Assembly: GCF_001426685.1 (NCBI RefSeq)
Contig: NZ_LMFB01000037.1
Span: forward strand, 1-64,000
DNA from: Rhizobium sp. Root483D2
GTDB taxonomy: Bacteria; Pseudomonadota; Alphaproteobacteria; Rhizobiales; Rhizobiaceae
DNA length: 64,000 nt
Direction: 5' to 3'
Under the pieces are notes generated by a model. The model had not been told where the DNA came from. It worked only from the letters and a program-made list of their open reading frames with translations, and made no database searches. Shown here in pieces: positions 1 through 64,000 of the stretch; the first letter of the stretch is position 1, and every line of letters starts with the position of its first letter. The position numbers were made by a program, and so were the translations under genes.

Positions 1-20
1 CCCAGCCAAATGTGTAAAGC

Positions 21-80
21 ATGTCTCCGAACACCTGTCAGGGATGTCTCCGGGCTTTACATCAAGCCCGAGGATGACGG
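21..80. repeat. Possible edge of a mobile or palindromic repeat element
   Basis: The 9-mer ATGTCTCCG occurs twice in direct orientation, at 21-29 and 44-52. It is followed by a small hairpin (CGGGCTT 51-57 pairing with AAGCCCG 64-70) and the tail AGGATGACGG. The repeated 9-mer resembles, from memory, terminal regions of rhizobial insertion sequences. The tail resembles one end of the palindromic repeat at 18676-18857. No transposase is visible because the window starts here, so this is a weak call. Bases 81-190 hold nothing else I can recognise. Confidence 0.3.
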
Positions 81-190
81 AGTGCGGGGAGAGTTGTACG
101 GTAAAATTGGCCTCCGTATTGGACAACTCCACACAGTCAGCAGGCGGACGTTCCCGTCGCCGACCGGCCCGTAAGGCTCCCCCCGAAAAA

Positions 191-832
191 TCACATTCCC
201 GGGCGCACAAAATCGCCGGTTTTGGGGTCCATCACCCAAAGCTCCCCTGTCGAAATATCGAACCAGGCGCCGTGCAGCTGCAGCTTCCCCCGCTGCTCCA
301 GAATCTGGACGCAGGGGAACGTGCGCAGATTGGCGATGGAATTGCGGATGGAGACCCGCTCCAGTGCCCGCTGGCGTTCCGCCGCCGTCATGATGTTGTT
401 GCTGTGGATCTGTTCGGCAGCGGGTTTCAAAAGGTTCATCCAGCGGCCGATGAAATCGCCGGGGGAGAGCGGCTCGGCATTGACATCCAGCGCTGCCTTG
501 ATGCCGCCGCAGCGGCCATGGCCCATGACGACGATATCGCTGACCTTCAACACCTGCACGGCGAACTCAAGCGCCGCCGATGTCGAATGGTATTGCCCGT
601 CCGGCTCATAAGGGGGCACCAGATTGGCAACGTTGCGCACCACGAAAAGCTCGCCCGGACCGCTGTCGAAAATGGTTTCCGGCGCCGAGCGGCTGTCACA
701 ACAGGCAACGACCAGGGTTTTCGGCTGCTGGCCGGTTTCGGCCAAAGCCTTGTAGCGCTGCTGCTGCTCGCTAAAGCGGCCGCTCATGAAGTTGTTGTAG
801 CCGTTCAGCAAATATTCCGGGAAACGCTGCAT
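191..832 (-). CDS. Beta-class carbonic anhydrase
   Basis: A 213-residue beta-carbonic anhydrase, which interconverts CO2 and bicarbonate with a zinc ion in the cytoplasm. The zinc-site motifs are present: CCDSR at residues 44-48 (Cys44, with the Asp46/Arg48 dyad) and HGRCGG at 105-110 (His105, Cys108). The body VVRNVANLVPP and the length are normal for the family. The gene stands alone on the minus strand, with 215 bp before the pyridoxal kinase stop. A GGAG sits about 12 bases upstream of the ATG, so the start is acceptable but not strongly marked. Family assignment is secure; the physiological role (bicarbonate for carboxylases, or pH) is inferred. Confidence 0.93.
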   Translation of the reverse strand: MQRFPEYLLNGYNNFMSGRFSEQQQRYKALAETGQQPKTLVVACCDSRSAPETIFDSGPGELFVVRNVANLVPPYEPDGQYHSTSAALEFAVQVLKVSDIVVMGHGRCGGIKAALDVNAEPLSPGDFIGRWMNLLKPAAEQIHSNNIMTAAERQRALERVSIRNSIANLRTFPCVQILEQRGKLQLHGAWFDISTGELWVMDPKTGDFVRPGM

Positions 833-1047
833 GGTGCTCGATCACTCCAACTTTTAAGAGAATTGAGATGTCTGTTTTGTCTGTCAGCCGCACGCGGCAT
901 ATCATCTTTGTGCGCCGCACACAGCGAAATTTTCGGCAGCCCGCGCCGCCGGTGACATCCGTGATATTCTCCGTATGGTTTGCGTAGGGTGGAAACGGTT
1001 TATTCGCTCAAGCTATAGGCTGGCAAGAGGAAGTGCGCTGGGAAATA

Positions 1048-1923
1048 TCAGGACCGGCGTTTCTGCCCGGGATGCATCAGCCTGCGCATCTGAACCATCG
1101 CCATCGGCGTTGCCAGACTGGACGCATCCCGCTCGAGCGTCAACTCATCGGCGCCGCGCTTGCCGGTGCGGGCGATGATCTCAAAGACGCTGGCGGTGGC
1201 GAGCTGCAGGGCCCGCTCCTCGTTCAGCCCTTCCAGAAGCCGCGCGACAAACAGTGCCGCCAGGAGATCGCCGGTGCCGTTCGGCGGATTGTCGATCAAC
1301 CGGTGCTCGGCCAGAAGCGCATGATTGCCGGACAGATAGAGATTGCCGGTACTGCCCTGCATCATCGGGACGGCCGACGTGACCAACATGCGGGCAGGCC
1401 CGAGCGACAGCGCCGCTTCGAGAAAGGCGGCGTTCGTTTCAAGCTCGGCGCCACACAGCCAGGACAGTTCGAACCGGTTCGGCGTGGCGAGAGAGGCGAG
1501 CGGCAACAATATGTCGCGCATCGCGACCGCCGTCGCCTCCGGCACATAGAGCCCACCCACATCGCCCATCACCGGGTCACAGGCATAAAACAGGTCCGGC
1601 TTGTTCACCCGCAAGGCGTTCACCAGCCGTGCGACACCTTGCGCCTGATGGGCGCCGCCAAGATAGCCAGAGAGGACGGCCCGGACTTCCCCCGCCCAAG
1701 GTGCACGGATGAGATCGTCGATGACGGCATTGAAATCATCCTCGCCGATCGTCACCCGCGTCGAGGGACCATGGCCGGGATGCCAGGGCAGGATCACCGT
1801 CGGCACCGCCCAGACCGGATAGCCCAGCGTCTCCAGCGCAAACACGGCGGCGCGATTGCCGACGGATCCGCGAATCACATGGCTGGAAATGACGATGACG
1901 GCGCCGGAGGCAGGCTCGGACAT
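1048..1923 (-). CDS. pdxY: Pyridoxal kinase (PdxY/PdxK type)
   Basis: A 291-residue ribokinase-superfamily kinase that phosphorylates pyridoxal (vitamin B6 salvage) in the cytoplasm. Visible motifs are the N-terminal ISSHVIRGSVGNRAA substrate-binding segment, DPVMGD at 116-121, and the GTGD anion hole with catalytic Asp219. Length fits the PdxY group. It is divergent from the glutamate dehydrogenase gene, with about 280 bp between the two starts, and is probably a single-gene unit. PdxK and PdxY cannot be separated from sequence alone; rhizobial copies are usually named pdxY. Confidence 0.9.
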   Translation of the reverse strand: MSEPASGAVIVISSHVIRGSVGNRAAVFALETLGYPVWAVPTVILPWHPGHGPSTRVTIGEDDFNAVIDDLIRAPWAGEVRAVLSGYLGGAHQAQGVARLVNALRVNKPDLFYACDPVMGDVGGLYVPEATAVAMRDILLPLASLATPNRFELSWLCGAELETNAAFLEAALSLGPARMLVTSAVPMMQGSTGNLYLSGNHALLAEHRLIDNPPNGTGDLLAALFVARLLEGLNEERALQLATASVFEIIARTGKRGADELTLERDASSLATPMAMVQMRRLMHPGQKRRS

Positions 1924-2067
1924 TTCTGATTTTCCGCTGTTTCGACCTGCCCAGATCGCCCGACAGTCATGCCGCTGTCAACTGCACCTGACAAAAGATC
2001 GGAACGGCCATTTCAGGCTCGTTAGTGAGAATAAACAAATATGCTGATACAACCGATTGAATCTGAA

Positions 2068-2079
2068 AATCGGCCGATT
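2068..2079. promoter_or_regulatory. 12-bp perfect palindrome between pdxY and gdh
   Basis: AATCGGCCGATT is a perfect 12-bp palindrome in the divergent promoter region, about 130 bp upstream of the glutamate dehydrogenase start. It could be an operator for either gene or a chance palindrome. No regulator gene is adjacent. The rest of 1924-2207 shows no other clear signal. Confidence 0.2.
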
Positions 2080-2207
2080 CTTGCCGAAAATTTCATAAAG
2101 CCATTCCGATTTGGATCAATCTGACCGAAAAATAGCCACAAAAACAATCGCCATGGGCAATTCTTCTGTTAGGTTCGGCCAAAATGGTGATTGCGGGGAG
2201 ATACGTC

Positions 2208-5200
2208 ATGGGCACCAAATACAATCCGAAAAAAGACCTTCATTTCGAAGCGGTGAGCGACGCCGGCAAGGCGCTTGGGCGCAAAATGCTTGCTCCAGAT
2301 ATCCTTTTTCGCCGCGCCAGCCATGACGATCTCGATGCCTACACGCCCGATATGCTGGCGCTGACCGCCGCCCATGCACTGGAAGCCATCAACCGCACGG
2401 AAAGCGATAGGCCGGTCATCAGCGTCGAGACCGTCGAGGGCATTGCCCCCGGCGGTAACGAGGTTTCGGTTCTGTCCGTCACCGACCGCAACATGCCGTT
2501 TCTCTACGATTCCATCATGGGGGAAGTCACCACCACCCATCGTGACATTCATCTTGCCGTGCATCCCATTCTGGTTCTCGAAGCGGGCAAGCCGGCTAAG
2601 ATCTTCGATCCGGAAGAGAAAAGCGATCCGGCAACGCGGATCAGCCATATCCAGATTCATCTCGCCCGTCTGACCGAAACGGAAGCCGAGGACCTCAAGG
2701 AGCGGATCGCCAACGTCCTCTCCCAAGTTCACCAGGCCGTCGGCGACTGGAGCCAGATGACGGTTTTGCTCGACCAGGCGATGAACGAGCTGGAAAACCA
2801 TGCGCCGAGCCGCAAAAAGGGCGATCGCGACGAGGCGCTGGCCTTCCTGCGCTGGCTGCGCGCCAATAATTTCACCTTCCTCGGCATGCGGGAATATACC
2901 TATTCCGGCAAGGGTGACGATGCCGTGGTCGAGCGTGGCGAAGGCCGTGGCCTGGGCATTCTCTCCAACCCCGATGTGCGCGTGCTGCGCCAGGGCAAGG
3001 ATGCGGTGCTGACGACGCCGGAAATTCTGGCTTTCCTCAACGGTCCGGATTTCCTCATCGTCACCAAGGCCAATGTCAAATCGGTCGTGCACCGCCGCGC
3101 CTATATGGATTATATCGGCGTCAAGCGCTTCGACGAGGCCGGAAATGTTACCGGCGAGTTGCGCATCGTCGGTCTTTTCACCTCCAGCGCCTATACGCGC
3201 CCGGCCGCCGACATTCCGCTGCTGCGCTTCAAGGTCGAGAAGATTGTCGATCACTTTGGTTTCGATCCGCAGAGCCATTCCGGCAAGATGCTGACCAATA
3301 CGCTGGAATCCTATCCGCGTGACGATCTGTTCCAGATCGATATCAGCCTTCTGGCAAGCTTCTGCGAGCAGATCAACGAGCTGGCCGACCGGCCGCGAAT
3401 CCGGGTTCTGCCGCGTATCGACCATTTCGACCGTTTCGTCTCCGTCATCGTCTACGTCCCGCGCGAGCAATATGATTCCGACGTGCGCGAGAAGATCGGC
3501 ACCTATCTGAAGACCGTCTATGACGGCCGCGTGTCCGCCTATTACCCGGCTTTCCCGGAAGGCGGCCTTGCGCGCGTGCATTTCATCATTGGCCGTTCCG
3601 GCGGCAAGACGCCGCGCGTGGCGCAGGCAAAGCTCGAAGATGCGGTTCGCGATATCGTCACCCGCTGGATCGACCGGTTCAAGCTGCTCGCCCGTCACGA
3701 CGGCGTCGAGATCTCCGTCGATGCGGCCTATCAGGCGGCCTTCACGCCGGCCGAGGCGCATGCCGATCTCGCCGATATCGCCGCCTGCTCGCCGGACGAT
3801 CCGATCCGCATCGCTTTTTACCAGAAGCGCGGCAAAGGCCCGCAATCGCTGGAGCTGAAGATTTTCCATACGGGCGAGCCGGTCTCGCTCTCGCACCGGG
3901 TTCCGCTCCTGGAAAATCTCGGTTTCAGGGTCATCAGCGAACAGACTTATGATATCACCGCGTCCTGCGCCAAGGGCGGCGAGCGGCTCGTCGTTCTCCA
4001 CGACATGGAGCTGATCCACCGCGACGGGCACTTGCTCAATCTCGACAAGACCGGACCGATGCTGGAAGAGGCCTATCTCTCTGCCTGGAACGGCCTGGTC
4101 GAGGATGACAGCTTCAACCGGCTGATCCTGCTTGCAGGCCTTAGCGCCCGCGAAGTGACGGTGCTGCGCGCCTATGCGCGCTATCTGCGCCAGACGGGCA
4201 TCACCTATTCGCAAGGCTATCTGGCCGAGACGCTGAACAAATATCCTTCCATCGCAGCCGATATCTTCAAGCTTTTCGTCACCCGCATGGACCCCAAGCT
4301 GGAAGACAAGCCGAAGACCAAGCGCACGGCAGCTTTGAGAGCGGCGATCGAGGAGGCGCTCAACGCCGTCCCGAGCCTTGACGAAGATCAGATCCTGCGC
4401 CGTTACGTCAACGCCATCGAGGCGACGCTACGCACCAACTATTTCCAGCGCGATACCAGCGGCAATCCGAAAGTGATGCTGGCATTCAAGCTGGATCCAA
4501 AAATCCTCGACGGCCTGCCGGAGCCGCGTCCCTTCCGCGAAATCTTCGTCTACGGAACCCAGGTCGAAGGCGTGCACCTGCGCTTCGGCAAGGTGGCCCG
4601 TGGCGGCCTGCGCTGGTCGGACCGGTCACAGGATTACCGCACCGAAGTGCTCGGCCTTGTCAAGGCGCAGCAGGTCAAGAACGCCGTGATCGTTCCCGTC
4701 GGTGCCAAGGGCGGCTTCTATCCGAAGCAACTGCCGGCCGGCGGTACGCGCGACGAAATTTTCAAGGCCGGGACCGAGGCGTACAAGACCTATATCCGCA
4801 CCATGCTGTCGATCACCGACAATATCGTCGGCCAGGACATCGTCGCCCCGGCCGATACGTTGCGGCTGGATGGAGACGATCCGTATTTCGTTGTCGCCGC
4901 CGACAAGGGCACCGCGACCTTCTCCGACACAGCCAACGCCCTGGCGCAGGAAGCCGGCTTCTGGCTGGACGACGCCTTTGCATCCGGTGGATCGGCCGGC
5001 TACGACCACAAGAAGATGGGCATTACTGCGCGCGGCGCCTGGGAAACCGTCAAGCGGCACTTCCGCGAGATGAATATCGATATCCAGACGACACCCTTCA
5101 CTGTTGTTGGCGTGGGCGACATGTCCGGCGACGTGTTTGGCAACGGCATGCTTTTGTCGGAGAAAATCCGGCTGATCGCCGCCTTCGATCACCGCGACAT

Positions 5201-6995
5201 CATCATCGATCCTGATCCGGATATCGAAAAATCCTTTGCCGAGCGCAAGCGTATGTTCGGCCTGCCGCGCTCCAGCTGGCAGGACTATGACCGCTCGACG
5301 CTGTCACGCGGCGCTATGATCATTCCGCGCACGGAAAAATCGGTGGCGCTGACGCCACAGGCGATGGCGGCAATTGGTCTTGAAAAAAGCCAGGCGACGC
5401 CATCGGAAATCATGACGGCGATCCTGAAGAGCCCCGTCGATCTGCTCTGGTTCGGTGGCATCGGCACCTATGTGCGCGGGGCAAACGAAACCGATGCCGA
5501 TGTCGGCGACCGCGCCAATGATGCAATCCGCATCACGGCGGACGATGTCGGCGCCAAGGTGATCGGCGAGGGCGCCAATCTGGGCGTAACCCAGCGCGGC
5601 CGCATCGGCTTTGGCCTCAAGGGCGGACGCTGCAATTCCGACGCGATCGACAACTCGGCCGGCGTCAATTCCTCCGACTTCGAGGTCAATATCAAGATCG
5701 CGCTGGCCTCCGCCATGCGCGACGAGCGGCTGACGCGCGCTAAACGCAACACGCTTCTGGCATCGATGACCGACGAGGTGGCAGCGCTGGTGCTGCGCAA
5801 CAATTACGAACAGTCGCTATCGATTTCTCTCACGGAAATGCAGGGCGCCGGCAACCGGACAGCTCTTGCCCGGCTCATGACCCGGCTGGAAGCGGACGGC
5901 CATCTCAACCGCAAGGTAGAAGTGCTGCCGAACGACCTGGCGCTGAGCGAGCGCTACCAGAGCGGCAAGACGCTGACACGCGCCGAGATCGGCGTGCTTC
6001 TGTCCTACGCAAAGATCGTGCTGTTCGACGAGATTGTCGCGAGCGGCCTGCCCGACGATGATTATCTGGCAACGACATTACGCGATTATTTTCCAGCCAA
6101 GATGCACAAGGCCCATGCCGCCGATATCAACGGGCATCGGCTGCGCCGCGAGATCATCGCCACGGTTCTGGCCAATGACGTCATCAATCGCGGCGGACCG
6201 GCCTTTGTCAGCACGCTGATCGATCAAACCGGCTTCATGCCGGCGGATGTGGTCAAGGCGGCTGTGCTCACCCGTGACGGTTATGACCTGACGCGGATCT
6301 ACAGCGATATTGACGCCCTCGACAACGTTATCAGCGGTACAGTGCAGAACGAGCTTTATCAGGAAGCCGCACATATTTTCGCGATCGTCACCGAACGCAC
6401 ATTGCGGACGACGGCGATGCAGGCACCGCTCGGCGAAGCGATTGAGCAGCTACGCGACGCGCTGCGCAAACTCAAAACAGCCTTGCAAAGCTCGCTCCCT
6501 GAAGACGCAACGGCCGAGGTACGGCAAAGGACCGACTATTTTATCGAGCGTGGCGTGCCGGCGGCTCTCGCCGAAGAGATTGCCTCTCTTGCTGTCATGA
6601 CCTTCGTGCCGGAGATCATCCAGATTGCCGCCGATACCGGCGTATCGCTGGCGCGAACGGCCCAGAGCTATTTCGGCGTGACGCAGAACCTGCGGATCGC
6701 CCGGCTCCTGGCAGCTGCCGAGCGCGTTTCGGCAACCGAGCAATACGAGGCCATGGCGCTCTCGCGCAGCATCAACGACATCGCCACTGCGCGTAAAGAC
6801 ATCACGATTGCCGCACTCACCGACAAGAAGGATGAGCGCAATCCGGTCGCAGCCTGGCGAGACAGCGACAATAGCCGGATTTCCCGCGTTACCGACCAGC
6901 TGACGCAGTTGACGGAAAAGGGCGAGACGACACTGGCCAAAATCACGGTTGCGGCCGGTTTGCTCAGCGATCTTGCACAGAACAGGATGAGGTGA
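2208..6995 (+). CDS. NAD-specific glutamate dehydrogenase, large (~180 kDa) type
   Basis: A 1595-residue member of the GDH_1600 family. It oxidatively deaminates glutamate to 2-oxoglutarate with NAD and is catabolic and cytoplasmic. Long N-terminal ACT-like regulatory segments precede the catalytic domain, whose lysine motif VGAKGGFYPK falls near residue 832. The motifs GEGANLGVTQRGRI and GGIGTYVRG follow, then a helical C-terminal region. I chose the ATG at 2208 because GGGGAG (2195-2200) sits 7 bases before it; the in-frame ATG at 2184 lacks such a site. The gene is intact, and its length matches alphaproteobacterial homologues. It stands apart from its neighbours, with a divergent kinase upstream and an MFS gene 42 bp downstream that may be co-transcribed. 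Confidence 0.95.
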   Translation: MGTKYNPKKDLHFEAVSDAGKALGRKMLAPDILFRRASHDDLDAYTPDMLALTAAHALEAINRTESDRPVISVETVEGIAPGGNEVSVLSVTDRNMPFLYDSIMGEVTTTHRDIHLAVHPILVLEAGKPAKIFDPEEKSDPATRISHIQIHLARLTETEAEDLKERIANVLSQVHQAVGDWSQMTVLLDQAMNELENHAPSRKKGDRDEALAFLRWLRANNFTFLGMREYTYSGKGDDAVVERGEGRGLGILSNPDVRVLRQGKDAVLTTPEILAFLNGPDFLIVTKANVKSVVHRRAYMDYIGVKRFDEAGNVTGELRIVGLFTSSAYTRPAADIPLLRFKVEKIVDHFGFDPQSHSGKMLTNTLESYPRDDLFQIDISLLASFCEQINELADRPRIRVLPRIDHFDRFVSVIVYVPREQYDSDVREKIGTYLKTVYDGRVSAYYPAFPEGGLARVHFIIGRSGGKTPRVAQAKLEDAVRDIVTRWIDRFKLLARHDGVEISVDAAYQAAFTPAEAHADLADIAACSPDDPIRIAFYQKRGKGPQSLELKIFHTGEPVSLSHRVPLLENLGFRVISEQTYDITASCAKGGERLVVLHDMELIHRDGHLLNLDKTGPMLEEAYLSAWNGLVEDDSFNRLILLAGLSAREVTVLRAYARYLRQTGITYSQGYLAETLNKYPSIAADIFKLFVTRMDPKLEDKPKTKRTAALRAAIEEALNAVPSLDEDQILRRYVNAIEATLRTNYFQRDTSGNPKVMLAFKLDPKILDGLPEPRPFREIFVYGTQVEGVHLRFGKVARGGLRWSDRSQDYRTEVLGLVKAQQVKNAVIVPVGAKGGFYPKQLPAGGTRDEIFKAGTEAYKTYIRTMLSITDNIVGQDIVAPADTLRLDGDDPYFVVAADKGTATFSDTANALAQEAGFWLDDAFASGGSAGYDHKKMGITARGAWETVKRHFREMNIDIQTTPFTVVGVGDMSGDVFGNGMLLSEKIRLIAAFDHRDIIIDPDPDIEKSFAERKRMFGLPRSSWQDYDRSTLSRGAMIIPRTEKSVALTPQAMAAIGLEKSQATPSEIMTAILKSPVDLLWFGGIGTYVRGANETDADVGDRANDAIRITADDVGAKVIGEGANLGVTQRGRIGFGLKGGRCNSDAIDNSAGVNSSDFEVNIKIALASAMRDERLTRAKRNTLLASMTDEVAALVLRNNYEQSLSISLTEMQGAGNRTALARLMTRLEADGHLNRKVEVLPNDLALSERYQSGKTLTRAEIGVLLSYAKIVLFDEIVASGLPDDDYLATTLRDYFPAKMHKAHAADINGHRLRREIIATVLANDVINRGGPAFVSTLIDQTGFMPADVVKAAVLTRDGYDLTRIYSDIDALDNVISGTVQNELYQEAAHIFAIVTERTLRTTAMQAPLGEAIEQLRDALRKLKTALQSSLPEDATAEVRQRTDYFIERGVPAALAEEIASLAVMTFVPEIIQIAADTGVSLARTAQSYFGVTQNLRIARLLAAAERVSATEQYEAMALSRSINDIATARKDITIAALTDKKDERNPVAAWRDSDNSRISRVTDQLTQLTEKGETTLAKITVAAGLLSDLAQNRMR

Positions 6996-7037
6996 CACTG
7001 TTTGCCCTGAACGGGGCAAGCAGCAGTGGAGAACAGA

Positions 7038-8426
7038 GTGAGCATTTCAGCACCGGCCGGCGACGAACCGAAAGTATCGCGCGCCGGCCTTGGCGGCTGG
7101 ATGCTGTTCGACTGGGCGGCGCAGCCGTTCTTCACCGTGATCATCACCTTCATCTTCGGCCCCTATTTCGTGTCACGGCTCACGGATGATCCGGCTCACG
7201 GCCAGGCCATGTGGGGCTATACGCTGACCATCTCCGGCATCGTGATCGCGGTTCTGTCGCCAGTGCTCGGATCGATCGCCGACCAGACCGGCGCCCGAAA
7301 ACCCTGGATTGCCTTCTTCGCCGTCATCAAGATCGTCTCGCTGGCGATGCTCTGGTTTGCGGTTCCCGGCTCATCACTGATCTATCCGTTCATTTTCATC
7401 ATTCTTGCGTCGATCGCGGCGGAATTCTCGATCGTTTTCAATGACTCGATGATGCCCCGCCTCGTGGGTGAAAAAGAAATTGGCAGGATTTCCAACATGG
7501 CTTGGGGACTGGGCTATCTCGGCGGCATGATCGTGCTGATCGCGGTTGTAACGCTGCTTGCGGGTAGCCCGGAATCCGGCAAAACAATTCTTGGGCTCGA
7601 TCCATTGTTCGGTCTCGATCCGGCAACCGGCGCCGACGCGCGGGTCACCGGGCCGATCTCGGCCCTCTGGTATCTGGTGTTCATCCTGCCGATGTTCCTG
7701 TTTACACCCGATGCGCAAAAGGCGGCCATGCCGGCGATGACTGCGGTGCGTAGCGGAGTATTGGAACTGCGCGCCACGATCAGCGAACTGCGCCACCGCT
7801 CCGGCATCCTGCGCTTTCTGATCGCCCGGATGATCTTTCAGGACGGCGTTAATGGTCTACTGGCGCTGGGCGGCACGTTTGCAGCCAGCATGTTTGCCTG
7901 GCAGACAGTCGAACTTGGCGTCTATGGCATCATTCTCAATGTGGTGGCGATCGGCGGCTGCCTCTATGCCAGCCGGCTTGATGCGAAGCTCGGATCGAAG
8001 GTGATCGTCACCGCCAGCCTCATCTGCCTGACCATCGCCACGCTCGGGATCGTCTCGACCGGGCCCGGTTATACGCTGTTCGGCCTGCTCCCGCTGCCTG
8101 CAACCGATTCAGGCGGCCTTTTCGGCACCGCTGCGGAAAAGGCCTATATCGTCTTCGGCCTGCTGGTTGGTATTGCATTCGGCCCGGTCCAGGCGTCGTC
8201 CCGCTCGTATATGGCGCGCAGCGTCAGCCCCGAAGAGGCCGGCCGGTATTTCGGCATCTACGCGCTCTCAGGACGCGCAACGACCTTCCTCGCCCCCGCC
8301 GCCGTCGCCACCGTGACGCTTGTAACCGGCTCCGCCCGCATCGGCATGATGGCGCTGGTCGTGTTTTTGGCCGTTGGATTGCTGATTCTCATTCGCACTC
8401 CTTACCCGGCGAATAGACCTGCATAA
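7038..8426 (+). CDS. MFS transporter, UMF1/Atg22-like family
   Basis: A roughly 462-residue integral membrane protein with about 12 hydrophobic segments. The N-terminal signature (WMLFDWAAQPFF, then FIFGPYF) and GSIADQTGARKPWI, which is the MFS cytoplasmic loop motif, identify the UMF1 (Atg22-like) branch. Substrates are unknown for bacterial members; the fungal relative exports amino acids from the vacuole. I prefer the GTG at 7038, because GGAGA (7028-7032) lies 5 bases upstream; an in-frame GTG at 7026 adds four residues. The gene follows glutamate dehydrogenase closely, so amino-acid-related transport is possible but unproven. A strong terminator follows. Confidence 0.85.
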   Translation: MSISAPAGDEPKVSRAGLGGWMLFDWAAQPFFTVIITFIFGPYFVSRLTDDPAHGQAMWGYTLTISGIVIAVLSPVLGSIADQTGARKPWIAFFAVIKIVSLAMLWFAVPGSSLIYPFIFIILASIAAEFSIVFNDSMMPRLVGEKEIGRISNMAWGLGYLGGMIVLIAVVTLLAGSPESGKTILGLDPLFGLDPATGADARVTGPISALWYLVFILPMFLFTPDAQKAAMPAMTAVRSGVLELRATISELRHRSGILRFLIARMIFQDGVNGLLALGGTFAASMFAWQTVELGVYGIILNVVAIGGCLYASRLDAKLGSKVIVTASLICLTIATLGIVSTGPGYTLFGLLPLPATDSGGLFGTAAEKAYIVFGLLVGIAFGPVQASSRSYMARSVSPEEAGRYFGIYALSGRATTFLAPAAVATVTLVTGSARIGMMALVVFLAVGLLILIRTPYPANRPA

Positions 8427-8427
8427 A

Positions 8428-8450
8428 AAACCCGCCGGAGAGGCGGGTTT
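8428..8450. terminator. Bidirectional rho-independent terminator
   Basis: AAACCCGCC (8428-8436) pairs with GGCGGGTTT (8442-8450) around a five-base loop. An A-run on the left lets it work on the minus strand too. It sits between the convergent MFS gene and purH. Confidence 0.85.
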
Positions 8451-8475
8451 CTGAGCAATTTTTTGGGCTTGAGCA

Positions 8476-10089
8476 TCAATGCCGGAAATGGCGAATGCCC
8501 GTGAACACCATGGCCACGCCGGCCTCGTCAGCGGCGGCGATGACCTCCGGGTCGCGCATCGAGCCGCCAGGCTGGATGACGGCGGTGGCGCCGGCCGCGA
8601 TCATCGACAGCAGGCCGTCGGCGAAGGGCAGGAAGGCTTCGGACGCCACAGCCGAACCGCGTGTCAGCGGCGCGGGCAGGCCGAGAGCCTTGGCGGCTTC
8701 TTCGGCTTTCAACGCGGCGATACGGGCGGAATCGACCCGGCTCATCTGGCCTGCCCCGATGCCCACGGTCTGGCCATCCTTGGCATAGACGACAGCGTTG
8801 GACTTCACATGTTTGGCCACCTTGAAGGCGAATTTCATGTCTTCCAGTTCCTGTGCCGTCGGCGCACGCTTGGTGACGACCTTCAGCTCGAGATCTTCAA
8901 CCATGCCATTGTCGCGCGTTTGCACCAGGAGGCCGCCGGCAACGGTTTTTGCCGTCAGGCCGGGTATGCGCGGATCGGGAAGGGCGCCGGTGATCAAGAG
9001 ACGCAGGTTCGGCTTGGCGGCGATGACCACCTTGGCGATATCGCTGACCGAGGGGGCGATGATGACTTCGGTGAACAGCTTGACGATTTCTTCCGCCGTT
9101 GCGCCATCCAGTTCCTGGTTGAGCGCGATGATGCCGCCGAAAGCCGAGGTGGAATCGCAGGCAAGCGCCCGCTCATAGGCTTGCAGCAGGGTGGCGCCGG
9201 TTGCCACTCCGCAGGGGTTGGCATGCTTGATGATGGCGACGGCCGGGGATTTATCGGCCGGAAATTCGGCAACCAGCTCGAAGGCGGCATCCGTATCGTT
9301 GATATTGTTGTAGGAAAGCTGCTTGCCCTGCAGAAGGGTCGCGGTCGCGACGCCCGGGCGGTTCTCGCCGGTGACGTAGAATCCGGCTTTCTGATGTGGA
9401 TTTTCGCCGTAGCGCATTTCTTCCTTCAGCACCCCACCGATGGTGCGGTGAAGCGGCATCGGCGTATCCAGCACCTCGGCGAACCAGCCGGAAATGGCGG
9501 TGTCATAGGCGGCAGTGCGCGCATAGGCTTTGGCGGCCATTGTCTGGCGGAACTGGAACGACGTGGCGGCACCGGTGCCAAGCTCTGCCAGAAGCCCGGA
9601 ATAATCGGAGGCATCGGTGATGACGGTGACATAGGCATGGTTCTTGGCCGAGGCGCGGATCATGGCCGGGCCACCGATGTCGATATTCTCCACCGTCGTC
9701 GGGTAATCGCCGCCCTTGGCGCGCACATCCTCGAACGGATAAAGATTGATAACGGCGAGATCGATACCGGTAATGCCATGTGTGGTCATCGCCTGAACAT
9801 GGTCTTCGTCGTCACGGATCGCCAGAAGGCCGCCATGCACGCCCGGATGCAGCGTTTTCACCCGGCCATCCATCACTTCGGGAAAACCGGTGAGCTCGGA
9901 CACGTCGGTCACAGGCAGGCCGGCATCGGCCAGCGCTTTGTGCGTGCCGCCGGTTGAGACCAGGTGCACGCCCTTATCATGCAGCGCGCGGGCGAGATCG
10001 ACGATGCCGGTCTTGTCGGAGACGGAGAGGAGGGCGGTACGGACCGTGACATGGTCCGGGGCGGGAATTTTCTTGGAGGCGACAGCCAT
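8476..10089 (-). CDS. purH: Bifunctional AICAR transformylase / IMP cyclohydrolase
   Basis: PurH, about 537 residues, catalyses the last two steps of de novo purine synthesis: formylation of AICAR, then cyclisation to IMP. The N-terminal MGS-like cyclohydrolase domain starts [17 protein letters not shown] and includes [10 protein letters not shown]. The C-terminal transformylase domain contains [10 protein letters not shown] and AFGGIIALN and ends [11 protein letters not shown]...[11 protein letters not shown] chose the second of two tandem ATGs (10089), 7 bases after AAGGAG; a longer start would add 23 residues not expected in the family. It is last in the minus-strand series htpX-rsmB-heparinase-like-purH, an order that recurs in rhizobia. 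Confidence 0.95.
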
Positions 10090-10215
10090 CATCAAGCTCC
10101 TTGGTAGGCGCCGGATATCGGGAGGGTCTTCCGGCAAATGTCCGCCTGCCGTTAACACAGCTTTCTGCCTGAAGAAACCGCAGTCACGGCAATCAATGCG
10201 CTGACGGGACCATTG

Positions 10216-11901
10216 TTACGCTTCGCGGGAAAAAATCCACTGGATTTCCGGCTGTGAGGCCGCCGCGAAGGTGACGGTCAGCTGCGACGACTTACGCAAG
10301 CCCGATGGGTCGGCAAAGAAAATGTCTTCCTCAACCGCGACTTCGCCGTCGCGGCAGGTAAACAGCCAGACTTCACCATCCGGAGCACTCAAATAGACTT
10401 CATGGGCGCTGTGCTGGCGGATGGTGATCGAGGGATGAATATGAAACCGCGCAATGGCGACGGCGCTATGGGTCTGCGCCGGTTCCGAGCCATCCGGGTG
10501 AAACAGCCGGTCGCGGCCGCGAACGGCATTGGCCTGGCCGTTAATTCCGATATCGCGCTCATGCACAAGGCCGAAGGCCTGCGCGTAACCATCATGGCTG
10601 GCGATGACGGCATCCGGCTGGCCGGCGCGCTCTTCACGGCGGACATTCACTTTGGAGACGCCGCCGGTGACGATCGGGCCGAGAAAACCGGATTGCGACA
10701 GGCGCGATGAAGAACGGTCATTGATCGTCACGGTCGAATGGGCCGCTGTCGAACGCGCCATCTGGCGGAATCGTTCGCCGGCAAACTTTGGCGATCCGGA
10801 ATTGATGACGAACCGGTGGCGGCCCGACGACATTTCAAACGACAGGCAGCCGGCATGCGCCGTGCGCGACAATTCCGGCGACAGCGGCTTGCCGGTATCC
10901 ATGATGACGACGACATTGTTATGCGCCAACCGCTCATACTGAAGATGCGGCAGCGCCTTGAAGGCTGCACCGGCGGTTTCGTCATAGCGCAGCACGGCCA
11001 TCAGCTCGTTAGCCAGCGTCGAGGTGGCGCCATTGAACAGGGCAAGTTCGCCGCCCTCATGCCGGAAGAACCGCAACGCCGGATACATGCGGTCGATACA
11101 GGGAATGAGCTTTGCCGGCACCTCATGGCCAAGATTGACGTAGGTCTGGCGCAGCGGCAAAAGGTCGATCAGCAATTCCAGACCCGTGCGCGGATTGCGC
11201 GAGCTGTGGCCGCCATCGGGCAAAATCTGCCGGTCCAGCTCCACATCGAGATTGCGGGCGGCCTTGCGGATCGTCGCTTCGGATGCAGGCATGGCAACCG
11301 AGGCCATGGCGAGCGCGATACGGGCGCGCAGGCGCGCCTCGCCGTCGCAGGTCGTGTCGGTAATATGGCGCAGATAGCGCACCTGAAAGGCGAGGCTTTT
11401 CAGAAAGCGCCGATAGAATGGATGTTCGGCATTGCGCAGGATGATCGGCGAATGCGAAAGCCAGGCGATGAGGCGCTGCGAAATGATATCCGCGTCCCAG
11501 GCGATGCCGCCGATATAGCGGCCATGCGTGACGATCCAGTCATTGACGATATGGCGCAGATGCGCAAACGCCTCGTCGTCCTTGACCGTACGCATATGCC
11601 GGACCCATCCGAAAGAATGCAACCGGACGGCGAATTCGTGCGATGGCAAATCCATTTCGAACGGGGATTCGCCTTCCACGTCCAGCACACGGCCGGCCAG
11701 GGGGAAGCGGCCCTGCAGGATTTCCTGCGCCACGAAGGGATCAATGGCGCGCAGATCCGTCGGCGCGACGATCAGGCGGTCCGGTGTTGTCCCAGCAAAG
11801 CGGAATGCGGTGTTGCGGCCCAAGGCAAGCCTGCGCGAGAACCGCCGCCAGCCCTCACGCGCATACAGATATAGAAGCCTTTGCCGGTCTGAAATCTGCA
11901 T
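10216..11901 (-). CDS. Heparinase II/III family protein
   Basis: A 561-residue protein with an all-alpha N-terminal toroid-like half and a C-terminal heparinase II/III-like beta domain (roughly residues 330-520, with HAGCLSFEMSSGRHRFVINSG and HSTVTIND). Such proteins are polysaccharide lyases or related surface-polysaccharide enzymes. No signal peptide is visible in this translation (it begins MQISDRQRLLYLYAREGW), so location is uncertain. It lies between rsmB and purH on the same strand. Its substrate is unknown: recognisable family, unassigned function. Confidence 0.82.
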   Translation of the reverse strand: MQISDRQRLLYLYAREGWRRFSRRLALGRNTAFRFAGTTPDRLIVAPTDLRAIDPFVAQEILQGRFPLAGRVLDVEGESPFEMDLPSHEFAVRLHSFGWVRHMRTVKDDEAFAHLRHIVNDWIVTHGRYIGGIAWDADIISQRLIAWLSHSPIILRNAEHPFYRRFLKSLAFQVRYLRHITDTTCDGEARLRARIALAMASVAMPASEATIRKAARNLDVELDRQILPDGGHSSRNPRTGLELLIDLLPLRQTYVNLGHEVPAKLIPCIDRMYPALRFFRHEGGELALFNGATSTLANELMAVLRYDETAGAAFKALPHLQYERLAHNNVVVIMDTGKPLSPELSRTAHAGCLSFEMSSGRHRFVINSGSPKFAGERFRQMARSTAAHSTVTINDRSSSRLSQSGFLGPIVTGGVSKVNVRREERAGQPDAVIASHDGYAQAFGLVHERDIGINGQANAVRGRDRLFHPDGSEPAQTHSAVAIARFHIHPSITIRQHSAHEVYLSAPDGEVWLFTCRDGEVAVEEDIFFADPSGLRKSSQLTVTFAAASQPEIQWIFSREA

Positions 11902-12067
11902 TTTCGACGCCTGCGCGTCTCCCCTACTCCCGGACTAGCCTCATACGGCGCTGAAAAACCGGAATGACTGCTGTCCGTACCAGATACTGCCAGGACGACG
12001 ATCGTGCCTGAAAAATCGTTAAACTTTTATGGATCGCACCCCTCTTGTTTAGGTAAAGGCTTAACGA

Positions 12068-12081
12068 GCGTCAATTGACGC
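12068..12081. promoter_or_regulatory. 14-bp palindrome downstream of rsmB
   Basis: GCGTCAATTGACGC is a perfect palindrome in the 209-bp gap between rsmB and the heparinase-like gene. It could be an operator for the latter or a transcript-end hairpin; no T-run follows on either strand, so I do not call it a terminator. Confidence 0.25.
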
Positions 12082-12110
12082 CCGTCATGCGGCTGTTGAC
12101 AGAGCTGTCG

Positions 12111-13526
12111 CTAAATCTTGCGCAGGACGACGGCATAAAAACCGTCCAAGCCGCCCGCAAACCCATCCTGTGGATCGATCATGGCCGGTGTGGTGCGGAA
12201 TTCTCCAAGCGGGGTCACTGCTTTTTCCAGACCTGACCAATCGGACGGACGGATCGCCACCCGTTCGCAATCGCCATCGGCCAAGACACGCGCGGTGACA
12301 TCCTCACCTTCGCGCGTATCGAGCGAGCAATTGGAAAAGACTACGAGACCGCCGGGTTTGACCAGTGTCAGCGCATGACGCAGTAGCTTTTCCTGGAGAA
12401 CAGCCAGCTTTTCGATATCCTCCGGCCCCTTGGTCCAAAGCACATCCGGATGACGGCGTATCGTGCCGGTCGAGGAACAGGGCGCATCAAGAAGCGCGGC
12501 ATCGAACAGCTCGCCGGTGCGGAAATCGGCCATGTTGATTTCCTGGGTCGCGGCTGCCAGTCCCAAGCGCGCCAGATTGCCCTTAAGGCGCTTGAGGCGG
12601 CTCGCCGATTGGTCGAGTGCGGTGACGTCAGCGCCAGCCAGAATGAGCTGCGCCGTCTTGCCGCCTGGTGCGGCGCAAAGATCGACGACACGCTTGCCTG
12701 CAAGATCACCGAAAAGCTTGGCGGGCAGCGCTGCGGCGGCATCCTGCACCCACCATTCGCCATCCTCGAAGCCCTCGAGCGATGGCACCGAGCCGGAAAA
12801 CCCGGCCAGCCGCACCGAGCCGGTCGGCAGCAGACGGCCATTCAGCTTCTCAGCCCAGCCCTGCGGATCGGATTTCACCGTCAGATCGATCGCTGCAGGC
12901 GCCAATAACGCATCGGCGATACGTGCCGCCTCGTCCGCACCATAATAAGTCACCAGGCGCTTATGGAACCAGGCTGGAATTGCCGGGATTTTTTCGCCGA
13001 CATTTTCCAGCAGATCCTGCTTTTCGCGGGACATGCGGCGCAGCACGGCATTGACAAGACTGGCAAAACGCTTGTTGCGCGGATCGATCTGTGCCTGCTC
13101 GACCGCGAGGTCGACGGCGGAATGATCGGGAATATCGAGATAGAGGATTTGCGCCGCAGCAACAGTCAGAACATGATCAAGCGCGCGGGCGCCCTCCGGC
13201 AGCGGATTCTGCAACAGTGAGCCGATCATCGCTTCGATGCGCGGCAATTGCCGCAGCGCCGAATTGAGGATGGCCCGGACGAGCGCGCGGTCGGCTTCAT
13301 TCAGTTCGCGATAGACCGGATTGCCATTGCCGGCATCCAGCATGCCATCCAGCGACGTCTTGCGGTCAACGACGGCGGCTAGCATCTTGGCAGCCGCTTG
13401 CCGCGCCCGGATTCCCGGCTTGTCGCTACGCTCGAAGGCCGGATTTTCAGCACTCTGGCCGCGCAAACGGGCAGGGCGGTTATTTCGTTTCGGATGTGAA
13501 TCAGTTTTAGAATCGTCAGACGTCAA
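12111..13526 (-). CDS. rsmB: 16S rRNA m5C methyltransferase, RsmB/NOP family
   Basis: A 471-residue RNA (cytosine-5) methyltransferase, probably modifying C967 of 16S rRNA. A basic leader of about 38 residues is followed by a NusB-like RNA-binding domain (about 40-170) and a Rossmann methyltransferase domain with the SAM-binding motif [10 protein letters not shown] (283-292). The two conserved cysteines are in DAPCSSTG (Cys350) and SNCSLD (Cys400). The last motif is SNCSL rather than the commoner STCSL, with the cysteine kept. Its ATG overlaps the htpX stop by four bases, which suggests translational coupling. Confidence 0.92.
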
Positions 13527-14485
13527 GACCAGGGACCTTTTTTCGGTGGTTCGGAACCACCGCGACCCCAGCCTGTCGGCGGCACGGAGCGCGATTTGCG
13601 CACGGGAGTATCAGCCCTGACCGGCGGCGTCGAGACCGGTTGCATCTCCTGGGCCATCTGCTGCAGCGCCGCGATGCGGTTTTCCGTTGCCGGATGCGTG
13701 GAGAATAGATTGTCCATGCGCTCGCCCGACAGCGGATTGATGATAAACATATGTGCTGTGGCCGGATTGCGCTCGGCCTGATCATTCGGCACCTGATGGG
13801 CGAAATTCGAAATCTTGGCCAGTGCCGAGGCCAAAGCCAGAGGCTTGCCGCATATTTCCGCGCCGCGCCGGTCGGCCGAATATTCGCGTGTGCGGCTGAC
13901 CGCCATCTGCACGATCGCTGCCGCCAGGGGTGCGACAATCATGGCTACAATGATGCCGATGAACCCCAGCGGATTGTTGTTTTCACGATTGCCGCCGAAG
14001 AAGAAGGCGAAATTACCGAGCATGGAGATCGCACCGGCCAGCGTTGCCGTCAGCGTCATGGTGAGCGTGTCGCGGTTCTGCACATGCGCCAGTTCATGCG
14101 CCATGACGCCTGCGACTTCATCATAAGACAGCGCATTGAGGAGACCGGTCGATGCTGCCACCGCAGCATTTTCGGGGTTACGCCCCGTTGCAAAAGCGTT
14201 CGGCTGTGGATTATCGATGACATAGACCTTGGGCATGGGAAGCCCGGCATTGGCGGCCAGGTCACGCACGATGCCGTAATATTCCGGCGCCGTGCGCGCA
14301 TCGACTTCCTGCGCGCGGTACATGCGCAAGACCATACTGTCGGAATTCCAATAGGAAAAGAAATTCATGCCGGCGGCAATGACGAGCGCGATCATCATGC
14401 CGCCCTTGCCGCCAATGAGAAAGCCGACCGCCATGAACAATGCGGTCATAAAGGCCAGAAGCATCGCGGTGCGCATCAGGTTCAT
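13523..14485 (-). CDS. htpX: Membrane zinc metalloprotease HtpX
   Basis: A 320-residue M48B protease of the inner membrane that degrades misfolded membrane proteins. Two N-terminal transmembrane segments (about 4-25 and 28-45) precede the zinc motif HELAH at residues 130-134. Two further hydrophobic stretches follow at about 140-200 with the downstream [10 protein letters not shown] glutamate region. The C-terminus is proline- and arginine-rich and low complexity, which is common in rhizobial HtpX. It is first of the four-gene minus-strand group, and a parS-type site lies just upstream at 14512. Confidence 0.94.
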
Positions 14486-14511
14486 CAGTCACGTCTCCAA
14501 AGTTTGCCGAT

Positions 14512-14525
14512 GTTTCACGTGAATC
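14512..14525. promoter_or_regulatory. parS-type site, one mismatch
   Basis: GTTTCACGTGAATC differs at one base from the palindrome GTTTCACGTGAAAC found twice near parAB in this window. It lies in the divergent region between htpX and the DUF1674 gene, about 12.5 kb from parB. Confidence 0.6.
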
Positions 14526-14602
14526 ACGGTTTCGCTTCAACAAAGATTTCCTATATGATGGGGACATTAGGCGCATTCTTCAACGTGTTCGCGGAAATTC
14601 GC

Positions 14603-14803
14603 ATGCAAAACGATAACGACAATTTGCCGGTCGAGCCGCGCAAGCCTCTTTCGCCAGCCGCCAAGCGGGCGCTCGCCGAAGCGGAAGAACGCCGAAAGGC
14701 GCAAAAGCCAGTGCAACTGCCGGAGGAATTGGGTGGGCGCGGCGGCGCCGAACCATCCCGCTTTGGCGACTGGGAAATCAACGGCCGGGCCATCGATTTC
14801 TAA
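14603..14803 (+). CDS. DUF1674 protein, SDHAF4-like succinate dehydrogenase assembly factor
   Basis: A 66-residue protein whose C-terminal third (residues 44-66, GGRGGAEPSRFGDWEINGRA and the final IDF) carries the DUF1674 signature. The eukaryotic member SDHAF4 helps assemble flavinylated SdhA. The first half is charged and helical (KRALAEAEERRKAQK). The open frame continues far upstream, but that part is antisense to htpX and not coding, so the ATG at 14603 is the sensible start. It is divergent from htpX. The bacterial role is inferred from the family. Confidence 0.8.
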   Translation: MQNDNDNLPVEPRKPLSPAAKRALAEAEERRKAQKPVQLPEELGGRGGAEPSRFGDWEINGRAIDF

Positions 14804-14826
14804 GGAAATAATTCCTATTGATCCGA

Positions 14827-15324
14827 ATGGATAGACGGTATATTTTCCTATTTATGATCTATCGGCTCATTCCATTTCTTGCTGCCGCTCTCCCCGTTCT
14901 TCTGGCGGCAGCGTCTTCGCATGCGTCAGAATCTGGCAGAAAAATTGATATTGCGGGGCCTGTGACCGCAGAGGTCATCCGGGTCATCGATGGCGATACG
15001 ATCCTGGTCGCGGCAAAACCCTGGCCGCAACAGACCATGGAGGTCTATGTGCGGCTGCGCGGCATCGATGCTCCGGAGCTGAAATCGGCCTGTTCAGCCA
15101 CCCGAGACGCTGGACGGCAGGCACGGGAAGCGCTTAACAGTCTGACAGTTGGCCAAGGCCCAATCCAGTTGACGCATATTTCCGGCGATAAATATTTTGG
15201 CAGGGTCGTCGCGGATATGCACCTTTCCGATGGGCGGAATCCGGCTCAGGAAATGTTATCTGCAGGATATGTCACGCCTTATGATGGCGGAGGCAAACCA
15301 AAAACCTGTTCGAACGGCTGGTGA
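14827..15324 (+). CDS. Secreted thermonuclease-family protein (SNase fold)
   Basis: About 165 residues. An N-terminal signal peptide (hydrophobic FLAAALPVLLAAASSHA, cleavage likely after HASA/HAS) precedes a staphylococcal-nuclease-like domain with VIDGDT, VRLRGIDAPE and YFGRVVAD, the conserved Asp/Arg active-site positions. It is predicted to be a periplasmic or secreted Ca-dependent nuclease. An in-frame TTG at 14818 would add three residues; the ATG at 14827 is preferred. It follows the DUF1674 gene by 23 bp and precedes an Excalibur-type small protein by about 60 bp. Confidence 0.8.
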   Translation: MDRRYIFLFMIYRLIPFLAAALPVLLAAASSHASESGRKIDIAGPVTAEVIRVIDGDTILVAAKPWPQQTMEVYVRLRGIDAPELKSACSATRDAGRQAREALNSLTVGQGPIQLTHISGDKYFGRVVADMHLSDGRNPAQEMLSAGYVTPYDGGGKPKTCSNGW

Positions 15325-15384
15325 AAGCCAATGCTGCAATTTTGAGGTGCCGCCGGTTGGTTGACACCACGAGATACCCTCTGC

Positions 15385-15681
15385 ATGGCTTTCGGCATGG
15401 GGAGTACTCGATATCGCATCGTTATTGTTGGCTTGAGTCTGATTCTGACAAATGTTGGCGCGGTTCATTCCATGCCGCCAAACGTCTCTTATCAAACCGC
15501 AGGTGACGTTCATCGAATTGCGGCGCGGACCTGCAAACAAGTCGTGTCCTGCGAAGACGCTGTAGCGCTGTGGTGCAGCGGTTACCGGCGCGCAGATGCT
15601 GACGATGATGGGATTCCCTGTGAAAACATTTGCCATTCCCGGAAACAGGTGGACGATATTCGCAAGCAGGTCGATTGCTGA
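15385..15681 (+). CDS. Small secreted protein with Excalibur-type calcium-binding motif
   Basis: Roughly 98 residues. A signal peptide or anchor (YRIVIVGLSLILTNVGAVHS) precedes a cysteine-rich domain: RTCKQVVSCEDAVALWCSGY, then ADADDDGIPCENIC. The D-x-D-x-D-G-x-x-C-E pattern is that of the Excalibur domain, first described in extracellular Ca-binding proteins linked to thermonucleases. Start is uncertain (ATG 15385, ATG 15397, or TTG 15361). An 8-bp stem with a long loop overlaps the stop (15677-15710) between this gene and convergent acs, without a T-run. Function is unknown; the domain call is moderately sure. Confidence 0.65.
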   Translation: MAFGMGSTRYRIVIVGLSLILTNVGAVHSMPPNVSYQTAGDVHRIAARTCKQVVSCEDAVALWCSGYRRADADDDGIPCENICHSRKQVDDIRKQVDC

Positions 15682-15717
15682 GCCATTCCCTTAGCCGGAA
15701 ACGGCTCAGCGGACGTC

Positions 15718-17667
15718 TTACTTCTGGTTCTGCCGGTTGGCGATCAGGTCATCGACAACAGCGGGATCGGCGAGTGTCGAGGTATCGCCGAGCGAACCAA
15801 AATCGTCTTCCGCGATCTTGCGCAGGATGCGGCGCATGATCTTACCCGAGCGGGTTTTCGGCAGGCCGGGGGCGAACTGGATCTTGTCGGGCGAGGCGAT
15901 GGCACCGATTTCCTTTCGGACATGGGTGATCAGTGCTTTGCGCAGATCATCCGAACCGGTCTGGCCGACCATCAGTGTCACGTAGCAATAGATGCCCTGG
16001 CCTTTGATGTCATGGGGATAGCCGACAACGGCTGCTTCCGACACCGAATCATGGCTGACAAGCGCTGATTCGACTTCGGCCGTGCCCATGCGGTGGCCAG
16101 AGACATTCAGGACATCATCGACACGGCCGGTAATCCAGTAATAGCCATCCTCATCGCGGCGGCAGCCGTCGCCGGTGAAATATTTGCCTTTGTAGGTGGC
16201 AAAATAGGTCTGGATAAAGCGCTCGTGATCGCCATAGACGGTGCGCATCTGGCCGGGCCAGCTGTCGGTAATGCAGAGATTGCCGTCCGCAGCGCCCTCG
16301 ATCACTGTGCCTTCACCATCGACCAGCTGCGGCTGTACGCCGAAGAAGGGGCGGGTGCCCGAGCCCGGCTTCAACGCCGTGGCGCCCGGCAAAGGCGTGA
16401 TCAGAATGCCGCCGGTTTCCGTCTGCCACCAGGTATCGACCACAGGGCAGCGGCCGTCGCCGACCACGTGATAATACCATTCCCAGGCTTCCGGATTGAT
16501 CGGCTCGCCAACCGAGCCGAGCGTGCGCAGCGAGGAGCGCTTGGACCGCGTGACGAAGGCATCGCCCTGGCCCATCAGCGCCCGGAGGGCTGTGGGTGCG
16601 GTATAGAAAATATTGACCTGGTGCTTATCGACCACATCCCAGAGACGGCCGGCATCCGGATAGGTCGGCACGCCCTCGAACATCAGTGTTGTCGCGCCAT
16701 TGGCGAGCGGACCGTAGACGATATAGGAATGGCCGGTGACCCAGCCGACATCGGCCGTGCACCAGTAGATATCGCCCTCGTGATAATCGAAGACATATTG
16801 ATGCGTCATCGAGGCATAGACGAGATAGCCGCCAGTCGTATGCAGCACGCCCTTCGGCTTTCCGGTCGATCCCGACGTGTAGAGAATGAACAGGGGGTCT
16901 TCGGCCTTCATTTGCGCCGGCGGACAATCGGCTTCCACATTGGCAACGGCCTGATGGTAACAGACGTCGCGCTCGGCAAACCAGGCGATCTTGCCGGCCG
17001 TGCGGCGAACGACAATCACCGACTTGACTTCGACACCGCCGCGAGCTGCGATTTCGATCGCCTGGTCGGTATTGGCCTTCAACGGGATCGGCTTGCCGCC
17101 GCGCAGGCCTTCGTCGGCCGTGATGACGACGGTGGATTCGCAATCGACGATACGTCCGGCCAGCGCATCCGGCGAAAAGCCGCCGAAGACGATGGAATGC
17201 ACTGCGCCGATACGGGTACACGCCAGCATCGCATACGCGGCTTCCGGGATCATCGGCATATAGATGGTGACACGATCGCCCTGCTTGACGCCATTCTGTT
17301 TCAGCACATTGGCGAGGCGGCAGACATGCTCATACAGCTCGCGATAGGTGATCTTCTTGTCGTCATAAGGGTTGTCGCCTTCCCAGATGATGGCCACCTG
17401 GTCACCGCGCTTTTCAAGATGCCGGTCAATGCAATTGTAGGAAACGTTGGTGATGCCGTCCTCGAACCATTTGATCGAGACATCGCCCTCAAAGGATGTG
17501 TTTTTGACCTTGGTATAGGGCGTAAACCAGTCGATGCGCTTGCCATGCTCGCCCCAGAACGCCTCCGGATCGGAAACGCTTTGCTTGTACCAGGCCTGGT
17601 AGGTCGCATCGTCGATCAAAGCCCGGTTGCGGGCGGACTCCAGGATCGGATAGGTTTTGGCAGACAT
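15718..17667 (-). CDS. acs: Acetyl-CoA synthetase (AMP-forming)
   Basis: A 649-residue AMP-forming acyl-CoA synthetase that activates acetate to acetyl-CoA in the cytoplasm. The adenylation signature [11 protein letters not shown], the acyl-pocket motif [26 protein letters not shown] and the C-terminal SGKIMRR with the acetylatable catalytic lysine are all present. Length is typical for Acs. It is divergent from trcR, with 235 bp between starts. A second synthetase, PrpE-like, lies beyond trcR on the same strand. Regulation by acetylation of the C-terminal lysine is known for the family, not shown here. Confidence 0.96.
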
Positions 17668-17828
17668 GATGATTTCCTCCCTGCGCAGGCAGTTTCAGGC
17701 AGCACATCTCCTCATGCTCGCCCGCTTCGGGCGCCATACATATCAGGTCAAAGCACGGCGTCCATTAGACAAAAGGTCATTTCTTCAAGAAGAATTGCAT
17801 TTCTGAGACGACGAGGGTATAGAGGCGC

Positions 17829-17845
17829 TAATTTCCCGGAAATTA
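17829..17845. promoter_or_regulatory. Perfect inverted repeat upstream of trcR
   Basis: TAATTTCC (17829-17836), one base, then GGAAATTA (17838-17845). The 8-bp arms are perfect. It lies 58 bp before the trcR start, in the acs/trcR divergent region. A second small inverted repeat, TTCTTC-AA-GAAGAA, sits at 17781-17794. Either may be an operator. Confidence 0.35.
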
Positions 17846-17902
17846 AGTGGTTACACCCCACGGCCCGCGACACCGGCGCGGACGGACAGAAGGACTATAC
17901 CC

Positions 17903-18604
17903 ATGGCTCAACAACTGCTTATGCCCAAAGCGACGGCCGTATGGCTTGTTGACAACACTGCTCTGTCGTTCGAACAGATCGCCACGTTCTGCAAGCTGCA
18001 CCCGCTTGAAGTCAAGGCAATCGCCGACGGTGAATCCGCCCAGGGCATCAAGGGCCTCGACCCAATCGCCACCGGCCAGCTATCGCGCGACGAGATCGCC
18101 CGCGCCGAAGGCAATCCGAACCACAAGCTGAAGATTTCCGAGCCAAAGGTTCGCGTTCCCGACAACAAGCGCAAGGGCCCGCGCTATACCCCGGTTTCCA
18201 AGCGCCAGGACCGCCCCAACGCCATCTTGTGGCTGGTGCGCAATCATGCCGAACTGAAGGATGCTCAGATCTCGCGTCTCGTCGGCACCACCAAGTCAAC
18301 GATCGAGCAGATCCGCGAGCGCACCCACTGGAATTCGACCAACCTGACGGCGATGGACCCGGTCACGCTGGGTCTCTGCACCCAGATCGATCTCGACCTC
18401 GAAGTCGAACGCGCCAACAAGGGCCGCCCGCTCCCAACCGCAGCCGAACTCGGCGCCACGCTGGAAGCCTCGAAGGAAACGGAAAAGCTGCCGTTCTCCT
18501 ACGATCGCGAAGAGGAAAAAGAGATCGACGCCGACGCCGTCTTCTCCAAGCTCAAGGCCCTCAAGTCCGATCGCAAGGACGAGGACGAAGACGAAGCCTT
18601 CTGA
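17903..18604 (+). CDS. trcR: TrcR-type cell-cycle transcriptional regulator (DUF1013)
   Basis: A 233-residue DUF1013 protein, conserved and usually essential in alphaproteobacteria. In Caulobacter, TrcR associates with RNA polymerase and cell-cycle genes. Two helix-turn-helix-like segments are visible: LSFEQIATFCKLHPLEVKAI (about 22-41) and DAQISRLVGTTKSTIEQIRE (about 120-139). A very acidic C-terminus (SDRKDEDEDEAF) ends the protein. It stands alone between acs and a palindromic repeat. The family is clear; the precise regulon is not. Confidence 0.85.
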   Translation: MAQQLLMPKATAVWLVDNTALSFEQIATFCKLHPLEVKAIADGESAQGIKGLDPIATGQLSRDEIARAEGNPNHKLKISEPKVRVPDNKRKGPRYTPVSKRQDRPNAILWLVRNHAELKDAQISRLVGTTKSTIEQIRERTHWNSTNLTAMDPVTLGLCTQIDLDLEVERANKGRPLPTAAELGATLEASKETEKLPFSYDREEEKEIDADAVFSKLKALKSDRKDEDEDEAF

Positions 18605-18675
18605 TTGGCAGCGCACCGTTCTTGACTGCAAACCGAGAAATTGGATATTCGCCGGGAGCCTAACCACACACTCCG

Positions 18676-18857
18676 GTCATCCTCGCCCTTGAGGCGAGGA
18701 TCCAGCGCTCCGATGTCATTTTGGTCAAACGTCTTTGAGCCCCAGACTTGGGGCCGGCTTGTTTATGAGAAGCGCGGAGATGACCGGACATCAGGGTCGG
18801 TTTTTTTGCCCGTTCAGTATCCGTTTTTTGGATCCTCGCCTCAAGGGCGAGGATGAC
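18676..18857. repeat. Palindromic intergenic repeat with 28-bp perfect inverted ends
   Basis: The 28 bases at 18676-18703 are the exact reverse complement of 18830-18857 (outer ends GTCATCC / GGATGAC, core CTCGCC..GGCGAG). The 126-bp interior includes a CCCCA/TGGGG hairpin near 18742-18755 and no open frame. The 379-bp gap between trcR and prpE holds only this element and AT-richer flanks. Size and form resemble rhizobial intergenic palindromic elements (RIME-like) or a MITE. No target-site duplication was identified by eye. Confidence 0.7.
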
Positions 18858-18983
18858 GGTGAGTGAGGGGTGCAGCTAAAAATCTATAAAATTCCAAGCT
18901 TTATAATCCGGGTCGTCCGATCCCGAATTTTACATATTGATACCGCAGAAACTTTCCCAGACTCCGGCTAAGAAATCCTGGTA

Positions 18984-20891
18984 CTACACGCCAATACCGC
19001 GTGCATTCAGGGCTGCAGTGATTTCCTCCAGGACTGCCGGATCATCGATCGTCGCTGGCATTTTCCAAACCTCGCGGTCAGCGATCTTCTGCATGGTGCC
19101 GCGCAGGATCTTGCCGGAGCGCGTCTTCGGTAGCCGCTTGACGCAGATGGCCGTCTTGAATGCGGCGACGGGACCGATGCGGTCGCGCACCAGTCCCACA
19201 ACCTCTCTCTCGATATCGGCTGTTTCACGGGAAACATTGGCATTGATGACCAGGAAGCCAGCGGGGACCTGACCCTTGATCGGATCGGCAATGCCGATAA
19301 CGGCGCATTCGGCGACGTCGGCATGGCCAGCGCAGATTTCCTCCATCGCGCCAGTGGATAGGCGATGGCCGGCGACATTGATGATATCGTCAGTGCGCGA
19401 CATGATGAAGATATAGCCGTCCTCGTCGATATAGCCGGCGTCAGCGGTGCGATAAAAGCCTGGGAACTCGGCAAGGCAGGTGTCGCGAAAACGCTGGTCG
19501 GCCTTCCAGAATGTCGGCAGGCAGCCTGGCGGCATTGGCAGCTTGATGACAACTTTGCCAAGCGTTCCGGCCGGTACCGGATGGCCGGCATCATCGAGAA
19601 CCTGAACATCATATCCGGGCAGGGGGACAGCCGCCGAACCGTATTTGACCGGGAGAAGACCAAGCCCAAGCGGGTTTCCGGCAACCGGCCAGCCGGTTTC
19701 CGTCTGCCACCAATTATCGATGACAGGAACGCCAAGTTTTTCTTCGGCCCAGATGACGGTATCGGGATCGGCACGCTCGCCGGCAAGAAACAGCGCTTTG
19801 AAATTTTGCAGATCATGACGGTGGATAAGATCGCCCTGCGAATCCTCCTTGCGGATGGCACGAAATGCCGTTGGGGCGGTAAACAGCGTGGTGACGCCGT
19901 GCTCCTCGATCACCCGCCAATAGGCGCCGGCATCCGGCGTGCCGACCGGCTTCCCCTCGTAAAGAACGGCCGTGCTGCCGTTCAGCAGCGGGCCATAGAC
20001 GATGTAGCAATGCCCAACCACCCAGCCAATATCGGAGGCGGCCCAAAAGACTTCGCCCGGCTTGATGCCGAAGAAATGCTGCATCGACCAGACAAGCGCA
20101 ACCATATGGCCACCATTGTCGCGCACCACGCCCTTCGGCTGGCCGGTGGTTCCCGACGTGTAGAGAATGTAGAGCGGATCAGTCGCCAAGACCGGGGTAC
20201 AGGGGATGTCGACGCCCCGCTCTTTTGCGGCAGCAACAGCCGTGGCGAAATCGAGATCCCGGACAGCCGACAGATCGGCCTTCAACGCCTGCCGCTGGAA
20301 AACAAGGCAGTGAGCCGGCTTATGCGAACTGATCTCGATGGCAGCGTCGAGTAAGGGTTTATAGGCGATGATTTTTCCGCCTTCGATACCGCAACTGGTC
20401 GACACGACCAGCTTGGCTTCGCTATCGGTGATGCGGGTTGCCAGTTCGCTTGCTGCAAAGCCTCCGAACACAACGGAGTGAACGGCGCCGATGCGGGCAG
20501 CAGCCAACATCGCGAACACGGCCTGCGGAATCATCGGCATATAGATGATGATCCGGTCGCCCTTTGCGACGCCGAGATCCTGATAGACCGACGACAGCGC
20601 GACGACCTCGTCCAAGATGGCGCGGTATGTCCAATGCTCGATCGTGCCGGTGACAGGGCTGTCATAAATCAGGGCAGTCTGATCACCGAGCCCTCGGGCT
20701 ATCTGGCGATCCAGGCAATTGAAACAGGTATTGGTTTCGCCGCCTGGAAACCAGCGCCCGTAAACGCCCTGGGCGGGATCAAAAACCTGATCGAATGGCC
20801 GGAACCAGTCAATCTCCCGGGCCGCTTCAGCCCAGAAAGCGTCCGGGTCCTGTTTCCACGCAGCATAAACGCCGGAATAGCTGCTCGCCAT
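18984..20891 (-). CDS. prpE: Propionyl-CoA synthetase-like acyl-CoA ligase
   Basis: A 635-residue AMP-forming synthetase of the PrpE branch. The N-terminus reads YSGVYAAWKQDPDAFWAEAA and contains NTCFNCLDR. The adenylation motif is YTSGTTGQPKGVVRDNGGH, then WWQTETGWP, GYIFIMSRTDDIINVAGHR and the C-terminal catalytic-lysine region TRSGKILRGTMQ. VVRDNGGH is typical of propionate rather than acetate enzymes. I chose the ATG at 20891 because GGAGGAGA lies 5 bases upstream; a frame-open extension adds 17 residues. A parS-like sequence lies inside the gene at 19222. Substrate is by family resemblance; acetate or other short acids remain possible. Confidence 0.86.
   Translation of the reverse strand: MASSYSGVYAAWKQDPDAFWAEAAREIDWFRPFDQVFDPAQGVYGRWFPGGETNTCFNCLDRQIARGLGDQTALIYDSPVTGTIEHWTYRAILDEVVALSSVYQDLGVAKGDRIIIYMPMIPQAVFAMLAAARIGAVHSVVFGGFAASELATRITDSEAKLVVSTSCGIEGGKIIAYKPLLDAAIEISSHKPAHCLVFQRQALKADLSAVRDLDFATAVAAAKERGVDIPCTPVLATDPLYILYTSGTTGQPKGVVRDNGGHMVALVWSMQHFFGIKPGEVFWAASDIGWVVGHCYIVYGPLLNGSTAVLYEGKPVGTPDAGAYWRVIEEHGVTTLFTAPTAFRAIRKEDSQGDLIHRHDLQNFKALFLAGERADPDTVIWAEEKLGVPVIDNWWQTETGWPVAGNPLGLGLLPVKYGSAAVPLPGYDVQVLDDAGHPVPAGTLGKVVIKLPMPPGCLPTFWKADQRFRDTCLAEFPGFYRTADAGYIDEDGYIFIMSRTDDIINVAGHRLSTGAMEEICAGHADVAECAVIGIADPIKGQVPAGFLVINANVSRETADIEREVVGLVRDRIGPVAAFKTAICVKRLPKTRSGKILRGTMQKIADREVWKMPATIDDPAVLEEITAALNARGIGV
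19222..19235. promoter_or_regulatory. parS-like site inside prpE, one mismatch
   Basis: GTTTCACGGGAAAC differs from GTTTCACGTGAAAC at one central base. It is within the prpE coding region and encodes V-S-R-E-T on the minus strand. The central CpG-type core is altered, so binding is less sure than for the perfect sites. Confidence 0.4.
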
Positions 20892-21007
20892 TGCCGTCTC
20901 CTCCACTCCATACCGGGCGAACCCAGCCTCCAGGGAGGACAATAGGAGATTGAAGGCGCGCGGAGAAGCCAGACGAAAGGGTTAGAGTTTCCGGGGACCT
21001 GAAAAGA

Positions 21008-21667
21008 TCAGCGCGTTCCAAAAATTGCCGAGCCAACACGCACGCTGGTGGCGCCAAACTGCACGGCAGTCTCGAAATCACCAGACATGCCCATGGAGAG
21101 CTTATCCAGGCCGCAACGTTCGGCAAGCTTGGCAAGCAGCGCAAAATGCGGACCGGGATTTTCATCTGCCGGCGGAATGCACATCAATCCCTCCACGGGA
21201 ATACCAATCGTTTCCTGGCACAGCGTGACGAAGGCCACGGTCTCATCCGGCGCGATACCCGCCTTTTGCGGCTCAAGCCCCGTATTGACCTGAACGTAGA
21301 GGCGAACCAACTTGTCCTGGCGGGCAATTTCAGCCGCAACCGCGCGCGCAATTTTCTCGCGGTCGATCGTCTCGATCACGTCGAACAGCGCCACAGCATC
21401 GGCCGCCTTGTTGGATTGCAGCGGCCCGATCAGATGAAGCTCGATGCCAGCCGTTTCCGCCTGCAATGCCGGCCATTTGCCCTGCGCTTCCTGCACACGG
21501 TTCTCGCCGAAGATCCGCTGTCCCGCCGCAATGACAGGACGGATGGCATCGGCTTCAAAGGTCTTGGAAACGGCAACGAGAGAGGCGGTGCCAACCGGGC
21601 GGTGGCTGGCCTCTTCTGCGTCGCGAATCCGGGCCAGGACATCGTTCAACCGTTCTTCCACGCTCAT
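21008..21667 (-). CDS. YggS/PROSC-family PLP homeostasis protein
   Basis: A 219-residue single-domain alanine-racemase-fold protein that binds pyridoxal phosphate and balances B6 vitamers and amino acid pools. The PLP lysine is in LVAVSKTF, and FGENRVQEAQGKWPALQ, LHLIGPLQSNKA, LYVQVNTG and LSMGMSGDFETAVQFGATSVRVGSAIFG are all family hallmarks. Length is normal. It is divergent from leuS. No enzyme activity is established for the family. Confidence 0.93.
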   Translation of the reverse strand: MSVEERLNDVLARIRDAEEASHRPVGTASLVAVSKTFEADAIRPVIAAGQRIFGENRVQEAQGKWPALQAETAGIELHLIGPLQSNKAADAVALFDVIETIDREKIARAVAAEIARQDKLVRLYVQVNTGLEPQKAGIAPDETVAFVTLCQETIGIPVEGLMCIPPADENPGPHFALLAKLAERCGLDKLSMGMSGDFETAVQFGATSVRVGSAIFGTR

Positions 21668-21877
21668 TGCCTACATCTCCATCACGTTCAGGCTTGCAGG
21701 GCGCAATAGTCAAACTGAACCGGACTGCCAAGCCGTAATCGAGCAACGCCGGTCAAATGCTCAAAGTTTCGCCCCAAAGCCTTCCAAACTTGACGCTACG
21801 CTTGTTTCATGGTGAAGGTCACGCCAAATATCCAGGGGACCGATTTCCCCTCGCCCAATTTCCGGAACATCAATCAC

Positions 21878-24508
21878 ATGGCTACTGAACGTTACAATCC
21901 GCGCGATTCCGAACCCCGCTGGCAGCGGGAATGGGACCAGAAGAAAGTCTTCCTCACAGACAATGACGATCCGCGCGAAAAATATTACGTGCTCGAGATG
22001 TTCCCCTATCCGTCCGGCCGGATCCATATGGGCCATGTCCGCAACTATGCCATGGGCGACGTCGTGGCGCGTTACAAGCGCGCCCGCGGCTATAATGTCC
22101 TGCATCCGATGGGCTGGGACGCGTTCGGCATGCCAGCCGAAAACGCCGCCATGGAACGTGGCGTGCATCCGGCCGCCTGGACCTACCAGAACATCGCCTC
22201 GATGAAGGCGCAGCTGAAGGTGATGGGCCTGTCGCTGGATTGGTCGCGCGAATTTGCCACTTGCGATGTCGAATATTACCAGCATCAGCAGCACCTGTTC
22301 TTGGATTTCCTGGAAAAAGGCCTGGTCTACCGCAAACAGTCGAAGGTCAATTGGGACCCGGTCGATAACACGGTTCTTGCCAATGAACAGGTGATCGACG
22401 GACGCGGCTGGCGCTCCGGCGCGCTGGTCGAACAGCGCGAACTGACGCAGTGGTTCTTCCGCATTACAGACTTCAACCAGGATCTGCTCGATTCGCTCGA
22501 CACGCTGGATCAATGGCCTGAAAAGGTCCGCCTGATGCAGAAGAACTGGATCGGCCGCTCCGAAGGCCTGACGATCCGCTGGGAAATCGTTCCGGGTACT
22601 GGCGCTGCCGACGCGACCGAGGTCGCTGTCTACACGACCCGCCCAGACACGCTGTTTGGCGCCTCGTTCCTGGCGATCGCCGCCGATCATCCGCTCGCCC
22701 GCCAGGCGGCTGCGGGTAACCCAGAGATCGAAACCTTCTGCGAGGAAACCCGCCGGGCCGGCACATCGCTGGCGGCGCTGGAAACGGCTGAGAAAAAGGG
22801 CATTGATACGGGTATCCGCGTCAAGCATCCGTTGGACCTGAGCTGGGAGCTGCCTGTTTACGTCGCCAATTTCGTGCTGATGGATTATGGCACCGGTGCG
22901 ATCTTCGGCTGCCCCTCCGGCGACCAGCGCGACCTCGATTTCGCCCGCAAATACGGCCTCCCGGCCATTGCCGTGGTGATGCCGAAGGATGGTGATGCTG
23001 CGAGCTTTACCATTGGTGACGAAGCCTATACCGGCGACGGCGTGATGATCAATTCGCGCTATCTTGACGGCCTGACGATCGAAGAAGCCTTTGAGAAGGT
23101 TGCGACAACGCTGGAGCAGGCCTCGATTGGCAATGCCCCGCAAGCCGAGCGCAAGGTCAATTTCCGTCTGCGCGACTGGGGTATTTCCCGCCAGCGCTAT
23201 TGGGGCTGCCCGATCCCGGTTATCCATTGCGATGACTGTGGCGTCATTCCAGTTCCCAAAGCTGATCTGCCCGTCAAGCTGCCTGATGACGTCACCTTCG
23301 ACAAGCCGGGCAATCCGCTCGACCGCCACCCGACCTGGCGTCACGTCTCCTGCCCGCAATGCGGCAAGGATGCCCGCCGCGAAACCGATACGATGGATAC
23401 GTTCGTCGATTCGTCCTGGTACTTCGCACGGTTTACGGCACCTTGGGAAAACAAGCCGACCAATCCGGCGGCAGTCGATCACTGGCTGCCTGTCGATCAA
23501 TATATTGGCGGTATCGAACACGCGATCCTGCATCTGCTGTATTCGCGCTTCTTTACCCGCGCCATGAAGGCCACCGGCCATGCCGGACTGGACGAGCCTT
23601 TCAAGGGCCTGTTCACGCAGGGCATGGTCGTGCACGAAACCTATAGCCGCAGCGACGGCGCCCAGCGCGAATGGGTGACGCCGGCCGAAATCATCATCGT
23701 CGAGAACGACGGCAAGCGGCAGGCGAGCCTGATCGAAACCGGCGAACCCATCACCATCGGCTCGATCGAGAAAATGTCGAAGTCGAAGAAGAATGTTGTC
23801 GATCCCGACGATATTATCGCGTCCTATGGCGCTGATACCGCTCGCTTCTTCGTTCTCTCCGACTCTCCGCCCGATCGTGATGTGATCTGGTCGGAAGCCG
23901 GCGTCGAAGGCGCGCATCGGTTCGTCCAGCGCCTGTGGCGGCTGATCTCGGAAGCGTCCGATGCGCTGAAGGCGGTTGAGGCAAAGCCCGCCTCAGGCGG
24001 CTCGGCCCTTGCGATCTCGCAAGCCACACACAAGACGCTGAAGGCTGTTCAGGCTGATTACGACAAGCTCGCCTTCAACAAGGCCGTGGCGCGGCTCTAT
24101 GAGCTCGTAAACACGCTTGCCAACCCGCTGACGCAGGTTGCAGCCGGAACCGCCGACGCGGCCACGACCGCAGCCGTCAAGGATGCAGTATCGATCCTGA
24201 TCAGCGTTGTTGCGCCGATGATGCCGCATTTGGCCGAGCAGTGCTGGCAGGAAATTGGCGGAGCAGGCCTGGTCGCGCAGACAGCGTGGCCGGTCTACTC
24301 GGAAGCGCTGGTCGCCGAGAACGAGGTGACCATGCCCGTTCAAATCAACGGCAAGAAGCGCGCCGATTTGACAATTGCGCGCGATGCGGATCAGACTGCA
24401 ATCGAGAGCGCCGTTCTGGCGCTGGAGCCGGTCAAGACTGCCTTGAACGGACAAAGCCCGAAAAAGATCATCGTCGTGCCGCAGAGGATCGTGAATGTCG
24501 TTGTCTGA
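21878..24508 (+). CDS. leuS: Leucyl-tRNA synthetase
   Basis: An 876-residue class I aminoacyl-tRNA synthetase that charges tRNA-Leu. The HIGH-type signature is in [16 protein letters not shown], the editing (CP1) domain contains [12 protein letters not shown], and [16 protein letters not shown] is the KMSKS loop. The start at 21878 gives [16 protein letters not shown], as in relatives. The last 14 bases overlap lptE, and holA follows, so leuS-lptE-holA is probably one transcript, an arrangement widespread in proteobacteria. Confidence 0.97.
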
Positions 24509-25028
24509 AAAAGCTCAAAGATACGCGCAGCTTCTGGCTTTCGGCACGCTTGCGGTCCTCGCCGGTTGCCAGGTCAAGCCGCTTTATTCGGACGGCCCAT
24601 CGGGCAAGCCCGCCAAGGCGCTGGCATCGATCGAGATTTCCGAAGCTGGCGACCGCGTTGAGCAGGAGGTGCGCAATGCGCTGATCTTCCTGACATCAGG
24701 GGGAGCAGGTGAGCCGAAGAACGCCCAATACAAGCTGGCTTTGAGCGTCACAAGCAGCATCAAGGGCGTTCTCTATGACCAGAACACCACTGACGACAAC
24801 ACCGACACTGCCGGTGCAGGCCGCGTCGTGGTTTCGGCCGATTATAACCTGACGCGGGCGGATACGGGCGAAACCGTTCGCTCCGGCAACCGCACCTCCG
24901 TTGCACTGGTCGATTTTCCGGAGCAGGAATTTGCCAAGGTTCGCGCCAGCCGCGATGGCGAAAAGCGGGCGGCCAAGGAACTGGCAGAGATCATCCGTGC
25001 CGATCTTGCAGCAGCGCTCGGCCGCTGA
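24495..25028 (+). CDS. lptE: LPS-assembly lipoprotein LptE
   Basis: A 177-residue outer-membrane lipoprotein that plugs the LptD barrel during lipopolysaccharide export. The signal sequence ends in a lipobox, LAGC, with the lipidated Cys about 24 residues in. The rest is a mixed alpha/beta domain typical of rhizobial LptE ([21 protein letters not shown]). Sequence conservation in this family is low, and the call rests on lipobox, size and the leuS-lptE-holA order. It overlaps the end of leuS by 14 bases. Confidence 0.88.
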
Positions 25029-25053
25029 GCGGTTTGCGGCATAAGGTGGCGGT

Positions 25054-26088
25054 ATGACCGAGATCAAATCGCACGAATTCGAGCAGTTCCTGCAGCGTCC
25101 GCTGCGGGATAATCGCATCTACTTGATCTACGGTCCTGACCGCGGACTGGTGTCCGAACGCGCCACCCAGATTGCCGGCAAGACCGGAGTTGCGCTTGAC
25201 GATCCGTTTTCTTTGATCCGGCTCGATGGCACCGATCTCCAGCAGAGCCCGGGACGTCTGCTCGACGAAGTCAACACGATCGGTCTCTTCGGCGGCGAGA
25301 AGCTCGTCTGGATACGGGCTGCGGGCACCGAGAAAACCTTGATAGAGGGGCTCAGCCTCCTATCGCAGCAGCCACCGGATGCCAGCTATGTGATCATCGA
25401 AGCCGGTGATCTCAAGAAGGGAACCGGCATTCGTAAGATCGGTGAAAATAGCCGGTCGGTCGTCTCGATCGCCTGCTATAGCGACGATGCCCGGGCAGTA
25501 AATGCGCTGATCGACCAGGAACTCGGACTGGAAGGCCTGCGTATTTCCCCCGCTGCACGCGAACGGCTGAACGAGGCGCTGGGCGGCGATAGGATCGCCT
25601 CGCGCAACGAAATCCGCAAGCTGGCGCTCTATTGCCGAGGCATGGGCTCGATTGAGGAAAACCACGTTCTCGACATTGTCGGCGACGCCAGCGCGGTGTC
25701 CGTCGATGACGCAATCGATGCGGTCCTCAAAGGCGACGCCGACGAGTTGCAGCATGCTATCCGAAAGATCGTGGCGTCGAAGACCGCTATCTTCCTGGTG
25801 CTACAGGCCTGCCTGAAACAATTTCAGCTGCTGGATTTGATGCGGTCCGAGATGGACGACAAGCGGCAGCAACCCACACAGGTCGTCGCCACACTCGGAC
25901 GGCATCTGCATTTTCGCCGCAAGCCCCTGATTGAAGGCGCCTTGAAGACCTGGACACTTCCAGCCATCCGGCGGGAACTTGCGCGCTTGCAAGCGGCAAT
26001 TCTTCAAAGTCGCACACGGCAAAGCCTTGAAGACAGCATCGCCATGCAGACATTGCTGGCGATCACCTTGCAATCAGCGCGTAGATAA
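25054..26088 (+). CDS. holA: DNA polymerase III delta subunit (clamp loader)
   Basis: A 344-residue HolA, the clamp-loader subunit that opens the beta sliding clamp. The N-terminal IYLIYGPDRGLVSERATQI aligns with the degenerate ATPase-like domain of delta, which lacks a working Walker A. The C-terminal collar region follows at about 210-340. It is the last gene of leuS-lptE-holA and faces parB convergently across 54 AT-rich bases with no clear hairpin. Confidence 0.92.
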   Translation: MTEIKSHEFEQFLQRPLRDNRIYLIYGPDRGLVSERATQIAGKTGVALDDPFSLIRLDGTDLQQSPGRLLDEVNTIGLFGGEKLVWIRAAGTEKTLIEGLSLLSQQPPDASYVIIEAGDLKKGTGIRKIGENSRSVVSIACYSDDARAVNALIDQELGLEGLRISPAARERLNEALGGDRIASRNEIRKLALYCRGMGSIEENHVLDIVGDASAVSVDDAIDAVLKGDADELQHAIRKIVASKTAIFLVLQACLKQFQLLDLMRSEMDDKRQQPTQVVATLGRHLHFRRKPLIEGALKTWTLPAIRRELARLQAAILQSRTRQSLEDSIAMQTLLAITLQSARR

Positions 26089-26142
26089 ACCTATCTTCTT
26101 GATATTATTTTACTTTTATTTTGTTTCGTAACCGAATTGGTT

Positions 26143-27030
26143 TTAACGGCGCTCAAGCAGCCGGCAGATTTCTTCGAGCTGATCGAGCGTCTTGTACGAA
26201 ATTCGCAGCTGTCCGCCAGATGCCTTGTGATTGACGGTGACATCAAGTCCAAGGCTGTCGGACAGCGTCCGCTCCAGCGCCAGCGTATCCGCATCCTTTT
26301 CCTCTTTGGGGGAGGGCTTGCCGTAGTTCGGATCATTCTGGGCGCGAATATCGTTCTGAGCCAGCCGTTCGGTGTCACGCACCGAAAGGCCCTTGGCGAT
26401 GATCGATCGCGCTAACAAAACCGGATCAGAGGTGGGAATCAAAGCGCGAGCATGGCCAGCGGACAGGGTGCCGGAAGAAAGCATATCCCGCACTGGCTCC
26501 GGTAGCTTCAAAAGCCTAAGACTATTGGCAACATGGCTGCGGCTTTTGCCAATGATTTCGCCAAGATCATTTTGGGTATAGCCGTGTTCCGCAATCAGCT
26601 GATCGTAACCCAAAGCTTCTTCCAGCGGGTTGAGGTCTGACCGCTGAACGTTTTCCACGATTGCGATTTCGAGAGCTGTACGATCGTCGACATCGCGAAC
26701 AATAACCGGGATATCGGTAAATCCAGCCAGTTGCGCGGCACGCCAGCGGCGCTCACCAGCGATGATTTCATATCGTTCATCGGCGATCGTGCGAACGACG
26801 ACGGGCTGGACAATGCCGTGCTGGCGGATCGAACTCGCCAGGTCCTGCAACTCCGCCTCGTCAAACGTCCGCCGCGGATTGCGCGGATTACGGGCGACAA
26901 ATTCGATCGGAATACGCCGGTCCGCATTAACGGGCGCAACAGGGCTACTGGCCTGCAGGGGCTGGTCCATTTCGCCGATCAGAGCAGCCAGACCGCGTCC
27001 AAGTCTCCGTCTCGAATTGTCGTCATTCAT
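26143..27030 (-). CDS. parB: Chromosome partitioning protein ParB
   Basis: A 295-residue ParB that loads on parS and spreads as a CTP-dependent clamp. The N-terminal RRRLGRGLAALIGE is the ParA-contacting motif. The CTP-binding/nuclease-like domain includes AGERRWRAAQLAG (about 91-103) and ENVQRSDLNPLEEA. The central helix-turn-helix is YTQNDLGEIIGKSRSHVANSLRLL, and the C-terminal dimer domain follows. I chose the ATG at 27030; frame-open extension upstream would run back into parA. It lies 41 bp downstream of parA, in an operon with rsmG and mnmG. Confidence 0.96.
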   Translation of the reverse strand: MNDDNSRRRLGRGLAALIGEMDQPLQASSPVAPVNADRRIPIEFVARNPRNPRRTFDEAELQDLASSIRQHGIVQPVVVRTIADERYEIIAGERRWRAAQLAGFTDIPVIVRDVDDRTALEIAIVENVQRSDLNPLEEALGYDQLIAEHGYTQNDLGEIIGKSRSHVANSLRLLKLPEPVRDMLSSGTLSAGHARALIPTSDPVLLARSIIAKGLSVRDTERLAQNDIRAQNDPNYGKPSPKEEKDADTLALERTLSDSLGLDVTVNHKASGGQLRISYKTLDQLEEICRLLERR

Positions 27031-27071
27031 CGCTGTACTCACACTTATCGTTACGATGTCGAATCGATTGC

Positions 27072-27881
27072 TTAGGCGGCCTTCCGTAGCCGCTCGCGCT
27101 GTATCACTTCGGATGCCAGCTGCAGATAGGCTTGGCTGCCGGCGCATTTCAAATCATACAGGATGGCGGGCTTACCATAGGATGGTGCTTCTGAAACGCG
27201 AACATTACGCGGGATAAGCGTATGGTAGACCTTTTCGCCCAGATGGGTCCGCACGTCATTGACGACCTGTTGCGCCAAATTGTTGCGCGAGTCGAACATG
27301 GTCAGAACGATGCCCTGGATATCCAGGGTTGGGTTGACCGAGCGCCGGACTTGATCGACAGTTTCGAGCAACTGGCTTAAGCCTTCAAGAGCAAAGAACT
27401 CGCACTGTAACGGGACGAGAACCGAGTGCGCAGCAGCCATGGCGTTCATTGTCAAAAGATTGAACGACGGCGGGCAATCTACGAGAACATAGGAATAAGC
27501 AAGCGCTTCGGGTGAAGCAAGTGCCTTCCGCAGTCGAAACACGCGATCACTGGCCGCCGAAATTTCCATCTCGACACCCAGCAGATCCATGGTCGACGGC
27601 ACGATCGAAAGATTTGGAACAACGGTGTCCTGAACGATATCAGCGATATTGTGCGAACCGATCATCAACTCATAGGAGGAGAGCTTGCGATCCCGGCGCT
27701 GAATGCCGAGGCCGGTGCTCGCATTGCCCTGCGGATCCAGATCAACGATAAGGACTTTCTCGCCGATCGCGGCCAATGCGGTTGCCAGGTTGATGGCTGT
27801 CGTGGTTTTCCCCACTCCGCCCTTCTGGTTGGCAATCGTGATGATCCTATTTTTCTCGCCTATCATACCGCATTCTGCCAC
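27072..27881 (-). CDS. parA: Chromosome partitioning ATPase ParA
   Basis: A 269-residue ParA/MinD-type ATPase that drives ParB-parS segregation on the nucleoid. The deviant Walker [10 protein letters not shown] lies at residues 20-28, followed by [16 protein letters not shown] (Walker A'/switch I) and [14 protein letters not shown] (Walker B). The GTG start at 27881 shares one base with the rsmG stop (TAGTG), pointing to coupled translation; an ATG at 27866 is an alternative that loses five residues. No N-terminal DNA-binding extension is present, as expected for chromosomal ParA. Confidence 0.95.
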
Positions 27882-28519
27882 TATTGAATTTTCCGCGAAA
27901 GATTTGCGATTTCGAGAACCACAGAGTCCGGCTCGACGACGCTTGCATGTTTTACCAGATCAAACTGAAAGCGGCTAACGGCTTTGTCAACTTCTTGCTG
28001 ATAATCCCGGCCTTTATGGAAAAATGCCTTTGCTTGAGTGTCTCCAGTCATCCAAGGAGCGCAATAAACGAGGAGCTGGCTCAAATCAGCGAGCGCTCTT
28101 GCGGAAATGGCATCGCATTGCGGAATGACGGTTACCGCGTCTTCGATTCGAATTGGATGCACGGAACCCCTCGCACCGGTCTCAGCCAACGCAACGCGGA
28201 GAAATGCCGCTTTCTTGCTGTTGCTTTCGACCAGATGGACCCATCCATCATTCAGTTCCGCTAAGAAAATTGCAGTGATAATGCCAGGAAAGCCACCACC
28301 ACTGCCAAGATCGACCCAACGTTTGGAGCCTGGTGCCAGTTGAAAAATTTGGGCACTATCGGCAATATGGCGCTGCCACAGATTCCCGAGGGTGGAGGGC
28401 GCAACGAGGTTTATCGATTTCGCCCATTTCAAAAAAAGACTGGCGAAATGTTCGAGCCGCTCCGACGTTTCACGTGAAACACGCAATCCGTTTAGCTCAC
28501 GGGGTGGACTCGCAATCAT
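27881..28519 (-). CDS. rsmG: 16S rRNA m7G527 methyltransferase RsmG (GidB)
   Basis: A 212-residue SAM-dependent methyltransferase acting on G527 of 16S rRNA; its loss gives low-level streptomycin resistance in many bacteria. The motifs [13 protein letters not shown] (SAM binding) and [14 protein letters not shown] are clear. The ATG overlaps the mnmG stop by four bases and its stop overlaps parA by one, so mnmG-rsmG-parA-parB look translationally coupled. A perfect parS lies in its N-terminal codons. Confidence 0.95.
28467..28480. promoter_or_regulatory. parS site (perfect palindrome) inside rsmG
   Basis: GTTTCACGTGAAAC is a perfect 14-bp palindrome matching the core of parS as known from Bacillus and Caulobacter. 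It lies 0.6 kb upstream of parA and encodes V-S-R-E-T near the RsmG N-terminus. Confidence 0.88.
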
Positions 28520-30399
28520 TGAATCGCCTGCTTGATATGCTCTGTCTGGCTGTGGTTGCCCTTACGCATATGCGCTAGGATCAGCGATATCGCAGACGGG
28601 GTGATGCCATCTATCTTCATGGCTTGCGCCAGATTGCGCGGTTTAGCCAAGTGTAGTTTGTGCTTTAACTCATTCGAAAGCCCGGACAAGACGTGAAACT
28701 CAAAATCCTCAGGGATCACACGGCTTTCTTCGCTCCGGACGTTGGCAATATCGGAAGCCTGACGATCCATATAGACAGCATAGGTCGCATCTATCTCGAG
28801 TGCCTCGGCAAGCTTTTTATCGATCTCGTTCAGTTCCGGCCAAACGGCGCTCAGAGACTGTATCGAGTGATCAGCGTAGGATAGCAGCTCGAAGGCAGAC
28901 CGTCGTTGACCATCCAAATTTAGCTTCAGACCATGCGTTCGGCCTTCCGTCGGCGTGATTGTTTGAGACTTTAACAACTGACGCTTTCTCTCGAGTTCAT
29001 CAACCCAAGAATTGAACTTTGTGGCGCGTTCAGCGGAAACGCACCCAAGCACCATTGCCTCTGGCGTCAACCTAACATCTGCATTATCCGCCCGCAACGA
29101 CAGCCGGTACTCGGCTCGAGACGTAAACATCCGGTATGGTTCTGCCACGCCGCGCGACGTCAAATCGTCGATCATCACACCCATATAGGAATTTGTTCGG
29201 CTGAAGACATGCGGTGTGTTACCGGCGCAGAGGAGGGCGGCATTCAAGCCAGCCACTAAGCCTTGAGCGCCCGCTTCCTCATAGCCGGTCGTGCCATTAA
29301 TTTGACCCGCGAGAAACAGGCCGGGGATTTTGCGCACTTCCAGGGAGAGCGAAAGTTCGCGCGGATCGACATGGTCATACTCGATTGCGTATCCAGGCTG
29401 AAGGATGGTTACGTGTTCCAGCCCTGGGATCGTTTGAATGAAGGCCTGTTGAACGTCCTCCGGTAGGGAGGTCGAAATCCCATTGGGATACACCGTATCG
29501 TCGTCGAGACCTTCCGGCTCCAGAAAAATTTGATGACCGTCCCGTTCGCCAAACTTGACAATCTTGTCCTCGATCGACGGACAATAACGCGGCCCAACGC
29601 CTTCGATCTGGCCGGAATACATGGCCGACTTCATCAGATTATCTGAGATAATTTTATGTGTCGCGTCCGTTGTGCGCGTCAAGCCGCATTCGATTTGCCG
29701 GTTTGTGATGCTCTCGGTCATAAACGAAAATGGCACCGGCTCATCATCGGCACCCTGACGGCCCACGGATTGCCAATCGATCGTCTTACCGTCAAGACGG
29801 GCCGGCGTTCCTGTCTTCAGGCGGGCGAGGGACAAGCCAAACCGTTCGAGCGTGCCGGACAATCCAAGGGAAGGACTTTCCCCGACGCGTCCGGCTGGGA
29901 TCTTGCGGTTTCCAATATGGATAAGACCTCTCAGAAAGGTCCCCGTCGTTAGAACTGCGGCACCACAGGATATGATGCGGCCGTAAGCAAGAATGATTCC
30001 AGTCACCCGACCGCGATCGAGCCGCAGATCAAAAGCGTCACCTTCGATCACATCCAGATTATCAATGGCGTCAATTTCAGACTGCATCGCCTGGCGATAA
30101 AGCTTGCGATCTGCCTGGGTGCGCGGGCCGCGTACGGCCGGCCCCTTTCGGCGGTTGAGCAAACGGAACTGGATGCCCGCAGCATCCGCAACGCGACCCA
30201 TCAACCCGTCCATCGCGTCGATCTCGCGCACAAGATGGCCTTTTCCCAAACCGCCAATCGCAGGATTGCAGGACATAACGCCAATCGTATCGAGTTTGTG
30301 CGTCACCAGCGCAGTCTTGGCACCCATTCGCGCTGCAGCGCTTGCGGCCTCGCAACCGGCATGACCGCCGCCGATAACAACCACATCATAATCAAACAT
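28516..30399 (-). CDS. mnmG: tRNA uridine 5-carboxymethylaminomethyl synthesis enzyme MnmG (GidA)
   Basis: A 627-residue FAD enzyme that, with MnmE, installs (carboxymethyl)aminomethyl groups at the tRNA wobble uridine. The FAD motif [10 protein letters not shown] begins near residue 10, CNPAIGG is the conserved cysteine segment, and the C-terminal helical domain ends with the family's REAR-GLS-like region. Length is normal. mnmE lies upstream on the same strand across 88 bp that contain a perfect parS. Confidence 0.97.
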
Positions 30400-30436
30400 T
30401 TAAACCGTCTCCATCACGGTGTTACGGCGGCGAATC

Positions 30437-30450
30437 GTTTCACGTGAAAC
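30437..30450. promoter_or_regulatory. parS site (perfect palindrome) between mnmE and mnmG
   Basis: A second exact GTTTCACGTGAAAC, intergenic, about 2 kb from the one in rsmG and 4.6 kb from the predicted origin. Confidence 0.9.
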
Positions 30451-30487
30451 ACTTTTTAAGACTCGCAAGCGTTGTAAAACCAGCATT

Positions 30488-31831
30488 TCATTTTCCGATG
30501 CAAAATTCGGAAAAGATGACACCAAGTAAATCCTCGACATCCACCCGACCCGTAATACGTCCCAGGGAATCGCCAGCTTGCCGCAAATATTCAGCCTGAA
30601 TATCAAGTCCGCGATTTGATTGTGCCAAGCTCATATCGATAGCAGCGAGAGTTTGTTGAAGGCAACTCATATGCCGCTTGCGTGTCGGTAAAGACAGGGC
30701 ATTTTGTCCGGACAAGTCTGGCAGATGATCCGCCAGTATATCCAATAGCCGGTCGATGCCCTCGTTTGTCTGCGTAGAAATCAGCACATCGACGGTGGCC
30801 TTATCCCATAAAAGCGGCGAACGATCAATCTTGGTGCCGACCCTAATAATGGGTTTCTCCGCCGCTTGGGATACTCCAAGGGAAACGAAGCCATTCGGTG
30901 CATCTGCCAGAAGAAGAACAATGTCGGCCTGATCGATGGTAAGACGGGCGCGGCGTATCCCCTCCTGTTCGACTTTGTCATCGGTTTCCCGAAGACCCGC
31001 CGTATCGAATAATTGAACACGGAATCCGGCTAAGGATAAATCAACCGAGAGAATGTCACGCGTCGTCCCTGCGATATCGGTAACGATGGCGATATCGCGT
31101 TGTGCCAAATGATTGAGCAGGCTGGACTTGCCTGCGTTGGGTTCGCCGGCAATGACGATCTTCAAGCCATCCCGGATAATCTCCGCAATACCCGCGCCAT
31201 CGAGATGGTCTGAAATTTCCCCCTTTAACGCCCGCATATCCGCCCAAATTTTCTCTGCAACGGAGCCCGGGACGTCGTCTTCGTCAGCGAAATCCAGTTC
31301 TGCCTCGATCATGGCACGGGCATGGGTCAGCCTGCGCGCCCACCCATCGTAGATTTTGGAGAGATTCCCGCTGGAATGTTCCTGCGCCAGGCGCCGCTGC
31401 ATCTCTGTTTCGGCGGAGATCAAATCTGCGAGACCCTCGATCTCGACAAGATCGAGTTTGCCATTTTGAAAAGCACGCCGCGAGAATTCTCCGGCTTCCG
31501 CATGCCGCAAACCTGGAATGACGTCCAGCTCAGCCAGAATGGCATCGACCACGGCGCGGCCACCGTGAACCTGAAGCTCAGCACAGTCTTCGCCAGTGAA
31601 TGATGCAGGCGCATTGAAGTAAAGCACCAGTCCATGATCCAGAACGTCACCGTTTCGATTGCGAATCGATCGCAGCGTAGCCTGCCGTGGTAGGGTAAGA
31701 GAGCCACAAAGTTTCAACAAAACCTCTGACGTACGAGGGCCGCTGACACGAATGACGGCAACGCCGGCCGGCAAAGCGCCGGAAGACAACGCGTAAATTG
31801 TGTCAGAAATGTACTGCTGCGGCTGGTTCAA
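30488..31831 (-). CDS. mnmE: tRNA modification GTPase MnmE (TrmE)
   Basis: A 447-residue GTPase, partner of MnmG. The N-terminal folate-binding domain (1-120) is followed by a helical domain and an inserted G domain: G1 GEPNAGKSS (229-237), DIAGTTRD, DTAG and a C-terminal CIGK whose cysteine is the family's conserved residue. Complete. Its start is followed upstream by about 120 bp and the rho terminator, so mnmE probably begins its own transcript. Confidence 0.96.
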   Translation of the reverse strand: MNQPQQYISDTIYALSSGALPAGVAVIRVSGPRTSEVLLKLCGSLTLPRQATLRSIRNRNGDVLDHGLVLYFNAPASFTGEDCAELQVHGGRAVVDAILAELDVIPGLRHAEAGEFSRRAFQNGKLDLVEIEGLADLISAETEMQRRLAQEHSSGNLSKIYDGWARRLTHARAMIEAELDFADEDDVPGSVAEKIWADMRALKGEISDHLDGAGIAEIIRDGLKIVIAGEPNAGKSSLLNHLAQRDIAIVTDIAGTTRDILSVDLSLAGFRVQLFDTAGLRETDDKVEQEGIRRARLTIDQADIVLLLADAPNGFVSLGVSQAAEKPIIRVGTKIDRSPLLWDKATVDVLISTQTNEGIDRLLDILADHLPDLSGQNALSLPTRKRHMSCLQQTLAAIDMSLAQSNRGLDIQAEYLRQAGDSLGRITGRVDVEDLLGVIFSEFCIGK

Positions 31832-31914
31832 CGTGGGTTCTTTATTGCTAGCACTAAATGGCGTTAGAATACGAAGACGGAATCCGGCTACATAATTTCT
31901 GCCAGAAAAACAAA

Positions 31915-31935
31915 AGCCCAGGATAAACCTGGGCT
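31915..31935 (-). terminator. Rho-independent terminator downstream of rho
   Basis: AGCCCAGG (31915-31922) pairs with CCTGGGCT (31928-31935) around five bases. Read on the minus strand, it is followed by a T-rich tract (TTTTGTTTTTC). It lies 24 bp after the rho stop. Confidence 0.85.
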
Positions 31936-31958
31936 CCGCGATAAACTATGGCGATCGA

Positions 31959-33224
<1,266 letters not shown>

Positions 33225-33431
33225 GAAGGGGACCACACTTGGAATTCGAAGAGGAAAGTCGGCGTGCTTGATGTAAGGAGAGCTGCAGCGGAAGGGGCAG
33301 GCTCGTAACGTTTACACATGCCACGAAAGAGGAGATGGCGGGAAAATAGCGATTCACGCGATGCGCCGCAAGGGGTTTACGGTAATTACCGGAAGTTTCC
33401 TTTTTCAACGTCCCCCTTAAACGTCCATGGC

Positions 33432-33971
33432 TCAAAAAGGTTTCACCACCGCCATGATGACGATGAGGATCATCAGAAGCGTCGGCGCTTCGTTCATCAG
33501 CCGCCAGTAACGGGCGCTCCTCGTGTTTTCATCGCGCGAAAACGCTCGGACCGCCCGGCTGAACAGCATGTGGACGCCGGTGAGGAGGACGACGAGCAGA
33601 AGTTTGACGTGCAGCCAGCCGCCCTGAAAACCATAGACGCTCCAGGCGAGATAAAGGCCGAGCACCCAGGTGATCATCATCGCCGGGTTCATGATCACCT
33701 TCAAAAGCCGCTGCTCCATCATCTTGAAAGTTTCCGACTGTTCGGAGCCGGGCGCTGCGTCGGTGTGATAGATGAACAATCGCGGCATGTAGAGCAGGGC
33801 CGCCATCCAGGACATGACCGCGATAAGATGCAGCGCCTTGATCCAGAGATAGAGATTATCAGGCTGCCAGACAAACAGGACGGCAAGCAGCGCCACGAAC
33901 AGGGCGATCGCAACAAAGGCGCGGGCGCGGGCTTTTTTTCCCGGCCGGATATCTGTCTGGCGTTCGCTCAT
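33432..33971 (-). CDS. hemJ: Protoporphyrinogen IX oxidase HemJ
   Basis: A 179-residue membrane protein with about four or five transmembrane helices. The conserved [24 protein letters not shown] helix carries a histidine important in HemJ, and [17 protein letters not shown] is another family segment. It oxidises protoporphyrinogen IX to protoporphyrin IX in bacteria lacking HemG/HemY. It overlaps hemE by four bases, consistent with a haem-biosynthesis pair. Confidence 0.9.
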
Positions 33972-35002
33972 CGTTGAGTTCCGCGAACGCGAGCGACAAG
34001 CTGGGTCACATGATCGGGATTGGCCTGCGGCGTAATGCCATGGCCCAGATTGAAGATCAGCGGGCCGTTTCCAAGCTTCTGCAGGATTGCGTCGATCCCA
34101 TCATCCAGCGACCGACCGCCTGCCACAACGCGCATCGGATCTAGATTGCCCTGGACAGGGCCGTCCTTCTGCAACTCGGCGGCAAACGAGAGGGGGACCG
34201 ACCAGTCGAGACCGATGGCATCGGCACCGGTCGCTTGCCGGTAATCCTTCAGGAGAATTCCGGCGCCCTTGGCAAACGCGATGATTTTCGCGTCAGGCCG
34301 TCGGGCACGAACACTGTCGATCATCCGGCGCACGGGGTTGACCGCATAGCGGCGAAATTCTTCCTCACCCAAAACGCCCGCCCAGGAATCGAAGATCTGC
34401 ACGGCATCAGCGCCGGCATCGATCTGTTCGACGAGATAATCCGCAGAGACCTCAGCAAGCACCGCCAGCAGCCGATCGAAAACTTCGGGGTGCTGGTAGG
34501 CAAAAAGCCGCGCCGGGGCCTGGTCAGGCGTTCCGTGCCCGGCAATCATGTAGGTAGCGACCGTCCAGGGTGCTCCGCAGAAACCGAGCAATGTCGTTTC
34601 CTCCGGCAATTCCTTTCGCAAGCGGCGAACCGTTTCGATCACCGGCTGCAAATGGGCCGATACAGGGCGGACGTCGAGCTTGGCGATCTCCGACGCATCG
34701 ATTGGATCCATCCTTGGTCCATGCCCTTCTTCAAAACGAACGTTGCGCTTCAGGGCATCGGGAATGACCAGAATATCGGAAAACAGGATGGCTGCATCAA
34801 AGGCGTAACGCCGGATCGGCTGTAAGGTCACTTCCACTGCCATATCCGGCGAATAACAGAGATCGAGAAAGCTGCCGGCCTTGGTCCGGGTCTGGCGGTA
34901 TTCGGGAAGATATCGACCTGCCTGCCGCATCAGCCAGATTGGGGGAGGTGAGAGCGTTTCACCCTTCAACACCTGTAGCACCTTACAGCTTTGCGCAGTC
35001 AC
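33968..35002 (-). CDS. hemE: Uroporphyrinogen III decarboxylase
   Basis: A 344-residue cytoplasmic enzyme that decarboxylates uroporphyrinogen III to coproporphyrinogen III in haem synthesis. The N-terminal signature [17 protein letters not shown], the [10 protein letters not shown] substrate segment, [13 protein letters not shown], and VQIFDSWAG are all present. Complete. It borders the predicted origin, and hemE is the classic left neighbour of oriC in several alphaproteobacteria. Confidence 0.97.
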
Positions 35003-35406
35003 CGGACACGTTCTCCCACTATAAAAGATATCTATATCTAAGGATTCTATTTCTTAGAGTCTGTGACTATCAAGGATTATAGCCAGTCCGACTCTTTTCC
35101 ACATGCTGGCCCGTTCAATAGAATCTCCTGGCTGATTTTGCTATGCGACAGATAGGAGCGGGGACAATCGTAAAAAAGAATGAGGAGTCAGGCGCTTCGT
35201 TGATCGATAGAGTTCAATCAGGGATGTGGACTGCTTGTGGATAACGTCAAGGCTTCAGTGACGCATGAGTCTTTTCCACATGCGCCGCAAATCCGGCTCC
35301 CCGGAATCGCGATTGTGCATAACTCGCAGGTTTTCCCCTTGCCTTCGAACCCCGCCGGTCCTTAGCTGTCGCTGTCCCGGTTTATCAACAGCCCTCGGAG
35401 AATAGC
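35003..35406. other. oriC: Predicted chromosomal replication origin (oriC)
   Basis: A non-coding gap of about 400 bp between hemE and the RP001/DUF299 gene, the same pair that flanks oriC in Caulobacter and relatives. It contains a perfect DnaA box (TGTGGATAA, 35236-35244), two TTTTCCACA boxes (35095-35103 and 35272-35280), TGTGCATAA (35314-35322) and a one-mismatch TTATCAACA (35382-35390). Seven GANTC (CcrM) sites lie at 35043, 35057, 35090, 35121, 35185, 35267 and 35304. An AT-rich stretch at 35021-35082 could be the unwinding region. Genes point away on both sides. Confidence 0.85.
35236..35244 (-). promoter_or_regulatory. DnaA box, perfect consensus
   Basis: TGTGGATAA, the reverse complement of TTATCCACA. 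It is the best-matching box of the predicted origin. Confidence 0.8.
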
Positions 35407-36231
35407 GTGGAGAACCAGAAAAACTATTTCCACCTGCATCTGATCTCCGATTCGACCGGCGAGACGCTGATCGCGGCGGGCAGGGCGGCCGCATCGCAAT
35501 TCCAGTCGGCGCATGCGCTCGAACATGTCTATCCGCTGATCCGCAATCGCAAGCAGCTGATGCAGGTGATGGCAGCCATCGATGGCGCGCCGGGAATCGT
35601 GCTCTATACGATCGTTGATCGCGAACTCGCCGATATCATCAATGTGACATGCAAGGAGATGGGGCTGCCCTGCGTCTCGGTGCTGGAGCCGATCATCGAT
35701 CTCTTCCAGTCCTATCTCGGCGCAACATCGCGCCGGCGCTCCGGTGCGCAGCATGTGATGGACGCGGATTATTTTGCCCGCATCGACGCGCTGAATTTCA
35801 CCATGGATCATGACGACGGGCAATTGCCGGCGGATTTTAACGATGCGGATGTGGTGCTCATCGGCATCAGCCGGACATCGAAAACCCCGACCAGCATCTA
35901 TCTTGCCAACCGCGGCATCAAGACGGCCAATATCCCGATCGTGCCTGGCGTCGCGTTGCCCGACCGGCTGATGGAAGCGACCAAGCCGCTGGTGGTCGGT
36001 TTGATCGCAACCGCAGACCGGATTTCGCAGGTCCGGCAAAACCGCATTCTGGGCACCGCGAGCCATAGTTATCACGCGGAGGATTATGTCGATCGCGCCT
36101 CGATCACTGAGGAGCTGAAATATGCGCGCTCGATTTGCGCCCGCAACAACTGGCCGATGATCGATGTGACGCGCCGCTCGATCGAGGAAACCGCAGCCGC
36201 CATCGTTGCCCTTCGCCCCCGGCTGCGTTAG
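35407..36231 (+). CDS. Pyruvate phosphate dikinase/PEP synthetase regulatory protein (DUF299, RP001 homologue)
   Basis: A 274-residue bifunctional ADP-dependent kinase/phosphorylase family protein that inactivates and reactivates PPDK or PEP synthase by threonine phosphorylation. [10 protein letters not shown] starts the protein, and the P-loop-like [11 protein letters not shown] is near residue 157. The GTG start has GGAG at 35397-35400, six bases upstream. It is the conserved right-hand neighbour of oriC (RP001 in Rickettsia) and is transcribed away from it. The exact partner enzyme in this organism is inferred. Confidence 0.9.
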
Positions 36232-36261
36232 AGCGAATCCAATCAAACAGGATGGACGACA

Positions 36262-36861
36262 ATGGCAGGTTCACTGGTCCTTGCTTCCGCAAGCCCGTTC
36301 CGGCGCACGCTTCTGGACAATGCCGGCATCGCGTTTCAGGCGCAGGCAGCCGACATTGACGAGCGGGCGATCGAGGGCGAGATCGAGCGGCAGGGCTCAT
36401 CCCCGGAAGAGGTTGCGCTGGTTCTCGCCGAAGCCAAGGCCCGGAATGTCGGTCAGGCTTTTCCCGATGCCATTATCATCGGGTCGGACCAGACCATGTC
36501 CCTGGGCACGCGGGTCTATCACAAGCCGCGCGATATGAACGAAGCGCGCGATCATCTCCTGTCGCTCTCCGGCAAGGCGCACCAGTTAAACAGTGCTATC
36601 GTCCTGACGCAGGGCAATGACATTCTCTGGAAACATGTGTCTTCGGCGCGTCTGTCGGTGCGCGTGCTTAGTCCCGATTTCATCGACGCGCATCTTGCCC
36701 GCGTCGGAACGAAGGCCCTGTCCAGCGTCGGCGCCTATCAGCTGGAAGGCGAGGGCATCCAGCTTTTCGATGCGATAGACGGCGATTATTTCACAATCCT
36801 CGGGCTGCCCATGCTGCCGTTGCTCGAAAAACTGAGGGATCTGCGGGTGATCGATGCGTGA
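36262..36861 (+). CDS. maf: Maf-family nucleotide pyrophosphatase
   Basis: A 199-residue Maf/Ham1-superfamily protein that hydrolyses (non-canonical or modified) nucleoside triphosphates. [18 protein letters not shown] is the N-terminal signature; [11 protein letters not shown] carries the conserved acidic residue, and [18 protein letters not shown] is the C-terminal motif. It begins the tightly packed maf-aroE-coaE-dnaQ run and overlaps aroE by eight bases. Nucleotide preference (YhdE versus YceF type) is not clear. Confidence 0.9.
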
Positions 36862-37714
36862 TTCACGTGAAACATTTGTTAACCATGCCTTCGTCACCGG
36901 CTATCCGGTCAAGCATTCACGCTCGCCGCTGATCCACGGCTATTGGCTGAAACAGCTGGGTTTGCCGGGCAGCTACCGCGCCCATGCCATCCCACCGAAA
37001 GAGTTTGCTGATTTCATCGCCTCACTCAAAAACGGAACGTCCGGTTTCACGGGCGGCAATGTCACCATTCCCCACAAGGAGCTGGCCTTTACGCTGGCCG
37101 ATCGTCCGGACGCGCTGAGCGCGGAACTTGGCGCGTCGAATACACTTTGGCTAGAAGACGGCCTGGTGCATGCGACCAACACCGACGGCCATGGCTTCAC
37201 CGCCAACCTCGATGAACGGGCCTCAGGCTGGGACCAGTGTCGGACGGCGGTGATCCTCGGTGCCGGCGGCGCCAGCCGCGCGGTGATCCAGGCGGTTCGC
37301 GATCGTGGCGTCAACACCATCCATGTCGTCAATCGCACCGTTACCCGCGCCCAGGAACTGGCCGACCGGTTTGGCGCGGCTGTTCATGCACAGCCGATGG
37401 AGGCTTTGAGCGAGGTGATGAAAGATGCCGGCCTGTTCATCAACGCCACATCGCTCGGCATGGATGGCACGGCCGTCCCCGAAATCGACTTCACCAGCAT
37501 GGCACCCAGGAGCATTGTCACGGATATCGTCTATGTGCCGTTGAAGACGCCGATCCTGGCGCAGGCGCAGACACAAGGGCGCGCGACGGTCGATGGTCTC
37601 GGAATGCTGCTGCACCAGGCGGCTCCCGGTTTTGAAAAGTGGTTCGGCAGGCGGCCGGTCGTGGATGAAGCCCTGCGCCAGATCATCATCGACGACATGG
37701 CGAGCCACGCATGA
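36854..37714 (+). CDS. aroE: Shikimate dehydrogenase
   Basis: A 286-residue NADP enzyme reducing 3-dehydroshikimate to shikimate. The substrate motif [10 protein letters not shown], the catalytic-lysine segment [16 protein letters not shown] and the cofactor motif [11 protein letters not shown] are intact. The start gives [13 protein letters not shown]; the parS-like site at 36860 lies in these codons. It overlaps maf (8 bases) and coaE (4 bases). Confidence 0.95.
36860..36873. promoter_or_regulatory. parS-type site in aroE, one mismatch
   Basis: GATTCACGTGAAAC differs from the perfect palindrome at one base. It lies 1.5 kb to the right of the predicted origin, on the opposite side from parAB, and encodes S-R-E-T. 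Confidence 0.6.
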
Positions 37715-38304
37715 TCATCCTCGGCCTCACCGGATCGATCGGAATGGGAAAATCCACCACCGCCCAGATGTTTGCGGAGATGGGTGTGCCGGTCAACGAT
37801 GCCGATGCCGTCGTTCATGCGCTCTACCAGAATGAAGCTGTGGCGCCGATTGAAGCGGCATTTCCCGGAACGGCAGAGGCGGGCAGCATCGACCGGGCCG
37901 AACTGTCCCGCCAGCTTGCTAAGGATCCCGCGCTGTTCAAGGTGCTGGAAGCGATCGTTCACCCTCTGGTGCGCGACAAGGAGCGAATGTTTCTCGATCA
38001 TCATCGCGCCGCTGGCGCACCGCTCGTGGTGCTCGACATTCCGCTTCTTTACGAGACGAAGGGCGAAGATCGCGTCGGTGCGGTCGCCGTCGTGACCTGC
38101 GATCCGCAGATCCAACGGGAACGGGTGCTGAAAAGACCGGGGATGACGGAGGAAAAATTCGCGCTCATCCTGTCGCGTCAGGTCCCTGACAGGGAAAAAC
38201 GTGCGAAAGCAGACTATATCATCGATACCGGCCACGGACTTGATTCGGCCCGTGAACAGGTGGCGGCGATCGTTCAGCGGCTGAACAGCCAGAAGAGGCC
38301 ATGA
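37711..38304 (+). CDS. coaE: Dephospho-CoA kinase
   Basis: A 197-residue P-loop kinase for the last step of coenzyme A synthesis. The Walker [10 protein letters not shown] is near residue 8, the VNDADAVVH substrate motif and the lid region [19 protein letters not shown] are present. It overlaps aroE and dnaQ by four bases each, which points to coupled translation. Confidence 0.95.
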
Positions 38305-39008
38305 TGCGCGAAATCATTTTCGATACGGAAACGACGGGTCTCGACAACAAGCTCGACCGCGTCATCGAAATCGGCGGCATCGAGCTCGACAACCACTTCC
38401 CGACGGGCCGGTCCTTCCATGTCTATATCAATCCCGGCGATCGCAAGGTACATCCCGACGCCCTGGCGATCCATGGCATTTCCGACGAATCGCTGAAGGA
38501 CAAGCCGAACTTTGCCGGCATCGTCGATGAGTTGCTTTCCTTCTTCGGCGATGCGCGGTGGGTGGCGCACAATGCCACCTTCGACATGGGCTTCATGAAT
38601 GCCGAATTTGCCCGGCTGGGCCTGCCGGCGATCACCAATGATGTGGTTACCGATACGCTGGCGCTCGCCCGCCGCAAGCATCCGATGGGCCCCAACTCGC
38701 TTGACGCACTCTGCCGCCGATATGGCGTCGATAATTCCCATCGGACAAAACACGGTGCGCTGCTCGACTCCGAACTCCTGGCGGAAGTCTATATCGAGCT
38801 GATCGGCGGCCGGCAGACGGCGTTTGGCCTGCACAGCAATGACAGTCGCGGCCAGACGAACGAAACCGACGAGGTCATCGTAATTGCCGGACAACGGCCG
38901 CATCCGCTCGCACCGCGTCTGACCGGCGAAGAAGCCAATGCGCATGCGGCTCTTATTGCCAAGATGGGCGAAAAAGCCATCTGGGCGAAATACGAATTGG
39001 CCAAATGA
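38301..39008 (+). CDS. dnaQ: DNA polymerase III epsilon subunit (proofreading exonuclease)
   Basis: A 235-residue DEDDh exonuclease that proofreads for the replicative polymerase. ExoI is FDTETTGLD (catalytic Asp/Glu), ExoII is WVAHNATFDMGFMNAE, ExoIII includes HRTKHGALLDSELLAEVY with the catalytic His/Asp. Two tandem ATGs (38301, 38304) are possible starts; AGAGG precedes them. The last gene of the run, followed by a strong terminator. Confidence 0.95.
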   Translation: MMREIIFDTETTGLDNKLDRVIEIGGIELDNHFPTGRSFHVYINPGDRKVHPDALAIHGISDESLKDKPNFAGIVDELLSFFGDARWVAHNATFDMGFMNAEFARLGLPAITNDVVTDTLALARRKHPMGPNSLDALCRRYGVDNSHRTKHGALLDSELLAEVYIELIGGRQTAFGLHSNDSRGQTNETDEVIVIAGQRPHPLAPRLTGEEANAHAALIAKMGEKAIWAKYELAK

Positions 39009-39037
39009 AAAATGCCCGGTCGATGACCGGGCATTTT
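39009..39037. terminator. Bidirectional rho-independent terminator between dnaQ and secB
   Basis: AAAATGCCCGGTC (39009-39021) pairs perfectly with GACCGGGCATTTT (39025-39037) around three bases. A- and T-runs at either end make it usable by both convergent genes. Confidence 0.92.
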
Positions 39038-39065
39038 AGGCAATCGGATCGCGGCGCGTGCCGGA

Positions 39066-39554
39066 TCAGTTCGTGGTCGTCGAAACCTGCGAGCGCACTT
39101 TTTCTTCTGCCATGCGCTGCGTGAACATCTGGGCAAAATCGATTGGGTCGATCATCAGCGGCGGGAAGCCGCCGTTGCGCGTCGCGTCGGAAACGATCTG
39201 GCGGGCAAACGGGAAGAGCAGGCGCGGGCATTCGATGAAGAGCAGCGGCAGCATGTGTTCCTGCGGGAAACCGGTGACGCGGAAAACGCCGCCATAGGAC
39301 AGTTCGACATTGAACAGCATCTTGTCGCCGTCCTTGGCTTCAGCGTTCAGCGTCAGGATGACGTCGAATTCCGCGTCCGACAACGGATTGGCATTGACGT
39401 TGACATTGATGTTGATCGCCGGAGCCTTTTCGCGCGCCTGAAGCGAACGCGGTGCACCCGGGTTTTCAAAGGAAAGGTCCTTGATGTACTGGGCCAGGAT
39501 ATTCACGGACGGGCTCTCGGTCGCGCCGTTTGTCGGGGATGCGGTATCGGTCAT
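39066..39554 (-). CDS. secB: Protein-export chaperone SecB
   Basis: About 162 residues. A tetrameric cytoplasmic chaperone that keeps preproteins unfolded for Sec[22 protein letters not shown] is the family signature, and [12 protein letters not shown] and [29 protein letters not shown] complete the fold. The ATG at 39554 is preceded by AAGGA nine bases upstream; earlier in-frame ATGs (39575, 39599) would add a leader not typical of SecB. Convergent with dnaQ. Confidence 0.95.
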
Positions 39555-39644
39555 AAGGCCATTTCCTTCGGACATGAAATTTGGTGAGGCATCTAGCATT
39601 TCGCACCGGGGCTTACAACCCGTTGCCGGTTCAGGTGCTATCGT

Positions 39645-40169
39645 TCACTTGAGGCGGTCGCGCTCGTTCGGATCGGTGCGGCCGCGGCCATCGGTGCGGG
39701 AATAGTCATCATCGTCGAGATCGATCACCCGGGGGCCAGCGCGGCGGGGACCGTTCCGGTCGGGTTCCGGTGCGCGGGAGAAGCCGCGTCCGGTTCCCAT
39801 GCCGGTTGTCACGATCGTCAGGCGGTTCTTGACGAAGGACCAGCCGAAATCCCGGACTGCGGGAATGAAGAGCAACAGCCCGGCGATGTCGCTGATGAAA
39901 CCTGGAATGATCAGCAGGAAGGCGGCGATCACGATCATGACGCCATGCACAAGCTGGCGGCCGGGATCGGTGCCGGTCTGCGAAGCCTCCTGGATTTTTC
40001 TCAAAACACCAAAGCCTTGAATGCGCAGCAGGACCGCACCGGCAATAGCGCTACCCAGTATGAGGAGAAGCGTGATGCCGACACCGACCTCGCGGCCGAC
40101 GATGATGAAGGTTGCGATCTCCGCGATCGGCATCAACAGGAAAACGAAGGGGATGATCAGGGAGCGCAT
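39645..40169 (-). CDS. fxsA: FxsA family membrane protein
   Basis: A 174-residue FxsA-like protein. Three hydrophobic segments at about 4-25, 28-48 and 75-105 (VMIVIAAFLLIIPGFISDIAGLLL, of which the IPGF..D motif is characteristic), then a disordered Arg/Asp-rich tail. FxsA in Escherichia coli counters F-plasmid exclusion of phage T7; the general role is unknown. It lies upstream of secB on the same strand and divergent from the Tim44-like gene. Confidence 0.85.
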   Translation of the reverse strand: MRSLIIPFVFLLMPIAEIATFIIVGREVGVGITLLLILGSAIAGAVLLRIQGFGVLRKIQEASQTGTDPGRQLVHGVMIVIAAFLLIIPGFISDIAGLLLFIPAVRDFGWSFVKNRLTIVTTGMGTGRGFSRAPEPDRNGPRRAGPRVIDLDDDDYSRTDGRGRTDPNERDRLK

Positions 40170-40307
40170 TGTTATCTACTCAGGTGAAAGTGATCGAGCC
40201 GAACCGCACCGGCAATTGCAAAGAAGTGATATAGCCATTTGAATGATCGTGCCATGCAGACTATATGGGATGATCGCACGGCATATTAACAGCGGTTCTG
40301 GGTGGAA

Positions 40308-41006
40308 ATGGGCTCTTTCGACTTCATCACATTGTTTTTCTTGGTCGCTGCGGTGATCATCTTCCTGCAACTGCGCAGCGTTCTGGGCAAGCGGACCGGC
40401 AACGAACGTCCGCCGGTCGATCCCTATTCGCCCCGCGAAGCGGCCGAAGGCCCCGAAGCATCCGGCAAAGTGGTGCAATTGCCCCGCCGCGATGGGGCAG
40501 GCGAGGAGATTTCGCGCTATGCCGGGATCGACGCCTTCACCAAGGCCGGCACGCCGCTCAACGACGCGCTGCGCCGGATGAATGACGCTGATCCGGCCTT
40601 TGATCCGAAGGAATTCGTCAATGGCGCCAAGATGGCCTATGAGATGATCGTCATGGCGTTTGCCGATGGCGACCGCAAGACGCTCAAGGGCCTGTTGTCC
40701 CGCGACGTCTATGATGGTTTCGATGCGGCGATTTCCGAACGCGAAAGCAAGGGCGAAATCGTCAAGTCCACCTTCGTCGGCATTGAAAAGGCCGACATGG
40801 TGCATGCCGAGATCAAGGACAGCGAAGCCAATATCACGCTGCGCATCGTCAGCCAGCTGATTTCGGCCACCTATGACAAGGCCGGTGCGATCGTCGATGG
40901 CGATGCCGAAGCGGTGTCCGAGGTCAACGATCTCTGGACCTTCTCGCGCGACACCCGCTCGCGCGATCCGAACTGGAAGCTGATCGCGACGGAATCCGAA
41001 AACTGA
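40308..41006 (+). CDS. Tim44/TimA-family membrane-associated protein
   Basis: About 232 residues. One N-terminal transmembrane helix (FITLFFLVAAVIIFLQLRSVLG), a low-complexity linker, then a Tim44-like domain from about residue 85 (PKEFVNGAKMAYEMIVMAFADGDRKTLKGLL, NDLWTFSRDTRSRDPNWKLIAT). Mitochondrial Tim44 tethers the import motor; the bacterial role is unclear but envelope-linked. ATG 40308 is preferred; an in-frame GTG six bases earlier is possible. Upstream of mltA by about 30 bp, so possibly co-transcribed. Confidence 0.85.
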   Translation: MGSFDFITLFFLVAAVIIFLQLRSVLGKRTGNERPPVDPYSPREAAEGPEASGKVVQLPRRDGAGEEISRYAGIDAFTKAGTPLNDALRRMNDADPAFDPKEFVNGAKMAYEMIVMAFADGDRKTLKGLLSRDVYDGFDAAISERESKGEIVKSTFVGIEKADMVHAEIKDSEANITLRIVSQLISATYDKAGAIVDGDAEAVSEVNDLWTFSRDTRSRDPNWKLIATESEN

Positions 41007-41034
41007 TCGGAATATAGATACGGGACTGGCGGCG

Positions 41035-42144
41035 ATGGATTTCGATTTGCAACGGGTCGACTTTTCCGACCTTCCCGGTTGGCAATCCGACGATCCATCA
41101 CCGCTTCTGCCGGCGCTTGAGCGCTGCCGCCGGCAGGTCACCACCGTCAAACCGCACAAGACGGCGTCGCTCGGCATTTCCACCGCCGATCTGATGCCGG
41201 CCTATGATGCGGCCAGGCACGCCCGTCCGCAGGGTGCAGGCGAGGCCCGTGCTTTCTTCGAAGCGCAGTTCGTGGCCTTCAAGATCGTCAGCCACGACGG
41301 CAAACCCGGTTTCGTCACCGCCTTCTTCGAACCCGAAGTTCAGGTCAGCGCGACCATGGACGATACCTTCCGTTTTCCCTTCTATCGCCGCCCGGATGAT
41401 CTCGTCGATATCGATGACGGCAACCGTCCCGAAGGCATGGATCCCTATTTTGCCTTTGGCCGGCTGAAGGATGGTCAGGTCAGCGAATATCCGGATCGCC
41501 GGGCGATCGAACAAGGATATCTGGCCGGGCAGGGCTTGGAGATCGCCTATGCCAAATCAAAGACCGATGTGTTCTTCGCCCATGTTCAGGGTGCCGCCCG
41601 GCTGGTCTATCCCGATGGATCGATGAAGCGGGTGACTTATGCAGCGAAGACCGGCCATTATTTCTCCGCCACCGGCAAGCTGCTTATCGCGCGCGGCAAG
41701 ATCGACGCCGCAACGGTATCGATGCAGACGATCAAGCAATGGCTGGACGATCATCCGGATGAGGCCGACGAAGTGCTGTGGCACAACCGGTCCTTCATTT
41801 TCTTCCGGGAGGCCGAGGTCGGCGATACAGCACTTGGCCCCGTTGCCGCCGCGAAAGTGGCGCTGGAGCCCGGCCGCTCGCTTGCCGTCGATCGCCTGAT
41901 CCATACGTTCGGCGTTCCTTTTTTCATCGCGAGCGACAGCCTGACGTCGATCGACGGCGGCTGTCCGTTCCGCAGGCTGATGCTGGCGCTCGATACGGGC
42001 TCGGCGATCGTCGGCCCGGCTCGCGGCGATATCTTTACTGGCTCCGGCGGCGAGGCTGGACGGCTTGCCGGTGCGGTGCGTAATGAAGCCGACTTTTTCA
42101 TTTTCATCCCGAAAACCGCTGCGGCAAGATATGGCCATGGCTAA
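41035..42144 (+). CDS. mltA: MltA-family lytic transglycosylase
   Basis: A 369-residue murein transglycosylase of the MltA family, cleaving peptidoglycan to 1,6-anhydromuropeptides. The MltA domain (about 100-260) and the C-terminal 3D domain ALDTGSAIVGPARGDIFTGSG with its catalytic-type aspartates are clear. No signal peptide or lipobox is visible at the N-terminus, and no in-frame start exists upstream before a stop, which is odd for an envelope enzyme. It lies between the Tim44-like gene and smr, overlapping smr. Confidence 0.87.
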   Translation: MDFDLQRVDFSDLPGWQSDDPSPLLPALERCRRQVTTVKPHKTASLGISTADLMPAYDAARHARPQGAGEARAFFEAQFVAFKIVSHDGKPGFVTAFFEPEVQVSATMDDTFRFPFYRRPDDLVDIDDGNRPEGMDPYFAFGRLKDGQVSEYPDRRAIEQGYLAGQGLEIAYAKSKTDVFFAHVQGAARLVYPDGSMKRVTYAAKTGHYFSATGKLLIARGKIDAATVSMQTIKQWLDDHPDEADEVLWHNRSFIFFREAEVGDTALGPVAAAKVALEPGRSLAVDRLIHTFGVPFFIASDSLTSIDGGCPFRRLMLALDTGSAIVGPARGDIFTGSGGEAGRLAGAVRNEADFFIFIPKTAAARYGHG

Positions 42145-42706
42145 GGGAAAGATACTCACCAGCGAAGACCGCATCCTCTGGGGCAAGGTCGCCCGCACCA
42201 CCCGGCCGCTGCCTGGACGCATGGACGAGCTTGAAGAATTCGAGGAGCCGAAACCTAAGCCCGCGCCGGAAAAACCACCGATGCCGGTGATGAAGGAGGG
42301 CCGGTCGCTGACCGAGGCTTTTGGGGCCGCTCCGGCAGATGTGCCAAAGAAGACGGCCAGGATGCATCATCCGTTGGAAAAGCCGGTCAAGCGCAAGCTC
42401 GCCAAGGGCCATCTGGCCATCGAAGCCCGGATCGATCTGCATGGCATGATCCAGAGCGAGGCGCATGGATTGCTTTTGCATTTCCTGGTGCGGGCCTATG
42501 ATCGTGGACTGCGGCATGTTCTCGTGATTACCGGCAAGGGCACGTCGCTGGGCAGCGACGGCGCGCTCAAGCGGGCGGTACCGATGTGGTTTTCGCTACC
42601 GGAATTCCGCATGCTGATCTCGTCTTATGAACCGGCCGCTCGCAACCATGGCGGCGATGGCGCGCTCTATGTCCGGCTGTCGCGTCCCAGAGGCATGGCC
42701 CCATGA
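42131..42706 (+). CDS. Smr-domain protein
   Basis: About 191 residues. A charged, proline-rich N-terminal half is followed by a C-terminal Smr (MutS2-like) domain: IEARIDLHGMIQSEAHGLL with the DLHG motif near residue 103, then HVLVITGKGTSLGSDGALKRAVPMW carrying the second conserved TGKG motif. Such domains act as RNA or DNA nucleases in some proteins. Overlaps mltA by 14 bases and the xre gene by four. Confidence 0.88.
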   Translation: MAMAKGKILTSEDRILWGKVARTTRPLPGRMDELEEFEEPKPKPAPEKPPMPVMKEGRSLTEAFGAAPADVPKKTARMHHPLEKPVKRKLAKGHLAIEARIDLHGMIQSEAHGLLLHFLVRAYDRGLRHVLVITGKGTSLGSDGALKRAVPMWFSLPEFRMLISSYEPAARNHGGDGALYVRLSRPRGMAP

Positions 42707-43077
42707 CCCCGTTCGGTGATGCGGTTCGCCTGTTGCGGCAGAAGAAGGGCGTATCGCAGAAACAGATGGCTGCGGCGATCGGCGTATCGCCCGCCTATCT
42801 TTCGGCGCTCGAGCACGGCAAGCGCGGCGCGCCGAGCTTTGAATTTCTGCAAAGGGTCGCCGGTTATTTCAACGTCATCTGGGACGATGCGGACGAACTG
42901 TTCGGGATCGCGGCCCTATCTGACCCGAAAGTGATGCTCAATACGTCCGGTCTGCCTGCGGCGCATACGGCGTTTGCCAACCGGCTTGCGGGCCGTATCC
43001 GCACCTTATCCGGTGAAACCATCCGTATCCTGGAAGATGTTTTGGAAAAAGCCCGCTTTCCTGATAAGGAACACTGA
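42703..43077 (+). CDS. XRE-family HTH regulator
   Basis: A 124-residue protein with a single N-terminal Cro/CI-type helix-turn-helix (VRLLRQKKGVSQKQMAAAIGVSPAYLSALEHGKRG, about 6-40) and a C-terminal helical region of unknown ligand. Its ATG overlaps the smr stop, so it belongs to the mltA-smr-xre unit. It may autoregulate or control cell-wall genes; nothing in the sequence identifies the target. Confidence 0.85.
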   Translation: MTPFGDAVRLLRQKKGVSQKQMAAAIGVSPAYLSALEHGKRGAPSFEFLQRVAGYFNVIWDDADELFGIAALSDPKVMLNTSGLPAAHTAFANRLAGRIRTLSGETIRILEDVLEKARFPDKEH

Positions 43078-43116
43078 TGATCCCCTGATTTCTGCCGCTT
43101 TCAGGCTGCACGGGAT

Positions 43117-43144
43117 TTGGAACTATGGACAAAATCCCTATATT
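43117..43144 (+). promoter_or_regulatory. Candidate gyrB promoter
   Basis: TTGGAA (43117-43122), 16 bases, TATATT (43139-43144), about 84 bp before the gyrB start, in the gap after the XRE gene. Matches to sigma-70-type consensus are moderate. Confidence 0.35.
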
Positions 43145-43167
43145 CGGGGAGCGCCATCGAGGGGTGA

Positions 43168-45663
<2,496 letters not shown>

Positions 45664-45698
45664 GCCAAGCGGCACTGCCGCTTCAGCGTCTTATTGCA

Positions 45699-45733
45699 AA
45701 CCACGCCTCCCATCCGAAAGGCGTGGTTTTCTT
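45699..45733. terminator. Rho-independent terminator after gyrB
   Basis: AACCACGCC (45699-45707) pairs with GGCGTGGTT (45720-45728) around a 12-base loop, followed by a T-run. Serves gyrB and perhaps the convergent nitroreductase. Confidence 0.82.
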
Positions 45734-45739
45734 TTGTGC

Positions 45740-46342
45740 TTAGCCGGCAACAAACGTGCCGTTAAAGGCAACTTCCGACAGCGGACGGCGCGGGCTCGGA
45801 GTTTCGCGGGCCTGCAGATAGTCCGGCAATTGCGTCTTGTCGCCCAGGCGGCCAATGGCGGCAGCGGCTTCCACGCGGTAACCTTCGGGAATGCCCAGAA
45901 TCTCAACGGCCTTGTCGAAATGGATGCCGGTCATGCCGTGGGCCTGGAAGCCAAGCAAATGCGCCTGATGGGCGATCGATCCCCAGGCAGCGCCGGTATC
46001 GAAGCTGTGGCTGTAGGACAGGGCTTCTTCTGTGGCACCCGGTGCGGCGAAATGGGTCTTGGAGATCAGGATCACCAATGCCGAGGCTGATTTTGCCCAG
46101 CTCTGGTTGAAATCATTGAGGATCGGAAAAATCCTGTCCCACTGCTCGGTGCCGCGCAACGCGTAGACGAAGCGCCACGGTTGCGAATTATAAGCCGACG
46201 GAGCCCAGCGGCCGGCTTCCAGAATGGTCAGAAGCTCGGTTTCGGAGATGGTCTCGCCGGTAAAGGCGCGCGGAGACCAGCGATTGAGAAAGCTGGGCTC
46301 GATCGGGTAGTCTGCCTGGCGGTAGTTGCTGGTGGTTGTCAT
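45740..46342 (-). CDS. Nitroreductase-family flavoprotein
   Basis: A 200-residue FMN-dependent oxidoreductase. RWSPRAFTGE near residue 22 is the FMN phosphate-binding start, and RWAPSAYNSQPWRFVY at about 51-66 is the classic nitroreductase motif; GIHFDKAVEILGIPEGYRVEAAAAIGRLGD is the C-terminal segment. Substrates cannot be told (quinones, nitro compounds, other electrophiles). It is divergent from gabD with a 251-bp gap that holds no other gene I trust. Confidence 0.88.
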   Translation of the reverse strand: MTTTSNYRQADYPIEPSFLNRWSPRAFTGETISETELLTILEAGRWAPSAYNSQPWRFVYALRGTEQWDRIFPILNDFNQSWAKSASALVILISKTHFAAPGATEEALSYSHSFDTGAAWGSIAHQAHLLGFQAHGMTGIHFDKAVEILGIPEGYRVEAAAAIGRLGDKTQLPDYLQARETPSPRRPLSEVAFNGTFVAG

Positions 46343-46528
46343 GGGTATATTCCTATCTTGGGAGGACAGTTTTTGAAGCGGACATGGTCCGCATATAGTG
46401 ATTGCAGCCTTGGGTCATAGGTCCTGTTTTGGAGATGCACCGTTTCCAATTTGACGACAAAGGTGGCCGACTGGTTTCACTGTCCGTAAGCGCACTAAAA
46501 GAGACGGCAAAAACGCGCATGAGGGTTA

Positions 46529-46558
46529 TTGTCGAACGCCGGAAAAAAGTTGTATAAG
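46529..46558 (+). promoter_or_regulatory. Candidate gabD promoter
   Basis: TTGTCG (46529-46534), 18 bases, TATAAG (46553-46558), 35 bp upstream of the gabD ATG. Reasonable sigma-70-type match in the divergent nitroreductase/gabD region. Confidence 0.4.
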
Positions 46559-46593
46559 TTCTGTAGATTTTCTTCAAAAGGGATTTGCCGCTG

Positions 46594-48054
46594 ATGACCG
46601 TGACCTTGAAAGACCCTTCGCTGTTTCGCCAGGCCGCACTCGTCGGCGAAAACTGGATCGAAGCCGATCCGGACAACGCCATCGAGGTAAACAATCCGGC
46701 GACCGGCGAGATCATCGGCCGCGTTCCGAAACTCGGCGCTGCGGAAACAAAGGCTGCGATCGAGGCGGCACGCATCGCGCAGAAGGGCTGGGCTGCGAGA
46801 ACAGCCAAGGAACGCTGCGGCATCCTCCGCAAATGGTACGACCTGATGATCGAAAACAAGGACGATCTCGGCCGCATCCTGACGCTCGAGCAGGGCAAGC
46901 CGTTGGCAGAAGCGACCGGTGAAATCGTTTATGGCGCCAGCTTCATCGAATGGTTTGCCGAAGAGGGCCGCCGCATCTATGGCGACATGATCCCCGGTCA
47001 TCAGCCGGATAAGCGTATCATGGTGATGAAGCAGCCGATCGGCGTCGTGGCTGCGATCACCCCGTGGAATTTCCCCAATGCGATGATTACCCGCAAGGCC
47101 GGCCCCGCTTTTGCCGCCGGTTGCGCCATGGTGTTGAAGCCGGCATCGCAGACGCCGTTTTCGGCCATCGCGATTGCGGTTCTGGCCGAGCGCGCCGGGA
47201 TTCCAAAGGGTCTCTTCAGCGTCATCACCGGTTCGGCTGCGGCCATTGGCGGCGAAATGACCTCCAACCCGACCGTGCGCAAGCTCACTTTCACCGGTTC
47301 GACCGAAATCGGCACTGAGCTCTATAAGCAGAGCGCGCCGACCATCAAGAAACTCGGGCTTGAGCTTGGCGGCAATGCGCCGTTCATCGTTTTCGATGAT
47401 GCGGATCTCGATGCGGCCGTCGAAGGTGCGCTGATCGCCAAATACCGCAACAATGGCCAGACCTGCGTCTGCGCCAACCGTATCTATGTTCAGTATGGCG
47501 TTTACGATGCCTTTGCTGAAAAGTTGGCAACGGCAGTCGGCAAGCTGAAAACCGGCAACGGCTTCGATGAAGGCGTGATCCTGGGGCCGCTGATCGACAA
47601 GGCCGCCTTGAATAAGGTCGAGGAACACATTGCCGATGCGTTGAAAAAGGGTGCGCGCATCCTACAGGGCGGCAAGCCGCATGCGCTTGGCGGCACCTTC
47701 TTTGAGGCTACCATCCTGGCCGATGTTACCAAGGACATGGCGGTTGCCCGCGAAGAAACCTTCGGGCCGCTCGCGCCGCTTTTCCGCTTCAAGAGCGAAG
47801 CCGACGTGATCGAGCAGGCCAACGACACGGAATTCGGCTTGGCCTCCTATTTCTATGCCAAGGATCTGTCGCGCGTCTTCCGGGTCGCCGAAGCGCTCGA
47901 ATATGGCATGGTCGGCGTCAATACCGGCCTGATCTCGACCGCTGAAGCGCCATTCGGCGGCGTCAAGCTGTCCGGACTTGGCCGCGAGGGTTCGAAATAC
48001 GGCATCGAGGAATTCACCGAGATCAAATATGTCTGCCTTGGCGGCATTTCCTGA
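46594..48054 (+). CDS. gabD: NAD(P)-dependent aldehyde dehydrogenase, succinate-semialdehyde type
   Basis: A 486-residue aldehyde dehydrogenase of the GabD branch, oxidising succinate semialdehyde or similar short aldehydes. ITPWNFPNAMITRKAGPA, TFTGSTEIG, the glutamate motif LELGGNAPFIVF and the catalytic cysteine in NGQTCVCANR (Cys291) are intact. AAGGGA precedes the ATG at 46594; an in-frame TTG nine bases earlier is unlikely. A terminator separates it from the HpcH aldolase gene. Because that aldolase makes pyruvate plus an aldehyde, GabD may oxidise the aldehyde product. Confidence 0.9.
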   Translation: MTVTLKDPSLFRQAALVGENWIEADPDNAIEVNNPATGEIIGRVPKLGAAETKAAIEAARIAQKGWAARTAKERCGILRKWYDLMIENKDDLGRILTLEQGKPLAEATGEIVYGASFIEWFAEEGRRIYGDMIPGHQPDKRIMVMKQPIGVVAAITPWNFPNAMITRKAGPAFAAGCAMVLKPASQTPFSAIAIAVLAERAGIPKGLFSVITGSAAAIGGEMTSNPTVRKLTFTGSTEIGTELYKQSAPTIKKLGLELGGNAPFIVFDDADLDAAVEGALIAKYRNNGQTCVCANRIYVQYGVYDAFAEKLATAVGKLKTGNGFDEGVILGPLIDKAALNKVEEHIADALKKGARILQGGKPHALGGTFFEATILADVTKDMAVAREETFGPLAPLFRFKSEADVIEQANDTEFGLASYFYAKDLSRVFRVAEALEYGMVGVNTGLISTAEAPFGGVKLSGLGREGSKYGIEEFTEIKYVCLGGIS

Positions 48055-48094
48055 TGTACCCATCGGGACCTGATCTGCCAGTCAGGTCTTGAAG

Positions 48095-48127
48095 AAAACC
48101 GGCCGGATAGCTCTGGCCGGTTTTTTT
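48095..48127 (+). terminator. Rho-independent terminator after gabD
   Basis: AAAACCGGCC (48095-48104) pairs with GGCCGGTTTT (48115-48124) around 10 bases, followed by TTT. Confidence 0.88.
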
Positions 48128-48165
48128 ACTTAGCGGTAAAAGCACGAAGACAGCAGGAGACAGCC

Positions 48166-48969
48166 ATGCCCGCCCCCCAAAATACCTTCAAAGCCGCATT
48201 TCGCGAGGATCGTTTTCAGCTGGGCCTCTGGGTCGCGCTGGCCAGTCCTTACGCGGCGGAGATCGTTGCGGGCAGCGGCTATGACTGGCTTTTGATCGAT
48301 GGAGAGCATGGGCCGAACGATATTCCGCTTCTCTCGGCGCAGATCCAGGCCATCGCCCGCTCCGGCAGCCATCCCATGGTCCGGCTTCCGGTCGGGGAAA
48401 CCTGGATGATCAAGCAGATTCTCGATACCGGCGCGCAGACCTTGCTGATCCCGATGGTTGAGAGCGTCGAGCAGGCGAAGGCTCTCGTACGCGCCGTCCG
48501 CTATCCGCCGCATGGCGTGCGCGGCGTCGGTGCAGCCCTTGGCCGGGCATCGCAGTTCAGCCGGATCGGTGACTACCTTGAAACGGCCAATGACGAGATC
48601 TGCCTGATCGTGCAGATCGAGAGCCGTGCCGGCTTAGCTGCACTGGACGATATTGCTGCGCTTGAGGGGATCGACGGCCTGTTCGTCGGCCCGTCTGATC
48701 TCGCAGCCGACATGGGATATCTCGGACAGCCAGGCCATCCCGAGGTGACGGCAGCGATCAAGGACGCCTTCGATCGCATCGCAGAGGCGGGCAAGGCGCG
48801 GGGCATCATGACGCTCAGCCTTGAGCAGGCGCATATGTACCGCGAGATGGGCGCGGACTTCATGGCGATCGGCACAGACGTGACGCTGCTGGTCAGCGCC
48901 ACGACCCGGTTGCGGGAGGATTTCCTGTCCGGCGAAACGGGCAATGCCAAGCCGGTTGCCGGCTACTGA
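48166..48969 (+). CDS. HpcH/HpaI-family class II aldolase
   Basis: A 267-residue metal-dependent pyruvate aldolase. GLWVALASPYAAEIVAGSGYDWLLIDGEHGPND carries the catalytic His and acidic metal ligand region; IPMVESVEQAKALVRAVRYPPHGVRG and VQIESRAGLAALDDIAALEGIDGLFVGPSDLAADMG complete the active site. Family members cleave 4-hydroxy-2-oxoheptanedioate (HpaI), 2-keto-3-deoxy-glucarate (GarL) or 2-keto-3-deoxy-rhamnonate. Here the sugar-acid context favours a 2-keto-3-deoxy sugar acid, an inference. It faces the uxaB-like gene end to end with no gap. Confidence 0.88.
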   Translation: MPAPQNTFKAAFREDRFQLGLWVALASPYAAEIVAGSGYDWLLIDGEHGPNDIPLLSAQIQAIARSGSHPMVRLPVGETWMIKQILDTGAQTLLIPMVESVEQAKALVRAVRYPPHGVRGVGAALGRASQFSRIGDYLETANDEICLIVQIESRAGLAALDDIAALEGIDGLFVGPSDLAADMGYLGQPGHPEVTAAIKDAFDRIAEAGKARGIMTLSLEQAHMYREMGADFMAIGTDVTLLVSATTRLREDFLSGETGNAKPVAGY

Positions 48970-50064
48970 TCAGCGCCTTTCGATGATCGCGGTCAGCCTT
49001 GGCATCGCCACGTTAGGGCTCCAGGCCTTGAAATCTGCGAGCCGCCGGGTAATTTTCTCGGCGTGATGGTTGGCGATGTCGCTGATGCGGTGGTTGAGAA
49101 ACGGATTGCGGAACCGGTCGAGCGTTAGCGCGACATAGCGCTCCGCCTCCTCTCCGAGGCTCTTCGCGGAAAAGCCGGGAATGACCTCGGTCTCATAGAT
49201 CTCCATCAGCGTTGCGAAGATGTCCGGGTCTTGCAGGATGGCTTTGACGGTCTCGTCCTGAGGGCGGCCGTTTTTCAGCCAGAGATCGGCGAGCACCGTA
49301 TGGCCGAGATTGAGGATATGCAGCTTCAGCTTCTCGTAAGGCGAGAGATCGTCCACTAGCAGAATGGACGGGTGCGTGCAGGGCAGTTTCAGTCTCGGCT
49401 GGGCCTCGATGGCCCAGAGGGCATAGGGTTCCGCCACGGCGCCGGCGGGCTGTAGCGGCTCGGATACGATCCGGTCCACCAGCGTATTGCCCCAGATCAC
49501 TGTTGTTGTGAGCCATCCTGCGAAATCAGCGCCGGCGAACCGTTCTGACTGCAGATCGAGGATCACCTTTTTCAAGGTATCGCCGTTGCGGGCCACCAAT
49601 TCACAGGGAAGAACCGTCAGCGCACCGCCGCCCGCGCGATAGCGTTCATGCAACAGGACGAGCAGCTTGCCGGGAAATGATGCGGGAATGTCCGCTGCAA
49701 GATCGTCGGGACCGATGACATAACCGGTATCGCCGGTATTGGAGATCAGCACCTCCGCTTCCCTGGCCACGATCCGCTTGATTTCGTCCCAATCGGCTGC
49801 CGTTGATAAAGCCCTCGCGACGCTTCTGACCTGCTGGGTGCGGTCGATTTCGGCCCCTTCCGCGAGCCCGCGAATGATGACTGGAAAACCGTCCGGCGCC
49901 GAAAGGGCCGTCAGCCGTCCCGCGCGTTCCACGGATCCCGTGGTTTGGACGATGGTGATCTTTCCCAGCGCCTCGCCTTTTTCCAGGGCTTCGCTGACGA
50001 AGAGATCGGCATGGGCCTGCAGGAAGCGGCTGGTTCCAAACTGGACGATAGGCGTCGTGGTCAT
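48970..50064 (-). CDS. Mannitol dehydrogenase-family protein, tagaturonate reductase (UxaB)-like
   Basis: About 364 residues, a long-chain polyol/uronate dehydrogenase. The N-terminal VQFGTSRFLQAHADLFVSEA is the nucleotide-binding start typical of UxaB-like proteins, and the catalytic motif K-x4-N-x2-H is in KLHILNLGH. ATG 50064 follows the divergent gap; upstream frame-open sequence overlaps the regulator gene and is not coding. It lies just downstream of the GntR-type gene on the same strand. Likely reduces tagaturonate to altronate, feeding UxaA; other ketose or uronate substrates are possible. Confidence 0.82.
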   Translation of the reverse strand: MTTTPIVQFGTSRFLQAHADLFVSEALEKGEALGKITIVQTTGSVERAGRLTALSAPDGFPVIIRGLAEGAEIDRTQQVRSVARALSTAADWDEIKRIVAREAEVLISNTGDTGYVIGPDDLAADIPASFPGKLLVLLHERYRAGGGALTVLPCELVARNGDTLKKVILDLQSERFAGADFAGWLTTTVIWGNTLVDRIVSEPLQPAGAVAEPYALWAIEAQPRLKLPCTHPSILLVDDLSPYEKLKLHILNLGHTVLADLWLKNGRPQDETVKAILQDPDIFATLMEIYETEVIPGFSAKSLGEEAERYVALTLDRFRNPFLNHRISDIANHHAEKITRRLADFKAWSPNVAMPRLTAIIERR

Positions 50065-50078
50065 ATCTTTGAATCCGG

Positions 50079-50957
50079 CTATTGAATGGACTGGAGCAGC
50101 GTTTCGCGCGCCGATTTCAAATGGCGGCGGCAGGCCGCCTCGACGCGCGCAGGGTCTCGGGAGCGCAGCGCAGCGATATAGTCGAGATGTTCTTCCAGCG
50201 CCCGGGCGTTGCGCTCGCGCGCATTCGTCTTGTTCCACTGGTAGTGATAGTGAAAGACGATGGTGATGATGTCATAGAAATCGACGATAAACCGGTTGCT
50301 CGACGATGTGTGCACGAGAAGATGGAAGCGCTCGTCGAGTTCCGAGAATTCCCTGTAGCGATTGTCGATATCGGCAAGGATTTCGCGGTGCAGCGTTTCG
50401 ATCCGGTCAAGATCCGCCCAGGCCGGATGCTCCGGGGCCAGCGCCGTAAAGCTGGCGGCCGAGCGCAGTTCGAACATTTCGCGCACTTCCGTCAGTTCCA
50501 GTGCGAATTCGCGGGTAAAACCCTTCAGGATCCAATGGCTGTTCGGCCGTTTTTCGATCAGGCCGAAGCGGCTGAAGCGGATGAGGAATTCGCGCACGCT
50601 GGTCGTGCCGGTGCCGATGTCGCGGGCGAGTTCCAATTCATTGATCTGCATGCCGGGCTCGGCACCACCGGCCAGAATCCGGCGCATGAAACTGCGCTCG
50701 ATGATATCGGATAGCGAATCGGTTTCCTCCGCCGGGTAATAATCCTCCGGTTTCGGCTGGCGCAGCACCACCTTTGCCCGCTTGTCCCAGGCCAGCAGTT
50801 GCAGCTCTTCCATCCGCGTCAGGATGGCGCGGATGGTGGTGCGGCTGACGCCGAGCGTCGTGCCGAGCTCCGGCTCGGATGGCAGGCTTGAGGTTTCCGC
50901 CAGGAGCTTGAGGCAACGGTTGAAGGCGTCCTTGAAGACGGTGTTCTGTTTCGCCAT
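50079..50957 (-). CDS. GntR-family (FCD) regulator with two winged-helix segments
   Basis: A 292-residue regulator. A first GntR-like winged helix lies at about 15-62 (SLPSEPELGTTLGVSRTTIRAILTRMEELQLL) and a second HTH-like segment at about 107-145 (LELARDIGTGTTSVREFLIRFSRFGLIEKRPN). An all-helical FCD effector domain follows (about 150-290, with metal-binding-type His in RFHLLVH and FHYHYQW). FCD regulators of this kind often control uronate or sugar-acid genes. It is divergent from uxaA and upstream of the uxaB-like gene, so it is the probable local regulator. Confidence 0.82.
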   Translation of the reverse strand: MAKQNTVFKDAFNRCLKLLAETSSLPSEPELGTTLGVSRTTIRAILTRMEELQLLAWDKRAKVVLRQPKPEDYYPAEETDSLSDIIERSFMRRILAGGAEPGMQINELELARDIGTGTTSVREFLIRFSRFGLIEKRPNSHWILKGFTREFALELTEVREMFELRSAASFTALAPEHPAWADLDRIETLHREILADIDNRYREFSELDERFHLLVHTSSSNRFIVDFYDIITIVFHYHYQWNKTNARERNARALEEHLDYIAALRSRDPARVEAACRRHLKSARETLLQSIQ

Positions 50958-51156
50958 GACTGTATCGACCGGATGTGAGTTCTGTAGACCCGAAGCGCGG
51001 GCTTTGTTTTTGAGGGTGCTCTATCCGGTCCGATCGATCCTGTCTTGGGTTTTGAAGTAAGGTTTCATCGTGTTTCGTCCCTGATTTGTCTTTGATCTGA
51101 TTTTGCTTTGGCATGGTGGTGACGGGGAGCATGGCAGCCGCATCCCATAATACCCA

Positions 51157-51188
51157 TTGACGATAAACTGTCTATTGTGGATAAAAGA
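51157..51188 (+). promoter_or_regulatory. Candidate uxaA promoter overlapping a dyad operator
   Basis: TTGACG (51157-51162), 17 bases, GATAAA (51180-51185). The imperfect dyad TCTATTGTGGATAAAAGA (51171-51188) covers the -10 region. Its right half, TGGATAAAAGA, recurs at 54431-54441 before the transporter genes. Placement over the -10 element suits a repressor. Confidence 0.45.
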
Positions 51189-51240
51189 CAAAATGAATGA
51201 GAGGCTCATTCGGATAAAACCGTCCAGGGAGATACCAAGG

Positions 51241-52746
51241 GTGACCGCACCTTCCTTCATCGTTTTGTCGCCGGACGACAATGTCGCCGTCGCATCGCTG
51301 GCCATTGAGGCGGGCGGTGAACTGCCGGGTGGCGTGCGCGCCAATGGCAGGATCGATCCCGGCCACAAGGTGGCGATCCATCCCGTCTATGTCGGCGAGC
51401 CGGTGGTGAAATACGGCCAGGCGATCGGCCGGGCAACCGTCGAGATCGCTGCGGGCGACCACGTTCATTCCCACAATCTGGCCTTCGATCAGGACCGGCT
51501 GTCGATCGGCGCGCCGGTGCCGCCGGAAGCGGCGAGCAGTGCCGACAGGGCGCGCACCTTCATGGGCTACCGCCGCGCCGACGGGCGCGCCGCGACCCGC
51601 AATTTCATCGGCATCATCGCCAGCGTCAACTGTTCCACCACCGTCTGCCGCGCAATCGCCGAGGAGGCCAACAAGGTCATCCTGCCGCGTTATGAGGGTA
51701 TCGACGGTTTCGTGCCGATCGTCCATGATCAGGGCTGCGGCATGAGTTCGACCGGCGACGGCATGAAGAACCTGCATCGAACGCTGGCCGGCTATACGCG
51801 CCATGTGAATTTCGGCGGCGTGCTAATGGTCGGACTCGGCTGCGAGGTGAACCAGCTGACGCTCTACGGTCAATCCGGAGCGGGTGCCGGAAAACGGCAT
51901 TTCAACATTCAGGATGCCGGCGGTTCGCGCCGTGCTGTCGCCCGCGCGCTCGGTGTGCTCGAAGAAATAGCAGCGGAAGTCGGAACGGCCAGGCGGATTG
52001 CGATCCCGGTCAGCGAAATCATCGTCGGCCTGCAATGCGGCGGTTCCGATGGGCTTTCAGGCATCACGGCGAATCCCGCTCTGGGAGCGGCCGTCGATAT
52101 TCTGGCTGGCGCCGGCGGCACGGCCATCTTGTCGGAAACCTCCGAAATCTATGGTGCCGAACATCTGCTGCGCAGCCGCGCCGTCAATGATGGCGTTGCC
52201 GAAAAGCTCGACGGCCTGATTTCCTGGTGGGAAGATTATGTCGCCATGCATGGCGCTTCGCTCGACAACAATCCGTCGCCGGGCAACAAGCGCGGCGGCC
52301 TGACCACGATCCTGGAAAAATCGCTCGGTGCCGTCGCCAAGGGCGGCCGCTCGCCGCTGACGGCGGTCTATCATTATGCCGAGCGGGTGACGGAACATGG
52401 CCTCGTGTTCATGGATACGCCCGGCTACGATCCGGTCTCGGCAACGGGGCAGGTGGCGGGTGGCGCCAATGTCATCACGTTCACCACCGGCCGTGGCAGT
52501 TGTTTCGGTTCGCGCCCCTGCCCGTCGATCAAGCTGACGAGCAACACTGCGCTTTACCGGGCCATGGAAGAGGACATGGATATCGATTGCGGCACGATCG
52601 CCACCGGCGATGCGACGATCGCCGGCATGGGCCGCGATATCTTCGACCTGATCATCGATACGGCGTCGGGCAAGAAAACCAAGAGCGAACTGTTCGGTTA
52701 CGGCGACAATGAATTCGTGCCCTGGCACCTCGGCGCGACACTTTGA
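51241..52746 (+). CDS. uxaA: Altronate dehydratase (UxaA), full-length fused form
   Basis: About 501 residues. An N-terminal SAF domain (HKVAIHPVYVGEPVVKYGQ) is joined to the catalytic domain: NCSTTVCRAIAE, HDQGCGMSSTGDGMKNLHRTLAGY, VGLGCEVNQ and GLQCGGSDGLSGI, with cysteines typical of metal-binding UxaA. It dehydrates D-altronate to 2-keto-3-deoxygluconate; related proteins act on other sugar acids. I chose GTG 51241, nine bases after AGGGAG; the frame stays open 84 bases further upstream, through the promoter-like region. It heads a plus-strand group with the aldo/keto reductase and FucU-like genes. Confidence 0.87.
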   Translation: MTAPSFIVLSPDDNVAVASLAIEAGGELPGGVRANGRIDPGHKVAIHPVYVGEPVVKYGQAIGRATVEIAAGDHVHSHNLAFDQDRLSIGAPVPPEAASSADRARTFMGYRRADGRAATRNFIGIIASVNCSTTVCRAIAEEANKVILPRYEGIDGFVPIVHDQGCGMSSTGDGMKNLHRTLAGYTRHVNFGGVLMVGLGCEVNQLTLYGQSGAGAGKRHFNIQDAGGSRRAVARALGVLEEIAAEVGTARRIAIPVSEIIVGLQCGGSDGLSGITANPALGAAVDILAGAGGTAILSETSEIYGAEHLLRSRAVNDGVAEKLDGLISWWEDYVAMHGASLDNNPSPGNKRGGLTTILEKSLGAVAKGGRSPLTAVYHYAERVTEHGLVFMDTPGYDPVSATGQVAGGANVITFTTGRGSCFGSRPCPSIKLTSNTALYRAMEEDMDIDCGTIATGDATIAGMGRDIFDLIIDTASGKKTKSELFGYGDNEFVPWHLGATL

Positions 52747-52777
52747 CGGGCGGCCGCCAAAGCGGAGGAGAGACTTG

Positions 52778-53797
52778 ATGAACGTGAGAAAAATCGGCCA
52801 GACCGACCTGTCCGTTACCGAATATAGTTTTGGCACGGCGCCGCTCGGCGGCATGTACCGGGCCTGCCCGCGCGAAACCGCGATGGAAACGCTGGAGGCC
52901 GCCTGGACCGCCGGTCTCCGGTTCATCGATACCGCCCCCTGGTATGGGTTTGGCCTGGCCGAACGGCGCGTCGGCGATTTCCTGCGCGACAAGCCCAAGG
53001 GCAGTTACGTTCTATCGACCAAGGTTGGGCGGCTGCAGCGGCCGGTCGCCGATGACAAGGTGCCGAGCTACGGTTTCGTCGATCCGCTGCCCTTTGAAAC
53101 GGACTATGACTATTCCTATGACGGTATCATGCGGTCTGTCGAATTCAGCTATGCCCGCCTTGGGCTCAACCGCATCGATATTCTTTTCGTCCACGATATC
53201 GGCGTCTATACGCATGGAGCGGAGCGCAACGCGGTCTATCTTCGGCAATTGCTGGATGGCGGTTTGAAAGCGTTGGATGAGCTGAAGTCGAGCGGCGCGA
53301 TTGCGGCTTACGGGCTGGGCGTCAATGAAGTGCCCGTTTGCCTCGATGTGATGGCCGAGGCGGATATCGACTGTATCCTTCTGGCCGGGCGCTATACGCT
53401 TCTTGATCGAACCGCCACCGCCGAACTGCTACCGCTTTGTGAGAAAAAGAAAACCTCGCTGGTGGTTGGCGGCGTATTCAATTCGGGTATTCTGGCCACC
53501 GGTCCGGTGGAGGGATCACATTTCGACTATATGCCGGCAACGCCGGACGTTCTCAACAAGGTGCGGGCGATGGAGGCTATTGCGCGATCTGAGGGCCTGC
53601 CGCTGGCAGCGCCGGCGATCCAGTTTCCTCTGCAGAGCCCGGCGGTGGCCTCGGTTCTGCTTGGAACAGCCAAGCCGTCGAGCCTGATACGGAATATGGA
53701 GTTGACGGAGCGGCGTTTGCAGCCGGATGACTTCACGGCCTATGAAGCGCATACGCTGGTCGCCCCGGAACTCGGCACGGATGCCGTTCGGGTCTAG
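52778..53797 (+). CDS. Aldo/keto reductase, L-fucose/L-galactose dehydrogenase-like
   Basis: About 339 residues of a TIM-barrel aldo/keto reductase. The catalytic tetrad is visible: Asp and Tyr in DTAPWYGFGLAERRVG, Lys in LSTKVGRL and His in LFVHDIGVY. This branch includes D-threo-aldose (L-fucose) 1-dehydrogenase and L-galactose dehydrogenase, which oxidise the sugar to its lactone. GGAGGAGAG precedes the ATG at 52778. It is 31 bp after uxaA and 29 bp before the FucU-like gene, so the three are probably one operon. Confidence 0.86.
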   Translation: MNVRKIGQTDLSVTEYSFGTAPLGGMYRACPRETAMETLEAAWTAGLRFIDTAPWYGFGLAERRVGDFLRDKPKGSYVLSTKVGRLQRPVADDKVPSYGFVDPLPFETDYDYSYDGIMRSVEFSYARLGLNRIDILFVHDIGVYTHGAERNAVYLRQLLDGGLKALDELKSSGAIAAYGLGVNEVPVCLDVMAEADIDCILLAGRYTLLDRTATAELLPLCEKKKTSLVVGGVFNSGILATGPVEGSHFDYMPATPDVLNKVRAMEAIARSEGLPLAAPAIQFPLQSPAVASVLLGTAKPSSLIRNMELTERRLQPDDFTAYEAHTLVAPELGTDAVRV

Positions 53798-53826
53798 CCG
53801 GCTTTCAAGAGACAAAGGAATAAGGA

Positions 53827-54273
53827 ATGCTGAAGGGAATACATCCATTGCTCGGTCCGGAATTGCTGCATGCGATCCGCACGATGGGACATGGGGACGA
53901 GATCGTGATTGCCGATGCCAACTTTCCGGCCAGCACCATGGGCCCGAAGGTCGTGCGGGCGGACGGGGTCGATGCGCTGAGCATAACAGAGGCGATCCTG
54001 GCACATATGCCGCTCGATACATTCGTGGATGAGTCCGCCTGGCGCATGGAAGTCGTCGGCGATCCGCAGGCGGTGCCGGATGTCTGCGTCAAGTTCCAGA
54101 GCCTGGTCAACAAGCTTGCCGGTGATTTCAAGGTCGTGCCGATCGAACGCTTCGCCTTCTATGAGCGTTCGCGCAAGGCCGCCTATATTGTCGCGACGAC
54201 AGAATTCCGGCTCTACGGAAATATCATCTTGAAAAAGGGTGTCGTGCATCCGCAAGAACTCTACCGCGTCTGA
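53827..54273 (+). CDS. fucU: FucU-type sugar mutarotase (RbsD/FucU family)
   Basis: A 148-residue protein. MGHGDEIVIADANFPA and RFAFYERSRKAAYIVATTEF with YGNIILKKGV are hallmarks of FucU (fucose mutarotase) more than RbsD. It interconverts alpha and beta anomers of L-fucose or related aldoses so that the dehydrogenase receives the right form. Its position between the aldo/keto reductase and a sugar transporter fits. L-galactose shares the configuration of L-fucose and could be the true substrate. Confidence 0.86.
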   Translation: MLKGIHPLLGPELLHAIRTMGHGDEIVIADANFPASTMGPKVVRADGVDALSITEAILAHMPLDTFVDESAWRMEVVGDPQAVPDVCVKFQSLVNKLAGDFKVVPIERFAFYERSRKAAYIVATTEFRLYGNIILKKGVVHPQELYRV

Positions 54274-54382
54274 TGCACGCTGGTACCCGGCCCATGGAGG
54301 TGGGCCGGTTCATCTTCGGGGTGAAAAAACAAAGGCTTGGCGTTGGGAGGAAAGCAATGTTCAAGGCAAATTTCGACCGCTT

Positions 54383-54398
54383 GCAATTTCGAAATTGC
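54383..54398. promoter_or_regulatory. 16-bp perfect palindrome, LacI-type operator candidate
   Basis: GCAATTTCGAAATTGC is a perfect palindrome with a central CG, the shape of many LacI-family operators. It lies 115 bp upstream of the binding-protein gene and 26 bp before the second putative GntR-type site. Confidence 0.45.
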
Positions 54399-54423
54399 TG
54401 AGATAGCTTGCCAAGGCAAAATG

Positions 54424-54441
54424 TTTTTTATGGATAAAAGA
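54424..54441. promoter_or_regulatory. Second copy of candidate GntR-type operator
   Basis: TTTTTTATGGATAAAAGA, an imperfect dyad, shares TGGATAAAAGA with the site at the uxaA promoter. It lies 72-89 bp upstream of the transporter's first gene. A regulator-gene-linked 11-base match at two promoters of one pathway is unlikely by chance but unproven. Confidence 0.45.
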
Positions 54442-54512
54442 TCGAACTGTTTGCGTCTTGCAGCCCGGTCTGAGGAGAACTGAACAAGACGTTGTTGGAG
54501 GAGAACAACACC

Positions 54513-55502
54513 ATGACCCTTATGAAGAATATCCTGTCGCGCCGCGCCTTTACCAGCCTGGCCGGTGCCGCTGTTTTCGCGACGATGATGCCGGTGGCGT
54601 CGTTTGCGCAGGATGTCACCATCCCGATCATCGTCAAGGATACGACCTCGTTCTACTGGCAGATCGTTCTGGCCGGCGCCCGCGCTGCCGGCAAGGATCT
54701 CGGCGTCAACGTGCCGGAACTCGGCGCCCAGTCGGAATCCGACATCAACGGCCAGATCACGATCCTGGAAAATGCCGTTGCCGGCGCTCCGGCCGCTGTC
54801 GTTATCTCGCCGACGGAATTCAAGGCGCTTGGCAAGCCGATCGATGAGGCAGCCAAGGCCGTGCCGATCATCGGTATTGATTCCGGCGCTGATTCCAAGG
54901 CCTTCACCTCGTTCCTGACCACCGACAACACCCAAGGGGGCCGTATCGCCGCTGATGGTCTTGCTGCGGCGATCAAGGAAGCAACCGGCAAGGAAGAAGG
55001 GGATATCGCCATCATTACCAGCCTGCCGGGCGTCGGTTCGCTGGATCAGCGCCATAACGGCTTCGTCGAGCAGATCACGGCCAAATATCCGGGCCTCAAG
55101 GTCGTGGCCGACAAATATGCCGACGGCCAGGCCACCACCGGCCTCAACATGATGACAGACTTGATCACCGCAAACCCGAACCTCGTTGGCGTCTTTGCAT
55201 CCAACCTGATCATGGCGCAGGGCGTTGGCCAGGCGATTGCTGAAAACAAGCTCGGCGATAAGATCAAGGTTATCGGCTTCGACAGCGACGAAAAGACGGT
55301 CGGCTTCCTCAAGGAAGGCGTTCTCGCCGGCCTCGTCGTCCAGGACCCCTATCGCATGGGCTATGACGGCATCAAAACCGCTCTTGCTGCATCGAAAAAG
55401 GAAAAGGTCGAGGCCAATGTCGATACCGGTGCAAACCTGGTGACGAAGGCCAACATGGCTGAACCGAAGATCGACGCGCTCTTGAACCCCAAGGTCAACT
55501 GA
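54513..55502 (+). CDS. Sugar ABC transporter, periplasmic binding protein (CUT2 type)
   Basis: A 329-residue periplasmic sugar-binding protein. A signal peptide (RRAFTSLAGAAVFATMMPVASFAQ, cleavage after AQ-like site) precedes a type I periplasmic binding fold: IIVKDTTSFYWQIVLAGARAAGKDLG, LTTDNTQGGRIAADGLA, and VGFDSDEKTVGFL-like segments. It delivers sugars to a ribose/galactose-type ABC permease. GGAGGAG lies 12 bases before the ATG at 54513. A hairpin follows the stop (55514-55539). Confidence 0.9.
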   Translation: MTLMKNILSRRAFTSLAGAAVFATMMPVASFAQDVTIPIIVKDTTSFYWQIVLAGARAAGKDLGVNVPELGAQSESDINGQITILENAVAGAPAAVVISPTEFKALGKPIDEAAKAVPIIGIDSGADSKAFTSFLTTDNTQGGRIAADGLAAAIKEATGKEEGDIAIITSLPGVGSLDQRHNGFVEQITAKYPGLKVVADKYADGQATTGLNMMTDLITANPNLVGVFASNLIMAQGVGQAIAENKLGDKIKVIGFDSDEKTVGFLKEGVLAGLVVQDPYRMGYDGIKTALAASKKEKVEANVDTGANLVTKANMAEPKIDALLNPKVN

Positions 55503-55513
55503 TCCGAACATTG

Positions 55514-55539
55514 CGGCAGGCCGTCCAAACGGCCTGCCG
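55514..55539 (+). repeat. Intercistronic hairpin after the binding-protein gene
   Basis: An 11-bp stem, starting CGGCAGGCCGT (55514-55524), pairs with 55529-55539 around CCAA. There is no T-run, so it is more likely an mRNA-stabilising or attenuating hairpin than a full terminator, as seen in sugar ABC operons. Confidence 0.65.
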
Positions 55540-55620
55540 TCTGTTGCATGATGTCATCCAGATCCGTTTCGACATGGCTGGCCATTTTAAAACGGAATTT
55601 GGACCCGGAGGAGAGGCGCC

Positions 55621-57171
55621 ATGACCGGACTTCAAGATGTCAGCCACCGGCACGAGGGCGCGGCGGCAATTGCCAAGCACCCTGTTCCCAAGGGCGAACC
55701 GATCCTGGAACTGCGCGGCCTGCAGAAGAAATACGGGGCCGTCGAGGCCCTGAAGCCGGCAAATATCACCTTCCTGTCCGGCGAAATCCACGCGATCGTC
55801 GGCGAAAACGGCGCCGGCAAATCGACGCTGATCAAGCTCCTGACCGGCGTCATCCGGCGCACATCCGGCGAGGTCTTCTGGTGCGGCGATGCGGTGCAGC
55901 TTGCGACGCCCAATGAAGCGATTTCGCGTGGCATCAATGCAGTGCATCAGGAAGTCGTGCTCTGCCGCCATCTGTCGGTTGCGGCCAATATGTTTCTGGG
56001 CGACGAAATCAACAAAAACGGCCTGATGCGCAAGCGCGCCATGACCGATGCCGCCCAGGCCGTGCTCGACGATCTCGGTTTCAATCTCCCCGCTGCCGCT
56101 CTTCTCAGCGACCTGACGATCGGCCAGCAGCAACTGGTGGCGACGGCGCGCGCGGCGATGCGCGGTACCCAGTTTCTGATCTTCGATGAGCCGACCGCTT
56201 ACCTCACCCGCCAGGAATCGGCGCAGCTCTTCCGGCTCATTCGCCGGCTACAGGGCGAAGGCGTCACCATCGTTTATATCAGCCACCGCATGGAAGAGGT
56301 TTTCGAGCTGGCCGACCGGGTTTCGGTCCTGCGCGATGGCACCCATATCGGCACCCGCAACATCGCGGAGACCAACGATGCCGAGCTGATCTCGATGATG
56401 ATCAACCGCACCATCGAGCAGATCTATCACAAGGAAACGCTGCCGATCGGCGCCACCATCGTTGAGACGCGTGGCCTTTCCGGTCCAGGATTTTCCGATG
56501 TTTCGCTATCAGTGCGGGCAGGCGAAATCGTCGGTCTCTATGGCCTGATCGGCGCCGGGCGCAGCGAATTCGCCCTCGGGCTTTATGGCCGCCAGCCGCT
56601 CAGCGCCGGCGAAGTCTACTGGCAGGGCAGCAAGGTGAAGATCCGCAATGAGCGCGATGCCATGGATCTCGGCATTGCGCTCGCGCCCGAGAGCCGCCGC
56701 GACCAGGGGCTTTGCCTTAACCTGCCGATCGGGCTCAATATCAATCTTCCGGTCTTTGACCGGCTATCGCGCGGCCTGACCATCAATCGCGCGCGTGAGA
56801 TCGAGAATGCCGATCGCCAGATCAAGGACCTGAAGATCAAGACACCGACGCGGCGTGTCCTGGCCTCGGCGATGTCCGGCGGCAACCAGCAGAAGATCGT
56901 CATCGGCAAATGGCTGAGCCATGGCGCCAAGCTGTTCATCTTCGACGAGCCGACCGTCGGCGTCGATGTCGGCACCAAGGCGGAGATCTACCGGCTGTTT
57001 GCCCGGCTTCTGGAGCAGGGCGCAGGTATCATCCTGATTTCGTCCTATCTGCCGGAGGTCTACGAGCTGTCCGACCGGCTGCATGTGTTCCGGCAGGGAA
57101 GACTGGTTGCCAGCCACACCTATCGTAGTGCATCGCATGAAGAAGTGCTGACCCAGGCGATCGGCGTCTAG
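55621..57171 (+). CDS. Sugar ABC transporter ATP-binding protein (RbsA/MglA type, duplicated)
   Basis: A 516-residue ATPase with two ABC domains. The first has Walker A GENGAGKST, signature-like LTIGQQQLVATARA and Walker B FLIFDEPTA. The second has a degenerate Walker A (GLIGAGRSE), the signature SGGNQQKIV and Walker B LFIFDEPTVG, as usual in CUT2 ATPases. It energises the transporter formed with the binding protein and permease. Starts 118 bp after the binding-protein stop. Confidence 0.93.
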   Translation: MTGLQDVSHRHEGAAAIAKHPVPKGEPILELRGLQKKYGAVEALKPANITFLSGEIHAIVGENGAGKSTLIKLLTGVIRRTSGEVFWCGDAVQLATPNEAISRGINAVHQEVVLCRHLSVAANMFLGDEINKNGLMRKRAMTDAAQAVLDDLGFNLPAAALLSDLTIGQQQLVATARAAMRGTQFLIFDEPTAYLTRQESAQLFRLIRRLQGEGVTIVYISHRMEEVFELADRVSVLRDGTHIGTRNIAETNDAELISMMINRTIEQIYHKETLPIGATIVETRGLSGPGFSDVSLSVRAGEIVGLYGLIGAGRSEFALGLYGRQPLSAGEVYWQGSKVKIRNERDAMDLGIALAPESRRDQGLCLNLPIGLNINLPVFDRLSRGLTINRAREIENADRQIKDLKIKTPTRRVLASAMSGGNQQKIVIGKWLSHGAKLFIFDEPTVGVDVGTKAEIYRLFARLLEQGAGIILISSYLPEVYELSDRLHVFRQGRLVASHTYRSASHEEVLTQAIGV

Positions 57172-57213
57172 CATCATGAAAAGACCGGATAAGAAAATGC
57201 GTGGAGGAAAATC

Positions 57214-58188
57214 ATGAGCGTAGAGACCACAACGGAAACCGCCCCGGTGCCGAAGAAGGGCATGAACATCCTGTTCGGCCTGACCCTGCTCGGGCTCCTG
57301 CTGTTCCTCTGGCTGCTTCTCGGCCTCTCCACGACGAGTTTCTGGACCTCCAACAATATCAGCAACCTGCTGCGGCAGGGCGCCATGACGGCGATCCTTG
57401 CGGTCGGGCAGACCTTCGTCATCATTACTGCCGGTATCGATCTGTCCGTCGGCGCCGTGGTCGGCTTCTCCAGTGTCACGGTCGCCTGGCTGCTGCAGCA
57501 TGGCGTGCCGCTCTGGCCGGCCATGGGCATTACGCTTCTGGTCGGTGTGGCGATCGGCGCCTTCCATGCCTTCGGCATCGTCCGCATGGGCCTGCCCGCC
57601 TTCATCATCACGCTGGCGACGCTGACCTCGCTGCGCGGCATCGGCCTCCTGGTGACAAACGGTTCGACCATATCGATCAGCGACGAGTCCTTCACCAATT
57701 TCTCGCGCGCCGATTTCCTAGGCATTCCCAGCCTGTTCTGGATGGTGATCGTCGTCGCGATCCCGGCCTATATCTTCCTGCACCTCAGCCGCTGGGGCCG
57801 CTATCTCTTTGCAGTCGGCTCCAACAGCGAGGCCGCGCGTCTCTCCGGCGTCAATGTCAATCGCACGATCTATCTCGCCTATATCCTGTCTTCCACCTGT
57901 GCTGCTTTTGTCGGCCTGCTTCTCGCCTCGCGCATCGGCATCGGCAATGCCACGCAGGCCGAGGGCTGGGAGTTGCAGGCAATCGCCTCATCGGTGATCG
58001 GCGGCACCAGCCTGTTTGGCGCGGTGGGGTCAGTGCATGGGCCGCTGCTCGGCGCCTTCATCCTCGCAACCATCAACAACGGCGCCAATCTGCTGAACGT
58101 CAACGCGTTCGTGCAGCGCATCATCACCGGCGTGCTGATCATCGTCATCGTCTATTTCGACCAGCTGCGCCGCCGCGGCTCGCGCTGA
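57214..58188 (+). CDS. Sugar ABC transporter permease (RbsC type)
   Basis: A 324-residue inner-membrane permease with about 8-10 transmembrane helices. QTFVIITAGIDLSVGAVVG is the family motif for ribose-type permeases, and GTSLFGAVGSVHGPLLGAFIL the C-terminal one. It follows the ATPase by 42 bp and precedes the zinc dehydrogenase by about 80 bp. Substrate is inferred from the enzymes around it. Confidence 0.92.
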   Translation: MSVETTTETAPVPKKGMNILFGLTLLGLLLFLWLLLGLSTTSFWTSNNISNLLRQGAMTAILAVGQTFVIITAGIDLSVGAVVGFSSVTVAWLLQHGVPLWPAMGITLLVGVAIGAFHAFGIVRMGLPAFIITLATLTSLRGIGLLVTNGSTISISDESFTNFSRADFLGIPSLFWMVIVVAIPAYIFLHLSRWGRYLFAVGSNSEAARLSGVNVNRTIYLAYILSSTCAAFVGLLLASRIGIGNATQAEGWELQAIASSVIGGTSLFGAVGSVHGPLLGAFILATINNGANLLNVNAFVQRIITGVLIIVIVYFDQLRRRGSR

Positions 58189-58268
58189 TCCCTGCGGCAA
58201 CCAGCGGTTCGATTCCAGGCGGTTGCCGTTACCATCCATCTGACCTGAGACTGCAAGGAATGCCTGCC

Positions 58269-59288
58269 ATGAAAGCGGCCATCTGCCCGGAGCCCGGGCG
58301 CCTGGATATGATCGACAGACCGGCGCCGGGTTCGCCGCCAAAAGGCTGGGCGCGCCTTGCGGTCAGCCATGTCGGCATCTGCGGCACCGACTATCATATC
58401 TTCGAGGGCAAGCATCCCTATCTCGAATATCCCCGCGTCATGGGCCACGAAATCTCGGCGACGGTGATTGAGCCCGGTGAAGGTGTATCCCTGACGCCGG
58501 GCACGCCCGTCATCGTCAATCCCTATCTGTCCTGCGGCACCTGCGTCGCCTGCCTGAAGGGCAAGCCGAACTGCTGCACGGCAATCAAGGTTCTGGGCGT
58601 GCACACGGACGGCGCGCTCTGCGAGGAAATCCTCGTGCCTGAGACAAATCTCTATCCAGCCGGCGATCTTTCGCTGGAGGCTGCTGCAACGGTGGAGTTC
58701 CTGGCGATTGGCGCCCATGCGGTTCGCCGCTCGCTGGCGCCGGCCGGCTCACGGGCGCTCGTCATCGGCGCCGGACCGATCGGACTTGGCACGGCGCTGT
58801 TCTCGCGCATTGCCGGCCATCAGGTAACGCTGCTCGATGCCAGTGCCGAACGTTTGCAGATGGCGGCCGAACGGCTTGGTTTTGCCGATGGAATTCTGGC
58901 AGGGGATGGCGCCTTCGATGCTGTGCTATCTGCTACGGGCGGCGACGGGTTCGACGTGGTCTTCGATGCCACCGGCTTCGGCGGCTCGATGGAGAAATCC
59001 TTTTCCTTCGTCGCGCATGGGGGTTGCCTGGTCTTCGTCAGCGTCGTGAAGGACGACATCCGCTTCGCCGATCCCGAATTCCACAAGCGCGAAATGATGC
59101 TGGTCGGCAGCCGCAATGCGACACGGCAGGATTTCGAGCATGTGGCAGCCTCCATTCGCGCAGGCCATGTGCCGGTCTCGTCGCTGATCACGCACCGCAC
59201 CACGCTGGATGCGGTGATCAGCGACCTGCCGCGCTGGGCGCATGAAAAGACCGGGCTGATCAAGGCTGTGGTCAAGATTTCCGCTTAA
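58269..59288 (+). CDS. Zinc-binding alcohol dehydrogenase, L-galactonate oxidoreductase (LgoD/YjjN)-like
   Basis: A 339-residue medium-chain dehydrogenase. The catalytic zinc motif is in VGICGTDYHIFEG and GHEIS; the structural zinc cysteines are in CGTCVACLKGKPNCC; the NAD motif is VIGAGPIGLGTALF. Segments such as YPRVMGHE, GVHTDGALCEE, HAVRRS and DPEFHKREMMLVGSRNAT closely resemble, from memory, Escherichia coli YjjN (LgoD), which oxidises L-galactonate to D-tagaturonate. Start 58269 is chosen with AAGGA nine bases upstream; ATG 58260 is an alternative. It closes the transporter operon. Confidence 0.84.
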   Translation: MKAAICPEPGRLDMIDRPAPGSPPKGWARLAVSHVGICGTDYHIFEGKHPYLEYPRVMGHEISATVIEPGEGVSLTPGTPVIVNPYLSCGTCVACLKGKPNCCTAIKVLGVHTDGALCEEILVPETNLYPAGDLSLEAAATVEFLAIGAHAVRRSLAPAGSRALVIGAGPIGLGTALFSRIAGHQVTLLDASAERLQMAAERLGFADGILAGDGAFDAVLSATGGDGFDVVFDATGFGGSMEKSFSFVAHGGCLVFVSVVKDDIRFADPEFHKREMMLVGSRNATRQDFEHVAASIRAGHVPVSSLITHRTTLDAVISDLPRWAHEKTGLIKAVVKISA

Positions 59289-59434
59289 CATCGGCGGCAT
59301 CGAAACCCTTTACCGACTGTCAAGGCCTCTGTGGCAGGCTTGTCAGGCCTTGTCAGAGAAGCTTTGCGGCATATTTATTGCGTCGCACAAAAAAGGTGCT
59401 AGTGTCGGCGTTGCTTGCGGACACGAAAAACAAA

Positions 59435-59448
59435 ATGCAAAGTTGCAT
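59435..59448. promoter_or_regulatory. Dyad upstream of phaZ, PhaR-type site candidate
   Basis: ATGCAA-AG-TTGCAT, a perfect 6-bp inverted repeat with TGC/GCA half-sites, lies about 49 bp before the phaZ start. PhaR repressors of PHB genes recognise TGC-containing dyads. No other feature was found in 59289-59496. Confidence 0.4.
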
Positions 59449-59496
59449 CCTGATGGAGCGGCGTTGTCGTTTACGGTAACAAGGAGAACGCTGCCG

Positions 59497-60771
59497 ATGT
59501 TCTACCAGCTTTACGAACTCAACCACGCGATGATGGCGCCCTGGCGCGCGGCGGCAGACGCCATGCGGCTCGCCTATGCCAATCCGCTGAACCCGATTTC
59601 GCACACCTATATGGGCAGGGCCGCCGCTGCCGGCCTCGAAGTTTTCGAGCGCACGACCCGCCGCTACGGCAAACCGGAATTCGGACTGCCCGAAACGGTG
59701 ATCGATGGCGACGCAGTCAAGGTGCGCGAACGGACCGTCTGGCGTCAGCCCTTTTGCAATCTCATTCATTTCGAACGCGCTGTTCCGAAGGGCAGGGCTT
59801 CCGATCCGAAAGTGCTGATCGTTGCCCCGATGTCCGGTCACTACGCAACGCTGTTGCGCGGCACCGTCGAAGCGCTGCTGCCGCAGTCCGATATCTACAT
59901 CACCGATTGGATCGATGCCCGCACGGTTCCCTTGACCGAAGGCACGTTCGACCTCGATGACTACATTGATTACGTCATCCAGATGCTGCATTTCCTCGGC
60001 CCCGACACGCATGTCATCGCCGTCTGTCAGCCGGCAGTGCCGGTTCTGGCCGCCGTCGCGCTGATGGAAGCCAATGACGATACGCTGTCGCCGTCGTCGA
60101 TGACGCTGATGGGTGGTCCGATCGACACGCGCATTAACCCAACAGCGGTCAACCAGCTTGCCAAGGAAAAGCCGCTCAGCTGGTTCCGCGATAATGTCGT
60201 GATGCCGGTGCCCTTTCCGCAAGCCGGCTTCATGCGCCCGGTCTATCCAGGCTTCCTGCAGCTCTCAGGCTTCATGTCGATGAACCTTGACCGCCATCTG
60301 ACGGCGACCAAGGATTTCTTCGAGCATCTCGTCAAGAATGATGGCGACGCCGCCGAAAAGCACCGCGATTTCTATGATGAATATATGGCGGTGATGGATC
60401 TGACGGCGGAATTCTATCTGCAGACCGTCGAGGTCGTCTTCATGCAGCATGCTCTTCCGAAGGGCGAGATGATGCATCGCGGCCAGCGGGTGGATACGAC
60501 GGCGATCCGCAAGGTGGCGCTGTTGACGGTGGAAGGCGAGAACGACGATATTTCCGGCGTCGGCCAGACGCAAGCCGCACAGACGATCTGCACCAATATC
60601 CCGGAGAACATGCGCCTGCACTATATGCAGCCGGATGTCGGCCATTACGGTGTTTTCAACGGCTCTCGTTTTCGCCGCGAAATCGCGCCGCGCATCGCCG
60701 CTTTCCACCGCGAACATGCCCGCAACGCCAAGCCGGTGCGTCAGGTGATCAAGGGCGGCAAGACGGGCTGA
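59497..60771 (+). CDS. phaZ: Intracellular poly-3-hydroxybutyrate depolymerase
   Basis: A 424-residue PHB depolymerase of the intracellular amorphous-granule type. The lipase-box position reads VCQPAVP with Cys177 as nucleophile instead of Ser, as in Ralstonia PhaZ1. The start MFYQLYELNHAMMAPWRAAAD is the family's, and LLTVEGENDDISG holds the catalytic Asp region and DVGHYGVFNG the His. AAGGAGA lies nine bases before the ATG. A single gene; it releases 3-hydroxybutyrate from storage granules. Confidence 0.92.
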   Translation: MFYQLYELNHAMMAPWRAAADAMRLAYANPLNPISHTYMGRAAAAGLEVFERTTRRYGKPEFGLPETVIDGDAVKVRERTVWRQPFCNLIHFERAVPKGRASDPKVLIVAPMSGHYATLLRGTVEALLPQSDIYITDWIDARTVPLTEGTFDLDDYIDYVIQMLHFLGPDTHVIAVCQPAVPVLAAVALMEANDDTLSPSSMTLMGGPIDTRINPTAVNQLAKEKPLSWFRDNVVMPVPFPQAGFMRPVYPGFLQLSGFMSMNLDRHLTATKDFFEHLVKNDGDAAEKHRDFYDEYMAVMDLTAEFYLQTVEVVFMQHALPKGEMMHRGQRVDTTAIRKVALLTVEGENDDISGVGQTQAAQTICTNIPENMRLHYMQPDVGHYGVFNGSRFRREIAPRIAAFHREHARNAKPVRQVIKGGKTG

Positions 60772-60915
60772 CCGGAAAATATATCGATTTCATCGATCGA
60801 TATCAGAGGCTTGCCGGATTTTGCGGACAATTGTCTTGCAGACCGGCAGGCGTATTCCCATCTCGTAATAAGCGGGCCCGAAGGAGAGGCCCACTTTTAG
60901 CGAGGACTTCTAAAC

Positions 60916-61344
60916 ATGAACCAATCTGCATTGATCCGTCCGGACTGGACGCCAGCGACCATTGCCATGATGGTGCTCGGTTTCGTGATTTTCTGGCCGC
61001 TTGGGCTCGCCATGCTTGCCTATATTATTTTCGGCGAACGGCTGAAGAGCTTCAAGAAGGACGCCAACAGCACCGTTGACGGTTTCTTCTCGTCCTTCAA
61101 GCGCAAGGGCCAGCGTTATGGCCGCCCAAACTTCGGCACCGGCAATGTTGCCTTCGACGACTGGCGTGATGCCGAACTGTCCCGCCTCGACGAAGAACGC
61201 CGCAAGCTCGACGAGATGCGTGAACATTTCGACGAATATGTCCGCGAACTTCGCCGCGCCAAGGACCAGGAAGATTTCGACCGCTTCATGCGCGATCGCA
61301 ATTCCGGCGGTTCCGGCTCGGTCCCGGGCTTCCCGGCCAACTGA
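60916..61344 (+). CDS. DUF2852 membrane protein
   Basis: A 142-residue protein with one or two N-terminal hydrophobic helices (TIAMMVLGFVIFWPLGLAML) and a long charged coiled-coil-prone C-terminal helix (RDAELSRLDEERRKLDEMREHFDEYVRELRRAKDQEDF). DUF2852 is common in rhizobia, and its function is unknown. It stands alone with its own terminator. Confidence 0.8.
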   Translation: MNQSALIRPDWTPATIAMMVLGFVIFWPLGLAMLAYIIFGERLKSFKKDANSTVDGFFSSFKRKGQRYGRPNFGTGNVAFDDWRDAELSRLDEERRKLDEMREHFDEYVRELRRAKDQEDFDRFMRDRNSGGSGSVPGFPAN

Positions 61345-61366
61345 TCTTGCCATCGGTAACACATCC

Positions 61367-61400
61367 AAAACCGGCATCCCAAAAGGTGCCGGTTTTTCTT
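61367..61400 (+). terminator. Rho-independent terminator after the DUF2852 gene
   Basis: AAAACCGGCA (61367-61376) pairs with TGCCGGTTTT (61387-61396) around 10 bases, followed by a T-rich tract. Confidence 0.88.
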
Positions 61401-61464
61401 TTTGATGTGGTCTCATCTGATCGGGATCATGCACCCGTCAAACGAATCGGTTATCAAGACAGTC

Positions 61465-62223
61465 ATGTTCTCCCTGCTTCGAAAGCCGCGTCAGCCCAAA
61501 TCTCCGCCGCCTCCGGTGAAGCGGACGATCGACGTTGCGGGCAAGGTCATGCCGTTGACCATTCGCCAGAATGCGCGGGCAACGCGGATGACGCTCCGCA
61601 TCGAGCCCGGTGGCCGTGCCTTGAAGATGACCATTCCGGCCGGATTGCCCGAACGCGAGATCAACGCCTTTCTCGATCGTCACCAGGGATGGCTGATGAC
61701 CAAGCTAGCCCGGTTTTCCGGCGAGAGCGTGTTGGAGGAGGGCGGCACCATTCTTTTGCGCGGTGTCGCGCACCGGATCGAACGCACGGGCAAGCTGCGC
61801 GGCCTGACGGAAGCGGTTGTTATCGATGACGAACCGGTCTTGCGGGTGAGCGGCGCCGAGGAGCATCTGCGCCGGCGGATTGCGGATTTCCTGAAGAAGG
61901 AGGCGCGCAAGGACCTGGAACAGCTGGTATCGATCTATGCGCGCATGGTCGGCCGCAAGGTGAAGTCGCTGAGTTTCAAGGATACGCGAAGCCGCTGGGG
62001 ATCCTGTGCTGCCGATGGCGCCTTGAGCTTTTCCTGGCGCATCGTCATGGCGCCGCCAAAGGTGATCGATTATCTTGCCGCCCATGAGGTTTCGCACTTA
62101 CGCGAAATGAACCACGGGCCGGATTTCTGGGACCTGTGCGAAGAGCTTTGCCCTGCAATGGACGATGCCAAGCGCTGGCTCAAGCGCAATGGCACCATGC
62201 TGCACGCAATCGACTTCGATTGA
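61465..62223 (+). CDS. SprT/YgjP-like zinc metallopeptidase (DUF45)
   Basis: About 252 residues with a YgjP-type metallopeptidase domain. The zinc motif is HEVSHLREMNHGPDFWDL near the C-terminus (HExxH plus a downstream His), and SLSFKDTRSRWGSCAADGALSFSWRIVMAP precedes it, as in the family. No signal peptide; cytoplasmic. ATG 61465 is preferred; in-frame ATGs at 61429 and 61405 exist. Role unknown, possibly DNA-damage or protein quality related by analogy with SprT proteins. Confidence 0.85.
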   Translation: MFSLLRKPRQPKSPPPPVKRTIDVAGKVMPLTIRQNARATRMTLRIEPGGRALKMTIPAGLPEREINAFLDRHQGWLMTKLARFSGESVLEEGGTILLRGVAHRIERTGKLRGLTEAVVIDDEPVLRVSGAEEHLRRRIADFLKKEARKDLEQLVSIYARMVGRKVKSLSFKDTRSRWGSCAADGALSFSWRIVMAPPKVIDYLAAHEVSHLREMNHGPDFWDLCEELCPAMDDAKRWLKRNGTMLHAIDFD

Positions 62224-62262
62224 GCCCGCTGGGCTTATTAAGGCCCATCGAGGTTAAACGGC

Positions 62263-62463
62263 TCAACGCCGGTACTGATTGCCCAGCGCATGCCTGATCT
62301 TCTCGTCGGTCTTGTACTGGCTCAGTGCATAGACCGACCAGATCGCAGCCGGAATCCAGCCGACCAGTGTCACCTGCAGAATAAGGCAGATAATGCCCGC
62401 AATGGGCCGGCCGATGGTGAAAAACTGAAGCCAGGGCAGGATGATGGCAAGCAGAAGGCGCAT
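62263..62463 (-). CDS. Pmp3/YqaE-family small membrane protein
   Basis: A 66-residue protein with two transmembrane helices (LLLAIILPWLQFFTIGRP and ICLILQVTLVGWIPAAIWSVYAL). The Pmp3/UPF0057 family is linked to membrane potential and stress tolerance. The ATG at 62463 has CGGAGAA four bases upstream, a strong site; longer frames are not coding. Stands alone, convergent with the metallopeptidase gene. Confidence 0.88.
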   Translation of the reverse strand: MRLLLAIILPWLQFFTIGRPIAGIICLILQVTLVGWIPAAIWSVYALSQYKTDEKIRHALGNQYRR

Positions 62464-62604
62464 AGTATTCTCCGTTATGTCTGCTTGGGATATAGGAAGC
62501 CTTAGGAGCCTTGCAACGGGTCTATAACGCATAGGGCACGCGCACGAAGGGCGAACCGGCTGCAAAACCCTCATATTGCTGACGGCACTCTTATAGAGCG
62601 AAAG

Positions 62605-62667
62605 CTAGCCGCCGCGTGTCCGCACAGTGCTATTGGGGGTGGATATATCGAACAGCGTCTTCACCAT
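62605..62667 (-). pseudogene. Decayed vapC (PIN toxin) remnant
   Basis: An ATG overlapping the stop of the vapB-like gene opens a 20-codon frame encoding MVKTLFDISTPNSTVRTRGG, then TAG. The first residues match the start of VapC toxins (K-x-LFDTS type), which normally overlap vapB in this way, but the PIN domain is missing. Downstream bases show no continuation in other frames that I can recognise. Confidence 0.55.
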
Positions 62668-62876
62668 TCGCCGCGCACGTTCTCCTGATAGAATAGGCTG
62701 TCCACGCCGCTTTCGCCCCAAAGCCCGAAGGCGCCGTTGATATCGACGCGCTGCCTGCGTTTGACGCAGTCATCGATTGCCGCCCGGATCACATCTGCGC
62801 GCGATAATTTCTCCGCCTTGGCAATGTCGTCCAGTGCCTGAACTTGAAGCTCGGTAATGTCGATCGAGGTTCTCAT
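62661..62876 (-). CDS. VapB-type ribbon-helix-helix antitoxin (orphan)
   Basis: A 71-residue CopG/VapB protein. The ribbon-helix-helix segment TSIDITELQVQALDDIAKAEKLSRADVIRAAIDD is N-terminal, and the tail GLWGESGVDSLFYQENVRGEW resembles the toxin-binding end of VapB antitoxins. Normally paired with a vapC toxin; here only a 20-codon remnant follows. The frame itself is intact, so it may be recently orphaned, or may have acquired another role. Confidence 0.75.
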   Translation of the reverse strand: MRTSIDITELQVQALDDIAKAEKLSRADVIRAAIDDCVKRRQRVDINGAFGLWGESGVDSLFYQENVRGEW

Positions 62877-63001
62877 GGGCGGTATCCTGTGTATCGATAT
62901 AGGATATCAGATTGGCGCACCTGTCATCGGAGTGTTCTGCAAGCCCGGATATGTTGGTTTTAAGCTCGACTCCGGGCCCATTTCATGTCAGTGCGCTGTG
63001 C

Positions 63002-63682
63002 ATGAAAACGGAAGTTAAAATTTGCGGGCTGAAGACTGCCGAGGCCGTGGATCGGGCCGTGGCGCTGGGCGCTGGCTATACGGGTTTCATCTTCTTTCCC
63101 AAGAGCCCCCGCAATATCGAGCCCGACGATGCGGGCCGGCTGGCGGAGCGCATTCGCGGCAAGGCCAAGATCGTCGCCGTTACCGTCGATGCCGGCAATG
63201 ATGATCTCGACGAGATCGTCTCTGCACTGTCGCCGGATATTCTCCAGCTTCATGGGAACGAGAGCCCAGAGCGGGTCTTGAACGTCAAGGCCGTCTATGG
63301 ATTGCCCGTCATCAAGGCATTGTCCATTCGCGATGCTGATGATCTCAGGCGGATCGAACCCTATATAGGAATAGCCGACCGCTTCCTGTTTGATGCCAAG
63401 CCGCCAAAAGGCTCGGATCTGCCGGGAGGCAACGGCGTGTCTTTCGACTGGACGCTTCTGGATACGCTTGACGAAAGCGTGGATTACATGCTTTCCGGAG
63501 GTTTGAATGCGCAGAATATCGGTGAAGCCCTGGCGCTGACGGGCGCCAAGGCGATCGACACGTCCTCCGGCGTCGAAAGCGCGCCGGGGATCAAGGATCT
63601 GGGCCGCATGGAAGAGTTTTTCGATGCCGTCACCCGCGCGGACGCGGCCGGAGCCAAAGCATTGGCAGGGAGAAGCAAGTGA
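63002..63682 (+). CDS. trpF: Phosphoribosylanthranilate isomerase
   Basis: A 226-residue TIM-barrel enzyme of tryptophan synthesis. [15 protein letters not shown] with the catalytic Cys, [19 protein letters not shown] and [13 protein letters not shown] with DTSSGVE are the family motifs. ATG 63002 gives the usual MKTEVKICG start; a frame-open extension upstream is not expected. It overlaps trpB by four bases (GTGA). Confidence 0.94.
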
Positions 63683-64000
63683 ACGAGACACCAAACCTGA
63701 ATTCGTTCAAGACCGGACCTGATGAGGATGGCCGCTTCGGCATTTTCGGCGGCCGTTTCGTCGCCGAAACCCTGATGCCGCTTATCCTCGACCTGCAGGC
63801 CGAGTGGGATAAGGCCAAGACCGATCCGGAATTCCAGGCGGAACTGAAGCATCTCGGCGCCCATTATATCGGCCGCCCGAGCCCGCTTTATTTCGCCGAA
63901 CGCCTGACCGAGCATCTGGGCGGCGCCAAGATCTATTTCAAGCGCGAAGAGCTGAACCATACCGGCTCGCACAAGATCAACAATTGCATTGGCCAGATCC
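63679..64000 (+). CDS. trpB: Tryptophan synthase beta chain (partial, 5' end)
   Basis: The first 107 codons of trpB; the gene continues beyond the window. The GTG start overlaps the trpF stop, with GGGAG six bases upstream. [14 protein letters not shown] is the N-terminal signature, and HTGSHKINN near residue 99 contains the PLP-binding lysine. Coupled to trpF; trpA is expected next. Confidence 0.94.

Follow-up and report, generated by a model that had tools for sequence, protein, structure and literature searches.

L-galactose, a rare sugar, occurs in plants, in algal galactans and in vitamin C metabolism, and to our knowledge few bacterial pathways for its use have been established experimentally. 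A stretch of 64,000 nucleotides from Rhizobium sp. Root483D2 (hereafter, the window) carries a gene cluster that a preliminary description had read as a complete L-galactose or L-fucose catabolic locus, raising the question of which sugar it serves. ORF and profile checks located, within 46594-59288, intact reading frames for every enzyme family named in that description, together with its CUT2 transporter and GntR/FCD regulator. The features are as follows:

46594..48054, + strand: aldehyde dehydrogenase, most likely GabD type (NADP-dependent succinate-semialdehyde dehydrogenase; NF008415)
48166..48969, + strand: HpcH/HpaI-family aldolase (PF03328; 48% identity to E. coli YfaU, 45% to GarL)
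48970..50064, - strand: short UxaB-like reductase of the mannitol dehydrogenase family, proposed D-tagaturonate reductase (364 aa; 30% to E. coli UxaB)
50079..50957, - strand: regulator with two GntR-type winged helices and an FCD domain (two PF00392 stretches)
51169..51190, no strand: operator 1, TGTCTATTGTGGATAAAAGACA, conserved, between the regulator and dehydratase genes
51193..52746, + strand: UxaA/GarD-family dehydratase, proposed D-altronate dehydratase (SAF, GD_AH_second and GD_AH_C domains)
52778..53797, + strand: aldo/keto reductase (AKR), proposed L-galactose (L-fucose) 1-dehydrogenase (PF00248)
53827..54273, + strand: FucU-like mutarotase (RbsD/FucU; PF05025, 137 bits; 45% to E. 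coli FucU)
54422..54443, no strand: operator 2, TGTTTTTTATGGATAAAAGATC, upstream of the transporter genes
54513..55502, + strand: CUT2 sugar-binding protein (85% to 4RXT / Arad_9553)
55621..57171, + strand: CUT2 ABC ATPase (PF00005, two stretches)
57214..58188, + strand: CUT2 ABC permease (PF02653)
58269..59288, + strand: zinc dehydrogenase, proposed L-galactonate 5-dehydrogenase, LgoD type (40% to E. coli LgoD; tree; zinc motifs)

The families and their order are read directly from the sequence, whereas every substrate attached to them is one that we infer. Our preferred reading, with a probability slightly above one half (about 0.52), is an inducible locus for the uptake and oxidation of L-galactose, possibly shared with L-fucose.

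Conserved operators and the extent of the predicted regulon

Scored singly, the two halves of the regulator's DNA-binding region reached 27.5 and 26.9 bits against the PF00392 cut-off of 27, the remainder of the protein matching PF07729, and 132 relatives have a median length of 296 aa. A 20-base operator pattern, allowing up to two mismatches, returned two sites in the whole genome, both in the locus. Operator conservation was scored upstream of genes across loci with a threshold score of 10, using 73 CUT2 loci with a binding protein at least 70% identical (48 fetched via the UxaB-like protein and 25 via the zinc enzyme). The binding protein is accompanied by the regulator in all 73 of these loci and by the AKR in 72. 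The threshold was reached before the binding protein gene in 69/73 CUT2 loci, before the regulator gene in 72/73 CUT2 loci and 50/53 other loci, and before the UxaA-like gene in 54/57, the regulator and UxaA-like counts overlapping in that they frequently reflect one and the same site. The 22-bp operator marks a putative regulon, with the regulator and UxaB-like genes (the latter in the same direction and 14 nt behind) on one side, and the genes from the UxaA-like dehydratase to the zinc enzyme on the other. We infer that the tandem-winged-helix GntR/FCD protein binds and controls both operators, the first lying between the regulator gene and the dehydratase operon and the second ahead of the transporter genes, presumably as a repressor responding to an inducer.

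The two leftmost genes present a different picture, with the threshold reached upstream of the aldehyde dehydrogenase gene in 0/40 loci and upstream of the aldolase gene in 4/44 regions. The aldehyde dehydrogenase scored 859 bits with the GabD model NF008415, above its curated equivalog cut-off of 828, and missed those for D-glyceraldehyde dehydrogenase (365 versus 760) and lactaldehyde dehydrogenase (398 versus 650). The nine solved sequences nearest to it comprise eight with the name succinate-semialdehyde dehydrogenase and one with the name aldehyde dehydrogenase. We consider it most likely an unrelated GabD, and probably a neighbour outside the pathway. The aldolase, at 367.9 bits against a cut-off of 368.8 for the HpaI model, could act on 2-keto-3-deoxygluconate (KDG) or 2-keto-3-deoxyfuconate, and falls outside the predicted, operator-defined regulon. 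The preliminary claim of a place for all enzymes of the block is unsupported, because these two genes lack the operator marking the rest. That description had also taken the absence of uxaC and kdgK from the window as an argument against a galacturonate route. The absence is confirmed, but it argues little, because other contigs of the same genome carry uxaC and a KDG-kinase-like match (a probable KDG kinase).

Candidate enzymes for an L-galactonate route

The zinc enzyme shares 40% full-length identity with E. coli LgoD versus 29% with RspB. In a phylogenetic tree, LgoD was recovered as sister to a 95-row family containing the zinc enzyme (support 96/78), lying beyond that family on a long branch in a tree whose comparison enzymes came from E. 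coli, while seven other E. coli MDRs (RspB, YdjJ, YdjL, GatD, IdnD, Ahr and Tdh) fell outside this grouping. Placement against LgoD had been proposed as a check of the preliminary description, and its outcome agrees with the L-galactonate assignment made there. The protein presents C38 in a CGTD stretch, GHE at residues 59-61 and CxxCxxCx7C from residue 89, which we take to be zinc-site motifs; its best NCBIfam model, NF007489, was matched at 162 bits, below the cut-off of 376. We propose that it oxidises L-galactonate to D-tagaturonate.

At 364 aa, the UxaB-like reductase does not attain the full length of about 480 residues (483 in E. coli UxaB), and at 218.5 bits it missed the cut-off of 359 of the curated tagaturonate reductase model NF002969. 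Its relatives at 45% identity or more, 112 among stop-free rows of 320-560 aa, occupy the 10-residue bins 360 to 420 in length. Residues K247, N252 and H255 are invariant in alignments of 18 and 33 sequences, and Lys-x4-Asn-x2-His is the catalytic motif of the mannitol dehydrogenase family. The protein is a proposed D-tagaturonate reductase. In close relatives, 64/68 fully flanked loci have a zinc enzyme (identity 45% or more) at most 10 kb from this gene. In a wider family sample this was true of only 11/20 loci, with the zinc enzyme of a twelfth (L046) just past the fetched stretch; four of the 20 showed only a 34% relative, three of these being in the tree and outside the LgoD group, and in another four no zinc enzyme was found. 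Conversely, only 7/25 CUT2 loci fetched via the zinc enzyme contain the UxaB-like gene, and several of the genomes concerned have only long, weaker NF002969 matches elsewhere. The UxaB-like gene is an optional part of the locus.

All three domains of the UxaA-like dehydratase scored above cut-off, and the four conserved cysteines described for the UxaA/GarD superfamily (COG2721; PMC6336799) align with those of E. coli UxaA. Its identities to UxaA (34%) and GarD (37%) do not decide its substrate, for which L-galactonate, L-fuconate or D-arabinonate are possible alternatives. It is the only PF20629 member found in its genome; such members occur in 82/84 genomes with the zinc enzyme versus 113/163 without, in counts uncorrected for kinship. 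Among UxaA-like copies outside the locus, the two chosen for closer inspection (L237, L240) both lie beside a galactonate dehydratase, not in a hexuronate operon. For the AKR, the five best matches among 43 PDB entries, none of which is named L-fucose dehydrogenase, are all named L-galactose dehydrogenase (E 3.9e-29 to 2e-20), followed by IolS (8.7e-14). The FucU-like protein, at 122.4 bits, missed the cut-off of 141 of the L-fucose mutarotase model NF011949. As in the preliminary description, no lactonase was found in the window; the nearest family match in the genome (34%) is on contig 8. In R. herbae, the last 4 nt of the zinc gene overlap a lactonase-family gene, and in 4/16 genomes searched such a gene follows the zinc gene directly. 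Candidates are present for the parts of a bacterial L-galactose pathway (sugar dehydrogenase, aldonate dehydrogenase and a route to KDG), lactonase excepted. The preliminary description of the pathway as complete is unsupported, given a probable GabD, an aldolase outside the regulon, a missing lactonase and a UxaB-like gene present in a minority of the loci fetched via the zinc enzyme.

In the preferred L-galactose reading, the CUT2 transporter would import a sugar of L-galacto/D-arabino configuration, FucU would interconvert its anomers and the AKR would oxidise it to a lactone, opened spontaneously or by some lactonase here, and in some relatives by a lactonase encoded in the operon. C5 oxidation of L-galactonate by the LgoD-type enzyme would then give D-tagaturonate, which the short UxaB-like reductase would convert to D-altronate. 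Dehydration of D-altronate by the UxaA-like enzyme would yield KDG, to be passed on to the probable KDG kinase encoded on another contig or to the adjacent HpcH aldolase. The route from L-galactose through D-tagaturonate and D-altronate to KDG has been published (PMC12632266), and lgoD, uxaA and uxaB have been described as a signature of L-galactonate use (PMC5507952).

The same order of chemistry would also suit another aldonate, such as L-gluconate processed via 5-keto-L-gluconate and D-idonate by the lgn set of Paracoccus 43P, here compared by its description, and the D-idonate dehydratase of that set is likewise assigned to the UxaA/GarD superfamily (PMC6336799). We regard this as very improbable: the transporter, FucU and an AKR resembling L-galactose dehydrogenases indicate the L-galacto configuration, and L-glucose presumably does not occur in nature (PMC12632266).

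L-fucose as a possible alternative or second substrate

The best models for the transporter ATPase were AraG, XylG and RbsA, every one below cut-off, and the binding protein is 91% identical to the S. meliloti Ak57 orthologue. The S. meliloti orthologue SMc02774 binds L-fucose with a Kd of 3.6 nM through four residues (core K10, R148, N199 and Q245), with L-fucose, D-fucose and pyruvate acting as inducers of its gene, as described in PMC3454389. If the core begins at Q33, these residues would map here to K42, R180, N231 and Q277, all invariant. Within the preferred reading, too, L-fucose and D-arabinose use may have the transporter, AKR, dehydratase and aldolase in common with it. One alternative is a non-phosphorylating locus for L-fucose (or D-arabinose), in which the AKR would yield the lactone, the UxaA-like enzyme would dehydrate L-fuconate (D-arabinonate) directly, the HpcH aldolase would release pyruvate and L-lactaldehyde (glycolaldehyde) and the aldehyde dehydrogenase would act last, leaving the zinc and UxaB-like enzymes in side roles. 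The FucU-like gene and the optional UxaB-like gene agree with such a scheme, and a UxaA/GarD-superfamily enzyme has been reported to use D-arabinonate and, weakly, D-altronate, L-fuconate and L-galactonate (PMC6336799). The scheme nonetheless offers no step for the LgoD-type dehydrogenase, found in 43/48 CUT2 loci fetched via the UxaB-like protein, and its last two enzymes are the aldolase and the probable GabD, both lacking the operator. Separate D-arabinose and L-fucose clusters without cross-reaction are also described in P. mimosarum (PMC6336799). Furthermore, S. meliloti 1021 presents an L-fuconate dehydratase match on pSymB, RCAM1115 an annotated L-fucose-type cluster, and S. meliloti Ak57 a locus of the present type, which would leave L-galactose as a likely job of this locus. 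We deem an L-fucose locus proper rather unlikely.

Zinc enzymes of the same family also occur in L-fucose-type clusters (L032, L196, L197 and L207) and in loci with only the regulator and a transporter (L034, L037). In L196, L197 and L207 the zinc and UxaB-like enzymes stand together with an L-fuconate dehydratase, a lactonase, an AKR and an ABC transporter, as in L218, but with no ABC genes within its fetched stretch. Such clusters, like the L-fucose-binding orthologue (PMC3454389), would fit a dual locus with uptake, AKR and dehydratase in common, to which the zinc and UxaB-like enzymes add inversion of C5 of L-galactonate, making KDG the dehydratase product. Combined L-fucose, L-fuconate and L-galactonate loci with lgoD, uxaA and uxaB or uxaF have been predicted in Halomonas, and a TRAP transporter of dual L-fuconate/L-galactonate specificity is cited in the same work (PMC5507952). 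The present genome, however, gives no sign of the UxaA-like dehydratase acting on L-fuconate, and we judge a dual role unlikely. The L-galactose reading agrees with the LgoD grouping, and the AKR, UxaB-like and UxaA-like proteins, regulator and CUT2 transporter fit its route, with L-fucose and D-arabinose remaining as alternative substrates. Overall, the observations of the preliminary description are partly confirmed and its interpretation is partly supported.

In some loci with UxaB-like and zinc enzymes the transporter is of another kind (PAAT-type ABC, TRAP) or a sugar kinase is present, and Thioclava and Thalassospira share the gene order regulator, zinc enzyme, UxaB-like, UxaA-like. Tentatively, these genes might constitute a widespread alphaproteobacterial L-galactonate module, comprising a tagaturonate reductase of about 365 aa, an LgoD-type enzyme, a UxaA-type dehydratase and the double-headed GntR/FCD regulator with its 22-bp operator, served by varied transporters and, in rhizobia, added to an operon of L-fucose type for sugar uptake and oxidation. 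If so, one rhizobial locus would handle two plant L-sugars, inverting C5 in one only, and the Halomonas loci would be its gammaproteobacterial counterpart at the acid level (PMC5507952).

Comparison with known systems

E. coli LgoD, UxaB and UxaA catalyse the same three reactions after L-galactonate as proposed here, but their genes are scattered rather than clustered, and of the eight zinc dehydrogenases that represent E. coli in the tree, LgoD alone grouped with the zinc enzyme. The L-galactose system of Bacteroides vulgatus belongs to another phylum and uses another transporter, and we know of no dedicated reductase or dehydratase in its cluster. As proposed here, its BVU_0219 and BVU_0222 lead from L-galactose through the lactone and L-galactonate to D-tagaturonate (cited in PMC12632266).

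The lguABCDEF genes of Luteolibacter LG18 encode a dual L-glucose/L-galactose pathway that, like the present locus, unites in one cluster an L-sugar dehydrogenase of AKR type that groups with L-galactose dehydrogenases, an L-galactonate dehydrogenase, a tagaturonate reductase, an altronate dehydratase and its own regulator. It differs in having a KDPG aldolase inside the cluster and a C4 epimerase and KDG kinase outside, and its description mentions a Btr-type regulator and neither CUT2 transporter nor FucU; its authors reported no organism with a six-gene, L-galactose-only set of Lgu orthologues (PMC12632266). The predicted Halomonas/Chromohalobacter loci resemble ours in placing lgoD, uxaA and uxaB (or the non-orthologous uxaF) beside L-fucose genes, but use a TRAP transporter for acids instead of CUT2 for the sugar, and are described without the AKR, FucU and tandem-helix regulator; the short reductase may belong to the same family as UxaF (PMC5507952).

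Judging by the gene order and neighbours in Ak57 and the 91% identity of the binding protein, S. meliloti SMc02772-SMc02775, described as an L-fucose-binding transporter and a putative L-fucose dehydrogenase (PMC3454389), would be the orthologous locus, although the Ak57 version lacks the UxaB-like and FucU genes. The Herbaspirillum D-arabinose cluster (C785_RS13685) shares the AKR and a UxaA/GarD-superfamily dehydratase, but continues with COG1028 and COG3970 (FAH) enzymes and is described without an LgoD- or UxaB-type enzyme (PMC6336799). Because similar gene sets have already been predicted in other bacteria, the locus represents a known pathway in variant form and is not wholly new. As a conserved rhizobial locus with a defined operator and a short reductase family, it would give a function to genes of many plant-associated genomes now called altronate dehydratase, mannitol dehydrogenase or L-fucose transporter.

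Gene organisation, operator and conserved core

The eleven genes at 46594-59288 are all intact, and are best read as a locus for L-galactose catabolism through an LgoD-type route, a reading to which we assign a probability of about 0.52. The divergent gene groups and flanking genes are as follows.

Divergent gene groups and flanking genes
45740-46342: nitroreductase-family gene, flanking the locus and marking its conserved position
50957 to 48970, leftward: regulator and short UxaB-like protein (364 aa, proposed D-tagaturonate reductase), a pair with 14 nt spacing
51193 to 59288, rightward: UxaA-like dehydratase, aldo/keto reductase (AKR), FucU-like protein, CUT2 sugar-binding protein, ATPase, permease and zinc dehydrogenase
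59350-60771: probable PHA depolymerase, flanking the locus and marking its conserved position, with synteny to S. meliloti phaZ

The aldolase gene is convergent with the UxaB-like gene and is preceded by the aldehyde dehydrogenase gene; visual inspection of the gap between these two genes showed a hairpin-like repeat with T residues after it. The annotation of S. meliloti Ak57 presents the same surroundings (nitroreductase, gabD, hpaI ... phaZ, phosphoribosylanthranilate isomerase, trpB and trpA) in a record labelled pSymB that has gyrB, trp and accD; unlike the window, the Ak57 locus lacks the UxaB-like and FucU genes.

The regulator (50079-50957) encompasses two GntR-type winged helices followed by an FCD domain. 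Two GntR stretches were detected in it and in all four relatives examined, and the median length among 132 relatives is 296 aa. A 22-bp near-palindrome is present twice in the window (51169 and 54422). A search of the 6.04-Mb genome with a 20-base pattern built from these two sites, which have zero mismatches by construction, returned no third copy within two mismatches, and reversed-pattern controls returned 1 and 1.

Conservation was analyzed in 73 CUT2 loci encoding a binding protein at least 70% identical to that of the window, compiled from several fetches (25 via the zinc enzyme and 48 via the UxaB-like protein) with some genomes counted twice. A weight matrix built from 12 sites, both window sites included, scored at least 10 upstream of the regulator in 72 of the 73 CUT2 loci and in 50 of 53 other loci, upstream of the binding protein in 69 of 73 and upstream of the UxaA-like gene in 54 of 57; composition shuffles with a simpler consensus gave 0.5% or less. 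The same score was reached before the aldolase in 4 of 44 loci, providing no tie of this gene to the regulon, and before the aldehyde dehydrogenase in 0 of 40. The position and conservation of the two window operators suggest that the regulator binds both of them, and its double winged helix may explain their length.

The regulator is encoded in all 73 CUT2 loci and the AKR in 72. The zinc enzyme is present in 43 of the 48 loci fetched via the UxaB-like protein, and the latter in 7 of the 25 fetched via the zinc enzyme; UxaA-like (57), FucU (47), aldolase (44) and aldehyde dehydrogenase (40) genes complete the counts. Based on these counts, the constant core is the regulator, AKR, transporter and zinc enzyme, and the remaining enzymes are variable.

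In several loci, including L034 and L037, relatives of the regulator are accompanied solely by the zinc enzyme and an ABC transporter, with AKR, UxaA-like and UxaB-like genes absent, which suggests that a sugar acid or polyol is imported there. The weight matrix identified a strong operator match in L034.

Enzymes proposed to act on a hexonate

The zinc enzyme, proposed in the preliminary description to be LgoD/YjjN-like and to convert L-galactonate to tagaturonate, shares 40% identity with E. coli LgoD across its length, compared with 29% for RspB. Of 141 hits, 138 passed filters, and a tree was built from 103 retained rows including the window plus eight E. coli relatives. In this tree, a 95-row family branches as the sister group of LgoD (support 96/78), and the remaining seven E. 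coli relatives, like 8 of the 103 rows, are placed elsewhere. The proposed grouping with LgoD therefore holds within this sampling, with a join that involves long branches in a tree that samples E. coli relatives and not the characterised BVU_0222 and LguD. Each of four genomes (G217, G073, G070 and G169) has a match to the zinc enzyme containing a single in-frame stop (TAG, TAG, TGA and TGA, respectively), which may be due to decay or a sequencing error, or to a stop located close to where the match ends.

The best model for the UxaB-like protein is tagaturonate reductase, at 218 bits and hence below the cut-off of 359. The protein shares 30% identity with UxaB, which is longer by about 120 residues, and all 112 relatives at least 45% identical to the UxaB-like protein are short as well (length bins 360 to 420 aa). 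Residues K247, N252 and H255, which we take by analogy to be catalytic, are invariant in the alignment of relatives. The corresponding tree includes a row in the wrong frame (G000_C6_L141) as well as long branches for the E. coli sequences, and was used only for length statistics and for the grouping of G000_C16 with UxuB. The short reductase could correspond to the UxaF named in PMC5507952, or could be distinct from it.

Among the best 80 of 584 UxaB-like loci, ranked by likeness to the window protein and rich in close relatives, a zinc enzyme at least 45% identical was found within 10 kb of the UxaB-like gene in 64 of the 68 loci with complete flanks, and a UxaA-like gene in 46. In a less selected family sample (20 of 28 UxaB-like matches) these figures were 11 and 10 of 20, the difference for the zinc enzyme arising from the choice of the former loci by likeness; a further 4 of 20 had only a 34% zinc relative and 5 had none within the stretch, that of L046 lying just beyond. 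In some loci, quite different transporters accompany this set: a PAAT-type ABC system lies between the UxaB-like and zinc enzyme genes in Rhizobium rhizogenes (L216), and a TRAP system follows the set in Thalassospira. In Thioclava, the set is followed by a sugar kinase. The strongest evidence for sequential action of the zinc, UxaB-like and UxaA-like enzymes on a hexonate is this recurrence in surroundings that are not L-fucose-like.

The UxaA-like family marker PF20629 was detected in all 40 genomes selected for the zinc enzyme. Strict coupling of the two was rejected, since a family baseline of 195 of 247 leaves only a modest signal. The possibility that loci devoid of a UxaA-like gene have a copy in hexuronate operons was also mostly unsupported when the surroundings of 11 UxaA-like genes from relatives were compared, alongside a twelfth stretch that is the uxaC region of the window strain itself. 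One of the 11 (L246) is near UxuB, UxaC and UxuA, two (L241 and L245) are near another AKR and a lactonase-family gene, and eight contain none of the other query genes; in both of the two examined further among these eight (L237 and L240), the UxaA-like gene adjoins a galactonate dehydratase. The L241 (8.6-14.7 kb) and L245 (7.3-10.9 kb) stretches represent additional clusters in which a UxaA-like gene occurs with AKR and lactonase-family genes, and in L241 also with a FucU-like gene; the main locus of these genomes has no UxaA-like gene.

Sugar specificity and alternative substrates

The C2 to C4 configuration is common to L-fucose, D-arabinose and L-galactose. Sequence identity of the binding protein is 85% to 4RXT (Arad_9553), which we take to contain bound D-arabinose, and 91% to the Ak57 protein; Foldseek and VIA-align both ranked 4RXT first, using a poor predicted model (mean pLDDT 45). 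In the consulted part of PMC3454389, S. meliloti SMc02774 bound L-fucose and L-rhamnose at 3.6 nM and 1.6 uM, respectively, induction of its gene was 6.7-fold with D-fucose, 4.9-fold with pyruvate and 4.2-fold with L-fucose, and the adjacent gene was annotated as an L-fucose dehydrogenase. Given that gene order, the core described for SMc02774 (Q33-N329) and the four ligand residues named there all agree with the window, SMc02774 is probably the counterpart from this type of locus. Because of the shared configuration, the binding and induction data fix the configuration class and not which sugar is used.

A locus for L-fucose or D-arabinose falls within this class and is one of two main alternatives, clearly less probable than the L-galactose reading. 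Against a pure L-fucose function, an L-fuconate dehydratase match lies on pSymB of S. meliloti 1021, the L-fuconate dehydratase of RCAM1115 is annotated beside an FAH-family hydrolase and an SDR, and an LgoD-type enzyme has no step in the L-fucose route. A dual L-fucose/L-galactose function, the other main alternative and of slightly lower probability, is favored by four loci (L196, L197, L207 and L218) in which L-fuconate dehydratase, lactonase and AKR are joined with the zinc enzyme and the UxaB-like protein. In the first three, from Xanthobacteraceae, an L-fucose-type cluster of zinc enzyme, L-fuconate dehydratase, lactonase, SDR, AKR and ABC transporter genes stands back to back with the UxaB-like gene; these loci are natural candidates for such a system. 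PMC5507952, in which combined loci for L-fucose, L-fuconate and L-galactonate are predicted in Halomonas, added weight to the dual function.

Proposed lactone opening and later steps, and relation to known systems

Under the L-galactose reading, the AKR operon would produce an aldonolactone, as supported by relatives carrying a lactonase-family gene behind the zinc gene. In R. herbae, the zinc gene shares four bases at its end with the gene for a lactonase-family amidohydrolase (PF04909), and among 16 genomes searched, four (G045, G138, G104 and G176) have a lactonase-family gene immediately after the zinc gene. The search of the window strain genome identified only a 34% relative outside the locus, and the lactone could be opened there by spontaneous hydrolysis or by another enzyme. 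The earlier remark that no lactonase is seen stands for the locus of this strain. The argument from the absence of uxaC and kdgK does not survive at the genome level, where contig 16 encodes uxaC with UxuA- and UxuB-like genes and contig 6 a protein 45% identical to the sugar kinase of Thioclava. Cleavage of 2-keto-3-deoxygluconate by the neighbouring aldolase is possible. The aldehyde dehydrogenase passes the curated GabD cut-off, and a role as glyceraldehyde or lactaldehyde dehydrogenase was ruled out by curated cut-offs and operator absence.

A non-exhaustive literature search found no description of the rhizobial locus as an L-galactose locus, nor, in the literature examined, of the sugar-level uptake arrangement of rhizobia, the double-headed regulator or the operator. 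According to the consulted parts of these sources, the chemistry of the L-galactose route is already known (PMC12632266), and a locus uniting lgoD, uxaA and uxaB was predicted in other organisms (PMC5507952).
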